Virus record (IMG/VR): IMGVR_UViG_3300021197_001557
Coordinates: 1-54,101 of that record
Direction: 5' to 3' (one strand)
DNA: 54,101 nt
From: a virus
Below, in pieces: positions 1 through 54,101 of the stretch. The notes under the pieces were generated by a model. The model did no database searches, was not told the origin of the DNA, and worked only from the letters and a program-made list of their open reading frames with translations. A program made the position numbers and the translations under genes. How positions within the stretch are numbered: the first letter of the stretch is position 1; every line of letters begins with the position of its first letter.

Positions 1-659
1 GGTTCAGGTTCGGGTTCAGGTTCAGGGACCACATCAGCAACTTCTGTATTTGTTGCACTAGGGACTTCGGACACTAAGTCCTCTTTCGCATCAGCCTCGA
101 TTGACTGTTTTCGTCTTTCATTCGATGCCTGCACCGCCGCCAGTTGTTCTTTCAACTCCGCTATTTCGGCTTCCCGTTCTTTGACCTTGGCGGCTCGTTT
201 TTTTGAGGCGGATATTTCCTTTGTTTTCGCCGCTGATTGGGCTTTGGTTTGATTGACTTTGTTGTTGATGTCATCAGGCCTTCCCAACTTTGAGCCGGGG
301 GGTGCGCTTACTACTTCTTCAACGGGGGTTGCTGGTGAAGTATTATCATTAACGGTGTCAGCAGGGACATATTCAGTTGTTGTATTTTGCACTACACCGG
401 GGTCGGCAGGTGCTTCTGTGTCCTCACTGATCGTGCGAACCGCTGGTGCGGCGGCGGCTTCACGCCTCGCCGTCATTCTCTCCATTGCACCCGGTATTCG
501 TCTTGCTCTTTCTTGGGCTTGTCGTTTTGCACGACCAAAGGACTCAAAGAATCCTTTCTCTAAATCATTCCAAACTAAATCAAACGCTTCTTCGTGCCTG
601 TCGGATTGCTTACCCTCGGCCTTCAGTAGCAAGGCATCATACTTGTCTTCGCCTGCCAT
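1..659 (-). CDS. Tag-bearing Pro/Glu-rich coiled-coil protein, C-terminus cut by window edge
   Basis: Open from an ATG at 659 through the left edge, so only about the first 219 codons are present. I translated it by hand. The N-terminal part carries EEAFDLVWNDLEK at about residues 24-36, a variant of the F-D-x-x-W-x-x-x-x-K tag seen in many proteins of this arm. A Thr/Pro/Val-rich linker follows, then a charged Lys/Glu/Ala stretch with coiled-coil character, and at the edge a Glu-Pro repeat. The start overlaps the end of the upstream gene by 23 bases, so it belongs to the same operon. Function unknown; an accessory structural or scaffold-like role is conceivable but only inferred. Confidence 0.75.
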   Translation of the reverse strand, partial: MAGEDKYDALLLKAEGKQSDRHEEAFDLVWNDLEKGFFESFGRAKRQAQERARRIPGAMERMTARREAAAAPAVRTISEDTEAPADPGVVQNTTTEYVPADTVNDNTSPATPVEEVVSAPPGSKLGRPDDINNKVNQTKAQSAAKTKEISASKKRAAKVKEREAEIAELKEQLAAVQASNERRKQSIEADAKEDLVSEVPSATNTEVADVVPEPEPEPE

Positions 660-1749
660 TGCGTAGCATCTCCGTAGTATTCCTCGCCTGATGGCCTTTT
701 CTCAATTCAATGGTTTGATACGCATTGTTGATTTGATTTTGAAAATGAATGGATTTACTAAAGTCGCCCTGTCCATATCGGTTTAACTTTTGTTGGCCTT
801 GATTCCGTTGGTATGCATTGAATGCACCACGAGCCATACCTGCCCCTCCTAATGTGAGGAGGTTGGACATAAACCCGGTTCCAAAACCACCCTTTGTGTT
901 CGCTTGTTTTTGAGCCTGTTGGATTTGAACCGCTTGAGCCATTGCCTGTGGGCTACCTTTGGGTGCTTGTTGTGGTTGACCCCCCTGTTGTTGCTGATCA
1001 CCTTGTTGTTGTTGCTGGTTCACATTTTGCACTTGCTGGTCCATTGTCGGGTTTTGTTGTGCGGCCAATGCATCTAAGTCAGGTGCGCCGGGGACATTAT
1101 TTATCTCGTTGTTTGTTTGATTGACGCTATTTTCTAATTGAGTGACGGTTTGTCCTTTTGAAGCATCAGGTGCGGGTTTTCCTGCCATAACTGAATCGGT
1201 TTGTAATTGGGATTTTGCATTGTTCTTTCTTGCTTGTCCTTGGCCCGTCGAAAGGTCTGTTTGTTCATTTGGTCTAATTCCTGTGTTCGCCTGTTGACCG
1301 GCAATAGCCGCCGTTTCAAGTCCAGTGCCAATTTGATTTCCAAGTTTACCAGCGGCTCTAATTGGTGCTGTTGCTACACGGCCTATACCCCTAGCAACGC
1401 CCTTGAGTCCACCTGCGATGCCACCTGCGATGCCACCTTGCTGTTTGCCCTGCTTTGCGCTATCTATGATACCGCCTTGACGGGCGGCGAATGGATTCTT
1501 ACTGGTTGGGTCCACCTTGGCTCCAAGCGTTGGTTTGTTAGCCCAATTTGCCGCTCCTGCCATCAGGCCTGACCCGATGTCTTTAGCCTTTTGACCCGCC
1601 GTAGTTGCGACATAATTCTTAATCAGCAAATGGTTATCTGAACACCATTGAGCGGAGACCCCATGGTCTGAAATTAAATATGATTTAACCAAACTGGTCT
1701 TGTCTTCGATCATCTGTTCTTCTCTTGCTTTTAGGATTAAGTCATTCAT
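637..1749 (-). CDS. Gly/Gln/Ala-rich low-complexity protein, unknown function
   Basis: 370 residues from an ATG at 1749, preceded by GGTGA about 8 bases upstream. The N-terminal 50 residues look folded and contain two Cys/Trp positions. The rest is low complexity: Gly/Ala stretches with possible weakly hydrophobic helices around residues 75-150, a Gln-rich block near residues 235-290, then a basic tail ending in RRRQV. It overlaps the preceding gene by 8 bases and the following one by 23, which suggests translational coupling. Such composition is common in virion-associated or assembly proteins, but no family is recognised. Confidence 0.7.
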   Translation of the reverse strand: MNDLILKAREEQMIEDKTSLVKSYLISDHGVSAQWCSDNHLLIKNYVATTAGQKAKDIGSGLMAGAANWANKPTLGAKVDPTSKNPFAARQGGIIDSAKQGKQQGGIAGGIAGGLKGVARGIGRVATAPIRAAGKLGNQIGTGLETAAIAGQQANTGIRPNEQTDLSTGQGQARKNNAKSQLQTDSVMAGKPAPDASKGQTVTQLENSVNQTNNEINNVPGAPDLDALAAQQNPTMDQQVQNVNQQQQQGDQQQQGGQPQQAPKGSPQAMAQAVQIQQAQKQANTKGGFGTGFMSNLLTLGGAGMARGAFNAYQRNQGQQKLNRYGQGDFSKSIHFQNQINNAYQTIELRKGHQARNTTEMLRNGRRRQV

Positions 1750-3622
1750 TGAAAATCACCTTTACTTCTTGGACCGCTTCATGTGATACATTAAACGATT
1801 TGGCAATATCACGCCAATCGCCACGACTGTGAATTATTGCAGTGATGTCGCTTGATGTCTTTTTCAAGCGGCCTGCTACAATTGAAATATCGACGGGAGA
1901 CTCCGGGTTCATTGGACTCGCACTTATGGTCAATTCAGACTTTGCTATATCTATTTGAACCTGTTCTAGGTATTGTTCGATGTGCTGTTTTTCGCCATCG
2001 GATTTGCCAAAGATGCCACCGGGAAATCTATTCCCGTATAAGCGTCCTAATGCGCCTCCAAGTGAATCCATAACGCCTCGCCGTGTCGAGGGAGGAGATG
2101 CCGCCCCTAAAGCATTGTTCATGCCGACGAGAGGAGGGGGTGCGATTTGAGTATCAACTTTTGGGGGGGGAGGAGCCGTCGCACCAGCACCTAAAGCGGG
2201 TGGTGCTGAAACTACATCTGCTTTAGGAGGTGGCACAGTTGGAGGTCCTGAATGCATTGTCATTCCACCGTGTTGAGCATTCATGCCGGGGGCTGTCACT
2301 TTACTAGCATCGGGTTCAGGGGCAGGAGGGGGGGGTGATGCTGTCAAAGGTTGTTGAGGCATTGGCATGTGTGTTCCTTGAGGAACCCAATTTGGTGCTA
2401 CCCCCCCACTATTGGCCAATGTCGCATGAGCCAATGCAGTATTCCAACGCTGTCTAAAGTTGCCTTCTTTGCGGGTTCCTGCGTGAGCGGTCTCGTAAAC
2501 ACCTCTAGCCTGTTCCTCGGTCAATCCCTGAAGGGCCATTAAATCCTTTACGCCCGCTTCCATACCTCCACCCGCTTGCGAATGACCGTTCTTACCGCCA
2601 ATGTGGAGGTTTCTAAGCCACCCCTTATCCTGTAATTCAGGATGCGCCCAGCCTGACAAATCAGTGCCTAATGGCATTTGGGCTAATTCGCTACTGACTG
2701 TTGGGTCGCCCATCGAATCAGTTTGCATTTCATTAGGAATGTTTTGATTTTCAGGAGTAAACATTGCGGCGTTATCGGCGTATTGACCATATGACTCTTC
2801 AAAGGAACGATGATGAATACCGCCGGTCACTTTCTTGAATGTTTTATTTTGCATCAATGCCTGATGTGCGGCTTGAGCGGGGTCGGCCCCAGTTTGTTGA
2901 GCCGTCGCCTGTGCCTCTTTGACAGTGTTCCATAATTCAACCAATGCCCGCCTGTCCGGTATTCTGATCGTGTTTCGATGAACCAAACCGGGGTGAATTG
3001 TGTCATTGGTTCTTTTTCTATGCTGTGGACCTCCTTGACCTCTCCTCTCCTCCAATGCTTCTGCATAAGGTCTAAGCCACCCCTCTCCTTGTAAATTGAT
3101 TTCGCTTTTGATATTAGTGACCAACTTTCTTGTTTGGGGGTCCCAAGGGTCAACAAATCGACCATTGCTGTTTCTCTTTACATCCTTCATTGACAATGCA
3201 TGAGGCTTATGTCCCCATTGCCCATCGACTTGGTAGTCCTTGCCCATCACATTTGAAAATGGTTTATTCATTGCGTGTATGCCTCTTGACGCATTGATTA
3301 CATTCTGTCTCTCGACTAGACTGTTAATCAAAGGTGCGCCCGCTAAAGCCGCCCTTCTAAAGGCCTCCATGTATCGGGGGTTGCTCGGACCCTCGTGATA
3401 TATGCGTGCGGTTTCTTCATCGATCAACCCTTTGCGATATGCCTCGTGTGCGGCATCTCCTTCAACACCAGTGATTTCTGAATGCTGGATGTCGTGATGC
3501 GAATCGGCTAAAGCCGCCGTTGTCAGTTGAGGGTTATCTGTTTGTAATGCCGCATTGATAAAATCCCAAAGGTCGTGGACTCCTTCGCCCTTGATGATCA
3601 AGAATCTATCGAGATGCAACAT
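1742..3622 (-). CDS. Large protein with Pro-rich linker, unknown function
   Basis: 626 residues. The N-terminus contains GVHDLWDFINAAL at about residues 13-25, a weak relative of the tag motif. Residues 30-400 are hydrophilic with many His, Asn and Gln. A low-complexity Pro/Ala/Met region covers about 410-520. The last 100 residues look like a compact helical domain ending in a possible helix-turn-helix-like segment (SFNVSHEAVQEVK). It lies 6 bases downstream of the preceding gene and overlaps the next by 8. No known family recognised. Confidence 0.7.
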   Translation of the reverse strand: MLHLDRFLIIKGEGVHDLWDFINAALQTDNPQLTTAALADSHHDIQHSEITGVEGDAAHEAYRKGLIDEETARIYHEGPSNPRYMEAFRRAALAGAPLINSLVERQNVINASRGIHAMNKPFSNVMGKDYQVDGQWGHKPHALSMKDVKRNSNGRFVDPWDPQTRKLVTNIKSEINLQGEGWLRPYAEALEERRGQGGPQHRKRTNDTIHPGLVHRNTIRIPDRRALVELWNTVKEAQATAQQTGADPAQAAHQALMQNKTFKKVTGGIHHRSFEESYGQYADNAAMFTPENQNIPNEMQTDSMGDPTVSSELAQMPLGTDLSGWAHPELQDKGWLRNLHIGGKNGHSQAGGGMEAGVKDLMALQGLTEEQARGVYETAHAGTRKEGNFRQRWNTALAHATLANSGGVAPNWVPQGTHMPMPQQPLTASPPPPAPEPDASKVTAPGMNAQHGGMTMHSGPPTVPPPKADVVSAPPALGAGATAPPPPKVDTQIAPPPLVGMNNALGAASPPSTRRGVMDSLGGALGRLYGNRFPGGIFGKSDGEKQHIEQYLEQVQIDIAKSELTISASPMNPESPVDISIVAGRLKKTSSDITAIIHSRGDWRDIAKSFNVSHEAVQEVKVIFNE

Positions 3623-3628
3623 TGATAA

Positions 3629-4933
3629 TCACCGCTTACTAACAATGTGTTCAACCAGTGAGGTATCATCAAACATTCTGTAAGCCTCTTTATCCTCATC
3701 CAATGTAGTCGCTCCCTGCGGGGCGGAGGCTTTGTCCTTGCCCGCTTGGTTTCCAATTTTGGCTTCTTGGCCGTGTTCAGGTGTTGACTTTTTCATTCTA
3801 TTGAGTTTGTTTAGCATCTGTTCGATTTTACGAAGGAGAGATTTGACCTCGGCACGGTTCAATGATGCGAGACCGCCGCCTGATTTTGACAAAGAAGGCA
3901 ATGCGTCCGATGTTCCTAATGGGTCTCCAACCCCTCCGGGGCTAATGCGCTCCTTTCTTGATGCTGACGCTGATGTAGGGTTCGTCCCCATTTTGGGGCT
4001 AGAAGGCATTTTTGTTGAGGTCCCTTTGGTTCCTCCGATTGTTCCCCCTCGGCCACCCGATGCTGAAGTATCATAGTGGTGAGACATCCCACGAGGCATT
4101 GCGCCCTGCTTTCTTCGCTCACGCTCATATGCTTTTTTTCTCTCCCATGCAACAGGGTCTCGGAGTCGGAGAGGAATACCCTCCGCCCTAGTAGCACCGA
4201 GCATTCTCAACGGCAAACTCTTTTGGTTTGGATTGAATGCTTGACGCTTTGAATGTCGATTTAGATTGCGTTCTGCTGAAGCGGCACGCCTTTTGGTCTG
4301 TGATTTAGGCTCACGACCACCACGGGCTGTTTTCTTGCCCTTGCCTTTTCGTTTCTTCTCACGCTTGCGTTTTAGTTTACCTTTACGCTCGTCTTCACTA
4401 GATTCCTCGTCCTCTTCGTATTTGCGACCTTTGTATCTCCGCTTTGCTTTTTGGAGGACATCGGTCATCGAGAATGGGACATACCCAATGTGAAGTGCTA
4501 TTGATTTGCCTATGTCGGATTGATATGAGATTTGTCCTGTTGGGCTTCTGATCGGTCCGACATTCGCACCAACTGCTTGAGATATACCTCGACCTGCGAG
4601 ACCCATGTCAACTCCCAAAGCACTTTCTAGTAATTCGTTTGAACCTTCGCCTTGAGGACTTCTTGAAATCTCTTCATCGATTTTAGCGGGCTTCATTGAG
4701 ATATGTGGCAATGCTGGCTCTAATTCTGCCAATGCACGCTTTCGTCTTTTTTTGTCATCGGCTTGGTCTGTGCTTTCATAGTCTTCGGGACTTTGGCGGC
4801 TATGGTGCGATAAACCATCGGAATCCTCATTAGGATTAACATCGTAGTCACCCAACATTTCCCGTGGGTTATGCCCTCCGGTAAACTCTTGAGTCCTAGG
4901 AGTCCAAAGAGCGGGGTCACGAGGATTAGACAT
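3629..4933 (-). CDS. Highly basic Lys/Arg-rich protein, unknown function
   Basis: About 434 residues from the ATG at 4933; a GTG at 4939 is an alternative. The N-terminal 150 residues are acidic/polar. The centre (about 165-290) is extremely basic, with runs such as KLKRKREKKRKGKGKK. The C-terminal 150 residues are Ser/Gly/Lys-rich and end in an acidic helix. The composition suggests nucleic-acid binding or condensation, perhaps a packaged DNA-binding protein; this is inference from composition only. It overlaps the upstream 139-aa gene by 8 bases. Confidence 0.65.
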   Translation of the reverse strand: MSNPRDPALWTPRTQEFTGGHNPREMLGDYDVNPNEDSDGLSHHSRQSPEDYESTDQADDKKRRKRALAELEPALPHISMKPAKIDEEISRSPQGEGSNELLESALGVDMGLAGRGISQAVGANVGPIRSPTGQISYQSDIGKSIALHIGYVPFSMTDVLQKAKRRYKGRKYEEDEESSEDERKGKLKRKREKKRKGKGKKTARGGREPKSQTKRRAASAERNLNRHSKRQAFNPNQKSLPLRMLGATRAEGIPLRLRDPVAWERKKAYERERRKQGAMPRGMSHHYDTSASGGRGGTIGGTKGTSTKMPSSPKMGTNPTSASASRKERISPGGVGDPLGTSDALPSLSKSGGGLASLNRAEVKSLLRKIEQMLNKLNRMKKSTPEHGQEAKIGNQAGKDKASAPQGATTLDEDKEAYRMFDDTSLVEHIVSKR

Positions 4934-5345
4934 TACCACGGGCTTCCCTCCTCATTGTGTTGTAATAATTTTGAACCTTTACTGGCAGTGACAAATACCA
5001 ATGTGCAAGCGAGGGTGTTCTCGCATAGGACTTGGCCATCGTCATCATTGATTGTTTCAAACCGTTCAAGACTTTAACGGCTTCTGTAAAAGCAATTTTA
5101 GGACCGCTAGTTTCCATTAAATCGACAAAGAGCATACGGACTTTTAGCAAGTCACCGTAAATGGTCATTGCTACATCCTCCTGTCCATCAATGTCAAAAG
5201 AGTCCATTGCTTCATTCCATTCTTTAACCACGAAGTCCAATGCATTTAGAAAACAAACTGCATCAGTTGGATTATCAACAATACCCTCGTGAAGAATATC
5301 CTCAAGGTCAGTGTCCTTGAGCATCAATTCATGTATTGTCTTCAT
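4926..5345 (-). CDS. Small alpha-helical protein, unknown function
   Basis: 139 residues from an ATG at 5345. It is predicted to be almost entirely helical: acidic N-terminal two thirds (DTDLEDILHEG, FVVKEWNEAMDSFD) and a basic C-terminus (YYNTMRREARGNV). No cysteine pairs or membrane segments. It sits between the Cys-rich small proteins and the basic Lys/Arg protein in the minus-strand operon. No family recognised. Confidence 0.7.
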   Translation of the reverse strand: MKTIHELMLKDTDLEDILHEGIVDNPTDAVCFLNALDFVVKEWNEAMDSFDIDGQEDVAMTIYGDLLKVRMLFVDLMETSGPKIAFTEAVKVLNGLKQSMMTMAKSYARTPSLAHWYLSLPVKVQNYYNTMRREARGNV

Positions 5346-5363
5346 GTTAATTCACTCCGTTGA

Positions 5364-5681
5364 TCAGCGGCAATCCGGTAATTCCTTAGCACAGTTTCCA
5401 TTTTCAGGACCATCAGGCCCGTAATATGGATGTCCCGGTGTTTTCTGTCCACCGCAGGCTTCACATGTATCGTCGTCAGGATTAAAATCGCCTGCCTTTA
5501 CAATAGACCAACCAGTGAGAAATGCTCGGTTATTAGATTTGAGGTAATTGTTGCACTTCTTACAAGTATCACTCCCACACCCACCGCCGCATGAAGAACA
5601 ATTGCTTTGTCCACAGTAGGACCAATCGTCTTCGCCGGAATTGTCTTCACAGTTTTTTGTTGCACATTCATTTTTACTCAT
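5364..5681 (-). CDS. Cys-rich protein with internal tag motif
   Basis: 105 residues with about 16 cysteines, including CxxCGGGC, CxxC and CEAC clusters, so it probably binds several metal ions or is disulphide-rich. Between the Cys clusters lies AFLTGWSIVKAG (about residues 53-64), matching the A-F-x-x-x-W-x-[LI]-x-K tag found at protein N-termini elsewhere on this arm. The next gene downstream encodes a second Cys-rich protein with the tag at its C-terminus. Function unknown. Confidence 0.7.
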   Translation of the reverse strand: MSKNECATKNCEDNSGEDDWSYCGQSNCSSCGGGCGSDTCKKCNNYLKSNNRAFLTGWSIVKAGDFNPDDDTCEACGGQKTPGHPYYGPDGPENGNCAKELPDCR

Positions 5682-5688
5682 TTTATTT

Positions 5689-5880
5689 TCACCTCGATTC
5701 TTTGGTCAGGGACCAGCCTGTGTCAAATGCCTTCTTTATTTCAGCCTTTTCTTTGTAGCAAGCACACATTGGTTCTTTAGATGAACACTGCATTTTGCCA
5801 CCAGTCTTAGCCAACTTTTTCATGCAGGCACATGGATTGCTCTTTTTTGCACCACAGCAACAACTGTTTGCATCAGCCAT
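5689..5880 (-). CDS. Small Cys-rich protein with C-terminal tag motif
   Basis: 63 residues from the ATG at 5880, preceded by GGGGGTG; a TTG at 5886 is an alternative. It contains CCCG, CAC and CACY clusters (about ten Cys), implying metal binding. The last residues read KKAFDTGWSLTKESR, a clear copy of the AFDTAWSLIK tag but at the C-terminus instead of the N-terminus. It overlaps the upstream zinc-finger/HTH gene by 8 bases. Confidence 0.7.
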   Translation of the reverse strand: MADANSCCCGAKKSNPCACMKKLAKTGGKMQCSSKEPMCACYKEKAEIKKAFDTGWSLTKESR

Positions 5881-6586
5881 CTTCAAGCACCCCCGCTTCA
5901 GCCAATGATTGTCTCAACTCACGCCATTCGGCGGGAGACTTCTCGGCAAAGTGAGCCTGTATTACCGTGAGGACGGACATCGAATGCCCCTGTTCAATGG
6001 TTTCAGCCTTGTCCATCCACTTAGCCAAATCAGTCAAGGTCTCCCTGACTTCTTTATGCATTTTGATTGCTATTTGTAAATCAGCCGCTGTCGCCTGTTC
6101 CTCTTCATCCATCATTGCGTTTTCCACATGATCGAGATGCAATGAAAGAAGTCGGTCCATTCGATTCATGTTCCTCTCAATACGCTTCAAGGATTCTGTG
6201 ACTGTGGACATTGCCGATGGCAACACCTCGATTTCAACTTGTTGCTGAATGAGAGGTTTGATGTGTTTTTCCATGTGGTCAAAAAGAGTCCCTTCTTCAA
6301 TGCCTAACTCGACAGCAAAGTCTTCCACAGTCGCACGGCCTTCAAGTATTGCTTCTTCGATTACTGCCCTATCACTGTCAGTGCATACCGGACAGTCGGA
6401 ATTGCTATTGTTATGATATTCACCAGTATGCCTTCGCATGTGACGATGAGCGGTTCCCTCCGCCCATCCTTGGTCCTTATCAATTAACTTTACATCAAGG
6501 ATTCCGACTCTAACCTGATGTTCAAAATCATCACGGTCAGGGTGCTGACAAAAGTGGCAATTTGCCCTTGTCTTACGCCCCGCCAT
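5873..6586 (-). CDS. Duplicated zinc-associated helix-turn-helix protein
   Basis: 237 residues. Two similar units of about 50 residues: unit 1 has CHFC (residues 10-13) and HRHMRRH; unit 2 has CPVC (about 61-64) followed by AVIEEAILEGRATVEDFAVELGI and a terminal HMEKH. The pattern CxxC, a helix pair resembling a homeodomain-like HTH, then HxxxH is common in phage and plasmid DNA-binding proteins. A long helical, probably coiled-coil C-terminal half follows (about 125-237). A DNA-binding role, possibly small-terminase-like or regulatory, is inferred. Confidence 0.7.
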   Translation of the reverse strand: MAGRKTRANCHFCQHPDRDDFEHQVRVGILDVKLIDKDQGWAEGTAHRHMRRHTGEYHNNSNSDCPVCTDSDRAVIEEAILEGRATVEDFAVELGIEEGTLFDHMEKHIKPLIQQQVEIEVLPSAMSTVTESLKRIERNMNRMDRLLSLHLDHVENAMMDEEEQATAADLQIAIKMHKEVRETLTDLAKWMDKAETIEQGHSMSVLTVIQAHFAEKSPAEWRELRQSLAEAGVLEDG

Positions 6587-6607
6587 GTATGGCCCATGTC
6601 AAGTGCC

Positions 6608-6826
6608 TCAATTAGCCTTTTCATTCAACTTGCCGTGAATTGTGCAATAGCCGCCATATTTAGGAGAGGCTAAACGCTTACACGGGTTTCCCGCTTTTGT
6701 CATTGCTTTGCACTTAGTTTGAGGCTTTTCCTCCGGCTTCTTTTGAACAAGCGGAGTTTCGATTATTGCTTCTCGATACACCTTCACTGGCGACGGGCGA
6801 TACCCGTCAATAGCGAAAGGAAGCAA
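6608..6826 (-). CDS. DUF5763-like small zinc-binding protein
   Basis: The C-terminal half shows the pattern CKAMTKAGNPCKR followed by YCTIHGK. This C-x8-C-xn-C-x2-H signature is typical of the small domain I know as DUF5763 in phage and archaeal proteins. The frame is open to 6874, but that would overlap the upstream membrane-protein gene by 68 bases. I prefer a TTG at 6826, so the start is uncertain. Function unknown beyond probable metal binding. Confidence 0.6.
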   Translation of the reverse strand: MLPFAIDGYRPSPVKVYREAIIETPLVQKKPEEKPQTKCKAMTKAGNPCKRLASPKYGGYCTIHGKLNEKAN

Positions 6827-7079
6827 ATTGTTTGATCGCCACGGACATAGTGAATATGAGACCGAAGAATCCAAGCATCATCTGTGTAGCGGTCAGGTCC
6901 TGACCACGCCAAATCAATGTGACAAGTGAGAATAACAGGAATGAGATTATGAATATCATCGTCGCACTTTCGACTAGCATTTTATTTGGAGACACGAATG
7001 CGTCAAGCGTGTTTGCCCAACTGACCGTGTTCATGTGTTCGTCTTGTAATTGTTCTTCCGACTTTTTTCCTTCATTCAT
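6807..7079 (-). CDS. Small membrane protein, two transmembrane helices
   Basis: About 90 residues from the ATG at 7079, placed 6 bases after a GAGGTG ribosome-binding site; a GTG at 7088 is an alternative. After a hydrophilic N-terminus come two hydrophobic helices: ATMIFIISFLLFSLVTLIW and MMLGFFGLIFTMSVAIKQF, separated by a short charged loop. It belongs to a cluster of small membrane proteins that also includes the genes at 9479 and 9717. Unknown function; it could be a holin-like or virion membrane component, without direct evidence. Confidence 0.7.
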   Translation of the reverse strand: MNEGKKSEEQLQDEHMNTVSWANTLDAFVSPNKMLVESATMIFIISFLLFSLVTLIWRGQDLTATQMMLGFFGLIFTMSVAIKQFASFRY

Positions 7080-7089
7080 CTGATTCACC

Positions 7090-7731
7090 TCAAAGTCCCA
7101 TTGGAGACATTGCGACTCCTGCCTTTGCTACATTACCCATAGCATTGCCCATTCCGCCTTGCTGTTGCATTTGATTGCCAAGCATTCCGCCTAACAAACT
7201 ACCAAAGAATCCGGGTTGTTGTTGGTTCATAGCCATTGGGTTATGCGCCATAAGGAACATCTGTTGTTGTTGCATTCTTTGTTGAATGCCCATGTTGATG
7301 TTGTTTTGGACTTGTTGTAGTGTGAGTTGTAAGTTTTCAGGAGACATTGTTGCCAAGGTCGATGGCATTGAAGAAGTGTCGATCACAAAGTTTTCATCAG
7401 CATCTTGCTTAAACTTCACCGAAGTGAAAAACTCTTTGACGGCTAATGTGACAACTCCGCCCATCAACTCGATCAGCATTGCGAAGTTTTGAGAAACAAT
7501 AAAATCGGATACAGGGTCATTGAAATCAAGTAGTCTTGCTGTTGCGGTGATTGGGTCGTTAGCCATTTGTTGCATCATCGGGTTTTGGGCTTGTTGACTC
7601 ATCATCATAGCACCCATGCCACCTTGGTTCATTCCATTCATTTGTCCACCCATCATATTGTTCTGTTGCCCATAAGAGGGGGTCCCAAATTGAGAGGTGG
7701 GTGTCGCATTATCCTTTGAAAACCAGCCCAT
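7090..7731 (-). CDS. Met/Gln/Gly-rich protein, unknown function
   Basis: 213 residues. The ATG at 7731 is chosen because AAGGAG lies about 9 bases upstream; the frame extends farther but runs into the preceding gene. The N-terminal 60 residues and C-terminal 70 are low-complexity Met/Gln/Gly (GGQMNGMNQGGMGAMMM). The middle (about 65-135) looks like an ordinary folded domain with hydrophobic helices (NFAMLIELMGGVVTLAVKEFF). Such Gln/Met-rich tails also occur in the 637-1749 protein, suggesting a shared assembly. No family recognised. Confidence 0.7.
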   Translation of the reverse strand: MGWFSKDNATPTSQFGTPSYGQQNNMMGGQMNGMNQGGMGAMMMSQQAQNPMMQQMANDPITATARLLDFNDPVSDFIVSQNFAMLIELMGGVVTLAVKEFFTSVKFKQDADENFVIDTSSMPSTLATMSPENLQLTLQQVQNNINMGIQQRMQQQQMFLMAHNPMAMNQQQPGFFGSLLGGMLGNQMQQQGGMGNAMGNVAKAGVAMSPMGL

Positions 7732-7735
7732 TGTT

Positions 7736-8692
7736 TCATTCTCCTTGTATCGGTTGTAGCGTTGCCGCCTGTGGTGATGGCACAGCAACCTGATTCATCA
7801 TACTTGCGCTTCCTGCTACTCCGAGATATTGATTTTGCATCTGTTGACTTTCTAACTGTAAAGCACGAAGGTCGAATGTGACCATGACTATATCCGCCAC
7901 GCCACTTATTGGATTTGGGTGTTGTATCATTGTTATGCCTTTACTGTGTGCGGCATCCCTGTGAATCATTTCAAAAAACGGCTCATACTTCTGAAGAGAC
8001 TTCAATGTGGAGCGATTTTGCTTTTTACCTTGCATCCCCTTCATCATTGCGCCAACTCCGGGTATTTTCTGAAATCTAGTCCCTTTACTGACCTTTTTAC
8101 TAAAGCCTTCACTTTCTAAGTCCTGTTCCTCTTGGAGCGAGGTCAGGGTGTGTTTAATGTGAAGGTGTGCGGGACAAAGTGTGCTGTTCATTTCGTCGCC
8201 ATGATCGCCGTGGGTTCTAGCGTGAGGTTTCTTTGCTTGACCAGTATCCTCATCGAACCAATACATGTCGGCTAATGATAATCCCGTGCGTTCATCGACA
8301 ATATGAGCATAAGCATTGTCTCCTTCTAGGAACCTTCTCACATCCACGCCACAGCAAGCACACTCGTATGCGGCATTGTATCGGTATATTTTGAATAGAC
8401 CAAGGTTGTAATTAGGGGGCCGCAATGCTTTACGAAGCATTTTGATGTTTTTCTTGCGTGCCTTTTTGGGGTTTTTTGCATTCTGTTTGAGTTGTATCTC
8501 CACAGTAGGAATGAGCATGTCAGTTTGTTCATCAACTCCCCCCGAAGAACCCGAAGAAGCCATTTCAGCCCTTTGTTGTGCTTTTATCAAATCAAAACTG
8601 ATACCGCTTTGAGACGATAAAACACGCAACTGCTCGTCGTTCAATGCAGTAAGCGAGGGGGTTCCTCCCCCCATAAATGGGACCCACGACAT
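7736..8692 (-). CDS. Protein with CxxC/His putative metal site, unknown function
   Basis: 318 residues. The central region has CACCGVD (about residues 113-119) followed by HTH-like spacing of His residues and CPAHLHIKH (about 175-183). This CxxC...CxxH arrangement could form a zinc knuckle or HNH-like fold. A very basic segment (KNPKKARKKNIKMLRKALR) precedes it. The C-terminal third is Gln/Met-rich. An HNH endonuclease was considered but the catalytic HH-N-H spacing is not convincing. It starts 41 bases after the GTPase gene. Confidence 0.65.
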   Translation of the reverse strand: MSWVPFMGGGTPSLTALNDEQLRVLSSQSGISFDLIKAQQRAEMASSGSSGGVDEQTDMLIPTVEIQLKQNAKNPKKARKKNIKMLRKALRPPNYNLGLFKIYRYNAAYECACCGVDVRRFLEGDNAYAHIVDERTGLSLADMYWFDEDTGQAKKPHARTHGDHGDEMNSTLCPAHLHIKHTLTSLQEEQDLESEGFSKKVSKGTRFQKIPGVGAMMKGMQGKKQNRSTLKSLQKYEPFFEMIHRDAAHSKGITMIQHPNPISGVADIVMVTFDLRALQLESQQMQNQYLGVAGSASMMNQVAVPSPQAATLQPIQGE

Positions 8693-8733
8693 ATACCTGC
8701 CAGTCCTGACAGGCTGATAAGGGTGGCGGTTAT

Positions 8734-9465
8734 TTACATTCCTTCTATCAATTTGATAAGAACGCTTTCGACATTTAGGCCGTGTTGAGCGGATATTGCT
8801 TCAACCTCGGCCCTTATACCCGCCTTTCTTAGCCTTTTGAGTCCATCTCTAAATGGATAAACGATAGGATGCTCACGCTTCAGATTCATGTCCCATAGGA
8901 CTTTGGCGTTTTGGTCATACCAAAGGTCCATCTTGTTGATCAGAAAACAGAACAGTTTTGGCTCATACTTCTTTGCTTTACGCTTCATTCTCCGTGAAAA
9001 TGTTGAGGGGTATCTCTTTTTGAGCAACGCATCAACCACATACTCAAAACCAGCAACAGCATCCATCCGACATTGAAGGTTTGTTAAAACACGATGATCG
9101 ACCATGTAAATGACAACCTCGACCTTTCGACCTATCATGTCCTCAATCCAAAGGTTGCGAAACTGGGTCTGCCCCCCTATGTCATTATTGATAACGGACT
9201 TCTTGTCCTTTTTCCATCTCAACAGTTTTCTTTTGGGGTTTGGCATTCTGTATTGCTGGGTATCATGCTCAAAAGCATGGGTTGTCCTAAACTCAAGAGG
9301 TATGGGGTCTATGTCTCCGGGGACCGTCAAGTATTGGTCAAGGGTTGTTTTACCCGCCATCGAAGGACCATATATGCCAAAACGATATGGCTTGATGATT
9401 CGGTATATTTGATGGGCCACTGCTATTGAACCGAGAATAAAGTGTCCTGCGACGAGCGCACTCAA
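8734..9465 (-). CDS. Arf/SR-beta-like membrane-anchored small GTPase
   Basis: 243 residues. An N-terminal hydrophobic helix (about residues 4-22) is followed directly by a G domain. The nucleotide-binding motifs are all visible: G1 GPSMAGKT at 33-40, G3 DIGGQ at 95-99 followed by QFRNLW, G4 NKMD at 177-180, and G5 SAQ at 225-227. DxGGQxxxRxxW is the Arf/Sar/SR-beta signature rather than that of Ras or bacterial Era-type GTPases. A basic insert (about 150-170) lies between G3 and G4. The topology resembles the signal-recognition-particle receptor beta subunit. It sits in a cluster of small membrane proteins, so a role at the cell or virion membrane is inferred. Confidence 0.85.
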   Translation of the reverse strand: MSALVAGHFILGSIAVAHQIYRIIKPYRFGIYGPSMAGKTTLDQYLTVPGDIDPIPLEFRTTHAFEHDTQQYRMPNPKRKLLRWKKDKKSVINNDIGGQTQFRNLWIEDMIGRKVEVVIYMVDHRVLTNLQCRMDAVAGFEYVVDALLKKRYPSTFSRRMKRKAKKYEPKLFCFLINKMDLWYDQNAKVLWDMNLKREHPIVYPFRDGLKRLRKAGIRAEVEAISAQHGLNVESVLIKLIEGM

Positions 9466-9478
9466 AGAGAGGCCCCCT

Positions 9479-9700
9479 TCATCGGTTTGTTAAATAACTC
9501 CAAATATCCATAGGAGTATATCCCAGCATATCTAAACCGAACAGTATTGCGAAAGTTATGGTGACTCCTGCGACCATTGCTATAATTGTCCTTACCCATC
9601 CTGCCATTCTCTCCATTTTTCGTTCATATGAGTTTTCAGCGAGAATCATGGACATTGCTTCCGCCTGCCTCTCCTGCTTATTGGTGAACGGCCATACCAT
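9479..9700 (-). CDS. Small single-pass membrane protein
   Basis: 73 residues: a charged N-terminal half (NKQERQAEAMSMILAENSYERKMERM) and one hydrophobic helix, TIIAMVAGVTITFAILFGLDML, near residues 38-59. It lies 13 bases upstream of the GTPase gene and 16 bases downstream of the two-helix protein, so the three are probably co-expressed and could form a membrane complex. No family recognised. Confidence 0.7.
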   Translation of the reverse strand: MVWPFTNKQERQAEAMSMILAENSYERKMERMAGWVRTIIAMVAGVTITFAILFGLDMLGYTPMDIWSYLTNR

Positions 9701-9716
9701 GAACAGACCCTCCTAG

Positions 9717-10178
9717 TCAGTCATTATCATTGTTTTCCTTGGCCTCTTCTTCTGTGGCTTGCCACGGATAACCAAAGACTTGTCCTGATTGAGATTGTCG
9801 GTTGTTTTGATAATAACTTTGTTTTTGATTTCTGCGTTGCATTAAGCGGTGTTGGCTTCTTTGCCATTTGTCATAGCGATGCTCTTGAGATAACTCGGCC
9901 CTGATCGCCAAAGAGTCTCGGATTCCACCAACATGGAACAACACCATTGCGGTGCATAAAAACCCGAATGCGATTAAACCATACTGTAAACCCATTTCAC
10001 CGGGGGTCGCATTAGGTAAATACCACCCTAGGTGGGAAACAGCAACTGCGCTTCCCGTCAGCAATGCTTGCCATAGCAACATGGCTATGAGGTTTACATC
10101 GATTCTTTGGTTATCTTGCGCCCAAGGAGGTATCCCCCCATTTGGACTATTTGGTCCATTTTGTCCGTTTTGCTTCAT
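9717..10178 (-). CDS. Two-helix membrane protein with Gln/Arg-rich tail
   Basis: 153 residues. A short Asn/Gly/Pro N-terminus is followed by two hydrophobic segments, AMLLWQALLTGSAVAVSHLG (about 32-51) and YGLIAFGFLCTAMVLFHVGG (about 66-85), then a basic Gln/Arg/Tyr-rich tail. Its ATG overlaps the stop of the small RHH gene (ATGA). Function unknown; it is grouped with the neighbouring small membrane proteins and the Arf-like GTPase. Confidence 0.72.
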   Translation of the reverse strand: MKQNGQNGPNSPNGGIPPWAQDNQRIDVNLIAMLLWQALLTGSAVAVSHLGWYLPNATPGEMGLQYGLIAFGFLCTAMVLFHVGGIRDSLAIRAELSQEHRYDKWQRSQHRLMQRRNQKQSYYQNNRQSQSGQVFGYPWQATEEEAKENNDND

Positions 10179-10324
10179 TTTACTTCACCTGACCCGGTTT
10201 TTTCGTTTTTGAAATACTGTTCAAGAACGAAATTGATAAACGACGACTTAGATTCCCTGCCTCTTTCGGACTCCATTTTCACATACAAATGGTCCTGCAT
10301 TACAACTGAAACATGTCGGCTCAT
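10175..10324 (-). CDS. Small ribbon-helix-helix (CopG/Arc-like) protein
   Basis: 49 residues, found by reading the minus strand from the ATG at 10324. The sequence begins MSRHVSVVMQDHLYVKMESE and continues into a second helix, SKSSFINFVLEQYF. The short strand with alternating polar/hydrophobic residues plus two helices is the ribbon-helix-helix layout of small dimeric DNA-binding repressors. It is the first gene of the leftward operon and its stop overlaps the next start (ATGA), which fits an autoregulator binding the divergent region at 10325-10392. RHH assignment is from pattern only. Confidence 0.7.
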   Translation of the reverse strand: MSRHVSVVMQDHLYVKMESERGRESKSSFINFVLEQYFKNEKTGSGEVK

Positions 10325-10392
10325 CGTATAATGCCAACCCTGACAACCTTATGAGCATTATGATGAAGTAGTGAGACCGTTTGCGCTATAAC
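10325..10392. promoter_or_regulatory. Divergent promoter region
   Basis: This short gap separates the leftward RHH-led operon from the single plus-strand gene of the left arm. On the plus strand it contains GTATAATG followed closely by ACCCTGAC (from 10337). TATA-like element plus ACCCTGAC also occurs before the giant gene at 27251 and the winged-helix gene at 41537. Archaeal promoters on both strands are expected here; exact transcription starts cannot be read. Confidence 0.4.
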
Positions 10393-10890
10393 ATGCCGAA
10401 CCTGATTCAAGCCGTAAATGCTATGAGGTCATACATTCAAGCAACCAAAGCAACATCTCTTGATACATCTGCATTAACCTCATGGGTTGATCGTAATGCA
10501 AACACCTTTGTTCAACGCCACGAGCAATTCCCAACAGACTCGGCTATCGGAGTATTGAGTTTTTACGGCCACCCTCTATTCGTCAATGCAAATATGACTC
10601 AAGAGCAATTAGATTGGGCCGCAATGATGCCAGCGGCTGAACAGGTTCTTCAACAAGAAGCGACTTGGAGCAACCAGCAGGTCTCAATCGCAAACTCGAC
10701 AATGTTTGCTCGTCTGTTTGGTTCAGATGTCACTTGGCTACACGCTTGGGCAAATGGCCAACTCCCACCAAATGTAGGGATGGAGTATATTGTCAATGAG
10801 TTAATTGATGCACTTAGGACCTGTCAGGGACAAAGTGGTGCGGGTTCAATTAACCACGAGCGTCATTCGTTAATTTCGCCAATACCTTGA
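10393..10890 (+). CDS. Unknown helical protein, lone plus-strand gene of the left arm
   Basis: 165 residues from the ATG at 10393; the frame extends to a TTG at 10381. It is Gln/Ala/Asn-rich and helical, with one Cys and several Trp (WVDRNANTF, WAAMMPAAEQV, WLHAWANGQLPP). No membrane segment or known motif. It is transcribed away from the RHH-led operon and converges with the GP88-like gene, whose stop lies one base away. The separate orientation and promoter suggest independent regulation. Confidence 0.65.
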   Translation: MPNLIQAVNAMRSYIQATKATSLDTSALTSWVDRNANTFVQRHEQFPTDSAIGVLSFYGHPLFVNANMTQEQLDWAAMMPAAEQVLQQEATWSNQQVSIANSTMFARLFGSDVTWLHAWANGQLPPNVGMEYIVNELIDALRTCQGQSGAGSINHERHSLISPIP

Positions 10891-10891
10891 A

Positions 10892-12172
10892 TCAATTCAA
10901 ACCATCCAAATTAAACTGGGAAAGGTCAACGCTATCCATTGGAACCTGTGCCTGTTGTCTTTCAGCAAGTCTCATTTGAGTATTTTGGACCGCTTGTTCG
11001 TGAGCGGCCTGTTCTAATGGGTTTCTGTCCATCATAGCGGCTTTTGTCGTATGCCCTGAATAGTCGATGTGTTTGATAGTTGGGTCCCAGCAGGCATTGC
11101 ACCCGTGAGACTCACATTTACCCATGTCGTCTTTTTGACCCGCCGATGGACAGACCCACACGCTGTCAGGTGCTAGATGAGATGCATTCATTGTCGATGC
11201 GCTGACTTGAGGGTGACTGGACATGTAGTCTTCGATCAGACCTCTTGCCAATTCATTACCTTTGGGCGTTGACATACGCAATGCGAGGTTTTTAGGAATA
11301 TCCGCATTAGCCACGCCGCCATTAGCATCCATCCAAGTCCCGACATGGCCGTATTCACGAGTTGGCAACCAAAACTGCTTTTCAGGATGCGCTCGTGCTA
11401 TGTCCACCAACATAGCCAAATGTTCAGGGGATTGTAAGTCGCCAGCGGAAAACAAACGAATGTGGTCTCCTGATTGATGGTTTTCGATTTGATATGATAA
11501 AGCGGCGGCATAGAGCATAGGATTGGACATACCTAACATGTTCCTCCATTGAATGCGCTGGGGGTGTTCTTGGTTCTGCCTGCTGTAATCAGCATAACAG
11601 CCATTGCACGCTGAACCCTCTTTGTTTCTCAAAGTCCCCCCAACATTACAAGCCGCTGTTGGGAGGTCTTCAGCACCACCCCACATTTTACCGGGGGATG
11701 AAAGCCCCCCGTATCCGTCATATGAGTTTGAATTGACTCCTTTTATTCCGGTTTTCTTAATCCATTCAAGTATTTGCCTTGGAGTCTGTGCGACCATACC
11801 TGTTTGATTTTGATAGATGTCTTTCATCACATGGCCCCCTTGACCGTTTCTTAATTGAACGCCCGCACCAGTGATCGGATAAGTTGCTAGGCCTGCTCTT
11901 GATTCGTCTATTGCCTGTTGCCATGTTGGGTGTATTGGCAATTTTGTTGCCTCAATCATAGAACCCGTTCCACCGGGACCCTCGTAGCCCCTTGATGCAC
12001 GGAAAATGTCGAGACCTGAACCTAACTGCGGCAATAACTCATTCACCTCTTTGATACTGCGGAGAAGAATGTCTTTCACTAGAGAGTCATGCATAGGACC
12101 TCCGCATGAATGACAAATCAGGTGATGGGTGTCCTCATGGAGGATTGCATTTTCAGGGTTGCCTCGACTCAT
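10892..12172 (-). CDS. GP88-like phage protein (large variant)
   Basis: About 426 residues from the ATG at 12172, which overlaps the methyltransferase stop (ATGA) and has GGGGGAG 9 bases upstream; a TTG at 12181 is an alternative. The core ACNVGG...CNGCYADYSRQ, then HIRLFSAGDLQSPEHL and EKQFWLPTREY, matches the layout of the GP88 phage family (Cys cluster, a 'GD' motif, then an FW-x-x-TR motif). An N-terminal HLICHSCGG suggests an extra zinc knuckle, and a further C-rich segment CESHGCNACWD lies near residue 375. Biochemical role of the family is unknown to me. A second GP88-like gene lies at 14643. Confidence 0.65.
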   Translation of the reverse strand: MSRGNPENAILHEDTHHLICHSCGGPMHDSLVKDILLRSIKEVNELLPQLGSGLDIFRASRGYEGPGGTGSMIEATKLPIHPTWQQAIDESRAGLATYPITGAGVQLRNGQGGHVMKDIYQNQTGMVAQTPRQILEWIKKTGIKGVNSNSYDGYGGLSSPGKMWGGAEDLPTAACNVGGTLRNKEGSACNGCYADYSRQNQEHPQRIQWRNMLGMSNPMLYAAALSYQIENHQSGDHIRLFSAGDLQSPEHLAMLVDIARAHPEKQFWLPTREYGHVGTWMDANGGVANADIPKNLALRMSTPKGNELARGLIEDYMSSHPQVSASTMNASHLAPDSVWVCPSAGQKDDMGKCESHGCNACWDPTIKHIDYSGHTTKAAMMDRNPLEQAAHEQAVQNTQMRLAERQQAQVPMDSVDLSQFNLDGLN

Positions 12173-14502
12173 GGTGTCCAACTCCCCCTAGAGTTTTTCC
12201 AACTGGCTATCTCATCAGCACCCATGTCAGACAGCCATGGCATGTTCGCATATGCAAACATTTCGGGAACCTTCTTTGAATCGGCCTTTACATTGCCCTC
12301 CCACCTATCGGCGGTGGCAAACTCTCCGCCTTCGGACTCATCAACAAACTTGGTGTTTTCAGGGTGAGGTGTGTCATGCCATGTCACGGGTATGCCCCGC
12401 TTGGATAATGTTTGAAACAACCGGCCAATCGTATCTGAATCCTCGCTACGCCATCCAGTGTGCTGGCCTTCTTGACCTCGATAAGGAGGGTCCAAAGCAA
12501 CTGCGAAGTTTTCCGGCATTCGCTTTTGGTCGATCAAGTCCTTTACACCCATGTTCAAAATGTTTGAATTGCGAAGGGTTCTATGATAATCGCCAAAGTC
12601 TGTTTCATCCTCGGTAATTCCGTAAGGCATTGTTCCACCTGCGTAATATGCTGGTTGCCTTAGACCGCCTTTACCCATCCATTCAGGTTTGGCCTCATCC
12701 GATTTAGCCCATTCAGGTCTAACCTTGCCAAAGTTGCCCTTTGCATCCGTGGTCCATATGTCCTCGTCATCTTCACTTAATCCAAAGCGGTCCCGGTTTA
12801 TTTTCCCCGAATTGATAATTGACTCAACTGATGAACCAAAGCCTCGCCCCGCACTTGCTCTTGGTCTAGGTCCGGGCATATTCATGTGACCCCCTTTATT
12901 GTAGCGGAATGATTGCGAATAGGCGTTCTTAGAGAGGAACCATGTGAGCCTCAATAACTCAATTTCTTCATCGGGAGTAAGTCCGGCTACTTTTCGTTTG
13001 TCAGTCAAACGATTGAAACGGTCTTGTTGCTTGTAATAGTTGATTCCATAGAAGACACCTTCTAGGTCAGGCATCCCAAATTGGTCAATCTCATCTTGTG
13101 TGACTGGTCCACCGACTGGCATTTCAGGCGAACCGTCTTTACCTTTGTATGATGAAAAGGTTGGTGTTTCGCCAACACGAGTCAAAACCATATCCTGCAA
13201 AGCCTTTGCATCAAAGATTTCAGGGCGGTATTTGACAGCGTTGTGCAGGCTCGCCATCTCACGACTTAAGTCGGAACCTATGTGAGAGGGGGGTTGTAAA
13301 CCATATGTGATTCCACCGCCACCCATGAATGGCTCGACAAGAGTTGTCCCCTCCTCCATAAGAGGGGCAAACGCTGTTTGGTATTGCCTCATGTATGGTT
13401 TTTTCAAATCGGTCATGTTTTTTACACCCATGATCGATGCCAACGGTTTCAATGGTGCAGGCCTATCCCACTTGACAACAGACCACGCATCTTCAAATAT
13501 CGCTGATGCTTCATCTGAACGGATAATATCGCCTGATAACGCCTGCTCATACACCTTTTGTCCTTCACGAGTTAAATCGTCAGGATTGAAGTAAAGTCCA
13601 TATCGCCCAGTAGCCAAACCTTGGTCAAGACCGTGTTTACCTTCTGATGCCGACATAGTTGGGGGGACTGGCACGCCTGCTTTTCCTTCATGCTCAACAT
13701 ATCCACTGGCATACCCCGCACTAGGAATCATCAAAAGAGGGTCCACTGAACCCGTGACCTGATAATCTCTAGCCTCTCGCCATGGCCTGCCTTCATCCTC
13801 TCGATATTCACGCCTACCTTCTTTGTCTTGGCTGAATACGCTATAACCTAAACGGGGCATTTCATAACCCTCCTCATTGAATAGAGCAATGTCTCCTTGG
13901 AATGTGCGGCCCACATTGAAACCTAAATCGCCCAAGTTTTTTCGGCCCTGCATCAAATCAAGCATTAACTGCTGATCGAGATTGCCTTGAGTCCATAGAT
14001 GTCGAGACCTCACGCCGCTAAATGGCTTCTTGAACCTATCAGAATGGGAACCCTCCATTGGATTGCCCTCCGCATCTCTATGCATTGTCCCGTGGAAAGC
14101 CTGTCTTTGCTGTCCAGTGTCAACGGCGATACGGGGCTTCTGAAGCGGCATTGCATTGGCAACGGCTACGACTGAAGGAGAGCCGGAGCCAAACTTGCGT
14201 TCAAGACTCAACATTGCTGACGATTTGTCATTAACAGGGTTGGGGGAATGAAACTTTGATTGAGAGATGTTCCTAAACATCCTTGCATCGGCTGGCTCGC
14301 CTAGAGGGTCTTTTGATTTGAATGGCTTTGGAGGTCGCATAAACCGTGTGTCGTCAATGTTCTTTTGGTCGGCAACCGGATACATAGTCAAGCCTGTTTG
14401 ACTGACAACTCCCTGCCCCGGTCTCCCTCTCTTATTCCCCGGCCATTCCTTCAAAATACTGATGCCCGCAGTGACGGCTCCGGTATGGCTGTCGCCCGAC
14501 AT
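12169..14502 (-). CDS. Dam-type adenine-N6 methyltransferase with long N-terminal extension
   Basis: 777 residues. The C-terminal half is a D12-class (Dam-like) DNA methyltransferase: SAM-binding motif FMGGGGITYG at about 392-401 and catalytic DPPY at 671-674. The separation is longer than in Dam itself because of an insert (about 500-650). The N-terminal 330 residues are of unknown nature and may be disordered in part. Between the two halves at residues 334-345 is AIFEDAWSVVKW, an internal copy of the arm-wide tag, as if a tagged methyltransferase had been fused behind another protein. It likely methylates element DNA for protection or acts as delivered cargo; both are inferences. Confidence 0.85.
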   Translation of the reverse strand: MSGDSHTGAVTAGISILKEWPGNKRGRPGQGVVSQTGLTMYPVADQKNIDDTRFMRPPKPFKSKDPLGEPADARMFRNISQSKFHSPNPVNDKSSAMLSLERKFGSGSPSVVAVANAMPLQKPRIAVDTGQQRQAFHGTMHRDAEGNPMEGSHSDRFKKPFSGVRSRHLWTQGNLDQQLMLDLMQGRKNLGDLGFNVGRTFQGDIALFNEEGYEMPRLGYSVFSQDKEGRREYREDEGRPWREARDYQVTGSVDPLLMIPSAGYASGYVEHEGKAGVPVPPTMSASEGKHGLDQGLATGRYGLYFNPDDLTREGQKVYEQALSGDIIRSDEASAIFEDAWSVVKWDRPAPLKPLASIMGVKNMTDLKKPYMRQYQTAFAPLMEEGTTLVEPFMGGGGITYGLQPPSHIGSDLSREMASLHNAVKYRPEIFDAKALQDMVLTRVGETPTFSSYKGKDGSPEMPVGGPVTQDEIDQFGMPDLEGVFYGINYYKQQDRFNRLTDKRKVAGLTPDEEIELLRLTWFLSKNAYSQSFRYNKGGHMNMPGPRPRASAGRGFGSSVESIINSGKINRDRFGLSEDDEDIWTTDAKGNFGKVRPEWAKSDEAKPEWMGKGGLRQPAYYAGGTMPYGITEDETDFGDYHRTLRNSNILNMGVKDLIDQKRMPENFAVALDPPYRGQEGQHTGWRSEDSDTIGRLFQTLSKRGIPVTWHDTPHPENTKFVDESEGGEFATADRWEGNVKADSKKVPEMFAYANMPWLSDMGADEIASWKNSRGSWTP

Positions 14503-14642
14503 CAGTTATCGGATCAACAGCAGGTTGAAAGGCTTTGTTAAGGAATAAGACCATAAATCTAATTTAACTCGCTCTATATGAACGCCGAGGTTTGTTAATT
14601 TCCTTCGACAGTAAACCTACCTCCAAACGGGTCCCTCGGTGT
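14503..14642 (-). promoter_or_regulatory. Promoter region of the methyltransferase/GP88 gene pair
   Basis: This 140-base gap has no gene. Read on the minus strand it is AT-rich close to the methyltransferase start, with candidate TATA elements (TCATATAGAG near 14575 and TTAGATTTATGG near 14550). It most likely carries the promoter for the methyltransferase and the GP88-like gene behind it. No hairpin-type terminator is evident. Confidence 0.35.
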
Positions 14643-15452
14643 TCACCTTACATTGGAACCGTCGAAGCAACGCTTGCATTCACCGCAGGTCCCTTCAATA
14701 CTTTGATCGTGTGCTTTTCGTATATTCAAAGGACATAGTGCCTTGTATCGCTCACCGTTTTCATTCAACAATTCTGAATAAAGCAATGGAGGGGGGGAGT
14801 AATTGTCGTAAAAGAATAAAGACACACCATGGTCATCCATTATTTGTTGCATATCGGGCCATTCGCCTTTGTCGCATTGATATGAGAAGAATATACGGTC
14901 TTTCATAGGGATGTCCAATTCAATCACCTTTTCCCTGCGTATGAGGGATTCTTTGTCAAGACTGAAGTGTAAATGGAGGTTGGGATAGTTTTTTACAAGT
15001 TTTGCCATTTCAGGTATCCTTGTTACAATCCATATAACCACATCAGGATGATTTTCACCAATATGGTTCAATGCTTCAACAGATTCAGGGAATAAGTCGC
15101 CTCCACCGTTCCACCGCAGGTAAGTAAGTGAACGCTTACGATATTCCTTAATGACTTCTTCAGCAAACCAAATAGGGTCTTTTACACAGGACTCATAACA
15201 CCAAACTTGCTTCCTTAGTGAATTAGTCCACGCCGTCATGCCATTGGCATAATAGCAGGTCTTGATGCATAACTTAGACGGTTTACAGGTCCCCTGTATT
15301 GGAAAATTAAGCGACCAGCCTGATACCTTGTTTGCGCTCAATATGTCAGTCGGCCTTTTCAAATCAGGCATTTCATCGTCTTGGTCAAGTATTTTGAGCC
15401 TTATGTCCTTTGTTTTTTTAATAACTCTAGTCACACGGGCTTGGTCGGCCAT
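14643..15452 (-). CDS. GP88-like phage protein
   Basis: 269 residues, with AGGAGTG shortly before the ATG at 15452. Family features: an N-terminal strand entering SLNFPIQGTCKPSKLCIKTCYYA (three clustered Cys), a YLRWNGGGDLFPESVEALN segment, the IWIVTRIPEM strand, and a C-terminal Cys cluster CPLNIRK...CGECKRCF. The layout matches GP88-type phage proteins, whose Cys positions resemble a radical-SAM-like or zinc-bearing TIM barrel; that relationship is only suggestive. It lies between the methyltransferase and the tag-protein cluster but lacks the tag. Confidence 0.72.
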   Translation of the reverse strand: MADQARVTRVIKKTKDIRLKILDQDDEMPDLKRPTDILSANKVSGWSLNFPIQGTCKPSKLCIKTCYYANGMTAWTNSLRKQVWCYESCVKDPIWFAEEVIKEYRKRSLTYLRWNGGGDLFPESVEALNHIGENHPDVVIWIVTRIPEMAKLVKNYPNLHLHFSLDKESLIRREKVIELDIPMKDRIFFSYQCDKGEWPDMQQIMDDHGVSLFFYDNYSPPPLLYSELLNENGERYKALCPLNIRKAHDQSIEGTCGECKRCFDGSNVR

Positions 15453-15489
15453 AACACTCCTAATCCTGTCAACCCTATTAACTGATCAT

Positions 15490-15879
15490 TCAAATCTCAC
15501 GAGCGATGTAGCCTCTTGAATGAATCTCTTTTGGCTTCGTTCTTTCAACATCAGTCAATGGATAACCTACTGATTTACCTTCTTTATCCTCTTTTGACCC
15601 CTTTGGGACCCTGTGTTGTTGCCTATCTCGGTCAAACTCCTGCGAATTGTTGTATTGCTTTGGCTTTTCAATATCCATAAAGCCGACTAATTCAGCGGGG
15701 CCTTTGCCTGTTCTGATAATACCGACCTCCTCACCCACATATGGGTCGAGGCTATTGGTCCTTCTAGTTTCAATGGTCTTCTCACCATCAAGTATCATTT
15801 CAGTGTATGGGGCTTCACTATCATTGATGTTAATGCCCATCTGTTTAACCAATGCCCACGCTCGGTCAAAGGCCGTCAT
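15490..15879 (-). CDS. Tagged ASCH-domain-like protein
   Basis: 129 residues, starting at the ATG at 15879 so that it begins MTAFDRAWALVK like its neighbours; a GTG at 15894 is the other option. After the tag comes an ASCH-type beta-barrel signature: APYTEMILDGEKTIETRR, then VGEEVGIIRTGKGPAELVG. ASCH/PUA-like folds bind RNA or modified nucleotides. The C-terminus contains GYPLTDVERTKP and GYIAREI. The tag plus a small enzyme-like body fits the cargo pattern of this arm. Confidence 0.75.
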   Translation of the reverse strand: MTAFDRAWALVKQMGININDSEAPYTEMILDGEKTIETRRTNSLDPYVGEEVGIIRTGKGPAELVGFMDIEKPKQYNNSQEFDRDRQQHRVPKGSKEDKEGKSVGYPLTDVERTKPKEIHSRGYIAREI

Positions 15880-15903
15880 GGTAATGGGACGCACCGATCA
15901 TAC

Positions 15904-16338
15904 TTAGGCGATCTGTTTGGTAATAGCCCAAGCATCAACAAATGCTTTGTCAGATGATGCAGTGAAGTAATCAGCCATGCGGCTCCCGCCTTTATTCCAG
16001 TCAGGGTCATCAAGGTCGATTTCTAGTCCGTGAGTATCCTCTTCAACATCTCTCGGATTTATTCGCTCCGTAATCCGTTCGGGGTTATAAGGATTCAAAC
16101 CCTGCGGGTTCCTAGTTGGGTCCGGCTTAAATCCCTTAAATGGGTCCGGCTTTCGATTCTCGTCGCCCCTGTATGACCGTGGGATGAAACTCGGATGTCG
16201 TTTTGATTCCTCGTTAAATGATTCAGAAGAGATTCCAGTAGTCGAAGGGTCTGTATCGTCCCAATCATCCTCCTCCTCGTCATCAGCAGGAGCCATTGCT
16301 GATTTTAGAAAGGTCCATGCCTGATCGAATGCTGACAT
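15904..16338 (-). CDS. Small acidic protein with tags at both ends
   Basis: 144 residues from the ATG at 16338, overlapping the stop of the upstream gene. It begins MSAFDQAWTFLKSAM and ends KAFVDAWAITKQIA, so the tag is present at both termini. The middle is a disordered-looking, Asp/Glu/Pro/Arg-rich linker with no recognisable domain. A protein that is essentially two tags joined by a flexible linker could bridge two copies of the tag receptor. The role is inference. Confidence 0.72.
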   Translation of the reverse strand: MSAFDQAWTFLKSAMAPADDEEEDDWDDTDPSTTGISSESFNEESKRHPSFIPRSYRGDENRKPDPFKGFKPDPTRNPQGLNPYNPERITERINPRDVEEDTHGLEIDLDDPDWNKGGSRMADYFTASSDKAFVDAWAITKQIA

Positions 16339-16814
16339 TAGCAATTCCACCTTTTCAATGAAGCACCTTTGGGTGTGAGTTTGCCACCTTTGCTAGTTGG
16401 TCCTTTGACACCGCCCATCCTTGCACAGAAAGACTTCTTTCTTGCCTTCTTTTTACCAGTCGGATTCTTTTCAGTTACAGGTGGCTTCAGATTCGCCCCT
16501 TCTTCTCTTTTTGCTTTGGCTCGACCTTTCGCATTAAGTCCACCTTTTCGACTGTGTTTGTTGGGGTTGTAACCGTGAAATGGCTTTTCTTTCTTACCTT
16601 TTGTCAAAAGAGACGCAACAAGCGTATTACATGTGTCACAGTCACAAGCCGACTTTTTGGTTGATGATGGAACGCAGTTTGGGACTTTACGCCCTCCTTT
16701 ATCCTTCATTCCAATTTGCTTGTATCCATCCCAGCACGGGTCCTCTTTCTCATCTTTGTATGTTTTTTCCTCGTTTTTCAACAGGGGCCAAGCATTGGAA
16801 AATGCAAGGGACAT
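16338..16814 (-). CDS. Tagged basic phage-type protein (CWDGYKQIGMK family)
   Basis: 158 residues, with GGAG 7 bases before the ATG at 16814. It begins MSLAFSNAWPLLK (tag). Two segments are familiar from marine tailed-phage proteins: CWDGYKQIGMKDKGGRKVPNC at about 28-48, and the C-terminal block from HSRKGGLNAKGRAKAKREEG through KSFCARMGGVKG to LKRWNC, which resembles the DUF6321-type tail. A CDCDTC pair lies between. The protein is strongly basic, compatible with nucleic-acid association. Confidence 0.75.
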   Translation of the reverse strand: MSLAFSNAWPLLKNEEKTYKDEKEDPCWDGYKQIGMKDKGGRKVPNCVPSSTKKSACDCDTCNTLVASLLTKGKKEKPFHGYNPNKHSRKGGLNAKGRAKAKREEGANLKPPVTEKNPTGKKKARKKSFCARMGGVKGPTSKGGKLTPKGASLKRWNC

Positions 16815-16816
16815 GA

Positions 16817-17458
16817 TTACTCCTCTTTCTTGTCGCTAGGTTTCTCATACTTTGTCGAACCCGGCATAGTGTGAGTATTCTTTCTTGCACGGTCAATTAG
16901 ACCCTGACCCAGTTTAGGTTTCTTTGCTGGGGATTCTTGGTCAGGCGATTTTCCTTTTCGATCACCGCCAGCGGTGCGTCTTTTTTCCTCACTACGCTTC
17001 TTTTCGTAATTTTTAGGAGACATTTCACGCATTGGGCCTTCGCCTTGTCCACCATACGGCTCTCCTCCACCATACGGTTCGTCCATGTCACCTTTGGGGT
17101 TGGGGGAGTTGTCTCTTGGATTTTCCATTATTCTTTTTTGGCGTTCCATGTCCCTTGGGTCCGGGTTTGGCGATGGTCTTTTGAAGCGGTTTTCTTTCGG
17201 GTTTTCACCCATGTATGGCTCGCTAGGAGGAAGTTTGTCCATTGGGTTTTGATGCATTGGAGGGGTTGGCATTCGCTTGTCGTCTTCAACTCTCATGTTG
17301 ATCAGCGCATCTAGTAAGCGAGGGTTCATTTGACGCATTGAATCGGCATGGGAACCTTGTCCTAATGGCCCATCAATGGTATTGCCGTCCATTGGGTCAT
17401 CACCATACATATTTGGCATTTTAAGAACGGTCCATGCACGCTCAAAGGAATCGGACAT
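16817..17458 (-). CDS. Tagged disordered Pro/Met/Lys-rich protein
   Basis: 213 residues. It opens with MSDSFERAWTVLKMP, a tag variant. The remainder is low complexity: Pro/Asn/Met-rich (NPMDKLPPSEPYMGENP), a Gly/Tyr repeat (PYGGGEPYGGQGEG) and a Lys/Arg-rich tail. No folded domain is apparent. Two bases separate it from the gene downstream. Function unknown. Confidence 0.68.
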   Translation of the reverse strand: MSDSFERAWTVLKMPNMYGDDPMDGNTIDGPLGQGSHADSMRQMNPRLLDALINMRVEDDKRMPTPPMHQNPMDKLPPSEPYMGENPKENRFKRPSPNPDPRDMERQKRIMENPRDNSPNPKGDMDEPYGGGEPYGGQGEGPMREMSPKNYEKKRSEEKRRTAGGDRKGKSPDQESPAKKPKLGQGLIDRARKNTHTMPGSTKYEKPSDKKEE

Positions 17459-17481
17459 GGCTTTGCGAGGGTGTCTAATAC

Positions 17482-17652
17482 CTAAACACTTTCTATAAGT
17501 CCGGCTTGTTTTATTTCATCCTGCGTCATTTCACGCATCCGCCGCTGACATTTACAGCAATTTGGCCTCTTGGCTATTGAATACAGCCTATGAATTGATT
17601 TTGTTTGAACATTGTAACATCCCCTGCGACATTCGCACCATCTATACGGCAT
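17482..17652 (-). CDS. Small zinc-ribbon-like protein
   Basis: 56 residues found by hand translation from the ATG at 17652. It reads MPYRWCECRRGCYN, then a basic helix, then NCCKCQRRM and an acidic tail (MTQDEIKQAGLIESV). The two Cys clusters could bind one zinc ion; the tail resembles a helix-turn-helix recognition segment. It fills the otherwise empty 17459-17692 interval between two tagged genes and itself lacks the tag. No strong ribosome-binding site is visible. Confidence 0.5.
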   Translation of the reverse strand: MPYRWCECRRGCYNVQTKSIHRLYSIAKRPNCCKCQRRMREMTQDEIKQAGLIESV

Positions 17653-17692
17653 AGATTTCAAGAGATGGGCTGTTGGTTTTTGAATGTTTACT

Positions 17693-19270
17693 TCACCAAG
17701 AATCGTCGTCCTCTAAATCCTCATGACATTCATCGCAGTTATACTCGCCATATCTGTCCTCGTTGGATAAGAGCATCGGTATAGTTTTTCCACATCCGCC
17801 GCATTGAACAATATGGCCCTCCATATCGTCTTGCATGTCATCAGGGTCCATGTCAAACAACTTTTTCGACTTCGACCAGTCAAAATCTCTAGGTTTTACC
17901 AAGTTTTGAAGAGTCAGGGTGTTTCTTGGGTCTCGGTCCATATAAGCCAACCATTCGTATCCCGCATCTCGCATTTGTTGTTTTAGTTGTTCAGTCATTT
18001 GACCCGTCATGTTTCTATTACCATGGCCAACGCCTTGTTGGTTGGCAATCATATCCCGAATACTTTGTTCTAGCATTGGCCGTTGTATTTCAGCACCAAC
18101 CTGATCGTCAGGAATTAAACGACTCAATAATGAATCTCTAGCCTGCTGACCTCCGGGGTATTGAGGATTTTCTTCACTGCCCCTGTTCGGGTTGCCCATG
18201 AATTGCTGTAAAGGACTTATGTATCCTTGACCACCCTGCGGCTCCATAAACATAGCAATGGGTCCGTTTTGTAAAAACTCAATTGCTTCTCGGCCTAATG
18301 CAGGCGGTCTATCGCCTATTTGATTCAGGCCTTTGAGATTCTGTTCGTAATACTCCCTCATTTCCATTGGACTTGGGCGACCCGCATCGTTGAAGACCTG
18401 TTTCAAATCACCCTCCGACCCCTGCCCCCATTCTTCAGATAAGTTGTCCATTGCACCACTCACTAGGTCTTTTTGCGGTTCAGCCCCGTGTGAATAAAAC
18501 TCGGCCAATATCTGTTGCATTGCTTCAGTATCGATTCGGTCATCATCAATCTCATAGAGGTTTGACGGGATTCTTATGTTGTCGCCAAAGTGACCGCCTA
18601 ATGCATGTGCAGTTGCCACCTCCGGGTCCATGGCAAAATAACTGGGATATGTCCCTTCAGTGCCTCCCCTAAATATGCGGCCCATTTTCATTAACCTGTC
18701 CTCTTTAGGTTCACTATTCCTTCTCTCCCAAAGCCTCTCCCCTCCGGGTTCTTTACCCATATTTGGGTCAATGGTATAACCCATTCTTTCGACCACATCA
18801 TAAATGCTGTTACCCAAGCCATGACCCCTTAACTCATCTAAGACATTTACCGCCAAAGGAGCAACCTCCCCCGATTCATGAGATGATGCCATGTTTGCTC
18901 CCCCCACATTCCTATCCCCCATTTCATCCCTCATTCTCTCCATTAAACCATCAATTTCAGTCACTTTTCGGTTCATATCCCATTCGGGTGCGATTTCCTT
19001 TATCCTTTCATATAACGGCCAATCAGATCTTGGTTTTCCGAAGGATGTATTTTCTCTAAGGTCCTTGAAACGGGCAGTTGCCCTCAATTTATCAAGGAAA
19101 TGTCGGCCTTCTTTGATTTTGATTTCTAAGGGGTGTGACATTTCCCTTGTAGGGTGTATCCAATCCATTGTTGCCGATACTCTTTTTCCTTCATCATCAA
19201 ATTGTTCAGCGTATGAGCCGTCAATCAACGGCATTTTAATCAAACTCCATGCGGTGTCGAAGGCGGTCAT
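17693..19270 (-). CDS. Tagged large protein with ART-like segment and C-terminal zinc ribbon
   Basis: 525 residues from the ATG at 19270, which overlaps the upstream stop (ATGA); the frame is open two codons farther. It begins MTAFDTAWSLIKMP. The middle has IFRGGTEGTYPSYFAMDPEVATAHA (about residues 188-212), reminiscent of the R-G and S-T-S/A motifs of ADP-ribosyltransferases, but the catalytic Glu is not clear. The C-terminus is CGGCGKT...CDECHEDL, a zinc ribbon. The enzymatic assignment is tentative. Confidence 0.7.
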   Translation of the reverse strand: MTAFDTAWSLIKMPLIDGSYAEQFDDEGKRVSATMDWIHPTREMSHPLEIKIKEGRHFLDKLRATARFKDLRENTSFGKPRSDWPLYERIKEIAPEWDMNRKVTEIDGLMERMRDEMGDRNVGGANMASSHESGEVAPLAVNVLDELRGHGLGNSIYDVVERMGYTIDPNMGKEPGGERLWERRNSEPKEDRLMKMGRIFRGGTEGTYPSYFAMDPEVATAHALGGHFGDNIRIPSNLYEIDDDRIDTEAMQQILAEFYSHGAEPQKDLVSGAMDNLSEEWGQGSEGDLKQVFNDAGRPSPMEMREYYEQNLKGLNQIGDRPPALGREAIEFLQNGPIAMFMEPQGGQGYISPLQQFMGNPNRGSEENPQYPGGQQARDSLLSRLIPDDQVGAEIQRPMLEQSIRDMIANQQGVGHGNRNMTGQMTEQLKQQMRDAGYEWLAYMDRDPRNTLTLQNLVKPRDFDWSKSKKLFDMDPDDMQDDMEGHIVQCGGCGKTIPMLLSNEDRYGEYNCDECHEDLEDDDSW

Positions 19271-20016
19271 ATCCAATCATCCTCCGAATATCCAGCCTCA
19301 ATAGCGGCCTCTCGTTGCCAATCCTCTAAATCATTCCATTCGCCAAGCATTTCAACCATGCTATCATCATAACCAAGTGTTTCTATGAAATCATCATATT
19401 CAGCCGTTCTAAACACATCTCCATCCATCTCATAACTCGGTGGTTTTGGGTTGAACCTCTCAAGTGATTCATTATTCCTGTAAGCAATCAAGCGGCTTAG
19501 AGCGTCTTTTGCGTGTTGCCCTCTTTGTTCACCACTAAACATTTCGCCTGTTGTTCCCCCCAAAGACCCAACACCTCCAACCTTGTATCGGCCCTCATCA
19601 ATGTATTCTTGAAGTAATTCAATAACTCGGTCATGTGATAAACGATCACCCATGTTATCATCATCCATAACACCAATACCGGGGCTAAACGGGTCTTCTT
19701 GCATTATACCGACTTCGGGTTCTTGAAAATCTCTTGGGTCAATAGTGCTGATGCTTGGTATTGTTCTCCGCATTGGCGGGGTGGTTTTACCTTCTGTATC
19801 TCTTTTCCCTCCCTTATCAGCATAGGGAACGGCTGAACCATACAAAGCATAATGCAAAGCAATATCAGGGTCGTCTGAATAATAGCGTGGGTCATCTCTA
19901 AAATCCCCGCCGCTATACAACATCTCATCATCACCAATCTCTCTTATTCGGCCACGGTCCGAATAAACATCAATAGGGGCTTTCACCAAACCCCAAGCGG
20001 TTTCAAAGGCGGTCAT
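19267..20016 (-). CDS. Tagged protein with weak ADP-ribosyltransferase-like motif
   Basis: 249 residues beginning MTAFETAWGLVKAP. Just after the tag comes LYSGGDFRDDPRYYSDDPDIALHYAL (about 32-57), similar in layout to the segment in the next gene downstream (R/G...YF/YS-x-DP-x-x-A-x-x-A). This suggests the two share a domain, possibly ART-like. The rest is acidic. Both ends overlap neighbours by 4 bases, so translation is coupled. Confidence in the fold is low. Confidence 0.68.
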   Translation of the reverse strand: MTAFETAWGLVKAPIDVYSDRGRIREIGDDEMLYSGGDFRDDPRYYSDDPDIALHYALYGSAVPYADKGGKRDTEGKTTPPMRRTIPSISTIDPRDFQEPEVGIMQEDPFSPGIGVMDDDNMGDRLSHDRVIELLQEYIDEGRYKVGGVGSLGGTTGEMFSGEQRGQHAKDALSRLIAYRNNESLERFNPKPPSYEMDGDVFRTAEYDDFIETLGYDDSMVEMLGEWNDLEDWQREAAIEAGYSEDDWI

Positions 20017-21149
20017 TGGCCCCCCTCCGGTGGCTTTCTTTCATTGTTTTCCCAATGAATGCGCTCGTAATACGCATTGCGTCTCGCCGCTTCTTCTTCA
20101 GGTGTTTCGTCCTTATGTTGGTAATTATCGCCAACGGCAGGTCCTTCAGGGTCATGGACTTCATAAGAGCCACAGTTAGGGCATTTACGCCCACGGCCTT
20201 TATGCCAACCTACAAAATCGGTTGTCTCACCAGTATGTCCACATGAAAAGCATTCTAGCATATCAGCACCAAGCCCCATTGAGAGTTGGTCGATCACTCT
20301 AGCAACTGGATTATCGAACACTTCATTGTCAGGATAATCATCGTCTTCAAATGGCTCATCATCTGACTTGACCATCAGGTTCCATGCGGTGTCGAAGGCG
20401 GTCATTGGCTCACTCTTTTGGCGAAGATCAGAAAATGGTTTATTCCCCATTGAATACTCTCTCCCTCTATAAACTGGACCCGACATCATTTGTTTTCGTT
20501 TTTCAGGACTCATAAATCCGCTTGGTTGCGAAGAATCGGGCGTTGCGCTATATGCACCAAACTCATGCCCTATGGACCGCAATGTTCTGTAATTGTTTTC
20601 TTGTTGTTTTTCTTCTTCGGTTGGTCCAGCGACCCAACGGTCAAAATCAAACTCTTCACCTTCAGGCGGGTCTTTGTAGCCTGTTTGTTGTTTAGCCCAT
20701 TCCGTTATGTCATCGTTTTGGACACGATGAACCGTTTCATGCGCCCCTATTGCGGCCATCTCTTCAACATTCTCATCCCAATTTTCATCGTCTGTAAAGT
20801 CAAGTGCTGACAGGTTTATTCCTGTATAAGACCCGTCATCGTTTAAGCGTGGAGTTGATTCACCACGATGATATGTTCCTTTGTCGCTTTGCGTTGAAGG
20901 CGGTATCGCTGGTTTGTCAATAGCAGTTGATAAATCAACCCACTCTCTTGAACCTTTACGGTAATGTGCGGCGTTTTGTTGGCCTACGCCCTCCATCCTC
21001 GGCTTTCTATCGTATTCCTTATTCTGCGTATATTCGGAAGGGCGTGTTTTATTATGGTCTGCGGCGTAATGATGCCCTTTGTGTCTTGCATTAGGGGCAA
21101 AGTGAAAATCAAACTTGATTAAATTGAAAGCGGTGTCGAAGGCGGTCAT
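20013..21149 (-). CDS. Double-tagged HExxH metalloprotease-like plus zinc-ribbon protein
   Basis: 378 residues from the ATG at 21149 (ATGA overlap with the upstream stop). It starts MTAFDTAFNLIKF. The first half has AAIGAHETVHRVQ, an HExxH zinc-protease signature, within an acidic context. At 20405 a second MTAFDTAWNLMVK occurs in frame, followed by an acidic stretch and a zinc ribbon (CFSCGHTG...CPNCGSYEV). The ORF therefore looks like a fusion of two tagged proteins, or a gene with an internal start that also yields the short ribbon protein. Whether the protease is active is unknown. Confidence 0.78.
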   Translation of the reverse strand: MTAFDTAFNLIKFDFHFAPNARHKGHHYAADHNKTRPSEYTQNKEYDRKPRMEGVGQQNAAHYRKGSREWVDLSTAIDKPAIPPSTQSDKGTYHRGESTPRLNDDGSYTGINLSALDFTDDENWDENVEEMAAIGAHETVHRVQNDDITEWAKQQTGYKDPPEGEEFDFDRWVAGPTEEEKQQENNYRTLRSIGHEFGAYSATPDSSQPSGFMSPEKRKQMMSGPVYRGREYSMGNKPFSDLRQKSEPMTAFDTAWNLMVKSDDEPFEDDDYPDNEVFDNPVARVIDQLSMGLGADMLECFSCGHTGETTDFVGWHKGRGRKCPNCGSYEVHDPEGPAVGDNYQHKDETPEEEAARRNAYYERIHWENNERKPPEGGQ

Positions 21150-21703
21150 GGATTCTCCCACCTTTCGCCTCTTTTCGTTTCCATAAAGGGCGATTGAAAT
21201 TGGTTATTGCGGTTTAGCACTCCGTCCATCCACATTTGGTCTAATTGATCGGCCCCTTCAGTCATTTCAGGGCCAAGACTACGCAGGTCTAGGTTTTTGG
21301 TTGCACCTTTTAATCTCACATAATCCTGTAATAACTCTTGAACCGATTCAAAGCCCAATTCGTTTAATGCGACTTGTAATGACCTAAATTGTTCTTGAGG
21401 GTTGTATTCAGTAAGTGTCTTTGGTTTATCCACTACATTTGTGCCAAGTTGTCTTATGGCTTCTGCCGTTTCCTCCTGTCTTTGAACCGCACTGGCTTTA
21501 TGTTCGTCTAACATCTCATCTAAGGATGACACGCCAAAGTTTCGCCCCTTTCGGGCAGGTTGCATAGCAACTGCACCACAATTCATACAATCAAGGTGTA
21601 TGCCGTTTTGGTCCTCAACCATCATTGGCATTTTACAAGCAGGGCATTCCCATCCTTTGGCTGGCATCTTAATCAAACTCCATGCGGTATCGAAGGCGGT
21701 CAT
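21146..21703 (-). CDS. Tagged zinc-ribbon/coiled-coil protein
   Basis: 185 residues beginning MTAFDTAWSLIKMP. Immediately after the tag is a zinc ribbon: CPACKMPMM, then CMNCGAVA (about residues 20-45). The remainder is helical, with EEMLDEHKASAVQRQEETAEAIRQ-like heptads (described here by position, about 58-85) and a Leu-rich helix VQELLQDYVRLKG. Four-base overlaps at both ends link it to the two metalloprotease-like genes. No enzymatic motif. Confidence 0.72.
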   Translation of the reverse strand: MTAFDTAWSLIKMPAKGWECPACKMPMMVEDQNGIHLDCMNCGAVAMQPARKGRNFGVSSLDEMLDEHKASAVQRQEETAEAIRQLGTNVVDKPKTLTEYNPQEQFRSLQVALNELGFESVQELLQDYVRLKGATKNLDLRSLGPEMTEGADQLDQMWMDGVLNRNNQFQSPFMETKRGERWENP

Positions 21704-22773
21704 CAGTCGTCATCTCCCCGTATCAACCGGCGTAGCCACTCTCTATCTTTCTTTACTTTTTCAGGTGATCGGTAAAAGTCAGGGTTTTCATCATAAAACT
21801 TACCCATGCTGTGAGATACTTCTCTTTGCATGTCATGATGGTTATTGAGGTCGTTTGCGCTATACTCGGCAACTTTCTGTTTCCAGTCTGAATCCTCATT
21901 ATGAGGGTCTTCATAAATAGACGCTAAAGACTCCTGCATCAGTATCCGCCGCATAATGCCGCTTATGTCATCATTAAAACTGTTATTTCTCCTTTGATTG
22001 CCAACATAATGCTCTCCTCCTCTATCCGCATATTTTTTGGTCCATTCGTGTTCTTCTTCAGGTTGAGTTGTATGGCCCAATTCATGGTTAATGAGGCGAA
22101 TAATCCTGTCCATAATAGGAATGTCTTCGTTATCTCTTAGGTATTCCTCTTTTTGAGACCGATACCTTTCGTTATCCCTCCTATATCTCGACTCGGCAAT
22201 TTTGTTTCGGGCTTCCAAACGCCTTCTTTCTTGCGCCTGTTCCCTCCAATTATCGGAGTCAAAATCAATATCGGGCATGTCCATCCAATGGGTATATCCC
22301 GGCGTTTTTGTCCTAGAAGGTGGTCGTGGGTTGTCTTTTTCATATTCCTCTTCCATATCAAATCGGACATTGCTGGTGATGTTAGGAAGGCTGATCAACA
22401 TTCGGCCATCGCCAAAAAGTGGTTTGTCAAGGTTATCTTGGCTTTCGCCTCTCCAATTAGTTTTCTGTTCGTAGCCTTCGTCACTATTGGCTTGACCGCC
22501 CGGACTAAAATGACCATACTCATCTAAGTAGCGTTCTCGGTGTGTTTGATTCTTTTCACCGCCATGTGCGTTTTCACCTTCAGGGTTATCCCAATTAGGG
22601 ACCGCATCCCAGCCGCCCCTATCATCATACTTGTTTGGGTTTTCTTCGGGGGTATTCTGTAAGCGGTTATACAACCACATCCGCTTGTAAGCGATTTCTT
22701 GAGGAGTTTCATTGCCCTCAATAAAATCAAAATCAGCCTTGAAGAAAGCCCATGCTTCATCGAATGCGCTCAT
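21703..22773 (-). CDS. Tagged HELGH metalloprotease-like protein
   Basis: 356 residues from the ATG at 22773, chosen because it gives MSAFDEAWAFFKADF and an ATGA overlap with the gene upstream. The body contains RIIRLINHELGHTTQPEEEHEW (about residues 220-241), a strong HExxH zincin signature with acidic residues downstream that could supply the third ligand. The flanks are rich in Arg/Asp/Glu and Tyr. A zinc peptidase function is likely by motif; the substrate is unknown. It is one of three HExxH proteins in the tagged cluster. Confidence 0.78.
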   Translation of the reverse strand: MSAFDEAWAFFKADFDFIEGNETPQEIAYKRMWLYNRLQNTPEENPNKYDDRGGWDAVPNWDNPEGENAHGGEKNQTHRERYLDEYGHFSPGGQANSDEGYEQKTNWRGESQDNLDKPLFGDGRMLISLPNITSNVRFDMEEEYEKDNPRPPSRTKTPGYTHWMDMPDIDFDSDNWREQAQERRRLEARNKIAESRYRRDNERYRSQKEEYLRDNEDIPIMDRIIRLINHELGHTTQPEEEHEWTKKYADRGGEHYVGNQRRNNSFNDDISGIMRRILMQESLASIYEDPHNEDSDWKQKVAEYSANDLNNHHDMQREVSHSMGKFYDENPDFYRSPEKVKKDREWLRRLIRGDDD

Positions 22774-23084
22774 TCGCCTCGCCCCGTTCCGTTGCACATA
22801 TCGCATTCAAGACCTTTATTGCGGCCATGAGGTTGGTCGCCTGTGCCTTTGCACTGGCCACATATAGATTGTTTTTGAGGTGTCATGGCGTATTCCCTGT
22901 CATGAGGGGTAAAGGACTCACATGTTCGGCAATCCCAGCCATGGATGACCGGATAGCCATACCCCAACTGGTTTACCCGTTGGGTCATTTTAGTGCCGCA
23001 TTCGGGGCAAATGTCATTCCCCCCAAACTCAACAAGGGGTTCGCCTTCTTTGAGCAATCGCCATGCTTCATCGAATGCGGTCAA
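22770..23084 (-). CDS. Tagged DnaJ-type zinc-ribbon protein
   Basis: 104 residues. I choose the TTG at 23084: it sits behind AAAGGTGG and makes the protein begin (M)TAFDEAWRLLKEG, the conserved tag; GTG codons at 23096 and 23093 are alternatives. The body has CPECGTKM, CRTCESF, then CGQCKGTG and CDMCNGTGRGE. The last two are CxxCxGxG repeats like the central domain of DnaJ. Two zinc sites are expected. Its start overlaps the HMG-CoA-lyase stop by 17 bases. Confidence 0.72.
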   Translation of the reverse strand: MTAFDEAWRLLKEGEPLVEFGGNDICPECGTKMTQRVNQLGYGYPVIHGWDCRTCESFTPHDREYAMTPQKQSICGQCKGTGDQPHGRNKGLECDMCNGTGRGE

Positions 23085-23955
23085 TGACTTCACCACCTTT
23101 ATTCTTGATCGCTCTTACTGCACGACGCATTTTCATGCCACGGGGCTTATGTTTTATCCAAGTAGCCAGTCGCACGGCATCTTTCAGGTCCTTTGACTTA
23201 ACACCACAGTCGATGTCTCTAGCCTCGCACCATTTAACGAATACTTCAGTTGCTAGGTTCGCACCTGAACCGGGGATGAATGGGCAACCACCTAAGCCAC
23301 CAATGCTAGTATCAAACTCTTTTATCCCTAAATCGACAGCAATATCGACATTTTGATACAGATAAGGGCCATGATGGAGGTGTAAAGCGATGTTTTCAGT
23401 TATATCGCTGGTAATGTCGTATGCTTTCTTGATCATCACTGGGGTGGCAATACCATCTGTGTCGCATAATACAACCTTATTGCCGAATTGCATTGCTATT
23501 TCGACAGCATTCTTCAAATCCTCATCAGGACAACCGAATGCCATTGAGATATAGACACGCACATTGCTAGGCTCTATGCCTTCTAATGCCAGTTTGTATT
23601 CCTCGACAATCGAATCCAGCCCACGGCCATAGTTGGACATGTTGAATACTTCATTTGGCGAGTAAAATATGTTGAATAAGTAAGCACCTACTAACTTAGC
23701 ACGGTCAACACCACGCTTATTCGGCACTAAAACGGACATATTGGCATCTAAACCGGCAACTGCGGCATACACCCCGTCGCTTTCAGCCATGTTTGGGACC
23801 AACTTGGGGTGGACAAATGCGCCAACTTCTATGTCAGTAAGTCCTGACTTAGCCAACGCCGCCACCAATTCAACCTTCTCGTCATATGATATTGGGTATT
23901 TTAGAGCCTGAAGTCCGTCTCTAGGTCCCACTTCAAAGATGGAGACCTTCTTCAT
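23068..23955 (-). CDS. Divergent HMG-CoA lyase (DRE-TIM metallolyase)
   Basis: About 295 residues from the ATG at 23955 (ATGA overlap with the upstream stop). Family signatures are clear: EVGPRDGLQ near the N-terminus, AFGCPDED, LCDTDGIATP, and the lid motif GGLGGCPF-x-PGSGANLATE containing the catalytic Cys. HMG-CoA lyase cleaves HMG-CoA to acetoacetate and acetyl-CoA. The usual HxHDTxGxAxxN metal-binding segment is HLHHGPYLYQN here: the HxH ligands remain but the Asp-Thr is gone, so specificity or activity may have changed. It is the only metabolic enzyme in the window, embedded without a tag in the tagged cluster. Confidence 0.87.
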   Translation of the reverse strand: MKKVSIFEVGPRDGLQALKYPISYDEKVELVAALAKSGLTDIEVGAFVHPKLVPNMAESDGVYAAVAGLDANMSVLVPNKRGVDRAKLVGAYLFNIFYSPNEVFNMSNYGRGLDSIVEEYKLALEGIEPSNVRVYISMAFGCPDEDLKNAVEIAMQFGNKVVLCDTDGIATPVMIKKAYDITSDITENIALHLHHGPYLYQNVDIAVDLGIKEFDTSIGGLGGCPFIPGSGANLATEVFVKWCEARDIDCGVKSKDLKDAVRLATWIKHKPRGMKMRRAVRAIKNKGGEVIDRIR

Positions 23956-25127
23956 ACCCATCCACCTTCAGTGTCACGGAAGTAGTCCTCCCCGACTAAT
24001 TGAGCAATGCGAGATTCAGGGTTCTTCTCACTGAAATCCTTCAGGCGTTTCAATGGAACGGCGGATTCATGGAAAAAGCCACCTGCACCTAAAGCACCCA
24101 TTGGTGTGACATAGGTCTTCAGGTCGGAGATCGGATTGTGTTCTTCACCTTCATATCTCAACTCCAATGGATATGTTCCGTGTAATTCAGGGTTGGTCTT
24201 ATCGCCTTTTCTCCTGTGAATCTGTTCAAAACGATATGGGTGCATTTGAGGCGCACCCCATTTGGTTCCTTTCAACTGCCATTTACTTGGTTCCTCAAAA
24301 TAACTCCCACCCATCACGGGGCGTTGATAAATCATATCTCCTTCTTGGTTCTTCCTTCGGATTACATGGTCGGTGTCCCACTTCCCGTTATCCCTCCAAG
24401 GCTTTCTGTTGATTGCCATCCTCCGGCCATAGCCGCCCTCGGTCATTTTCCGACCAAGTTTATTCCACATGCCATAGGCTTCAGGGGAATATGTATCGTC
24501 TCCCGCTCGACCATAGGTTTGAGCCATAGTCCCCAACATATGGGACCCAATCCCTTGACCACCCATTCCGGGCAATACGCTCATCTGTGCTACATTGCCA
24601 TCCAGCGTTGGTGCGCCGTGTCCGACAGTCATCCATTCTTTTGAATCATTGGCCGCTTCGTGCCGAATTGCCGCTTCAAGGACTTCGGGGGCTAATGCCT
24701 GTTGCCATGGGGTCCATGCTACTGGTCTCCCACTTCCGTGTCTAGTAATACGGCGTTGCTCAAGGTGTTGAGGAAACTCGGTAAGACCCAATGGAGTTGA
24801 AAAGCGGTCCTGCTTCATCTCACGAAGGGTTCCTTCAACAGTTGATCGTCCACTACGACTATCCTCATAGGGTTCGTCCTCCCATTCTGAATATACATCG
24901 GGCCATTGGTCGTGTCTCCTATTGCGGAGTTTACCTAAACGGTCAATGTTCTCCTCCAAAATCGGAATAACCTTGCCAACAGGCATTTTATACTCGTGTT
25001 GAAGCACGCCAGCATCTGAATAGCCAAGGTTCATGTTGGGTCTGATGAGTTGTATCAGGCTTTCAGGAGTCTCTTGGAGAATCGGGTCGGCCTTAATGAG
25101 GTCCCATAACTGGTCAAAAGTTATCAT
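23952..25127 (-). CDS. Tagged GNAT-like acetyltransferase
   Basis: 391 residues beginning MITFDQLWDLIKADP (tag variant). The middle contains VAQMSVLPGMGGQGIGSHMLGTM (about residues 186-208), matching GNAT motif A (V-x-P-x-x-x-GxGIGxxL, acetyl-CoA pyrophosphate loop), followed by SPEAYGMWNKLGRKM where GNAT enzymes have the terminal helix. Long N- and C-terminal regions of unknown fold surround it. Substrate unknown. ATGA overlaps on both sides couple it to the metalloprotease-like gene and the HMG-CoA-lyase gene. Confidence 0.75.
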   Translation of the reverse strand: MITFDQLWDLIKADPILQETPESLIQLIRPNMNLGYSDAGVLQHEYKMPVGKVIPILEENIDRLGKLRNRRHDQWPDVYSEWEDEPYEDSRSGRSTVEGTLREMKQDRFSTPLGLTEFPQHLEQRRITRHGSGRPVAWTPWQQALAPEVLEAAIRHEAANDSKEWMTVGHGAPTLDGNVAQMSVLPGMGGQGIGSHMLGTMAQTYGRAGDDTYSPEAYGMWNKLGRKMTEGGYGRRMAINRKPWRDNGKWDTDHVIRRKNQEGDMIYQRPVMGGSYFEEPSKWQLKGTKWGAPQMHPYRFEQIHRRKGDKTNPELHGTYPLELRYEGEEHNPISDLKTYVTPMGALGAGGFFHESAVPLKRLKDFSEKNPESRIAQLVGEDYFRDTEGGWV

Positions 25128-26410
25128 AGCCCTCGGTCCCCCATAAATTGACTAATATCAAAGTCTTTCCCCATAAGTTTGGCCGCATTAGCAACTGCAC
25201 GGAGTCCCATTGCCTTTCGACTGTCGGGGACTACGCCAGCCTGATCGTTCACTGAACCAACCATCCGTTGGTCTTTGAGGTGATGTCCAAGGTGGCTTAT
25301 CTCACCTCTAGCATCATTTTGATAACTGTTGTATTTTGGCGACAATTGCCTGTAATCTCTAAACAATGCGTCTTCGGAACCCGGTTCCATAGGAATTGAG
25401 TCCCATTCGGGGTAATAGTCTTCAGGGTCAATGTATTCATCCCATTTGTCCTCATACCAGCGGTCCCCTTCAGGCCCGCTTCTTACTCGGTATCCACCGC
25501 CATATGCCTCACTTCTTGGTTCAGCACGAGCGTATTCATCGGAAAAGTCTGACAATTTAGGGGGGAATGGGATGCCGGTCAACCTAGCGGTGTGAATCTC
25601 ATCACCCATTGCCATGCTTTCAGGAGACAAGTTGGAGCCGGGGTGGTTGGCATAAGCCGCCCATGCATCCTCGTGATGGCGACTATTGCGGTTCTTTGGA
25701 CCGTCTTGCCTTCGACCAAAGGTCTTGTTTCGATTATCCAAGCCAACCTCTTGACCTAAATGGGCGGCATACTCGTGCGCCCTGAAGAAGTTATCATCAA
25801 TGAAACCCTGCAATACCTCTCGCTGTTCAGGGTTTGGATTGTCACTATCTCCTAAACCAAAGTCATCCATCGCTTTCTGATCAACAGCCGCTTGATAGTG
25901 AGCCATCAATTCATCATTAACAGCGGCGTGCATTGCTTCGTGGTGTAATGTTTGCTCGACACCCTCTTCTAATCGGTCTGATTCTCTTAAACCACCACCA
26001 TAAGTCCCGTATTGCATCCACCACGCTGGCGATGACAGGTCAACGCCATAGTATCCTTTTCGCTGTTGAGGCAATACTTCTCGCTTAGGCAACTGTTCCA
26101 TATAGCGTTCAGGGGTTCCATCCTCGCCGTATCTCCAACGAGGCATTTCTGTTCGTGAATAGTTTTCAGCACGCCCCGCTTTGGTTCGCAGGTCATGGTT
26201 TTTACCGACAGGGACAAAATGCCCCAATGTGTCTCCACCCATTGCCCCTTGCATCATTCGCCTGCCGTTATCTCTAACAGGCGTTCCAAAGAAGAAGTCC
26301 TTAGCAAGCATGTCCCACATGAAATCAAAAACTTCGTCGTGGTCCTGCTTTTCAGCGTCAGACTCCTTGGAAAAAAGAAAACCAGCAGAAAATGCATTAC
26401 CGCCGGTCAT
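25124..26410 (-). CDS. HEAMH metalloprotease-like protein with internal tag
   Basis: About 428 residues from the ATG at 26410; the frame extends to 26473 but the first 21 codons look non-coding. The tag variant EVFDFMWDMLAKDF lies near residues 25-38. A zincin motif, TLHHEAMHAAVNDE, lies near residue 166. The C-terminal half is rich in Tyr/Pro/Glu/Arg. It is the first gene of the leftward tagged cluster, with CCCCTTCGGGG (a 4-bp stem) just before the start codon. Peptidase activity is inferred from the motif only. Confidence 0.75.
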   Translation of the reverse strand: MTGGNAFSAGFLFSKESDAEKQDHDEVFDFMWDMLAKDFFFGTPVRDNGRRMMQGAMGGDTLGHFVPVGKNHDLRTKAGRAENYSRTEMPRWRYGEDGTPERYMEQLPKREVLPQQRKGYYGVDLSSPAWWMQYGTYGGGLRESDRLEEGVEQTLHHEAMHAAVNDELMAHYQAAVDQKAMDDFGLGDSDNPNPEQREVLQGFIDDNFFRAHEYAAHLGQEVGLDNRNKTFGRRQDGPKNRNSRHHEDAWAAYANHPGSNLSPESMAMGDEIHTARLTGIPFPPKLSDFSDEYARAEPRSEAYGGGYRVRSGPEGDRWYEDKWDEYIDPEDYYPEWDSIPMEPGSEDALFRDYRQLSPKYNSYQNDARGEISHLGHHLKDQRMVGSVNDQAGVVPDSRKAMGLRAVANAAKLMGKDFDISQFMGDRGL

Positions 26411-26595
26411 AGTTTCCCCGAAGGGGACCCAATAGAAAATCATTGGGGAGATCGAACGCCAAAAACAGCCCATTGCACCCTGTTAGGGCTGACAGCCATT
26501 ACCAAAAAAAATGGGGCGTAGCGTATGCGGTCAGCCGCCGCCCGAAAAAGAAAAAAAAAACATCTCCAAAGGCACGCCAAAAGAAAAAAGGGACA

Positions 26596-26614
26596 GCCCA
26601 GCCGCAGGCTGGGC
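26596..26614. repeat. Perfect 8-bp inverted repeat, 3-base loop
   Basis: GCCCAGCC at 26596-26603 and GGCTGGGC at 26607-26614 are exact reverse complements separated by GCA. It could form a stable hairpin on either strand. There is no T-run after it, so a simple intrinsic terminator is unlikely. Confidence 0.85.
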
Positions 26615-26707
26615 ATCCAATCGTGGCACTGGTCGGCTGGTTCAATGGCTGAACGCATTACTGCGCTCCATTGACTCGATCATCCAGCCTGAACCCAGCA
26701 ATGGACT

Positions 26708-26728
26708 GGTCCAGCATCCTGCTGGACC
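26708..26728. repeat. Perfect 9-bp inverted repeat, 3-base loop
   Basis: GGTCCAGCA at 26708-26716 and TGCTGGACC at 26720-26728 pair exactly around TCC. It shares the CCAGC/GCTGG core with the hairpin at 26596, so the two may be related protein- or RNA-recognition structures. Confidence 0.85.
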
Positions 26729-26837
26729 TGAATGCGGGCTGTTTTGGGCTGGTTCTCGGCCTGCATTGGTTCAGCCCAGCCACATTGCCCTAGTCCAGCC
26801 ATTCAATGCGTTCTCGGCCCAGCCATTGCCCATTCTA

Positions 26838-26899
26838 GGGCCAGCGCAAAACCCAGTTTAATTCACAGCCTCAAATTATTGCCACATTTGCGCTGGCCC
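26838..26899. repeat. Perfect 13-bp inverted repeat with 36-base AT-rich loop
   Basis: GGGCCAGCGCAAA at 26838-26850 is the exact reverse complement of TTTGCGCTGGCCC at 26887-26899. The intervening 36 bases are AT-richer and include TTTAATTC and AAATTATT. Long GC-rich arms around an easily melted centre suit an origin or a structured RNA. Confidence 0.85.
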
Positions 26900-27028
26900 A
26901 TTCAATGCATTGCCAGTTTCAATGCCATTGGCCAAAACCAAACAGGCCAAGCCACCCACCGCAGTGCGGATTGACCACCTCATTTGTGGCTGGAATGGAG
27001 GTGATTGGATTGGGTGCTGGGAGAGGGC

Positions 27029-27074
27029 TGACATACGACACGATTGACATATATGACACAGGTCATATGACATA
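27029..27074. repeat. TGACATA word cluster (possible iterons)
   Basis: TGACATA occurs at 27029-27035, 27045-27051 and 27068-27074, with TGACACA at 27054-27060; the last copy overlaps the palindrome GTCATATGAC at 27062-27071. An inverted copy (TGTCATA) lies at 27155-27161. Spacing is irregular (16, 9 and 14 bases between starts), so these may be protein-binding sites of a replication initiator or regulator. Confidence 0.5.
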
Positions 27075-27243
27075 TTTCACATACCATTCATTTGGACCAT
27101 TTCATTGGACCTATTTACCCTGATATTTACTCCCCTTTAGGCTGTTGTCGGATGTGTCATATTTGTCGTGGATTTGACCTGCAATGATCGATGGAATGGC
27201 CACGATTATTGGCCATATTCAATCGTTGCACTGCTGTGGAGTC

Positions 27244-27265
27244 TTCATAAACCCTGACCGCCTCG
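27244..27265 (+). promoter_or_regulatory. Promoter element of the giant gene
   Basis: TTCATAA is followed directly by ACCCTGACCGCCTCG starting at 27251, 33 bases before the ATG at 27284. The same arrangement, TTAAAT then ACCCTGACGGCCTCG, is found at 41531-41551. An AT-rich box plus a conserved downstream sequence suggests an archaeal core promoter or initiator shared by the two genes. Confidence 0.5.
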
Positions 27266-27283
27266 GATGGGGTAGCGGGGACT

Positions 27284-30200
27284 ATGAATGCCCTGCGGGA
27301 TTTGAACAATATGAACAACAAAATGAGTATGATGAGAATGATGACCCTAGTTGCTTTGGTGCTTTGCAGTGCCACAGTTGCTACTGGTCTTGAGCCACAG
27401 CAAAACGCTGAAATTGAGAACGAATACAACGATGAAATGGTGCTGACAAACCTGCACTTCATTGCTGGAAACAACCGACAACGAAGAACGGAGCGATTAG
27501 CCAAGGATTCTTGGAATCGTCGTCTGTCCCGTTGGTTGTCTCCAAGGAACAGAATGAAGCGTTTTTGGACCCACTGGGAATCACTGAATCCTAGTCAGCA
27601 AAAGCGGATGATTCTAGTCCACAGAATCAAGTCGAAACTGCCATCCCTAGGGACAGTGGTTTTGGCACTACTAGCACTGTCGGTTCTAGGACCAATGATC
27701 GGTCTAGTTGGGATGACTAAGACCAACGATGAGTTGCAGGCTAAAGTCGATGCTGACATGGCCCTAAAGGACCGAGACCACCGTCTAGGACTTTGGATGC
27801 CTGAATCAGCGGCACTGATGGCAATGATGCCAACAGACATCCTAGAACACCACTTGGAGATGGAGGACACTGATGTCCGAATCACCAACAACCTCCATCG
27901 AGTTGTCATCCACAGTGAGACAGCAGTATGGGGTGTCACATTGTCCAAGAGAGACTACGAAAACAAGGTCGTAGTGACAGGAATGTCACTAGAGGCTGAT
28001 GTTGGAGTCAGTGTTCAGGATTGGGTGTATCAGACCGAGGAGATAGGAGATAGGCCACAGCGACACATCGAGTTGTTGCCTAATGCTCAACTGGACAAAT
28101 ATGGGAGAGACCCGATTCAGGAGGCTAAGAACCACTGCAATGACCTCTATGGCAACATAGGCAACAGTGATTCAGCACGATGGAGACAAATCGATGGTCC
28201 TGTTGACATCAGCACCAAGATGACAGCACTGAACCTGATGGCGAACCAAGCAATATCGATCATTGACAGCATTATGTCAACCAAGGAACATGACCTGTCC
28301 TGCTTCACTTCCAACTATCGAGATGAACCAGTGACATGGACTTTCAGCGACTGGAAAACCAATGGCTGGGAGATGTCAAACGACCAACAGATTGGGCTAC
28401 TGGCCGTGGAGTTGTCAACTAGAGTCAAGGCACTGGACCAAGCAGAAGGCAAGACCAAGGCTGTCAACAGCCACGATTCGATACTCCGCTGGATACTAGA
28501 CCAGCATGGCGTTGAATCCTTCGATGACCTGAATGCAAACCAAGTCAAGTTGGCAGTGGTTGCAGTGCAGGAATTGATTCACCAAAACCACTGTGTCCCA
28601 ATCACCGCTGACAATCCAAGCCAGTGGGCAACCAAGGGCAACCAAGGTGCATTAGACGAATGGGGAGACCATGTATTGTATCATGAGGAATGGACCCAAG
28701 AGGGAGGAGACATCACCCTAATCCGTGACCCTAGCAAACAGGAAACCCACCTGTCCAAGTTTACCAGTTGGGAATACATCGACGACTCGATCAAGGCTGA
28801 CATGAAGTGGGAGACCCTAGAGGATTTCAAGTGGGACATGGAGAAAGCATCCCAGTGGAAAGATGACAACAGCCGAGTCAAGGTCGAAGGCACTGAAGGA
28901 TACTTGCAGGGCAAATGCTACTACCTCAACAAGCCAGTGTTTGATGCACTGGATGAGGAGACATTCCCAGCACAGTTGGAGGACATACTAGGCCTCCGAT
29001 ATGTTTCGCTTCAACTGGACACTACTGGTGACAAGAAGGGCGAGCGTGTCCTAGCACCATTCAGGAGACCTAGAACACATGGCAAATACGATGTTGAAAT
29101 CAGCCCTGACAAGAATGGAGGAACCCTCGGAACAGGATGGCAGGGCAGTAGTCTCATGTCCCACTTGAACCGTGGTGACAGCAAGGCCGACAAGATGCAC
29201 TGGATTGACAGGATGATGAATTACACCAAGGTCATCGGTGATGCCAAGGTGAAGATCAGTGAGACCATTGCCAAAATGATTCCACTGATGATGACCATCA
29301 AGAACAGCGAGAACGACGCAAAAGCATCTCCTAGTAGTCTAGGACTCAAGAGGTCGTTGAAGGCCCTAGAATCGGCTGATATGGGTGCTTTGGGACAATC
29401 CCTGTTCCCAGCACACTTCGATGCTGAATCAAACCTAGTGGATGATGAATCAGGTGCTATCGATATTGTCTCGGTATTCACCCTGATATTCCTGCCACTG
29501 GTCATGGTCATCAAGGCGATTTACAAACTGCAACAATACTCATCCTGTGGCTCAAGAGAGTCGGAGGAGGAGATTTACTCTAGCAAGACCAAGGTCATTT
29601 ACAACTTCAAAATGGAGGCTAGAAACAAAGGATTCGTTGTCATGGCCAATGCTCACTTCGATGGTGGGAGTCACCCAGCATACATCGCTCAATCCGACCT
29701 CAAGTATTGGTATGGCGATGAAGAAACAACCCATGCTGAAGAGATACTGGCCATCACCAGTGCATACAATGAGGTCCGTTTGAAGCATATCCGTTCCACT
29801 GATGATTTCAGTGGCAACTGGTCAGGTTCAACCTATACCAGTGGTGCTGGAATCAAGGCGATCAGTCATGCCCACAACCAATACTGGTCAGCCGTTGATG
29901 AGATGGTTGATGGTGACTATTCCGACCAACAGATACACGCCTTCGTCTTGGACTCCAAGACCTCATTCCGAAAGGCTGTGAGTCAATTCAGTGCTATGCT
30001 GGATGAAGGCACGCCGACAGTGATGTTTGGCAACAGGATGGACGATAGCAGGGACCACAGGATGCTCAAGAATGCAGGCAAAGCAGTGAGACTTGGTGGA
30101 CAGAAGGACGATGTTGATGAACGCTATCATCGCAGTGAGGAATCGTGTGCCGAGGTAGTCAAATCAGCACAGGAATACATCGACCTGTGGCAGGAGAGCA

Positions 30201-33200
30201 TCCTGTATGACCTAGGCAACATATGGTCCATTTGGTCAGTCCACGAGTCCTCTTTCGATGACGACCACTACGGTCAAGGTGGATGCTGGACAGCGGCTCA
30301 AATCGAGGCTCGCTTTGAACAGGACCTAGGACATCACATCAAGTCCAAGGAGGCCCTGATGAAGCCTGTTTACATGCTCGATGATGATGCAGGTGCAGTT
30401 GACCTAGTATCGATCATGGTGCTACTATTCCTGCCAGTGATTATGATTGTCAAGGCGGTCCAAATAGTGCTAGAGCATTCACAGGCTGTCGAGGTATTGC
30501 TGGCATACAGAATGAAGCATCACCAAGAGATTCAGGACGACAACAGCCTGCTGTTTGACATCAACCACATGACCAGCAACTTCGACATGCTCAAGGTGCT
30601 TGAGACAGCACAGAAGGACTCATCGACCATGGAGTCCATGAGAGATGGATGCAAATGCACCGACTGTCAATTCCTTTACCTCCGAGTCAAGGACGATGGA
30701 GGAGATGTCAATGGACAGACCATGCAGGACCGTGGCTTGAATCAGGTGATGACAGCCAAGGTTCAGGGCGACAGGATTGTCACCCAGCGACTGTGTGAAA
30801 TGCACGACTGTGACGAGCCTATTGGGGTTCATGACCAGTGGTTCCACCTCGACAACGATGAGGTGGTCTGTGAGGATTGTTTCGACCAGCACGGTCTTCT
30901 TGTTCAAGTTAAGGCCGTTGCTGGCAGTGGCAAAACCAAGTTGTTGAGAGATGTTCTTGCTGGTGAAGTCAAACACGCCACCACTGAAGTATCAATGATC
31001 GAGATGCAGGACCAGTTTGGATTCAAGTTTAGTGACTCACCTGACTGGGAGACGGCACTGGATGACATGAAGGAACAGCAACAATCCTTCAACACCGAAA
31101 CCGACAATGACCTCATCAATTGCTGGATTAGGAACATCCACGAATCAACCGAGGATGTGTTCTTCGACATGGTTGACAAAGAGGCATTCATCACTGACGG
31201 CAACAAATACTTCGTCCAGTGCTGGATTGGATTGATGTCCAAGCCTGAAATGACAGCGAGAAAAGTGAAGGTCCAGTTGGAGACCGCTAGGAGGAACCAA
31301 TGGGGCAACTACATCGATACTTTGGAGTTAGACGAGGCAGGTGCTGTGGACCTAGTTTCAGTCATGATGCTACTTTTCCTCCCACTGATCATGGTCGTCA
31401 AGGCTGTCCAGTATGCATCAGCACTGGCTGACCAATACAGCGAGATGCGACATCCTGCTGAAGCACACAGAATCGATGAGGACATCCCTGAATTGCTCGC
31501 CTTTGGTGGTGGGGTTGACTCCACAGCAATGGTCGCCATTCAGTGCGATAGAGACGCTGGATTCGCAGTTGTCAACAGCATCCTAGAGGCCAAGGGTCAA
31601 CAGGGCTGGACTAGCGATGAGTTTGATGAGATGTTCCCACCAGTTGAGCATGTTGTCTTCGCCAATACAGGTGCTGAATGGGACCACACCTATGCCAACA
31701 TCGAGTATGCCAAGGTTCGATTGCAGGAGGCAGGAATACCGTTCACCATCGTCCACAACGAATACCGTGGACCGATTGATGATTACATCAAGGAGCGAGG
31801 CATTGTCCCGTTCTTCAATGGTGGCAAGCACACCTGCTCCAAAATATGGAAACAGAAGCCCATGCAGGACTGGTCCAAAGAGACCTATGGCAAGGACACT
31901 GTGGTTCGCTGGGCTGTTGGCATCTCCTATGATGAGACGGCTCGTATGTCCAAGTTTAACGGCCTTGACAAGAAGGCACTGGACCAAGGTCAGGTCAGTC
32001 GATTCCCAATGACCGACCTGATGATGACTCGATACGATGAGCAACTGATCATCCAAGAGATGAATTGGTCTCCTGATGGTGATGTAGTCAGGCTCTCCGC
32101 TTGCTATCACTGCCCATACAACACCGAGGAGGACCTGCGTCTCCTCCGCAACCATAACCCAGCACTGTGGACCAAGGCTGTCGAGATTGAGCAAGCATTC
32201 TTTGACAACACCAACCATCAGAATTGGCTCGATGCTGGCAGGCCATTGAATGGTCGATGCAACAACCTTGTCGATGACAAGAAGTGCAACACCAAACCAA
32301 TCGCTGGTCAATCCGATTGTCTAGGCTGTGGGCAGGAATACAACGGTGTTCGCCGTGCGCCACATGGTATGTGGGCTGATGACTATGCCAACCGTGCCGA
32401 GGACCCACAGCGATTGATTCAACGCAATGGACCAACAGGTTCACTGATGTCCATGGAGGAATGGGGCAACTACATCGATACAGGAGTCACCCCAGCACCC
32501 GAAGGACAGACTACACTGTTCGATACTGGGTGCGGTGGATGTTCAGGCAAAGGACTTCTCTTCGATGACAGTGCATCTGTCTCGATCACTGGGATTTACT
32601 TCGCTCTCTTCTTCATTCTGTGTGTGCCTTTAATTATGGTAATCAAGACGGTCCAACTGATGCACCCTATTCTCGTCAAACAATCTAGTGACATTACATC
32701 CAGTGAGGACTCATCGTTTGAGACCTGTGGAGGCCAGTCAGCACCTGATGTTGATGGCTCCACCATCCAACTGCATTACGCTGTCCCATCCACCAACTGT
32801 GATGGATTCCCTCACAGTGCTGAACAGGCTGTTGGACTCAATCAACTGCATGATGGATTCATCCATTGGGCGGAGACAGGAGAACCAGTCTGTCAGATTA
32901 TCGAGGCCGTTGCAGGTAGTGGCAAGACCACTTATATCAAGTCCGTTGCCAAAATGATGGCCAACCTAGGACTAGGCTCATACCGTGTCATCCTCACTGC
33001 ATTCAATGTCCACATTGCCAAGGACCTCAATCAGGTTGCTATCGACATTGGGCCGTCTCTAAGCGGCTTCGTTAGGATGGGTGGCAGTAACACTGTCCAA
33101 GCGGCAGGACTGTCCGAGATTCTAGTCCCTGCTGGTCTTCAGAAGGGCGTTGACATATCCGTCGATGGTTCCAAGGAGCGCAACCTCGCTAGAGTTGTCC

Positions 33201-36200
33201 TGTCTGATGCCATTGGCCAGCATTCAGAATACAATGACCTGATCGAGCAGGGAACCGCTGACCAGCCTCAAAACTGGACCAGTGCTTGGTATGCTCATGC
33301 TAGTGCCTTGATGGACCTAGTGTCCTCGGTCAAGGACGATGGCCTAGACCCTCGTCTCGACTCATTCACTGCTGACTTCAACGACTTCTTGAATCGCAAG
33401 TCCAGCATCCTCAACTGGACTGAATCCCCGCTGTTCACACTGAAGAAGTCCATCCTCATTCAGATGATTACTCGATGTATCAAAGAAGGACAGACCCTCG
33501 TATTCAATGCAGGAACCGTCCTTAGACCTGCCAAGGGTGCTAAGTCACCCAATGGTGAGCGAGGATACAAGCGTGGAGTCCACACCTATACTGGCGGCCC
33601 CTATGACAAGCAAGTTGCTGACCGCATCAAGGCTGTCTGTCCTGAACCATCCAAGAAGGGTTCAGGCCGACGCAAGGTCGCCAGCAATGATGCAAAGCGC
33701 AGTGGATGCAAAGGAACCACCAAGTCAATGATCGAAGGTGGACCAGTATTCGACATCAAGCGCATCAAGGCTAAGATGTTCGATGATGATGCTACTGTCG
33801 ATGAGTATCTAGCCTGTGAGGTCAACCTGCCTATGTTTGTCAGGTTCTCATCCTATGATGCTGGCAACGGCAATGTATCCACTGCCCATCAGAAGCATTG
33901 CAGTGTCAATGTTGACTCCACATACCAACGCAACGGTGGCACATCAATCCGTGCGGCCATTGGCAACTTCGCTAAGGTTGGCAACAACGGCAACATGCAG
34001 AAGGCGAACATTGGAGGAATCCACCGCTGGAAAATAACTGATGAAAAGTCGGCTAGGAGAGCAATGGCACTACTAGCACTACACTTCGGCACTACTGCCA
34101 AAGGAGTCTATGTCAATGAGGCTGAAGTCGAGGAGTCCAAGGATGCGAACCCAGTTGGTGTCGTCTCCTTCGATGACATGACATACAGCCCATTCTATTA
34201 CGACCTGCGACCTCCACAGCCAGCGGTGCTACTGTGTGTCGATGAAGTGCAGGACCTGTCTGTATTGAAGGGCGACATGGTTCGCCGCTTCGCTGATGAA
34301 TCCACCAATGTTCTCTTAGTCGGTGATCGTCGTCAGGCACTGTATTTATTCGCAGGTGCAGATGGTGCGGCAATGACCAAGAATGCTCAAGCATTCAACT
34401 GTGAACCATTGCCAATGACCATCTGTTGGAGAAACAGCATCAAGGTTGGACAGAATGTCCACCGCATGATGGCTTGGGCTACATCAGTAGCCACCAGTGG
34501 TGAAGAACCAGTGGACCTATCCAAGACAGAAGTCCCAGCATATGCTGACCATCGCTGTCCTCCTGTCGCTGACTGGCGTGAAGGTGCTTCTAGCATCAGG
34601 ATGCCAGCACACCTCGTATCTCAATACATTGAGGCGGGAGACATCACATGTAGCCGTGTGGTTGCACCACTGGCTAGAATCGCTATCAACACCCTGCGAG
34701 AAGGCAAAGCAGTTGTATTGCCAGCAGGCAATGACGGTATCGATGGACTTGTCAAGAAAATATGGACAGGCTCTCGACCAAAGTATTCAGGCAAAGGTCA
34801 TGCTATCAAAGGTCTAGGACTCCCTCAAACTGACAGCCCAACCTCAAGAGACATTGCACATGATGCTCCATCTCAAGTATCCCTCACTGAAATCAAGAAG
34901 CGAGTCGATGATCTGTTGAATTATGTTCGTAACAAAATAATCAGGGATGCTGGCAATGACCCCAAGGCTGTTGACAAGGACAACTCCTATCAGAATCTAG
35001 TCGATGAGACTGACTGTGTTATGGCACTGGCTGAAGGATGGCTTGAACAGACTGGCAACATCAACCAGTCCAGCCGTGGCTCCACTACTCGTGCTGACCC
35101 AGCACTGTTCTTGAAGTGGCTAGACCAATTCCTAGGACAGACTGAAGGTCGCAATGGCGAGGACAGTATCAGGTTCGCTTCTGTTCACCGTGTCAAGGGA
35201 GCGCAGGGCAAGAGGACTTTCATTGTCATGGACCGTATCCTCAAGGACAAAGAGGGCGAGGAGAGAGTCGTTGGTGCATTCATGCTACCTCACTGCATGA
35301 CTACACCTGATGAGGCTGTTCAAGAGTTGAATGCAGTGTATGTAGCATCAACTAGGGCCATCGACCAAACAGTCCTCGTATCTCATGACAAAGACTTGGC
35401 TGAAGTATTCCCAACCAAGGAGTCCTTCGACCTAGTATGGCAAGCCGCCAACAGCGGTGATGACACACTGGTCGCAATGGCATACAAGAACGCTACAATG
35501 CCTGAAGCCGACAGGGTTGTAGCCCAGCCCAAGGTCGATCACCTAGAATGTGGTTCATGTGATATACCTCTCGATGCTGATGCTGATGTTGATGAATGCG
35601 TCACCGAAGGCTGTGATTCAATCATGTGCAAAGAATACAGCGGCAGGGAGGCCAGTGGCCCAGCAGGTTGCAGTGTTCCAGCAACCTTTGACGATATGAT
35701 TAACCGCACTGGCAATAAAATATGCTTCAAGTGTTCCGCTAAACAGCGTGAAGAGGCATTAGCCAAAGAAGCCGCTGAAGAGACACCTGAAGACGCTGTT
35801 GAAGCCGTTGACCCTAGGGCGTTTACTGATGAAACAGTCACATACAAATGCGATGCGTGCAGTTATGAAATCAATCCAAGGGTCCGTGAAGACGGCACAC
35901 ATTCAGGAGGAGGTCGATGCCCATACCGTCGCACGGATGGCTGTAATGGCCATATGCAATATGTGGACGAATCCGAGCCTGAAGAAGTGATCGACATTGC
36001 CAAAGAGATGGCAAACGCACACTTTGAAATGGAGGTGGATGCTACTCGTTTGGACAATCCAAACTTTAACCAAGGCATGACAATGCAGGAGAGGATGGAC
36101 AAGGCAATGCGAGATGATGAGTCAGGAGCCGTCGATTTAGTGAGCCTTTTTATGCTGATGCTGTTCCCTATCATCCTAGTGGTAAACATGGCTAAGAAGA

Positions 36201-37870
36201 TAGTCCCAGCGTTTACATTGGCTCAAAGAGAAGCATTGTCTGATGAGGGACCATCATACTACATGAGCGACGATGATACCAAGAACCGTGTCATCAACGA
36301 CAGGGCCGCATTCAATGGCAAGGCTGGGTTCTTCTTGGCATGTGAGGCGTGTAATGAGTCGAAGTTTCATAACTTCACAGACAGCGATAAGCATCCTCGT
36401 CTCGCCCTTCAGTCGAGACGCACGAGCAACCCGTTCTCTAGGACTCGATCATTCAATATCCACTGTGAGTCGTGCGGTGGTATTACCAAGCACCATAAGC
36501 AACCAAAGCCACCTGAATGGTCTCCTAAGTCCCTAGTCACTATTGAGAACATGGGGACTCGACCTGAACAGTGGGGCTTCGCACCAGTGAAGTTTCACAA
36601 GCAAAAGGTTGAGTCATTCGATACATGTCGCAACTCTCCCAACAGTTTCTCATCTAGCGAGCAAATTGTCCCAGTGAAAGGATATGACAGAAGCCGTTAT
36701 TCTCGTAAACATAGCATATGTTCCAATGCCATCACCAAGCACCTCATTGAAAAGAGGGAGGAGAGGATGACAACTAAGTGGACGAGGGACCGTAATTACA
36801 ACATCGTGGAGGACCTTCAATCATGCATGGGTTCAGGGGAGTTGGTCATGACGATCACTGACATGAATGAGGAGGAGTTGTGGAGACGGCTACATCCAAT
36901 GACTAATGATAAAGGGAGACTACTTGACAAATACATCCCAAAGGATGAGGAAAACACATGGTCGTTCAGGAATAAAGTGGAGGAGGAGATAGAAGCATCA
37001 TTCCACATTGAACCTAAAAACCAGTCAATGACGAACCGTGCGATATTGTATCACCATTATGACCAACTCGATGAAGTCACACACACTGAAGTTATCAAGT
37101 GTGAAACTAAGAGAGCAAAGCAGGAATTGAAAGACGGTGAATGGGTGGTCGTGGAACCTGCTGAATACAGGCCAGCACTGATTGTTTACTTCAAGTGCAA
37201 CAAGTGTGAAGGAGGAGATGCTGAAGGTTATTCAGTCTTGAAAAAGAAGCAGGTGATGAATAAGCGAAAAGTCGGCTTCACCGCTGATGTGGGGACCATA
37301 GGCATATGGTCCAAAACACCGCTGAATGTTGGAGTTGTCCAATGGCCAAAGGATGATCAGGACAAACATCTCGTCCGTTTTGATTCAAGGTTTAGTCACC
37401 ACGACTGTATGGTCTGTGGAAAGCCACACATCAAGTCAGGCCTAGTGCCAGTCATGGCTAAAGACGACGAGGAGGACTGGCACGCTATGTGGGTCGGCCA
37501 AGACTGTGCAAAGAAGTTTATGGGATTCATGAAGTTTACAGTGCCAGCGGATGCATGTAAAAAGTGCAATGGCCCTAAGTCGAAAGGCAGGCTGTTCAAA
37601 GAAGTCAGACCAACACCTTCTATGATTGATGAGCAGGAGTTGTCTAAGGAGGATGTGAAAGCGCAGGTCAAGGTGGTATGGGGCTGTGCCACCTGTGGCA
37701 ATGAAGGAACACATGAGGAGATGGTGATCGAGTATGACATGGAGACTTATGTCGGCAAAGGACACAAAGTCGAGACTGTCAACTCTAAGGATGTTGGCGA
37801 GAAGATTCGCTGGGTCGGATTAGACGGGTCACTTGAGTTGAACCCACAGGAGAGAGTCACACCTGAATGA
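27284..37870 (+). CDS. Giant multi-domain membrane protein with embedded PAPS-reductase-like and UvrD-like helicase domains
   Basis: 3528 residues in one uninterrupted frame. Order: signal-like helix (about 20-36) and a second helix (122-144); an unknown part to 719; then five modules of DD[ED][SA]GA[VI]D[LI]VS followed by a ~22-residue hydrophobic helix and a Lys, at 720, 1033, 1350, 1761 (divergent) and 2944. Between them: an unknown segment (750-1032); Cys pairs plus P-loop AVAGSGKTK (1211-1219); a PP-loop/PAPS-reductase-like domain, GGGVDST at about 1408, with CYHCPY and CLGCG; a full superfamily 1 helicase (Walker A AVAGSGKTT 1875-1883, CVDEVQD about 2318-2324, GDRRQA about 2346, HRVKGAQGK at 2635); zinc ribbons (about 2750-2870); and a zinc-ribbon-rich C-terminus. 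It may be processed at the modules into separate proteins. Function unknown. Confidence 0.85.
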   Translation: MNALRDLNNMNNKMSMMRMMTLVALVLCSATVATGLEPQQNAEIENEYNDEMVLTNLHFIAGNNRQRRTERLAKDSWNRRLSRWLSPRNRMKRFWTHWESLNPSQQKRMILVHRIKSKLPSLGTVVLALLALSVLGPMIGLVGMTKTNDELQAKVDADMALKDRDHRLGLWMPESAALMAMMPTDILEHHLEMEDTDVRITNNLHRVVIHSETAVWGVTLSKRDYENKVVVTGMSLEADVGVSVQDWVYQTEEIGDRPQRHIELLPNAQLDKYGRDPIQEAKNHCNDLYGNIGNSDSARWRQIDGPVDISTKMTALNLMANQAISIIDSIMSTKEHDLSCFTSNYRDEPVTWTFSDWKTNGWEMSNDQQIGLLAVELSTRVKALDQAEGKTKAVNSHDSILRWILDQHGVESFDDLNANQVKLAVVAVQELIHQNHCVPITADNPSQWATKGNQGALDEWGDHVLYHEEWTQEGGDITLIRDPSKQETHLSKFTSWEYIDDSIKADMKWETLEDFKWDMEKASQWKDDNSRVKVEGTEGYLQGKCYYLNKPVFDALDEETFPAQLEDILGLRYVSLQLDTTGDKKGERVLAPFRRPRTHGKYDVEISPDKNGGTLGTGWQGSSLMSHLNRGDSKADKMHWIDRMMNYTKVIGDAKVKISETIAKMIPLMMTIKNSENDAKASPSSLGLKRSLKALESADMGALGQSLFPAHFDAESNLVDDESGAIDIVSVFTLIFLPLVMVIKAIYKLQQYSSCGSRESEEEIYSSKTKVIYNFKMEARNKGFVVMANAHFDGGSHPAYIAQSDLKYWYGDEETTHAEEILAITSAYNEVRLKHIRSTDDFSGNWSGSTYTSGAGIKAISHAHNQYWSAVDEMVDGDYSDQQIHAFVLDSKTSFRKAVSQFSAMLDEGTPTVMFGNRMDDSRDHRMLKNAGKAVRLGGQKDDVDERYHRSEESCAEVVKSAQEYIDLWQESILYDLGNIWSIWSVHESSFDDDHYGQGGCWTAAQIEARFEQDLGHHIKSKEALMKPVYMLDDDAGAVDLVSIMVLLFLPVIMIVKAVQIVLEHSQAVEVLLAYRMKHHQEIQDDNSLLFDINHMTSNFDMLKVLETAQKDSSTMESMRDGCKCTDCQFLYLRVKDDGGDVNGQTMQDRGLNQVMTAKVQGDRIVTQRLCEMHDCDEPIGVHDQWFHLDNDEVVCEDCFDQHGLLVQVKAVAGSGKTKLLRDVLAGEVKHATTEVSMIEMQDQFGFKFSDSPDWETALDDMKEQQQSFNTETDNDLINCWIRNIHESTEDVFFDMVDKEAFITDGNKYFVQCWIGLMSKPEMTARKVKVQLETARRNQWGNYIDTLELDEAGAVDLVSVMMLLFLPLIMVVKAVQYASALADQYSEMRHPAEAHRIDEDIPELLAFGGGVDSTAMVAIQCDRDAGFAVVNSILEAKGQQGWTSDEFDEMFPPVEHVVFANTGAEWDHTYANIEYAKVRLQEAGIPFTIVHNEYRGPIDDYIKERGIVPFFNGGKHTCSKIWKQKPMQDWSKETYGKDTVVRWAVGISYDETARMSKFNGLDKKALDQGQVSRFPMTDLMMTRYDEQLIIQEMNWSPDGDVVRLSACYHCPYNTEEDLRLLRNHNPALWTKAVEIEQAFFDNTNHQNWLDAGRPLNGRCNNLVDDKKCNTKPIAGQSDCLGCGQEYNGVRRAPHGMWADDYANRAEDPQRLIQRNGPTGSLMSMEEWGNYIDTGVTPAPEGQTTLFDTGCGGCSGKGLLFDDSASVSITGIYFALFFILCVPLIMVIKTVQLMHPILVKQSSDITSSEDSSFETCGGQSAPDVDGSTIQLHYAVPSTNCDGFPHSAEQAVGLNQLHDGFIHWAETGEPVCQIIEAVAGSGKTTYIKSVAKMMANLGLGSYRVILTAFNVHIAKDLNQVAIDIGPSLSGFVRMGGSNTVQAAGLSEILVPAGLQKGVDISVDGSKERNLARVVLSDAIGQHSEYNDLIEQGTADQPQNWTSAWYAHASALMDLVSSVKDDGLDPRLDSFTADFNDFLNRKSSILNWTESPLFTLKKSILIQMITRCIKEGQTLVFNAGTVLRPAKGAKSPNGERGYKRGVHTYTGGPYDKQVADRIKAVCPEPSKKGSGRRKVASNDAKRSGCKGTTKSMIEGGPVFDIKRIKAKMFDDDATVDEYLACEVNLPMFVRFSSYDAGNGNVSTAHQKHCSVNVDSTYQRNGGTSIRAAIGNFAKVGNNGNMQKANIGGIHRWKITDEKSARRAMALLALHFGTTAKGVYVNEAEVEESKDANPVGVVSFDDMTYSPFYYDLRPPQPAVLLCVDEVQDLSVLKGDMVRRFADESTNVLLVGDRRQALYLFAGADGAAMTKNAQAFNCEPLPMTICWRNSIKVGQNVHRMMAWATSVATSGEEPVDLSKTEVPAYADHRCPPVADWREGASSIRMPAHLVSQYIEAGDITCSRVVAPLARIAINTLREGKAVVLPAGNDGIDGLVKKIWTGSRPKYSGKGHAIKGLGLPQTDSPTSRDIAHDAPSQVSLTEIKKRVDDLLNYVRNKIIRDAGNDPKAVDKDNSYQNLVDETDCVMALAEGWLEQTGNINQSSRGSTTRADPALFLKWLDQFLGQTEGRNGEDSIRFASVHRVKGAQGKRTFIVMDRILKDKEGEERVVGAFMLPHCMTTPDEAVQELNAVYVASTRAIDQTVLVSHDKDLAEVFPTKESFDLVWQAANSGDDTLVAMAYKNATMPEADRVVAQPKVDHLECGSCDIPLDADADVDECVTEGCDSIMCKEYSGREASGPAGCSVPATFDDMINRTGNKICFKCSAKQREEALAKEAAEETPEDAVEAVDPRAFTDETVTYKCDACSYEINPRVREDGTHSGGGRCPYRRTDGCNGHMQYVDESEPEEVIDIAKEMANAHFEMEVDATRLDNPNFNQGMTMQERMDKAMRDDESGAVDLVSLFMLMLFPIILVVNMAKKIVPAFTLAQREALSDEGPSYYMSDDDTKNRVINDRAAFNGKAGFFLACEACNESKFHNFTDSDKHPRLALQSRRTSNPFSRTRSFNIHCESCGGITKHHKQPKPPEWSPKSLVTIENMGTRPEQWGFAPVKFHKQKVESFDTCRNSPNSFSSSEQIVPVKGYDRSRYSRKHSICSNAITKHLIEKREERMTTKWTRDRNYNIVEDLQSCMGSGELVMTITDMNEEELWRRLHPMTNDKGRLLDKYIPKDEENTWSFRNKVEEEIEASFHIEPKNQSMTNRAILYHHYDQLDEVTHTEVIKCETKRAKQELKDGEWVVVEPAEYRPALIVYFKCNKCEGGDAEGYSVLKKKQVMNKRKVGFTADVGTIGIWSKTPLNVGVVQWPKDDQDKHLVRFDSRFSHHDCMVCGKPHIKSGLVPVMAKDDEEDWHAMWVGQDCAKKFMGFMKFTVPADACKKCNGPKSKGRLFKEVRPTPSMIDEQELSKEDVKAQVKVVWGCATCGNEGTHEEMVIEYDMETYVGKGHKVETVNSKDVGEKIRWVGLDGSLELNPQERVTPE
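29441..29535 (+). repeat. Hydrophobic module copy 1 in the giant protein
   Basis: Encodes DDESGAIDIVS followed by a hydrophobic helix ending near VMVIKAIYK (residues 720-751). It is the first of five related modules that separate the domains of the giant protein. The acidic residues, small Gly-Ala pair and immediate hydrophobic helix resemble an archaeal class III (pilin-type) signal. Confidence 0.7.
30380..30474 (+). repeat. Hydrophobic module copy 2 in the giant protein
   Basis: Encodes DDDAGAVDLVS plus helix ending VIMIVKAVQ (residues 1033-1064). It lies 313 residues after copy 1, and its helix closely matches copy 3 (LLFLP-[VL]-IM-[IV]-VKAVQ), indicating duplication. Confidence 0.7.
31331..31420 (+). 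repeat. Hydrophobic module copy 3 in the giant protein
   Basis: Encodes DEAGAVDLVS plus helix ending LIMVVKAVQ (from residue 1350). The sequence WGNYIDT occurs ten residues before it (1340) and again before copy 4 (1727), so the duplicated unit extends upstream of the helix. Confidence 0.7.
32564..32665 (+). repeat. Hydrophobic module copy 4 (divergent) in the giant protein
   Basis: Encodes DDSASVSITG followed by a longer hydrophobic helix ending LIMVIKTVQ (from residue 1761). It lacks the GAVD core but keeps the acidic start and the I-K-[TA]-V-Q end. It separates the PAPS-reductase-like and helicase domains. Confidence 0.6.
36113..36205 (+). repeat. Hydrophobic module copy 5 in the giant protein
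   Basis: Encodes DDESGAVDLVS plus helix ending IILVVNMAKK (from residue 2944). It separates the helicase/zinc-ribbon part from the C-terminal zinc-ribbon region. The first eleven residues are nearly identical to copy 1 although the two lie 2200 residues apart. Confidence 0.7.
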
Positions 37871-37902
37871 GCCTTGATATAGGGCTTGTTTACTGGATTA
37901 GA

Positions 37903-37980
37903 TGCAGGCGGGGTCAATCAATACCTGTGGGGGTTTGGTTGTTGGCTTTTGTATGTTGGCCATCACCAACCCCGCCTGCA
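37903..37980 (+). promoter_or_regulatory. Long stem-loop between the giant gene and the zinc-finger gene
   Basis: TGCAGGCGGGGT at 37903-37914 pairs perfectly with ACCCCGCCTGCA at 37969-37980, leaving a 54-base loop. It starts 32 bases after the giant gene's stop and ends 25 bases before the next start at 38006. It could be a terminator or 3'-end processing structure for the giant transcript, or a structured leader controlling the next gene. There is no T-run. Confidence 0.6.
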
Positions 37981-38005
37981 CCTTGAGATTGAGGAGATGA
38001 AAATT

Positions 38006-38488
38006 ATGGCAGATTATGTTGAGATAAGTATTGAAGAGATGGATGTATTCCTAGGCGAAGAAGGGTTTGAAAGAATCGAACCTGATGATGTAGGACATCC
38101 ATGTAAAGAAGCAGTGTATGAACGAAGTTACGATGATTCAGGGTGTCGCATCCGAATCTATTCGTCAGTGGACATTCGTAATTCAGCAGGACGCAAAGCA
38201 GGTTCAGACGCAATAAGAGTCGTGCTTGTTGACCCTGAAGGATACCCTTGGAACAAATCATTCAAGCGTGTGCATAGGGTGGTGAATTGGCGTAACAATT
38301 TGTTACAGCGAGTCAACCCTGTGATCGATGAGTATTGGAAATACCCATGGCAAGCACCTAGAGATTGTCCAAAGTGTCAAGGCGGAATACTACGAACCCG
38401 CTGGGGCAAGAAAGGTCCATTCATGGGCTGTTCAAATTACAACCCCACGGTGCGAGACTCATGTCGCAACACCGAGGCGGTTCAATGA
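38006..38488 (+). CDS. Protein with C-terminal topoisomerase-type zinc finger
   Basis: 160 residues from the ATG at 38006, with GAGGAG about 9 bases upstream; the frame extends back to 37886 but through the stem-loop. The C-terminus reads CPKCQGGILRTRWGKKGPFMG followed by CSNY...C, the zinc finger of topoisomerase IA tails (CPxCG...G-x-F-x-G-C-S-x-Y). The N-terminal 110 residues are an unknown acidic alpha/beta domain. DNA binding is likely. Its stop overlaps the next start. Confidence 0.75.
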   Translation: MADYVEISIEEMDVFLGEEGFERIEPDDVGHPCKEAVYERSYDDSGCRIRIYSSVDIRNSAGRKAGSDAIRVVLVDPEGYPWNKSFKRVHRVVNWRNNLLQRVNPVIDEYWKYPWQAPRDCPKCQGGILRTRWGKKGPFMGCSNYNPTVRDSCRNTEAVQ

Positions 38489-39039
38489 ATATATTCATCC
38501 TGCATGTAGTGGCTAGGACCTGTGCTAAAATGCACTGTGATGTCCATGTGGTCAAACAGATACTAGAAGCGGCTCAAATGATGGTCGCCGCTTTGGTTGC
38601 CAATGGACATGACCCCGCTGATATGCCGCTTTCATCTAGCGGGAGGCCATACGGAGTCACACATAAGAACCACCCCTGCACATTATGGGCAGGAGAGTCA
38701 AACGCTAACTTCAGGTGGCTAGGCAGGTTTGGCTTGGCACTAGGCGAGGAGTTTCTGTATCGGAAAAGAAGTGCAGGCAACAAGCACCCGCTATCGGCCA
38801 TTGACAAACCGCACAGATGTGTGGGAGTCATTGAGCAACTGATCGCAATGCACGAATCAAAGCCGTTTGACAAGGATGACGAAATGACACCATTCAAACA
38901 GTGTATGCCTCATGAGTTTAGAAGCGAGGATACCGTTCTGTCTTATCGTGAGTATTACAAGTCAAAAGTGTTCAAGAATACCGTGTCGGGGAGACCTGAA
39001 TGGAACGGTTTACGACCCGCTCCTGAATGGTGGTCTTGA
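38485..39039 (+). CDS. Phage-type conserved protein (MNIF...MHCDxHVVK family)
   Basis: 184 residues from the ATG at 38485, overlapping the previous stop (ATGA); the frame is open farther upstream inside the previous gene. It begins MNIFILHVVARTCAKMHCDVHVVKQILEAAQM (described by its conserved MHCDxHVVK-xIxE-xAQ core), and continues with HPCTLWAGESNANFRWL and EFLYRKRS. This pattern is a well-conserved marine tailed-phage family, sometimes annotated as pyrimidine-dimer-glycosylase-like. The biochemical role is not established to my knowledge. It directly precedes the thermosome gene. Confidence 0.75.
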   Translation: MNIFILHVVARTCAKMHCDVHVVKQILEAAQMMVAALVANGHDPADMPLSSSGRPYGVTHKNHPCTLWAGESNANFRWLGRFGLALGEEFLYRKRSAGNKHPLSAIDKPHRCVGVIEQLIAMHESKPFDKDDEMTPFKQCMPHEFRSEDTVLSYREYYKSKVFKNTVSGRPEWNGLRPAPEWWS

Positions 39040-39041
39040 TA

Positions 39042-39078
39042 GTGAGCCTTGAAATGCTAGACCTCCTTCGGATGAGTT
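39042..39078 (+). promoter_or_regulatory. Conserved leader element before the thermosome
   Basis: GTGAGCCTTGAAA followed by AGACC and CCTT begins at 39042, exactly 37 bases before the ATG at 39079. An almost identical copy sits exactly 37 bases before the start at 47097. The fixed spacing argues for a transcription or translation signal rather than chance. Confidence 0.6.
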
Positions 39079-40722
39079 ATGATGCCCAATGGACAACAGC
39101 CGATATTCATAATGCCTGAAGGAACAGACCGCACTAGAGGAAAGACCGCACAGGGTAACAATATCGCCGCCGCCAAAGCGGTTGCTGATGCAGTGAAATC
39201 AACTCTTGGGCCTAAAGGAATGGATAAAATGCTAGTCAATGGACTAGGTGATGTCCTCATTACAAACGATGGCGCAACAATCCTGCGTGAAATCAATGTC
39301 GAACATCCAGCGGCCAAGATGGTCATTGAAGTTTCAAAGACTCAAGAAGCACAGTGCTTCGACGGGACTACATCAGCCGTTGTTCTTGCAGGTGCTTTAC
39401 TCAAGGAGAGCGAAGCACTGATCGAAAAGAATGTGCATCCGACTGTCATCGCATCAGGATACCGTCTCGCATCGTCCAAGGCATTGGAGACTCTTGAGAA
39501 GTGTGTGCTTACTGATAGGCAACTGACTAAGGTCGGTAAAGACCTAGGAGCAATTGCCAAGGTCTGTGCTGAAACCGCATTGACTGGCAAGTTTACTGAT
39601 ACTCACGAAGGAGTCAAGGATGTCATGGCGGGCATCGCAGGCGATGCTGTCAACAGATTATCTGATGGCTTGAACCCTCCAAACTTAGATGACATCAATG
39701 TGATATGTGCAACAGGTGGTTCAGTCGAAGACTCATACCTGATGGATGGAATTGTCCTAGAGAAGGAGAAGGCTCACAACGGAATGCCAACAGCGGTTGA
39801 CGGAGCCTCGCTTGCGTTGGTTGACTGTGCTATCGAAGTCAAGAAAACCGAAGTCGATGCAAGAATCCAAATTACAAGTCCTGATCAAATGCAGGATTTC
39901 CTCGACCAAGAAGAAACAGCCCTGCGAAACATGGTGAAGAAGTTTCAGGATGCGGGTGCTAATGTGGTTCTATGTCAGAAGAAAATTGATGACCTCGCTT
40001 TGCATTACATGGCTAAGGCTGGCATCATGGCATTACAATCATGTCGAAAGTCCGAGTTGTCATCAGTCGCAAAGGCGACAGGGGCTGTTGTTATCAGTGA
40101 CCTCGATGACCTAGTTGATGCCGACCTTGGTTCCGCTGGTCATGTGATTGAAGAACGAATTGGTGAGAACCTGATGGTTCGTATCGGTGGCGTATCTGAA
40201 GTCGAATCGAGAGCAGTAACAGTCATCCTGCGTGGTGCTACATCACATGTCGTTGAAGAGATTGAAAGAGCCTTTGACGATGCGCTGGGAGTTGTATCTC
40301 TTGTCATCAACACCTCACAGATTGTCGTGGGTGGTGGATGCACCTTTGCGGCAATGGCAAAGACCCTGCGTGAATACGCCAGCACTGTCGCTGGTCGAAA
40401 GCAAATGGCTATCGAAGCATACGCTAAGGCACTTGAAGAGATTCCTTCGACCATTGCTGAAAACGCAGGGATGGACCCAGTTGATTCGATCATCGCTTTG
40501 AGAGCGGCACACGCTAACAACGCATACACCCACGGAATCCTCGTCACAGATGAGGAGACCGACCTTCTAGTTGACAACCTCCTCCACTATGGAGTGGTTG
40601 AACCATTGAGCGTAGTCAGGCAGGCTTTGATTAGCGCAACTGAAACCTCGACCATGATTCTCCGCATCGATGATGTAATTCAAATGCGTCAAGCGGGGCC
40701 TCAAGGCTCGCCTATGATGTGA
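39079..40722 (+). CDS. Thermosome subunit (group II chaperonin)
   Basis: 547 residues, the usual length. Signatures: [20 protein letters not shown] at the N-terminus, [10 protein letters not shown] (42-51), TNDGATIL (62-69), [14 protein letters not shown] (95-108), and the C-terminal ILRIDDVI. It folds proteins in an ATP-dependent double-ring complex. The normal GDGTT nucleotide loop reads CFDGTT, keeping the catalytic Asp but replacing the Gly before it, and GGGAxE is GGGCTF. The acidic/Gly-rich tail is short ([10 protein letters not shown]). Chaperonins encoded by archaeal viruses probably fold virion proteins; it may be homo-oligomeric or mix with host subunits. Confidence 0.97.
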
Positions 40723-40955
40723 TTGTCATGCCTGTCCATGGCGATTTCACATACGATAGAAGTTGGGTTGAAATTGAAGACATGTTGGATAAGGCCGAGA
40801 AGGTTCAGGACCAACATTCGACGGCCATAGCCGACAAGACATTGCCAAAAAAGAGGCGAATGCATCATGCTCGCAACTTCAAAGCATTAGAAGGCGTTGT
40901 TAAGACACTTCGTTGGGTGCTGGGCGACAAAGACATTGAACACCCTTTGGAATGA
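40719..40955 (+). CDS. Small basic/helical protein, unknown function
   Basis: 78 residues if it starts at the GTG at 40719, which overlaps the thermosome stop by 4 bases (GTGA); an ATG at 40728 gives 75. It is helical, with an acidic N-terminal half (WVEIEDMLDKAEKVQ) and a basic centre (LPKKRRMHHARNFK). Coupling to the thermosome suggests co-expression. No family recognised. Confidence 0.65.
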   Translation: MIVMPVHGDFTYDRSWVEIEDMLDKAEKVQDQHSTAIADKTLPKKRRMHHARNFKALEGVVKTLRWVLGDKDIEHPLE

Positions 40956-41008
40956 TCATGAAACTGCACGAGCAACCGAGAACATAGTCCATATGAATCT
41001 GATAAGTC

Positions 41009-41329
41009 TCACGAACCAATTCCGTGCCACCACCTGTCCATGAACGCCTTCTCTCGGAGGTATTGCTCCTCCGTTATCACATCGCCGTCCTTCATCAGTA
41101 TCAGGGTCCCCGCCCCCAGTGGACCATCATCCCCCACCTCCTTCTCTTCGGGTTTCGGCACTGGGACCAGTATCTTTCGACTGTGCGTTTGAATGACTTC
41201 AGCGGCTTCAGTTGGATTCAGGCCACCCACCCTCGTGATACCACCTCCTTTGATGGTCACGATCATTTCATTAAACACTAGAAGTGTTCCTTCAGGCTCA
41301 TCTTGCATATCAATTATTTTTCTTGTCAT
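41009..41329 (-). CDS. Unknown protein, only minus-strand gene of the right arm
   Basis: 106 residues from the ATG at 41329, 7 bases after GGAG; ATGs at 41359 and 41338 are alternatives. It begins MTRKIIDMQDEPEGTLLVF. It has a beta-rich first half (LLVFNEMIVTIKGGGITRVGGL) with a conserved-looking Pro/Glu linker and a Trp-rich C-terminus (FMDRWWHGIGS). No known fold. Two palindromic operators and a TATA-like element sit upstream, so it is probably tightly controlled, perhaps by itself; it has no obvious DNA-binding motif. Confidence 0.65.
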   Translation of the reverse strand: MTRKIIDMQDEPEGTLLVFNEMIVTIKGGGITRVGGLNPTEAAEVIQTHSRKILVPVPKPEEKEVGDDGPLGAGTLILMKDGDVITEEQYLREKAFMDRWWHGIGS

Positions 41330-41388
41330 ATATTTCATCTCCGTTTGTTTTTTGTTCATGGTTATCTAAAGCGTGGGTTTTGTAAAAA

Positions 41389-41425
41389 TCGGAAAATACT
41401 CCGAGCATTACGGAAAACTTTCCGA
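41389..41425. promoter_or_regulatory. Twin 16-bp palindromic operators, 21 bp apart
   Basis: TCGGAAAATACTCCGA (41389-41404) and ACGGAAAACTTTCCGA (41410-41425) share the consensus WCGGAAAAnWYTCCGA. Their starts are 21 bp apart, two helical turns, which puts both on one face of the DNA. Read on the minus strand they lie just downstream of ATAAATAT (41433-41440), where transcription of the 41009 gene should begin, so binding would repress it. Confidence 0.7.
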
Positions 41426-41430
41426 AATCT

Positions 41431-41441
41431 CATAACCATCA
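41431..41441 (-). promoter_or_regulatory. TATA-like element of the 41009 gene
   Basis: On the minus strand GGATAAATATG gives an archaeal TATA-like box. With the usual spacing of about 25 bases, transcription would start within the twin operator region. The 41360-41575 interval otherwise holds only this control region and the promoter of the plus-strand winged-helix gene. Confidence 0.4.
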
Positions 41442-41530
41442 TATTTATCCCATACAACCATGATGTTAATTTTTAGATTCAAATCTCGGACTTCAGGATT
41501 GGAATCTTTGTCAATCCAATAAGTGAGAGA

Positions 41531-41551
41531 TTAAATACCCTGACGGCCTCG
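41531..41551 (+). promoter_or_regulatory. Promoter element of the winged-helix gene
   Basis: TTAAAT is followed by ACCCTGACGGCCTCG from 41537, 39 bases before the ATG at 41576. Fourteen of fifteen bases match the element at 27251 before the giant gene, with an AT-rich box at the same place in both. Confidence 0.5.
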
Positions 41552-41575
41552 TCCGTGTTGTCCCCAAGAGGGATA

Positions 41576-43252
41576 ATGGTGAGAATGATGAGTCGAAAAT
41601 TGATTAAAGAGAGTGCTGAAGAGATGGATAATATCCCTGCTGAATTGGGTCCTGCGTTGAAGATGCTAGGAACAATCCTGCAAGAAGAATACATGAGTCG
41701 TGATGGGGTTTACCTCAATACAGACGAGCGTAAAAACAACCCCCAACCTATCGCACTTGTCGATGATACGGTCATCACTGTCAGGGTGGGCAACAAGCGC
41801 ATTACAATGACTCCATCTGATGCTGATAAGCCAGCCGTCCTGATACCAGTTGGTATGAGTGACAAAAGAAACACCTGCTCGATCCCTAGAGACTGGGCCA
41901 CTGGTGTTTGGGTTGATGCATTGATTGAAGCATTCGATGGCGACCCATCAGTTGCATTTGCATTTGCTGAAAGAGTCAATACGGCTATTGACCTCGCTAT
42001 GGTTGCCGATGAAGACACTGGCAAAAAGTCTGTCAAGCAATCTGACCTCCCAACTCATCGCCATGCTGTGGAGGTTGCTGAAATCCTTGAGTCGTTGAAG
42101 CGACACTTTGAGGGTCAGTCGGCAGGTTCACCAAAGGTCAACATGGACTTCACCATTGAGGAGATTGGAGCAACACCAGTTGGACCAACCCCTGAAGAGG
42201 TTGAGAGGACCAATCAATTGGCTAAACAACAACGCACCGAGAATGTCTTGAACACCCTCGTTCCTAATCCCAATGTAGCACCCACGCAGGAGACCCCTCC
42301 TGTGGCACAGGATAATGTCATCCCCGTTGAGGCATCCCATCCCGAAACTACCGACCCTGTGCCTGTTGTATTGGAGGAGGAAACCACCCCAGTTGTTGAA
42401 GTGGAGGACACTGTGGATTCTGAACCTATTCTAGGCATCACAGGTTATGCTGAACACATGGAACACTTGATCATCGAAGCAATCAACACTGCTGATGAGG
42501 TCAATGATGGACCTGATGGACAGGTCGGCCCAACATGGGGCCAACTGAAGAAGTCATTGTCTGAAACTATCCTAGAGGACAGGCTACCATTGGCACGCAA
42601 ATGCCTAGACAAACTTGTCAAGCACAGTCTAGTCAACAAAGAGGGCGCACGAAGAAGCACACGCTATTACCTGACTGGTTCAGGGCTTGAGTTGCTAGTC
42701 GGTATGCCATTGCCTGATGTTATCAGTCAAGACCTTGAAGAAGTCTCAATGGCCCCTAGCGGCGGTTCCGCTGTGGCCGTATCACATGAGCCTCATATCA
42801 ACGCTGAAGCGGGTGGCATGTCCATGTGGACTAATGACTCCGAAGAGGTCCAAGAAGTCAAGGACGAATGGGATGCGATCATTGCCGACGCTGAACCTTG
42901 GGACGGATATGTCGAAGACACCTTTGCCAACGACCCTATGCCTATGGCTGTTATACCGCATACTGGCTGTGCTAACTGCGATAAACCGCATAAGTTTGTT
43001 TACGAAGACCTCCCAGTGGGCGCACGCAGGTTCTGTTCTGAAAAGTGCCTATGCCACTATGCCGCCCTAGAATACAAGGGCGAAGGGTATTACATCGAAT
43101 CTCTAAGGAATCAACCAATGGGCCACTTTGAAGCCCCAGTTGAGGAGCCAGTCGATGAAACACCTGTTCCTGTGACTGGTCCTGCCAGCATAGACACTGG
43201 CACGCCTGATGACCCCGCCATGGATTACCTTGGACTAGGAGGTGGTTTCTGA
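41576..43252 (+). CDS. Winged-helix and zinc-binding protein, unknown function
   Basis: 558 residues from the ATG at 41576, with AGAGGG just upstream; GTG 41555 and later ATGs are alternatives. The N-terminal 200 residues are an unknown domain. A disordered Pro/Thr/Val/Glu-rich linker follows (about 240-290). A winged-helix-like segment (WGQLKKSLSETILEDRLPLAR ... LVKHSLVN ... RYYLTGSGLELL) spans about 320-385. Near the C-terminus is a treble-clef-like zinc site (CANCDKPHKF...FCSEKCLCHYAA, about 465-500). Likely nucleic-acid binding; possibly a transcription or replication regulator, by inference. First gene of the long rightward string. Confidence 0.72.
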   Translation: MVRMMSRKLIKESAEEMDNIPAELGPALKMLGTILQEEYMSRDGVYLNTDERKNNPQPIALVDDTVITVRVGNKRITMTPSDADKPAVLIPVGMSDKRNTCSIPRDWATGVWVDALIEAFDGDPSVAFAFAERVNTAIDLAMVADEDTGKKSVKQSDLPTHRHAVEVAEILESLKRHFEGQSAGSPKVNMDFTIEEIGATPVGPTPEEVERTNQLAKQQRTENVLNTLVPNPNVAPTQETPPVAQDNVIPVEASHPETTDPVPVVLEEETTPVVEVEDTVDSEPILGITGYAEHMEHLIIEAINTADEVNDGPDGQVGPTWGQLKKSLSETILEDRLPLARKCLDKLVKHSLVNKEGARRSTRYYLTGSGLELLVGMPLPDVISQDLEEVSMAPSGGSAVAVSHEPHINAEAGGMSMWTNDSEEVQEVKDEWDAIIADAEPWDGYVEDTFANDPMPMAVIPHTGCANCDKPHKFVYEDLPVGARRFCSEKCLCHYAALEYKGEGYYIESLRNQPMGHFEAPVEEPVDETPVPVTGPASIDTGTPDDPAMDYLGLGGGF

Positions 43253-43776
43253 TGTTGACGGCAGACATGATACAGGAATTGAGAGATTTGCGAGATGAGG
43301 CAACATGCACAGAAGACCATTGCGTGTGTGAACGCTACGACAGAATCATCGACTCTCTTGAATCGATGCTGAACAAAGAGGTCAATCCCCCTGCCAAATC
43401 TGTCGGTTGCCAATGGATATTGGTTTCACAGGATTATGCGAGAACACATTACAATGATCACGAAGTCTATTGGCTTGATACCTCCGATGGTTCTGAAAGC
43501 CTAATTGATGAAAGCAATTGCGAAGTGTATCTAGGTGAAAACTTCTCCAATGAATGGTTCGGTATTGAATCATCAGAATCAATGGACAAAGAGATTCAAC
43601 AGATTATAACCCATGGCATGACACGCTATGAGCAATGCTGGGATGGGCTACATACGGCTATGTGCAATCAAAGTAAAACCATTCACGGATGGAATTGGCC
43701 TGATGAAGTTATACAACGGATGGAAACCATTGAAAATGAAGTGTGTGGACAAATGGAGAGTGAAGACAATGAATGA
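43252..43776 (+). CDS. Acidic small protein, unknown function
   Basis: 174 residues; the ATG overlaps the previous stop (TGATG). The N-terminal 45 residues form a helical hairpin with CTEDHCVCERYDRI, a Cys pattern typical of small phage early proteins. The middle contains WILVSQDYARTHYNDHEVYWL. It is acidic overall. No family recognised. It is the second gene of the string starting at 41576. Confidence 0.7.
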   Translation: MLTADMIQELRDLRDEATCTEDHCVCERYDRIIDSLESMLNKEVNPPAKSVGCQWILVSQDYARTHYNDHEVYWLDTSDGSESLIDESNCEVYLGENFSNEWFGIESSESMDKEIQQIITHGMTRYEQCWDGLHTAMCNQSKTIHGWNWPDEVIQRMETIENEVCGQMESEDNE

Positions 43777-44065
43777 TACAAAGCCAACAATTGGAACAGC
43801 AAACTCACGCAACAAGTGGTTGCCAGCACGACTACGCATTGAGCCAAAGTTTGTCCGTCTGACACAGGTCAATGGACAAACAGGTATGCCTATCCTCGTC
43901 AGGATTTCATCTATCATCTCACTGTCACCTATGACCTTCGACTCGTCCGAAGGGTCGTTTGTTATGCTCGCTGGCGACCAACGCCCAATCAAGGTTTCAG
44001 AACCATACGGAATGATCGCTAGTAAACTTGGAATCAAAGCAGTAGTATCTGTGGGGGAGGAGTAA
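43769..44065 (+). CDS. Small beta-rich protein, unknown function
   Basis: 98 residues from the ATG at 43769, 8 bases before the end of the preceding gene; the frame is open to 43628 but inside that gene. Alternating hydrophobic stretches (FVRLTQVNGQTGMPILVRISS, FVMLAGDQRPIKVSE) suggest a small beta barrel, possibly SH3- or OB-like. No signature motif. Confidence 0.65.
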   Translation: MNDTKPTIGTANSRNKWLPARLRIEPKFVRLTQVNGQTGMPILVRISSIISLSPMTFDSSEGSFVMLAGDQRPIKVSEPYGMIASKLGIKAVVSVGEE

Positions 44066-44067
44066 TC

Positions 44068-44973
44068 ATGTCAGGAATCAAAGCATGGGTCATCACCCAC
44101 TATCACGGAGGCATACCAAACGGTTCATCCATCTATCTCAATGAGGCTGACGCTAGAGTTGATTGGGATAATATGTTTGATGCTGAAGACATTGCGAAGT
44201 ATGAATATGAAGACCATGAAGGCAAACTATTGACGGCTCAATCAGCGTGGGACCACGGATGGTGCGAGATGCATAAAGAAGAGATGCGGGTCGATGAAAC
44301 AATCATCGAGGGAACAGAAAAACACCATCGTGGTTTGAAGAGGTATAACGAGAAGGACATTATCCATCAGACTATTCTTGAGGACCTGTGCAAGAGACTT
44401 ATCTCTTCTATGGATGCTCATGTCAATTGCCGAAAGGAGTTTGCTGATTGGTGCGGTTTCACGCCCATTGGCCAAAAAGGACTCAAGGAACATGAGGCTA
44501 GAAGAATCCTATGGCCTGAAGACGGGTCAATCAAAACATGGGATGAATACTACAACCGTGAATACAGACCAACCGATACTATTCACCTTGCTGACTTTTG
44601 TCACGCATCAATCGAATTGATTGAAGAAAAGGGAGTAGTTGATTTAGATGATTACGATCAACAGAACCTCCTGCATTACTGCGCTATGTGGAACATGGAA
44701 TGCGACATTGGTGACATGGATGAGGATGACCTCGCTATTGCACAGAACGCCGCACTTATGTTCCATAAGAGGGGCTGGGCAACTAAGAAACAGTTGCAGG
44801 GCTGGGGCGACTTCATTGCTGAAGAAGAGGTCAAGACATTGACTATTACAGTGCCTGAAGACGCATGGAACATATTGTCTGAAGCACTATCCATGGACAT
44901 GGATTCTAAGCACATCGACCCTGAAATACGACATGAGATTTACGAAGCAATGAAACAGGTGGTGGTTGAATGA
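44068..44973 (+). CDS. Acidic protein, unknown function
   Basis: 301 residues with GGGGGAGGAG before the ATG at 44068. It starts MSGIKAWVITHYHGG and is rich in His, Asp, Glu and Trp. The segment CRKEFADWCGFTPIGQKG and the C-terminal WNILSEALSMDMDSK helix are the most structured-looking parts. No nucleotide-binding or zinc motif. Its stop overlaps the DUF3846-like gene. A host-takeover protein by context only. Confidence 0.7.
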   Translation: MSGIKAWVITHYHGGIPNGSSIYLNEADARVDWDNMFDAEDIAKYEYEDHEGKLLTAQSAWDHGWCEMHKEEMRVDETIIEGTEKHHRGLKRYNEKDIIHQTILEDLCKRLISSMDAHVNCRKEFADWCGFTPIGQKGLKEHEARRILWPEDGSIKTWDEYYNREYRPTDTIHLADFCHASIELIEEKGVVDLDDYDQQNLLHYCAMWNMECDIGDMDEDDLAIAQNAALMFHKRGWATKKQLQGWGDFIAEEEVKTLTITVPEDAWNILSEALSMDMDSKHIDPEIRHEIYEAMKQVVVE

Positions 44974-45383
44974 GGACTGAATGGATTTGGATTTCGGCTG
45001 ATGATAGCGAGGCTATTCTGTATCCTATCATGGGACCTGAAGACGGACTTGAACGCATGAAGTGGATGCAGGACATGATCGGTGGCTACTTTACGCCCTA
45101 TCCTATAACGACTGTTGAATTGTTTTGGATGGGTGTCTTTTCTAGCCCACAGTTTACAATCGGAAACATCAGCAGGTTCGATGAGAACATCGAGAACCTT
45201 TGGTGTGATGAAGAGGGGACCTTGAAGAGGTTGCCACTGAACAAGCGAGCGACCAATTTGGTGGGCAAGCCTATTGTTGGCAATGTTCTGATTGAATTAA
45301 CGAATCCTGATTGGGATGAAGAAGCGAGGGGCCTATGGGTCCAGTCTTCTGATGGCCCTGTCTTAGTGAAGGAGGAGGAATGA
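44970..45383 (+). CDS. DUF3846-like protein
   Basis: 137 residues, ATGA overlap with the previous gene. The pattern MKWMQDMIGGYFTPYPI, then WCDEEGTLKRLPLNKRATNL and PIVGNVLIEL matches the DUF3846 layout (Q-x-x-[VI]-G-G-[YF], then EEG-x-x-x-LPxN-x-xA, then VGNVL). That family is widespread in phages and plasmids with unknown role. The ORF ends in EEE. Confidence 0.72.
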   Translation: MRTEWIWISADDSEAILYPIMGPEDGLERMKWMQDMIGGYFTPYPITTVELFWMGVFSSPQFTIGNISRFDENIENLWCDEEGTLKRLPLNKRATNLVGKPIVGNVLIELTNPDWDEEARGLWVQSSDGPVLVKEEE

Positions 45384-45472
45384 TGATGCCCTGCGAATGT
45401 GATGAGCCAGTGCCTCGCCATGTCGGATGTCATCCGACCTCCTGCATTAGATGCGAAGAGGTGATCGAATGA
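45380..45472 (+). CDS. Very small Cys-rich zinc-knuckle protein
   Basis: 30 residues, found by hand: MMMPCECDEPVPRHVGCHPT then SCIRCEEVIE. The start overlaps the preceding stop and its own stop overlaps the next start (ATGA) at 45469, with GGAGGAGG upstream. CxC...C...CxxC with His could coordinate one zinc. The perfect coupling on both sides supports it despite its size. Confidence 0.55.
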   Translation: MMMPCECDEPVPRHVGCHPTSCIRCEEVIE

Positions 45473-45777
45473 GTCAGGTAAAAGTCGTTTCTATGCCATT
45501 CCCTCCATTGGGCAACATTCCTATGAGAATGCTCGTAGTCGATGATGAAGACATTGCTAATGCACCTGCATGTGAGAATTGCATGAAGGTTCGTTTTAAC
45601 CACCCTGACATGATGGGTGAGCGCAATGACTGGTGTCTTGATTGTAATGATGAGGCACTGAAGGCGAAAGGCATGGATGATGCTTCATTTGGCCTATGGG
45701 TCCTTGACAATATCAACAAAGGTAAAGTGATTGGAGTCATCCGTAAAGACAGGGGGTCTATCCGTGTCAAAAACTAG
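45469..45777 (+). CDS. Small zinc-binding protein
   Basis: 102 residues from the ATG at 45469. It contains CENCMKVRFNHPDMMGERNDW followed by CLDCN (about residues 32-60), a CxxC...CxxC zinc ribbon with a long loop, and a C-terminal basic strand (KVIGVIRKDRGSIRV). Typical of small phage regulatory or early proteins. The following gene begins inside its last codons in another frame. Confidence 0.7.
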   Translation: MSQVKVVSMPFPPLGNIPMRMLVVDDEDIANAPACENCMKVRFNHPDMMGERNDWCLDCNDEALKAKGMDDASFGLWVLDNINKGKVIGVIRKDRGSIRVKN

Positions 45778-46066
45778 GAGAGGCCGAGGTCCTGCTACAA
45801 CGGTATGGACTCCACAGAACCGACCAAAGAGTCGTCAGCATTCATCGCTGGTATGGCGAGCCGCTGTATCTGTATTGGGCTTCCCCCCTTCTTGGATGAG
45901 GATGATTCCTGCAAACAGATATGCGGATACTCCCGAAGGCAGGGTTCTATTGAAAACAACCCGTTGGGAGATTGCACGGTCTGAAAACGATACACAGCCG
46001 ATCATCATATCAGGGCCAGCAAAAACAGCCGCTGAAGAATTGATGTCTATGGAGGTATCTCAATGA
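45764..46066 (+). CDS. Small basic protein, unknown function
   Basis: 100 residues from a GTG at 45764, behind AGGGGG; there is no in-frame ATG that fits better. It starts (M)SKTRRGRGPATTVWTPQNRP, a basic flexible N-terminus, followed by WRAAVSVLGFPPSWMRM and a C-terminal acidic helix. It overlaps the preceding gene by 14 bases and the following by 4. No family recognised. Confidence 0.6.
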   Translation: MSKTRRGRGPATTVWTPQNRPKSRQHSSLVWRAAVSVLGFPPSWMRMIPANRYADTPEGRVLLKTTRWEIARSENDTQPIIISGPAKTAAEELMSMEVSQ

Positions 46067-46698
46067 GTGCATCGACAATACCTGTCGCTCCTAAAATACC
46101 TATCAGTATCGTATTGAGACAGTGGTCAGGTGCGATAATGGTCATCGACGGGGACACCCCAATAGAGGAGGTTCTTGCTGAAACAGGACCTGATTGGATA
46201 GAAGTCCCTGAAGAACATTCTTCGATTACAATGTGGAATTACAAAGCACCTTTTGCACTGTTGCCATATATCGACCTTCCATTTGAGATACTGGACAAAA
46301 GAGGAATGGCTGTCATCACTGCTGATGGCAGGAGAGGATGGGTAATTTATGACATGGCTGTTAGCCCAATGTCATCGGTGGCGATTGAACCTGAAGACTG
46401 TCCTGATTTTATTGCTAGTTTAGAGGATAACCACTGGGAGGTTATACCGATGAAAGCAAAAGAAGTTGATCAGAAAAAGCACTTCGCAAAAAGAGGAGAT
46501 GACGGTTCTTATGACTTCACCGCCGATGTTATTTGGAAGGGTAAAACCTGTGAATGGTGTGGCCACCCTCAAATGAACGACCATGAAGGTCCGTGCGAAG
46601 CATGTGACGCTGAACCTCAAGGATACGAATTAGGAGTTGTCGAAATGGAGGAGTCTGTGAACGGAATCCCCGAACATCAAAGGGAGGACTGGGCATGA
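46063..46698 (+). CDS. Zinc-ribbon protein, unknown function
   Basis: 211 residues, ATGA overlap with the preceding gene. The first 130 residues are a beta-rich unknown domain. The C-terminal part has CEWCGHPQMNDHEGPCEACD (about residues 165-184), a CxxC...CxxC ribbon. Its stop overlaps the next start. Probably nucleic-acid or protein binding. Confidence 0.7.
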   Translation: MSASTIPVAPKIPISIVLRQWSGAIMVIDGDTPIEEVLAETGPDWIEVPEEHSSITMWNYKAPFALLPYIDLPFEILDKRGMAVITADGRRGWVIYDMAVSPMSSVAIEPEDCPDFIASLEDNHWEVIPMKAKEVDQKKHFAKRGDDGSYDFTADVIWKGKTCEWCGHPQMNDHEGPCEACDAEPQGYELGVVEMEESVNGIPEHQREDWA

Positions 46699-47063
46699 GT
46701 GAACCAATTGCTTGGTTGAACCCTCTTGACGATAAGGAATACTATGAAGGCGATGTAATCCCTTCGTATGTGTTCGACATGTCGGGCGCACTTGTCCACG
46801 GAGAAGTGGTTGTAGTGATGAAAGACCCTGCCTTTTCAGGAGTTGTCTTAGTCAAGCACAAGGGCGAGAAAAGAGAGGTTGAACATTCACCTATGATTCC
46901 CGAAGAGGAGATCATCGAATGGATTCTCCCCGCTATCCCCCCTGATGAAAATGTGTTCTTTATTGGCCCTGAAAGTCCTGCATGGCGTTGGTTTTATGCC
47001 CGCCGTGCAACACTAGCATCGAGGTCTCAAACCATGTCATCAGGCGAAGACATGGTGGTGTGA
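46695..47063 (+). CDS. Small beta-rich protein, unknown function
   Basis: 122 residues, start overlapping the preceding stop. Alternating strands (ALVHGEVVVVMKDPAFSGVVLV) then an acidic helix EEEIIEWILPAIPP and a Trp/Tyr/Arg segment (AWRWFYARRATL). No signature. Its TGA stop is part of the conserved GTGAGCC leader element of the next gene. Confidence 0.65.
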   Translation: MSEPIAWLNPLDDKEYYEGDVIPSYVFDMSGALVHGEVVVVMKDPAFSGVVLVKHKGEKREVEHSPMIPEEEIIEWILPAIPPDENVFFIGPESPAWRWFYARRATLASRSQTMSSGEDMVV

Positions 47064-47096
47064 GCCTTGAAAAGGCAGACCCCCTTGGCATTTAAC
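47060..47096 (+). promoter_or_regulatory. Second copy of the conserved leader element
   Basis: GTGAGCCTTGAAA followed by AGACC and CCTT begins at 47060, exactly 37 bases before the ATG at 47097. It matches the thermosome leader at 39042 in nearly every position of the first 30 bases. It probably marks a new transcript start within the gene string. Confidence 0.6.
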
Positions 47097-47237
47097 ATGC
47101 AAGACACTGTTTGGTGCGATGATTGCGACTGTCAAATGGTCAGCAAAGAAGAGATATTTGAATGCCCAGTATGCAAAGACTACATCAGTTGGGACGCATA
47201 TTACGAACAAAAAGCCTCTCGTTGGGGGAGGATTTGA
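47097..47237 (+). CDS. Small zinc-ribbon protein
   Basis: 46 residues found by hand: MQDTVWCDDCDCQMVSKEE then FECPVCKDYISWD. Two CxxC knuckles separated by 14 residues make a rubredoxin/zinc-ribbon-like unit. It follows the conserved leader element and precedes a 100-residue gene by one base. Confidence 0.6.
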   Translation: MQDTVWCDDCDCQMVSKEEIFECPVCKDYISWDAYYEQKASRWGRI

Positions 47238-47238
47238 A

Positions 47239-47541
47239 ATGTCTGATTGGGACGGACTCGTCGCTGAACGGAGATACAGAATGGCCGTTCAACCATGGAC
47301 CGAGGTCATTACTGAATTACGAGTTGACCGAGGCATGTTGATCGGCAGTAGCCAATTCACTGAAATGACAGGTGTCGAAAGAGTCACATCATTGGCTGTT
47401 ATCGATGCCGCCATCAAAACAGCGAATGGCTGGATTGAGCATTACAAGACAGACAGGGACAGGATACAGGGTGGTATCCTAAACTTATTCAAAACGAAGA
47501 AGATACAAGCAATGACTGATGAAGAATTAGGTGAGGTTTGA
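47239..47541 (+). CDS. Small helical protein, unknown function
   Basis: 100 residues from the ATG at 47239, with GGGGGAGG about 8 bases upstream. Helical throughout (AVIDAAIKTANGWIEHYKTD), with a charged C-terminus ending DEELGEV. The centre GMLIGSSQFTEMTG resembles a short loop-helix. No motif recognised. Its stop overlaps the following start. Confidence 0.65.
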   Translation: MSDWDGLVAERRYRMAVQPWTEVITELRVDRGMLIGSSQFTEMTGVERVTSLAVIDAAIKTANGWIEHYKTDRDRIQGGILNLFKTKKIQAMTDEELGEV

Positions 47542-47702
47542 TGGCCTCAACTGATACTATTGAGAAAGTCAATGTCAAATGCCCTGATTGTAAAAACGAT
47601 TACATGTTGAAGGATGGCGAGAAAATGGACATAATCAACCGCAGGGTAAAGCCAGTCATCAAATGCCCCGTTTGTAGGAGGTGGATGTTCCATGATGCCT
47701 GA
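47541..47702 (+). CDS. Small zinc-ribbon protein
   Basis: 53 residues found by hand: MASTDTIEKVNVKCPDCKND, a linker, then IKCPVCRRWMFHDA. A standard two-knuckle zinc ribbon like the RNA-polymerase/TFIIS type. The start overlaps the preceding stop, and its end overlaps the next gene by 11 bases. Confidence 0.6.
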   Translation: MASTDTIEKVNVKCPDCKNDYMLKDGEKMDIINRRVKPVIKCPVCRRWMFHDA

Positions 47703-48225
47703 ACCAACACAGCGAGATATTGAATGGGCATACCGCCTTTGGAACGGTTTAGCCCTTGGAGGGACATGGACATTACCTGAAGTAGGAGTTTATGTCAGGA
47801 CGGGTGATAACCAATTGACACTTGGTATAATGCACAGTAGCAAACCCGTTGATGACGCTTTTGGCTCATCTATATTTGACCGACATGATTGGATTGTTGG
47901 CCTAAGTGAATTGATTGGGTGGAATGTAAACGAGGACATTCATGAAGCGTTTGACAGTTATGATGATCAGATTGTCGTAAAGGACGAGGACATAGGCAAT
48001 GTCGCATTATGTGATACGGGCTGTGGTGCTATCATTCGCATTGTTGCATTAGAAGCAGGAGTCCAATACATCCCAATTAGCATGGAGGGTCAATGTCCTT
48101 TATGCGGAGAGTTGGAGGCAATCCCTCATGAAATGAGGGGGAAGCATGTAGTTGTTGATGACTCGGCGTATTTGATGAAACAGAAGAAGGCTAGAGAAGC
48201 ACCACCCATTGCTGAAGAGGAATAA
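47692..48225 (+). CDS. Acidic protein with zinc ribbon, unknown function
   Basis: 177 residues starting MMPEPTQRDIEWAYRLWNGL. The first 100 residues form an acidic alpha/beta region. The second part has CDTGCGAIIRI...CPLCGELEA (about residues 107-145), a CxxxC...CxxC ribbon. A Lys/Glu-rich tail ends the protein. Start ATG at 47692 or 47695. No known family. Confidence 0.68.
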   Translation: MMPEPTQRDIEWAYRLWNGLALGGTWTLPEVGVYVRTGDNQLTLGIMHSSKPVDDAFGSSIFDRHDWIVGLSELIGWNVNEDIHEAFDSYDDQIVVKDEDIGNVALCDTGCGAIIRIVALEAGVQYIPISMEGQCPLCGELEAIPHEMRGKHVVVDDSAYLMKQKKAREAPPIAEEE

Positions 48226-48227
48226 TC

Positions 48228-48527
48228 ATGACAAAGAAAACAGATTGGGGACACCTTGAGTCTAGGTTGATTGGTAAAATCGAGGCTAGATGTCACATGG
48301 GTATGGAGTTGCATACTATGACATCGAAAGGATTCAATACACGGATTCTCAATATCAGGTTGTTCCGAGTCGTTCCAAACTTTTCAGGACATACAGGCTA
48401 CACTAAACAAGGAGTCATGTTATCAAAAGAAGAGGTCCGTGAGTTGCATTCACATCTGACCGAGGCATTAGCAAACGACAGTCTTTGGGACGATCAAGAA
48501 ACAAGCGGAGTTGTTCCAATTGAATGA
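48228..48527 (+). CDS. Small basic protein, unknown function
   Basis: 99 residues, with GAAGAGGAATAATC before the ATG. It contains FNTRILNIRLFRVVPNFSG (basic strand) and a C-terminal acidic helix EEVRELHSHLTEALAN, resembling small phage single-strand-binding or anti-repressor-like proteins, without any firm assignment. Confidence 0.65.
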   Translation: MTKKTDWGHLESRLIGKIEARCHMGMELHTMTSKGFNTRILNIRLFRVVPNFSGHTGYTKQGVMLSKEEVRELHSHLTEALANDSLWDDQETSGVVPIE

Positions 48528-48918
48528 AGAGTTTTATGACATTCACTTTGAGAAGTCTGAACAAATCTGTGCCGCATTGGACCTCCCTCAAGACATTGCC
48601 ATATTGTCATATGACTTATGGCGTGCTTTACTGATGAAAGTCCCTAGGACCCCTGTGAGGCTCCTGTGTGATTGTATCTATGTTGTAGCGCACATGACTG
48701 GAAATAGGCGTTCTGTCAATTCACTAGCGGATACCGCCAAAGTAGTCACTGGCTTTAGAGTCAGGGTCATGTCAAAGGATAAGAGGAGAGAAGGAACAAG
48801 GTGGATTCAAACCGCCGAGAACAAGCCCATCGTATTGAGCGTTATACCCGACAAAGAGGCACTTGATTTGTTGTTATCAGAATACCCCTCCCCTCCAACG
48901 GAGGAGGGAGAGTCCTGA
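48511..48918 (+). CDS. Possible TFB/cyclin-like small protein
   Basis: 135 residues; no ATG fits, so it probably starts at the TTG at 48511 (GCGGAG just upstream) or 48520. Helical pattern: SEQICAALDLPQDIAILSYDL, then RTPVRLLCDCIYVVAHMTGNR, then RSVNSLADTAKVVTGFRVRV. This resembles one cyclin-like repeat of archaeal TFB (transcription factor B), where 'P-x-x-x-A-A-x-I-Y-x-A' and 'R-x-x-x-x-L-A-x-x-x-x-V' recur. The N-terminal zinc ribbon of TFB is absent. Tentative. Confidence 0.5.
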   Translation: MFQLNEEFYDIHFEKSEQICAALDLPQDIAILSYDLWRALLMKVPRTPVRLLCDCIYVVAHMTGNRRSVNSLADTAKVVTGFRVRVMSKDKRREGTRWIQTAENKPIVLSVIPDKEALDLLLSEYPSPPTEEGES

Positions 48919-50363
48919 ACACATATTCAGATTTACCATTCAGGTCTCTTGCTGAATGCACTAGGCTGATGGGTTCAATGAAACCTGAACGCTTGATAGC
49001 GAGTTGCCTGAATGCAAACAGGTCAAATCAATACGCCATTGTGTATTACTTCTATTCCCCTTCTAGTGATGTCAGGCTGTCAGACGAAGACTTCAGGGAG
49101 ATATTCTTCCACTTAACCGACGCACATGCTGATGAAGTCGATGATGACCCTGACCCTATACACTTGTTATCTCAACTGTCCGAGGCCGAAAGCACCACTA
49201 TGAATGCAGGTCGTGCCATTAGCATTCTAAAAACGGTCCTCACTTCGGATGACAATGAGTTAAGGGCGGAATACATGAGGCCACTGTTTCAACGGATAGA
49301 CGCTAGAGATTTACATTCACTGATCATGAGGATGAGCATAAGAACAGGTGTCGCAAGAAGGAGACACATCATCGCCGCACTTGCTTGGGTCAATGGCGAG
49401 TTGTATTACCAAATCAAAAGAGCATCATACTTAGTGGGTATGGAGAGGACATGTTTTGTTTTATCACAGGGGGACGACCTGTATCCACTGATACAGCCCA
49501 AAACGGGTATTGGCATCATTATACCTTCACCGACCTATGTTGATTCTCCAAATGAAGTCAAGTTTACAGGCTGTTATATGGAGCATCCTGAAGGCGAATG
49601 GATGACACTGCATGTAATGGAGGACTCCATAAAACTGTTTGACTCTTCAGGCTCCGAAGTCGATATGGAGGGTGGTTATGAAATATATCAGACATTCCCT
49701 GAAGGCATATACCTCGTGGAGTATGCATCACATCGAGGTCGCCAACTATTGGTATGCGACATCCTCAATGATGAGAACCTGACATATACAAACAGAAGGA
49801 GAACATTGGAGGAAAAGTTGCCCAAGTGGGCTTTGAAGAAGGTCAAGAAGTTATCAGACCCAACTGATGCAAGCAAGCATATAACAAAGGATAAAGCCGT
49901 TATACTGTGGAATGCGGATGGAGTAAATACATACGAGAATACTCATTACGAGATGGTTGTAATGTCAGCGAAAGTTAAGAAAAAGCCTATTTTCAGGGTT
50001 GTCAGTGGCAAATGGGTCGAGTCCATCCATGCCTCACATTCCCCATTGGTGGGCAAATGGCGAGTAGGTGCTAGAGACGGCAACTCATACTATCCAGTTG
50101 GATTGATCGAAGCGGAACCTGATGTTTCTAAGAAACTGAAACAGATGAACCCCTCCTCGGCAAAATTGTTGAATGATGAGTTTACATTGGACTCACCCAT
50201 ATTTGTTGAAGCCGAAGTCAATGCGGCGGGGTGGGGGGACTATGGTCCATACATACATGGTCGGATAATCTCTATCATTCCTGATGCTGGTATCAAAGAC
50301 TGTGTTGGTATTGAGGAGATAGAAATGCTTTGCGGGATGGATGAAGATGACTCTAAGTTATGA
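48915..50363 (+). CDS. Degenerate ATP-dependent DNA ligase-like protein
   Basis: 482 residues if translation starts at the CTG at 48915, which overlaps the previous stop and has GGAGGGAG 5 bases upstream; this adds the ligase-like N-terminus NTYSDLPFRSLAECTRL. The first ATG is at 48969. The DNA-binding domain pattern (RPLFQRIDARDLHSLIMRMSI, RTGVARRRHIIAALAW) and the adenylation/OB layout (CYMEHPEGEWMTLHV, FPEGIYLVEY, LLVCDILNDENL-x-x-x-NRRR-x-LEEKL) follow archaeal ligase order. The catalytic K-x-D-G appears as H-P-E-G, so the AMP-accepting Lys is missing. It may be an inactive DNA-end-binding protein. Neighbours are recombination proteins. Confidence 0.65.
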   Translation: MNTYSDLPFRSLAECTRLMGSMKPERLIASCLNANRSNQYAIVYYFYSPSSDVRLSDEDFREIFFHLTDAHADEVDDDPDPIHLLSQLSEAESTTMNAGRAISILKTVLTSDDNELRAEYMRPLFQRIDARDLHSLIMRMSIRTGVARRRHIIAALAWVNGELYYQIKRASYLVGMERTCFVLSQGDDLYPLIQPKTGIGIIIPSPTYVDSPNEVKFTGCYMEHPEGEWMTLHVMEDSIKLFDSSGSEVDMEGGYEIYQTFPEGIYLVEYASHRGRQLLVCDILNDENLTYTNRRRTLEEKLPKWALKKVKKLSDPTDASKHITKDKAVILWNADGVNTYENTHYEMVVMSAKVKKKPIFRVVSGKWVESIHASHSPLVGKWRVGARDGNSYYPVGLIEAEPDVSKKLKQMNPSSAKLLNDEFTLDSPIFVEAEVNAAGWGDYGPYIHGRIISIIPDAGIKDCVGIEEIEMLCGMDEDDSKL

Positions 50364-50721
50364 AGAGTTGACTAGAATACTGATGGTTTCGACAATGAGA
50401 CCATCGATTACTTGTCAGAAAACAACTTCAAGAGCATGTGGATATATCATCAGGCCTGAAATCAGGTTCCCTAGATTCACGGGCAGGGTGGCTCAATACT
50501 TGGAGTCGCTAGGCCTAGTCCCTCGTGAGTTATATGCGAAGCCCGAAGAGATAAACCGTATCCTGACGATCACCAAAGGAATGGATGAGTTTGTCCCTGA
50601 CCATGAAGGGCTTATGCTTGTCCGTGCATTGAATGGACGGTTGAAACAACCTAAGAACCACGAGGAGGTTGTGGAGGCTTTACAGATGATTGAGGACGCT
50701 AGATTGAGTGAGCCTTCATAA
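50341..50721 (+). CDS. Small basic protein, unknown function
   Basis: 126 residues from the ATG at 50341 (or 50347), overlapping the ligase-like gene by 23 bases. Core: GRVAQYLESLGLVPRELYAKPEEINRIL, then an acidic C-terminal helix (EEVVEALQMIEDARL). The Arg/Pro-rich first half and the helical second half are suggestive of a nucleic-acid-associated adaptor. Not recognised. Confidence 0.62.
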   Translation: MKMTLSYEELTRILMVSTMRPSITCQKTTSRACGYIIRPEIRFPRFTGRVAQYLESLGLVPRELYAKPEEINRILTITKGMDEFVPDHEGLMLVRALNGRLKQPKNHEEVVEALQMIEDARLSEPS

Positions 50722-50773
50722 GAGAGATGTCGATAGGACATATCCCGCAGAAGCGTAAAATGAGTTGAAGATT

Positions 50774-52096
50774 ATGATGAATGAGACACTAAAGAGAATA
50801 GGCACGAGCAAAGGATGGTCCGACGAAGAAACAATGAGCAAGTTTGCTGTGTTTGTTCAAGAATCGTTCCCCGAAGTATGGACACAGAACGGAAATAAAT
50901 TGGACGGCCTAGATGCCGATGATTTGGACTTCTTTTCAGCATCCTTCGATGTCAGCATGAACCGTCGCAGTGGCGGCGGTGGCGGCAAAGGTGAAGAATG
51001 GGTCGGCATGATTGTAGCATACAATGGCCGACGAGACACTATGGAACGACAGCGAACACTTGCTGTTGACAGTGCTGAAGGAAACCTTGCACAGGCATTG
51101 CGTTACGGAATGCAGTATAATGGCAACCCTGTCGGTATTGGCCGTGCATATCTGAATGATGGCGGAGACTGGGTTCTAGTCGATGCTGATGACAAGCAGG
51201 TCCATTCTGAAAAGGCTTCAGACAAACCTCCTCGCTGGGTCATCCCGATCAATGGCGGTCAAATGCACATTGCTATGATTGGCTCAAAGAACGGTGGCAA
51301 ATATCCAAAGCCTGCATTCATGCCTAAGCGTGAATGGGTGTTCATTGGCAACAAGAAGGACCTATTCCTTTCGGATGGCCCATTGCCTCCTCGCACGCTT
51401 GAATGCTCCTTTGAATCGGCTGATTTGCACTTGCAGATGCATCGCCCAATTCGTTTCAAGGCTGAAGAAGCCGAGGGTTGGCCTGACAAGACCAAGACTA
51501 TCCTCCGCACTGGCAACATGACGGCATCATACGACCTAGAGTGGGTCCCTGATGCTCAACTGGACAAAGCCACTGCGATTTTCAAGCCTGACCAATTCAT
51601 GGCTCAATTCATGGATGTTGTTGATTTGAACGACCTGTGGGAATACCACGATGCAAATGCAACTACTTCACCAAATGGTAAAACATATGGTCCAACCTTC
51701 GCCATTTCAGGCGTTGTTGATTACATTGATTATGACGGTAAAGAAGCACCATCCTTCATTGAAGGCGGCTTCAAGCATTCTCTCACTATCAGTAGTAACA
51801 GTCTCCGCCGAGATAACCCTGATGCCAGCCTTTGGGTCGAATTGACTCGCTACTTGGTTGACAACCATCAGGCATTGAAGGTTCTGAAGCAGGACGGCTG
51901 GAAACCGTATGCTCGTGGTTCAAGAGTTTGGATTGTTGTTCGATCACGAACATGGGATGCAACTGATGGCTCTCGCAACATGTCTCTTGATGGCCTTAGC
52001 ACCTATGCTATGCCAATGCGTTCAATCGTCGCTCAAGAGCCTGACGCTCAATCAAGTGACCTAAGCGGTCTCAACGACTTCAGCGGTGGTGCTTGA
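50774..52096 (+). CDS. Putative ssDNA-binding (OB-fold) protein
   Basis: 440 residues from the ATG at 50774. A helical N-terminal 50 residues is followed by a Gly-rich linker (RRSGGGGGKG) and several beta-rich stretches that could be OB folds (EWVGMIVAYNGRRDTMERQR; FAISGVVDYIDYDGKEAPSF; RVWIVVRSRTWDATDG). The acidic tail ending SSDLSGLNDFSGGA resembles the protein-interaction tails of SSB proteins. It is followed by the Sak4/RadA-like ATPase. Assignment as an RPA/SSB analogue rests on architecture and context, not on a sequence signature. Confidence 0.55.
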   Translation: MMNETLKRIGTSKGWSDEETMSKFAVFVQESFPEVWTQNGNKLDGLDADDLDFFSASFDVSMNRRSGGGGGKGEEWVGMIVAYNGRRDTMERQRTLAVDSAEGNLAQALRYGMQYNGNPVGIGRAYLNDGGDWVLVDADDKQVHSEKASDKPPRWVIPINGGQMHIAMIGSKNGGKYPKPAFMPKREWVFIGNKKDLFLSDGPLPPRTLECSFESADLHLQMHRPIRFKAEEAEGWPDKTKTILRTGNMTASYDLEWVPDAQLDKATAIFKPDQFMAQFMDVVDLNDLWEYHDANATTSPNGKTYGPTFAISGVVDYIDYDGKEAPSFIEGGFKHSLTISSNSLRRDNPDASLWVELTRYLVDNHQALKVLKQDGWKPYARGSRVWIVVRSRTWDATDGSRNMSLDGLSTYAMPMRSIVAQEPDAQSSDLSGLNDFSGGA

Positions 52097-52432
52097 ATGG
52101 GCTGGTGGCCATTGGACCTCACGACAGGAGGTATTGCATTTGGGGCTGAAGGCCTCAAAGAAGGACTCATGTGGGGCGACTCCGTTGCCGACATTGTTGA
52201 TGCGGAGTTGACTACATTCCTAGAGCGTGTTATCAACAAAACTGGTGTAGTGTTCACTGCCGAAGTTGGCAGGGACATGATGCCTATTGAGATTCTATGC
52301 GGTTTGGCATTCAGCCTAAACGCTTGCGAGACTCATGACCCATTGGCTTCATTATTCCCTAAAGGCCTTACTTCGGCACACACATTGAAGGTTGAAGTCG
52401 GAAAGGTTGATCAAGAGGAGGACTTAGAATGA
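52097..52432 (+). CDS. Small protein, unknown function
   Basis: 111 residues starting directly after the SSB-like gene's stop (TGAATG). It begins MGWWPLDLTTGGIAFG; acidic helices such as SVADIVDAELTTFLERVINK and PIEILCGLAFSLNACE follow. It overlaps the ATPase start by 4 bases, so it may be a partner of the SSB-like or ATPase proteins. No motif recognised. Confidence 0.65.
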   Translation: MGWWPLDLTTGGIAFGAEGLKEGLMWGDSVADIVDAELTTFLERVINKTGVVFTAEVGRDMMPIEILCGLAFSLNACETHDPLASLFPKGLTSAHTLKVEVGKVDQEEDLE

Positions 52433-53613
52433 GCGGAACAGGATTTTTTGACAGCGTTGCATTGGTGGATACTACGAAGGACCCATCTGAAATGAAGAAG
52501 ACCCCAGTGCAGGAATTGCCATCGACTTCAACAGTTGCGGCTCCTCCAACGGTTATGAACCCAAACCCCCCAATCGACTCGCTCATTGAAGAGGTCGTGG
52601 CTGATATACCTATACAGGGTCAGATGGACCGATTCGTTAAAGCCGCTACTTTTCCATCAAATTGGACTTCTTCAGGGGCATCTATTGTTCAGGACGCTAG
52701 AGTCTTGGCGCAATATACGCCAACATGCGTTCTAGCCATGATTGCAGGCCCTGCAAAGAGCGGTAAAACAGGAATGGTGCTAGATAGCCTCACAGAAGAA
52801 GAAGTGGCTAATGGTGCTGAAATATGGCATGTTGATTTTGACTTGGGAGGAGATACCACCAAGGCGGCACACCATTCAGACAAGAAGGACAACATTGTTG
52901 TTATCTCGCCTTGGGTGATGGTTGAAAACCAAAGCCGTGTCCCTTATGACTTTCAAGCGACATACCAGCGTGTGTTAGATATTCTAAACCACGCACATGA
53001 AGTAGCCAAAGAACAGGCGAAGTATTTCATGGAACATGGCTCAATGCCAAAACCATACCTGAAGACTCTCGTATTCGACGGTGCTGATCAATGGCTGAAC
53101 ATCTGTGGAACCCTAATGAAGGTGTATGACCTTGAATTGGGTCGTGACGGCATTGCCACCACTGGTCAAAAGACCACCACCAAAATTGGTCGCTTCAACT
53201 GGGAGATTCGTAAGAACAGATACAGGGCGGCTTTGCCTCACGGGATGCAGGAGACCGCTCGTTTGGGTGTCCACTGCTATGTGATTACTCACATGAAGCC
53301 ATCCTATGACAGCAACGGCAATGAGATTCTTGGTTCAGATGTCCCTGACATCCTCCCTCGTAGCGAAGGAGACTTCCAGCAATTGATTCATGTCAAGGTG
53401 TTGCAGGAGCGCAATGAGAAGGGCGAGTTGACAGGCAGTAGCAGGTCACAAGCAACAGTCATTGAGAACCGCACTAGCCTGAAGTGTGGACAGCCAATCG
53501 TGCTGTTCATCCGCAATGCCGAAAACCCACAGTGGTATGGATGGCCGGGACTCCGTGATGGTTCTTTTGATCATGGAACCGACCTGATTGGTTATCCTGA
53601 AGGAGGTGTTTGA
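52429..53613 (+). CDS. RecA-superfamily (Sak4/RadA-like) ATPase
   Basis: 394 residues. After a disordered N-terminal ~65 residues comes a single RecA-type ATPase core: Walker A GPAKSGKTG (107-115), a VDFDLGG strand, Walker B TLVFDGAD (213-220), and a VHCYVITHMKP sensor strand. Phage Sak4 and archaeal RadA paralogues of this type promote single-strand annealing or exchange. It is larger than typical Sak4 (about 220-270 residues) because of the N-terminal region and a C-terminal extension. The neighbouring SSB-like and ligase-like genes support a recombination or recombination-dependent replication role. Confidence 0.8.
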   Translation: MSGTGFFDSVALVDTTKDPSEMKKTPVQELPSTSTVAAPPTVMNPNPPIDSLIEEVVADIPIQGQMDRFVKAATFPSNWTSSGASIVQDARVLAQYTPTCVLAMIAGPAKSGKTGMVLDSLTEEEVANGAEIWHVDFDLGGDTTKAAHHSDKKDNIVVISPWVMVENQSRVPYDFQATYQRVLDILNHAHEVAKEQAKYFMEHGSMPKPYLKTLVFDGADQWLNICGTLMKVYDLELGRDGIATTGQKTTTKIGRFNWEIRKNRYRAALPHGMQETARLGVHCYVITHMKPSYDSNGNEILGSDVPDILPRSEGDFQQLIHVKVLQERNEKGELTGSSRSQATVIENRTSLKCGQPIVLFIRNAENPQWYGWPGLRDGSFDHGTDLIGYPEGGV

Positions 53614-53889
53614 ATGAGCGAAAAACACGAAGACTGGGCAACTGGCAATGGCCGCACATGGTATCTCGATGATGCCTTGAATACGAAGGTTATGCTTAAC
53701 AGCCCTACTGCATTCCTTGCATATCAGGCACAGCAATTCAGAAAGTTGTATCACATGACAAAGCATATTGTCGATTACAGTGGAGCCGTCGAGGAATTAA
53801 GCCTCAATGACATTGAAACTGCAAAGAAGGCAGTGGTCAATCTATTCGTTGACCAAGACATTGATGACGCACCCGATGATGAATCATGA
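53614..53889 (+). CDS. Small acidic protein, unknown function
   Basis: 91 residues; AGGAGG lies shortly before the ATG at 53614. It starts MSEKHEDWATGNGRTWYL, continues with helices FLAYQAQQFRKLYHMTKHI and IETAKKAVVNLFVDQ, and ends in an acidic tail. It is coupled to the ATPase (stop 53613) and to the next gene by an ATGA overlap. Possibly an accessory recombination protein by context. Confidence 0.65.
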   Translation: MSEKHEDWATGNGRTWYLDDALNTKVMLNSPTAFLAYQAQQFRKLYHMTKHIVDYSGAVEELSLNDIETAKKAVVNLFVDQDIDDAPDDES

Positions 53890-54101
53890 AGCAGGAGTGG
53901 CAGTGGATGAAGACTCTAAACATCAAGGATGCAGGCGTTGCTGAAGCCTCTAGGACCGCATGTTGGTTCTGTGGCGGGAAAATGATTTGGCAATGCGATA
54001 ACGACTTGAATGAAGTCTTCATGACTGAAGACGAAGGGATCGTCGCCACACTAACATGCCAATCCTGTAATGCCACAGCGCAATACATACAGAAGGAGGA
54101 G
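53886..54101 (+). CDS. Zinc-ribbon protein, C-terminus cut by window edge
   Basis: The first 72 codons of a gene that runs off the right edge, found by hand. It begins MKQEWQWMKTLNIKDAG and contains CWFCGGKMIW and CQSCNATAQYI, a CxxCG...CxxC ribbon common in phage early proteins. The ATG overlaps the preceding stop by 4 bases. The rest is outside the window. Confidence 0.65.
   Translation, partial: MKQEWQWMKTLNIKDAGVAEASRTACWFCGGKMIWQCDNDLNEVFMTEDEGIVATLTCQSCNATAQYIQKEE

What the first reader, a model, noticed from the sequence alone, without database searches (positions are those of the whole stretch)
15490..26410. A shared 14-residue tag, F-D-x-A-W-x-L-[IV]-K, on a battery of unrelated proteins
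At least ten consecutive genes encode proteins that begin with variants of MTAFDTAWSLIK, while their bodies differ completely: HExxH metalloprotease-like, GNAT-like, ASCH, zinc ribbons, ART-like and disordered basic proteins. Further copies are at the C-terminus (genes at 5689 and 15904), internally (5364, 12169, 20013, 25124) and near the start of the left-edge gene. A short amphipathic peptide usable at either end is what known targeting peptides look like: T4 capsid-targeting sequences, encapsulin cargo peptides, microcompartment encapsulation peptides. I infer a cargo-loading system that packages effector enzymes into a virion or compartment. I know of no description of this motif.
Basis: partly seen in the sequence, partly recalled or inferred. 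Interest (0 to 1): 0.95.

Follow-up and report, generated by a model that had tools for sequence, protein, structure and literature searches.

The report
Archaeal virus cargo-loading peptide tag
A large family of viruses that infect abundant ocean archaea puts the same 12-residue start, M-T-A-F-D-x-A-W-x-L-[LV]-K, on dozens of otherwise unrelated enzymes, most likely to load them into the virus head so that they enter the next cell with the DNA, as bacteriophage T4 does with its internal proteins.

Summary
Ten consecutive genes (15490-23096) plus 23952 begin with F-[DE]-x-A-W-x-Phi-Phi-K; others carry it internally or at the C-terminus. Two cited copies (25124, left-edge gene) do not pass a profile test. 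The record is a circular 107-kb tailed virus; a homologous virus lies in a contig of a single-cell Candidatus Poseidoniales genome. An exact DNA pattern for the motif hits 102 stretches in IMG/VR. I collected 405 distinct tagged proteins in 183 body clusters; reversed peptides give 4 hits against 444. Conservation stops just after the lysine. Tags follow the clade's capsid protein and sit on late-strand genes (91 of 469, against 3 of 317 early). A strict version of the pattern has no match in 84,980 cellular genomes. Between two close relatives, tagged bodies are replaced while the tag stays. Bodies include ART-fold enzymes, HExxH proteins, kinase-like proteins and methyltransferases. Best explanation: a capsid-targeting sequence, probably cut after Lys by the S78 prohead protease, loading effectors into the head; it works like the T4 CTS but is unrelated in sequence. 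Packaging and cleavage are inferred, not shown. I found no published description of the motif.

The parts
15490..15894 (-). tagged protein, weak ASCH-like body; tag 15844-15879 (MTAFDRAWALVK), true start probably ATG at 15879
   Evidence: profile score 37.9; ASCH E=0.017, below the Pfam cut-off
15904..16350 (-). tagged at both ends: N-terminal 16303-16338 (MSAFDQAWTFLK), C-terminal 15916-15942 (FVDAWAITK, 3 residues from the stop)
   Evidence: scores 33.0 and 16.9; both copies conserved in G044
16338..16814 (-). tagged basic protein, tag 16776-16814 (MSLAFSNAWPLLK)
   Evidence: score 13.7
16817..17458 (-). tagged, disordered-looking charged body, tag 17420-17458 (MSDSFERAWTVLK)
   Evidence: score 28.5
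17693..19276 (-). tagged 527-aa protein, tag 19235-19270 (MTAFDTAWSLIK); body links to the 'MPIVPGSL' cluster
   Evidence: score 39.0; no homologue in the close relative G044
19267..20016 (-). tagged, body in the largest cluster (53 proteins, which includes the ART-fold members), tag 19981-20016 (MTAFETAWGLVK)
   Evidence: score 38.2; cluster 0
20013..21161 (-). tagged HExxH (AHETVH) body; second internal tag 20367-20396 (FDTAWNLMVK) before a zinc-ribbon region; N-terminal tag 21114-21149
   Evidence: scores 28.9 and 24.5; no homologue in G044
21146..21703 (-). tagged zinc-ribbon protein, tag 21668-21703 (MTAFDTAWSLIK)
   Evidence: score 39.0; weak TFIIB-type zinc-ribbon match, E=0.0076, below cut-off
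21703..22806 (-). tagged HExxH (NHELGH) body, tag 22738-22773 (MSAFDEAWAFFK)
   Evidence: score 28.5
22770..23096 (-). tagged zinc-ribbon / CxxCxGxG protein, tag 23049-23084 (LTAFDEAWRLLK)
   Evidence: strict match; no homologue in G044
23068..23961 (-). HMGL-like enzyme without a tag inside the cluster: internal contrast
   Evidence: Pfam HMGL-like 1.3e-19; untagged in G000, G001, G017, G024 and G044
23952..25127 (-). tagged GNAT-like protein, tag 25092-25127 (MITFDQLWDLIK)
   Evidence: score 17.6, conserved in G044; GNAT assignment by eye only, no Pfam match
12169..14502 (-). 777-aa protein, internal tag 13471-13497 (FEDAWSVVK) shortly before a D12-type adenine methyltransferase domain
   Evidence: score 16.1, conserved in G044; MethyltransfD12 9.2e-06
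5364..5681 (-). cysteine-rich protein with internal tag 5496-5522 (FLTGWSIVK)
   Evidence: score 18.0
5689..5886 (-). cysteine-rich protein with C-terminal tag 5701-5727 (FDTGWSLTK, 3 residues from the stop)
   Evidence: score 21.4

Best explanation
The motif is a capsid-targeting sequence of a clade of tailed viruses of Candidatus Poseidoniales. The short amphipathic helix (F, A, W, L on one face) is recognised during head assembly, probably by the scaffold, protease or inner head surface, and brings each tagged protein into the prohead. The S78 prohead protease probably then cuts after the final lysine and frees the cargo, which is ejected with the DNA into the next cell. Cargo includes ART-fold enzymes, HExxH metalloprotease-like proteins, kinase-like proteins, DNA methyltransferases, ParB-like and zinc-ribbon proteins, which would act on host machinery or defence at once. 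Shown: the tag, its modularity, its restriction to this viral clade, its late-strand location, and the cargo families. Inferred: head destination, binding partner, cleavage, ejection and function in the host.
For: 405 distinct tagged proteins, 183 body clusters, 444 hits against 4 in reversed peptides, 426 of 438 copies within 15 residues of a start codon. Information content is 4.4 bits at the Lys (K 99%, R under 1%), 0.94 bits at the next residue (A/M favoured) and near background within a few residues. 43 of 50 tag-selected records encode the same MCP family; of 36 records selected by MCP alone, 19 have the tag pattern, reversed pattern 0. In seven near-complete genomes 85 of 338 late non-tail, 6 of 131 late tail-block and 3 of 317 early genes are tagged. 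In the SAG virus two tagged genes lie between portal and capsid genes; in G008 tagged genes closely follow the MCP. Four tagged genes are absent from a relative with 96% identical MCP, and other tagged genes stand there. Untagged late proteins are enriched for Phi-Phi-K, not Phi-Phi-R, in their first 40 residues (8.7 against 3.7 per 1000 in the rest; early genes show no such shift). The genome encodes Peptidase_S78, portal and terminase. Bodies: ART fold by profile and fold search, kinase-like, 33 HExxH bodies against 4.7 expected, D12 methyltransferase, GNAT, ParB. T4 precedent: a 10-residue N-terminal CTS, and Alt, an ART processed at both ends (PMC9026906).
Against: No virion proteomics was available for this clade. 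The C-terminal and internal copies would not be removed from the cargo by a cut after Lys, so cleavage cannot be the only purpose. The receptor is unknown. The Phi-Phi-K signal in untagged proteins is modest, and some instances are ordinary secondary structure (for example the protease's own first strand). A few tagged genes lie in the tail block. HVTV-1 and HCTV-1, cultured relatives with a homologous MCP, lack the pattern.
Confidence: 0.72

Rival explanations
1. The peptide recruits proteins to another assembly than the head: the tail lumen, or a virus-made compartment or membrane site in the infected cell.
For: Six tagged genes lie in the late tail block, including 83641 in the window's genome; the window also encodes small membrane proteins and a GTPase-like protein.
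Against: Tagged genes are far denser outside the tail block (85/338 against 6/131) and sit between portal and capsid genes in the SAG virus. I saw no shell protein other than the MCP, but did not search for encapsulin or microcompartment models.
Confidence: 0.1
2. The peptide is a recruitment tag for the virus-encoded group II chaperonin (thermosome), which folds tagged proteins.
For: A thermosome gene is present in all seven near-complete genomes examined.
Against: The chaperonin is an early-strand gene; folding clients would be expected among early and structural proteins too, but early genes and large tail proteins lack the tag.
Confidence: 0.07
3. The peptide docks all effectors onto one host target, such as RNA polymerase or the proteasome, after ordinary late expression.
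For: Many bodies are enzymes that modify macromolecules.
Against: Late expression is an odd time for host-directed effectors unless they are packaged, and such docking would not need a fixed terminal lysine.
Confidence: 0.07
4. The conservation is at DNA level: a translation-start or recombination element used to shuffle cassettes, with no function for the peptide.
For: Some tag codons are biased relative to the bodies (GAC 69% against 35%; Leu TTG and CTC); cassettes are exchanged between relatives.
Against: F, E and K codons follow body usage, several Ala and Leu codons are used, and the motif also occurs internally and at C-termini.
Confidence: 0.04

Closest known systems
Bacteriophage T4 capsid-targeting sequence (IPI, IPII, IPIII, Alt) with prohead protease gp21
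   Same: Short N-terminal peptide shared by unrelated, variable internal proteins; targeting residues precede a C-terminal processing residue; an ART is among the cargo; tags possible at both ends (Alt) (PMC9026906).
   Different: T4 processing is after Glu, here the end residue is Lys; no common sequence; here many more bodies carry a far more uniform tag; the protease is Peptidase_S78; host is an archaeon.
[quoted passage not shown]
   Same: An N-terminal segment of 30 residues directs a foreign protein to the head (PMC9024508).
   Different: Dar proteins show no common N-terminal consensus by BLAST (PMC9024508); here one consensus covers 183 body clusters.
Polyvalent effectors and MuF-fused toxins of tailed phages
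   Same: Similar cargo repertoire (ART, zincin-like, GNAT), predicted to be packaged and injected (PMC9503650, PMC7824862).
   Different: Those are multidomain fusions or fusions to a head protein; here separate genes share a 12-residue peptide.
Encapsulin cargo-loading peptides and microcompartment encapsulation peptides (from general knowledge)
   Same: Short amphipathic peptide usable at a terminus to load enzymes into a protein shell.
   Different: The shell gene associated here is a tailed-virus MCP next to portal, terminase and protease.

Membership tests
T4-type capsid-targeting sequence | short terminal peptide shared by proteins with unrelated mature bodies | tested here: met
   405 proteins, 183 body clusters, same 12-residue start; that they are internal head proteins is untested
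T4-type capsid-targeting sequence | processing after Glu by gp21 | tested here: not met
   terminal residue is Lys in 99%; protease is Peptidase_S78
T4-type capsid-targeting sequence | peptide cleaved off by the prohead protease | tested here: inconclusive
   sharp boundary after Lys and N-terminal Phi-Phi-K enrichment in untagged late proteins; no peptide data
T4-type capsid-targeting sequence | carriers are present in virions and ejected | not testable with these tools
   uncultured viruses, no proteome
Polyvalent effector proteins | several effector domains fused in one large polypeptide | tested here: not met
   in the window mostly separate genes of about 65-530 aa; 12169 and 20013 are partial exceptions
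Encapsulin or microcompartment cargo system | dedicated non-viral shell protein encoded with the cargo | not tested
   no systematic search for encapsulin or BMC models over the genome was run; the associated capsid protein is a viral MCP
Tailed viruses related to haloarchaeal Druskaviridae, infecting Poseidoniales | homologous MCP, S78-type protease, portal and terminase; host link | tested here: met
   MCP 30-32% identical to HVTV-1/HCTV-1; Pfam portal, terminase, S78; syntenic virus in the single-cell genome AG-422-I20 of Ca. Poseidoniales
Order Magrovirales or Adrikavirales | placement by comparison with exemplar genomes | not testable with these tools
   exemplars ON649702 and PP497040 are not held

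The most novel reading that the evidence does not exclude
A whole clade of Poseidoniales viruses uses one cleavable, plug-in peptide as a general delivery address, turning the virus head into a protein-delivery device with over 180 interchangeable cargo families; it would be the largest and most uniform capsid-targeting system known and, as far as I know, the first in archaeal viruses.
Probability: 0.6. Interest if true: 0.88.

Novelty: new variant of a known kind. Interest (0 to 1): 0.8.

Why it matters
If true, a sequence signature predicts the injected effectors of abundant marine archaeal viruses directly from metagenomes, giving hundreds of candidate host-takeover or counter-defence proteins with almost no assigned function. 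It would extend the T4 capsid-targeting principle to archaea, offer a short portable tag for loading proteins into virus heads, and give a direct test of how such cargo systems evolve by exchanging bodies behind a fixed address.

Tried and rejected
First helix of one common fold: rejected, 183 body clusters share nothing but the tag, and in the modelled ART-like and kinase-like examples the tag is a separate N-terminal helix, at pLDDT below 50 in the latter. Motif common in cellular proteins: strict pattern with ATG has no match in 84,980 species genomes; the one related contig there, in a Poseidoniales single-cell genome, is the virus itself and carries looser copies. I first took DLLK|AD in the MCP and FILK|AS in the protease as processing sites. 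The MCP alignment shows homology to the haloviruses continuing upstream of DLLK, and the protease site is the start of its catalytic domain (Pfam match begins at residue 25), so neither is used as evidence, although both are among the Phi-Phi-K counts. No MCP homologue is in the PDB by sequence. Pfam and PHROGs name few bodies. HVTV-1 was searched for an equivalent shared tag: the patterns used found none across genes, but its gp115 has a repeated SVLK/SILK-D...DPTEQAPNRW segment. Key HVTV-1 proteomics and Poseidoniales virus papers are not held. Text search for the motif letters found nothing relevant.

Full report
What was checked. The window is bases 1-54101 of a 107,132-base virus record. 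Strict six-frame scanning gives 10 motif copies against 0.15 in shuffled sequence. A profile made from 405 copies puts the window's N-terminal copies at 13.7-39.0, against a maximum of 8.7 over 1,572 reversed or shuffled proteins. Ten consecutive tagged genes, 15490 to 23096, carry it at the N-terminus, as does 23952; 5689 and 15904 carry a C-terminal copy, and 5364, 12169 and 20013 an internal one. The copies claimed in 25124 and the left-edge gene score below the null and are not counted, although the left-edge one is conserved in G044.

What the element is. The rest of the record was read. It encodes terminase, portal, Peptidase_S78 prohead protease and an SU10-type major capsid protein, a probable tape measure, and on the opposite strand replication genes and a thermosome. 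The first and last open frames join into one 1061-residue frame across the contig ends, matching a single 1096-residue gene in relative G044, so the genome is circular or circularly permuted and essentially complete. The MCP is 30-32% identical to those of haloviruses HVTV-1 and HCTV-1. A syntenic virus (MCP 81%, terminase 83%, portal 80% identical) lies on a 106-kb contig of the single-cell genome AG-422-I20 of Candidatus Poseidoniales, so the host group is probably marine group II archaea; at the least the virus was in or on such a cell. About 75 kb of that contig read as N here. Assignment to Magrovirales or Adrikavirales could not be tested.

How widespread. An exact codon pattern (A-F-D-x-A-W-x-Phi-Phi-K) has 102 hit stretches in IMG/VR. 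Scanning those loci gives 405 distinct tagged proteins in 183 body clusters; reversed peptides give 4 hits against 444, and 426 of 438 copies lie within 15 residues of a start codon. The logo is M-T-A-F-[DE]-x-A-W-x-[LIV]-[LV]-K; the lysine is 99%, the next residue prefers A or M (0.94 bits), then conservation falls to background. The pattern with an ATG is absent from 84,980 cellular genomes. 43 of 50 tag-selected records hold this MCP family, some of the rest being fragments. In the reverse direction, 19 of 36 records selected only by MCP hold the pattern, with no match to the reversed pattern; both haloviruses have none. 589 IMG/VR stretches encode a relative of the MCP. So the tag is a trait of one viral clade.

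Where it sits. In seven near-complete genomes, tags occur on 85 of 338 late non-tail genes, 6 of 131 genes of the MCP-to-tail block and 3 of 317 early genes; at least one of the three early hits, in a thermosome, looks like chance. In the SAG virus two tagged genes lie between portal and capsid genes; in G008 tagged genes closely follow the MCP. The HMG-CoA-lyase-like gene inside the window's cluster is untagged there and in four relatives.

Modularity. G000 and G044 have MCPs 96% identical. Among the late-strand genes compared, every other one has a counterpart, apart from one doubtful 85-codon frame, but four tagged genes (17693, 20013, 21146, 22770) have none; G044 has other tagged genes in their place. 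Bodies change behind a constant tag, as expected of accessory cargo rather than structural parts.

Cargo. The largest cluster (53) includes HGT-motif proteins: their profile matches KptA-type RNA 2'-phosphotransferases (E 2.5e-4) and, more weakly, other ADP-ribosyltransferase-fold enzymes, and the model (pLDDT 78.9) finds the same fold family (TM-scores about 0.3). The second has HExxH in 19 of 26; over all bodies 33 against 4.7 expected. A cluster of 10 has a kinase-like model (pLDDT 67, best matches all kinases; low TM-scores). Others match D12 methyltransferase, GNAT, GH-E nuclease, ParB and zinc ribbons. Most bodies have no match.

Mechanism. A 12-residue amphipathic helix that ends in an invariant lysine, attached to exchangeable enzymes encoded with the virion genes of a virus that has a prohead protease, is best read as a capsid-targeting sequence. 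In T4 the first 10 residues of IPIII suffice, targeting residues precede processing residues, and Alt, an ART, is processed at both ends (PMC9026906). In P1 the first 30 residues of DarB suffice, but no consensus links the Dar proteins (PMC9024508). Cleavage after Lys is suggested, not shown, by the sharp boundary and by N-terminal enrichment of Phi-Phi-K but not Phi-Phi-R in untagged late proteins (99 against 38 in the first 40 residues; 399 against 373 elsewhere; no such shift in early genes; p = 0.007 and 0.003 for the two late groups). I give head targeting 0.72 and cleavage after Lys about 0.5.

Relation to the known. Head-packaged ARTs and polyvalent effectors are established ideas for bacteriophages (PMC9503650, PMC7824862), and ARTs were noted in HVTV-1 and HCTV-5 (PMC8651126). 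I found no description of this motif nor of capsid targeting in archaeal viruses in the held library. It works like a T4 CTS; it is not a member by sequence or cleavage residue. Hence a new variant of a known kind.

Noticed in passing
window 1-659 with record 104606-107131: Two halves of one 1061-residue open frame; the record is circular or circularly permuted although classed as linear.
   Followed up: yes
window 27284-37870 (+): A 3528-residue protein with an N-terminal hydrophobic stretch and Cys-rich C-terminal region; relatives have only much shorter matching frames (about 300-950 aa).
   Followed up: no
window 8734-9465 (-) and small genes 6807, 9479, 9717: A GTPase-like protein (GPSMAGKT, NKMD) encoded with several small membrane proteins; conserved in synteny in the Poseidoniales single-cell virus (about 50-64% identity).
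   Followed up: partly
tag codons in 405 genes: Asp codon GAC is 69% in tags against 35% in bodies, with Leu TTG/CTC also favoured: a trace of tag DNA spreading by recombination, or a start-region codon effect.
   Followed up: partly
HVTV-1 gp115, L114:458-4399: A cultured relative's large 'zeta toxin' protein contains an ART-like region and two repeats FVKAAESVLK-D / DLVDAAQSILK-D followed by DPTEQAPNRW; a possible equivalent cargo system.
   Followed up: partly
window 10892-12181 and 14643-15452 (-): Two GP88-family proteins (Pfam PF17338) flank the methyltransferase gene 12169; neither carries a significant tag, though one relative's tagged body also matches GP88.
   Followed up: no
window 23068-23961 (-): HMG-CoA-lyase-like gene found in five of seven genomes, mostly within or near the tagged genes, never tagged.
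   Followed up: partly
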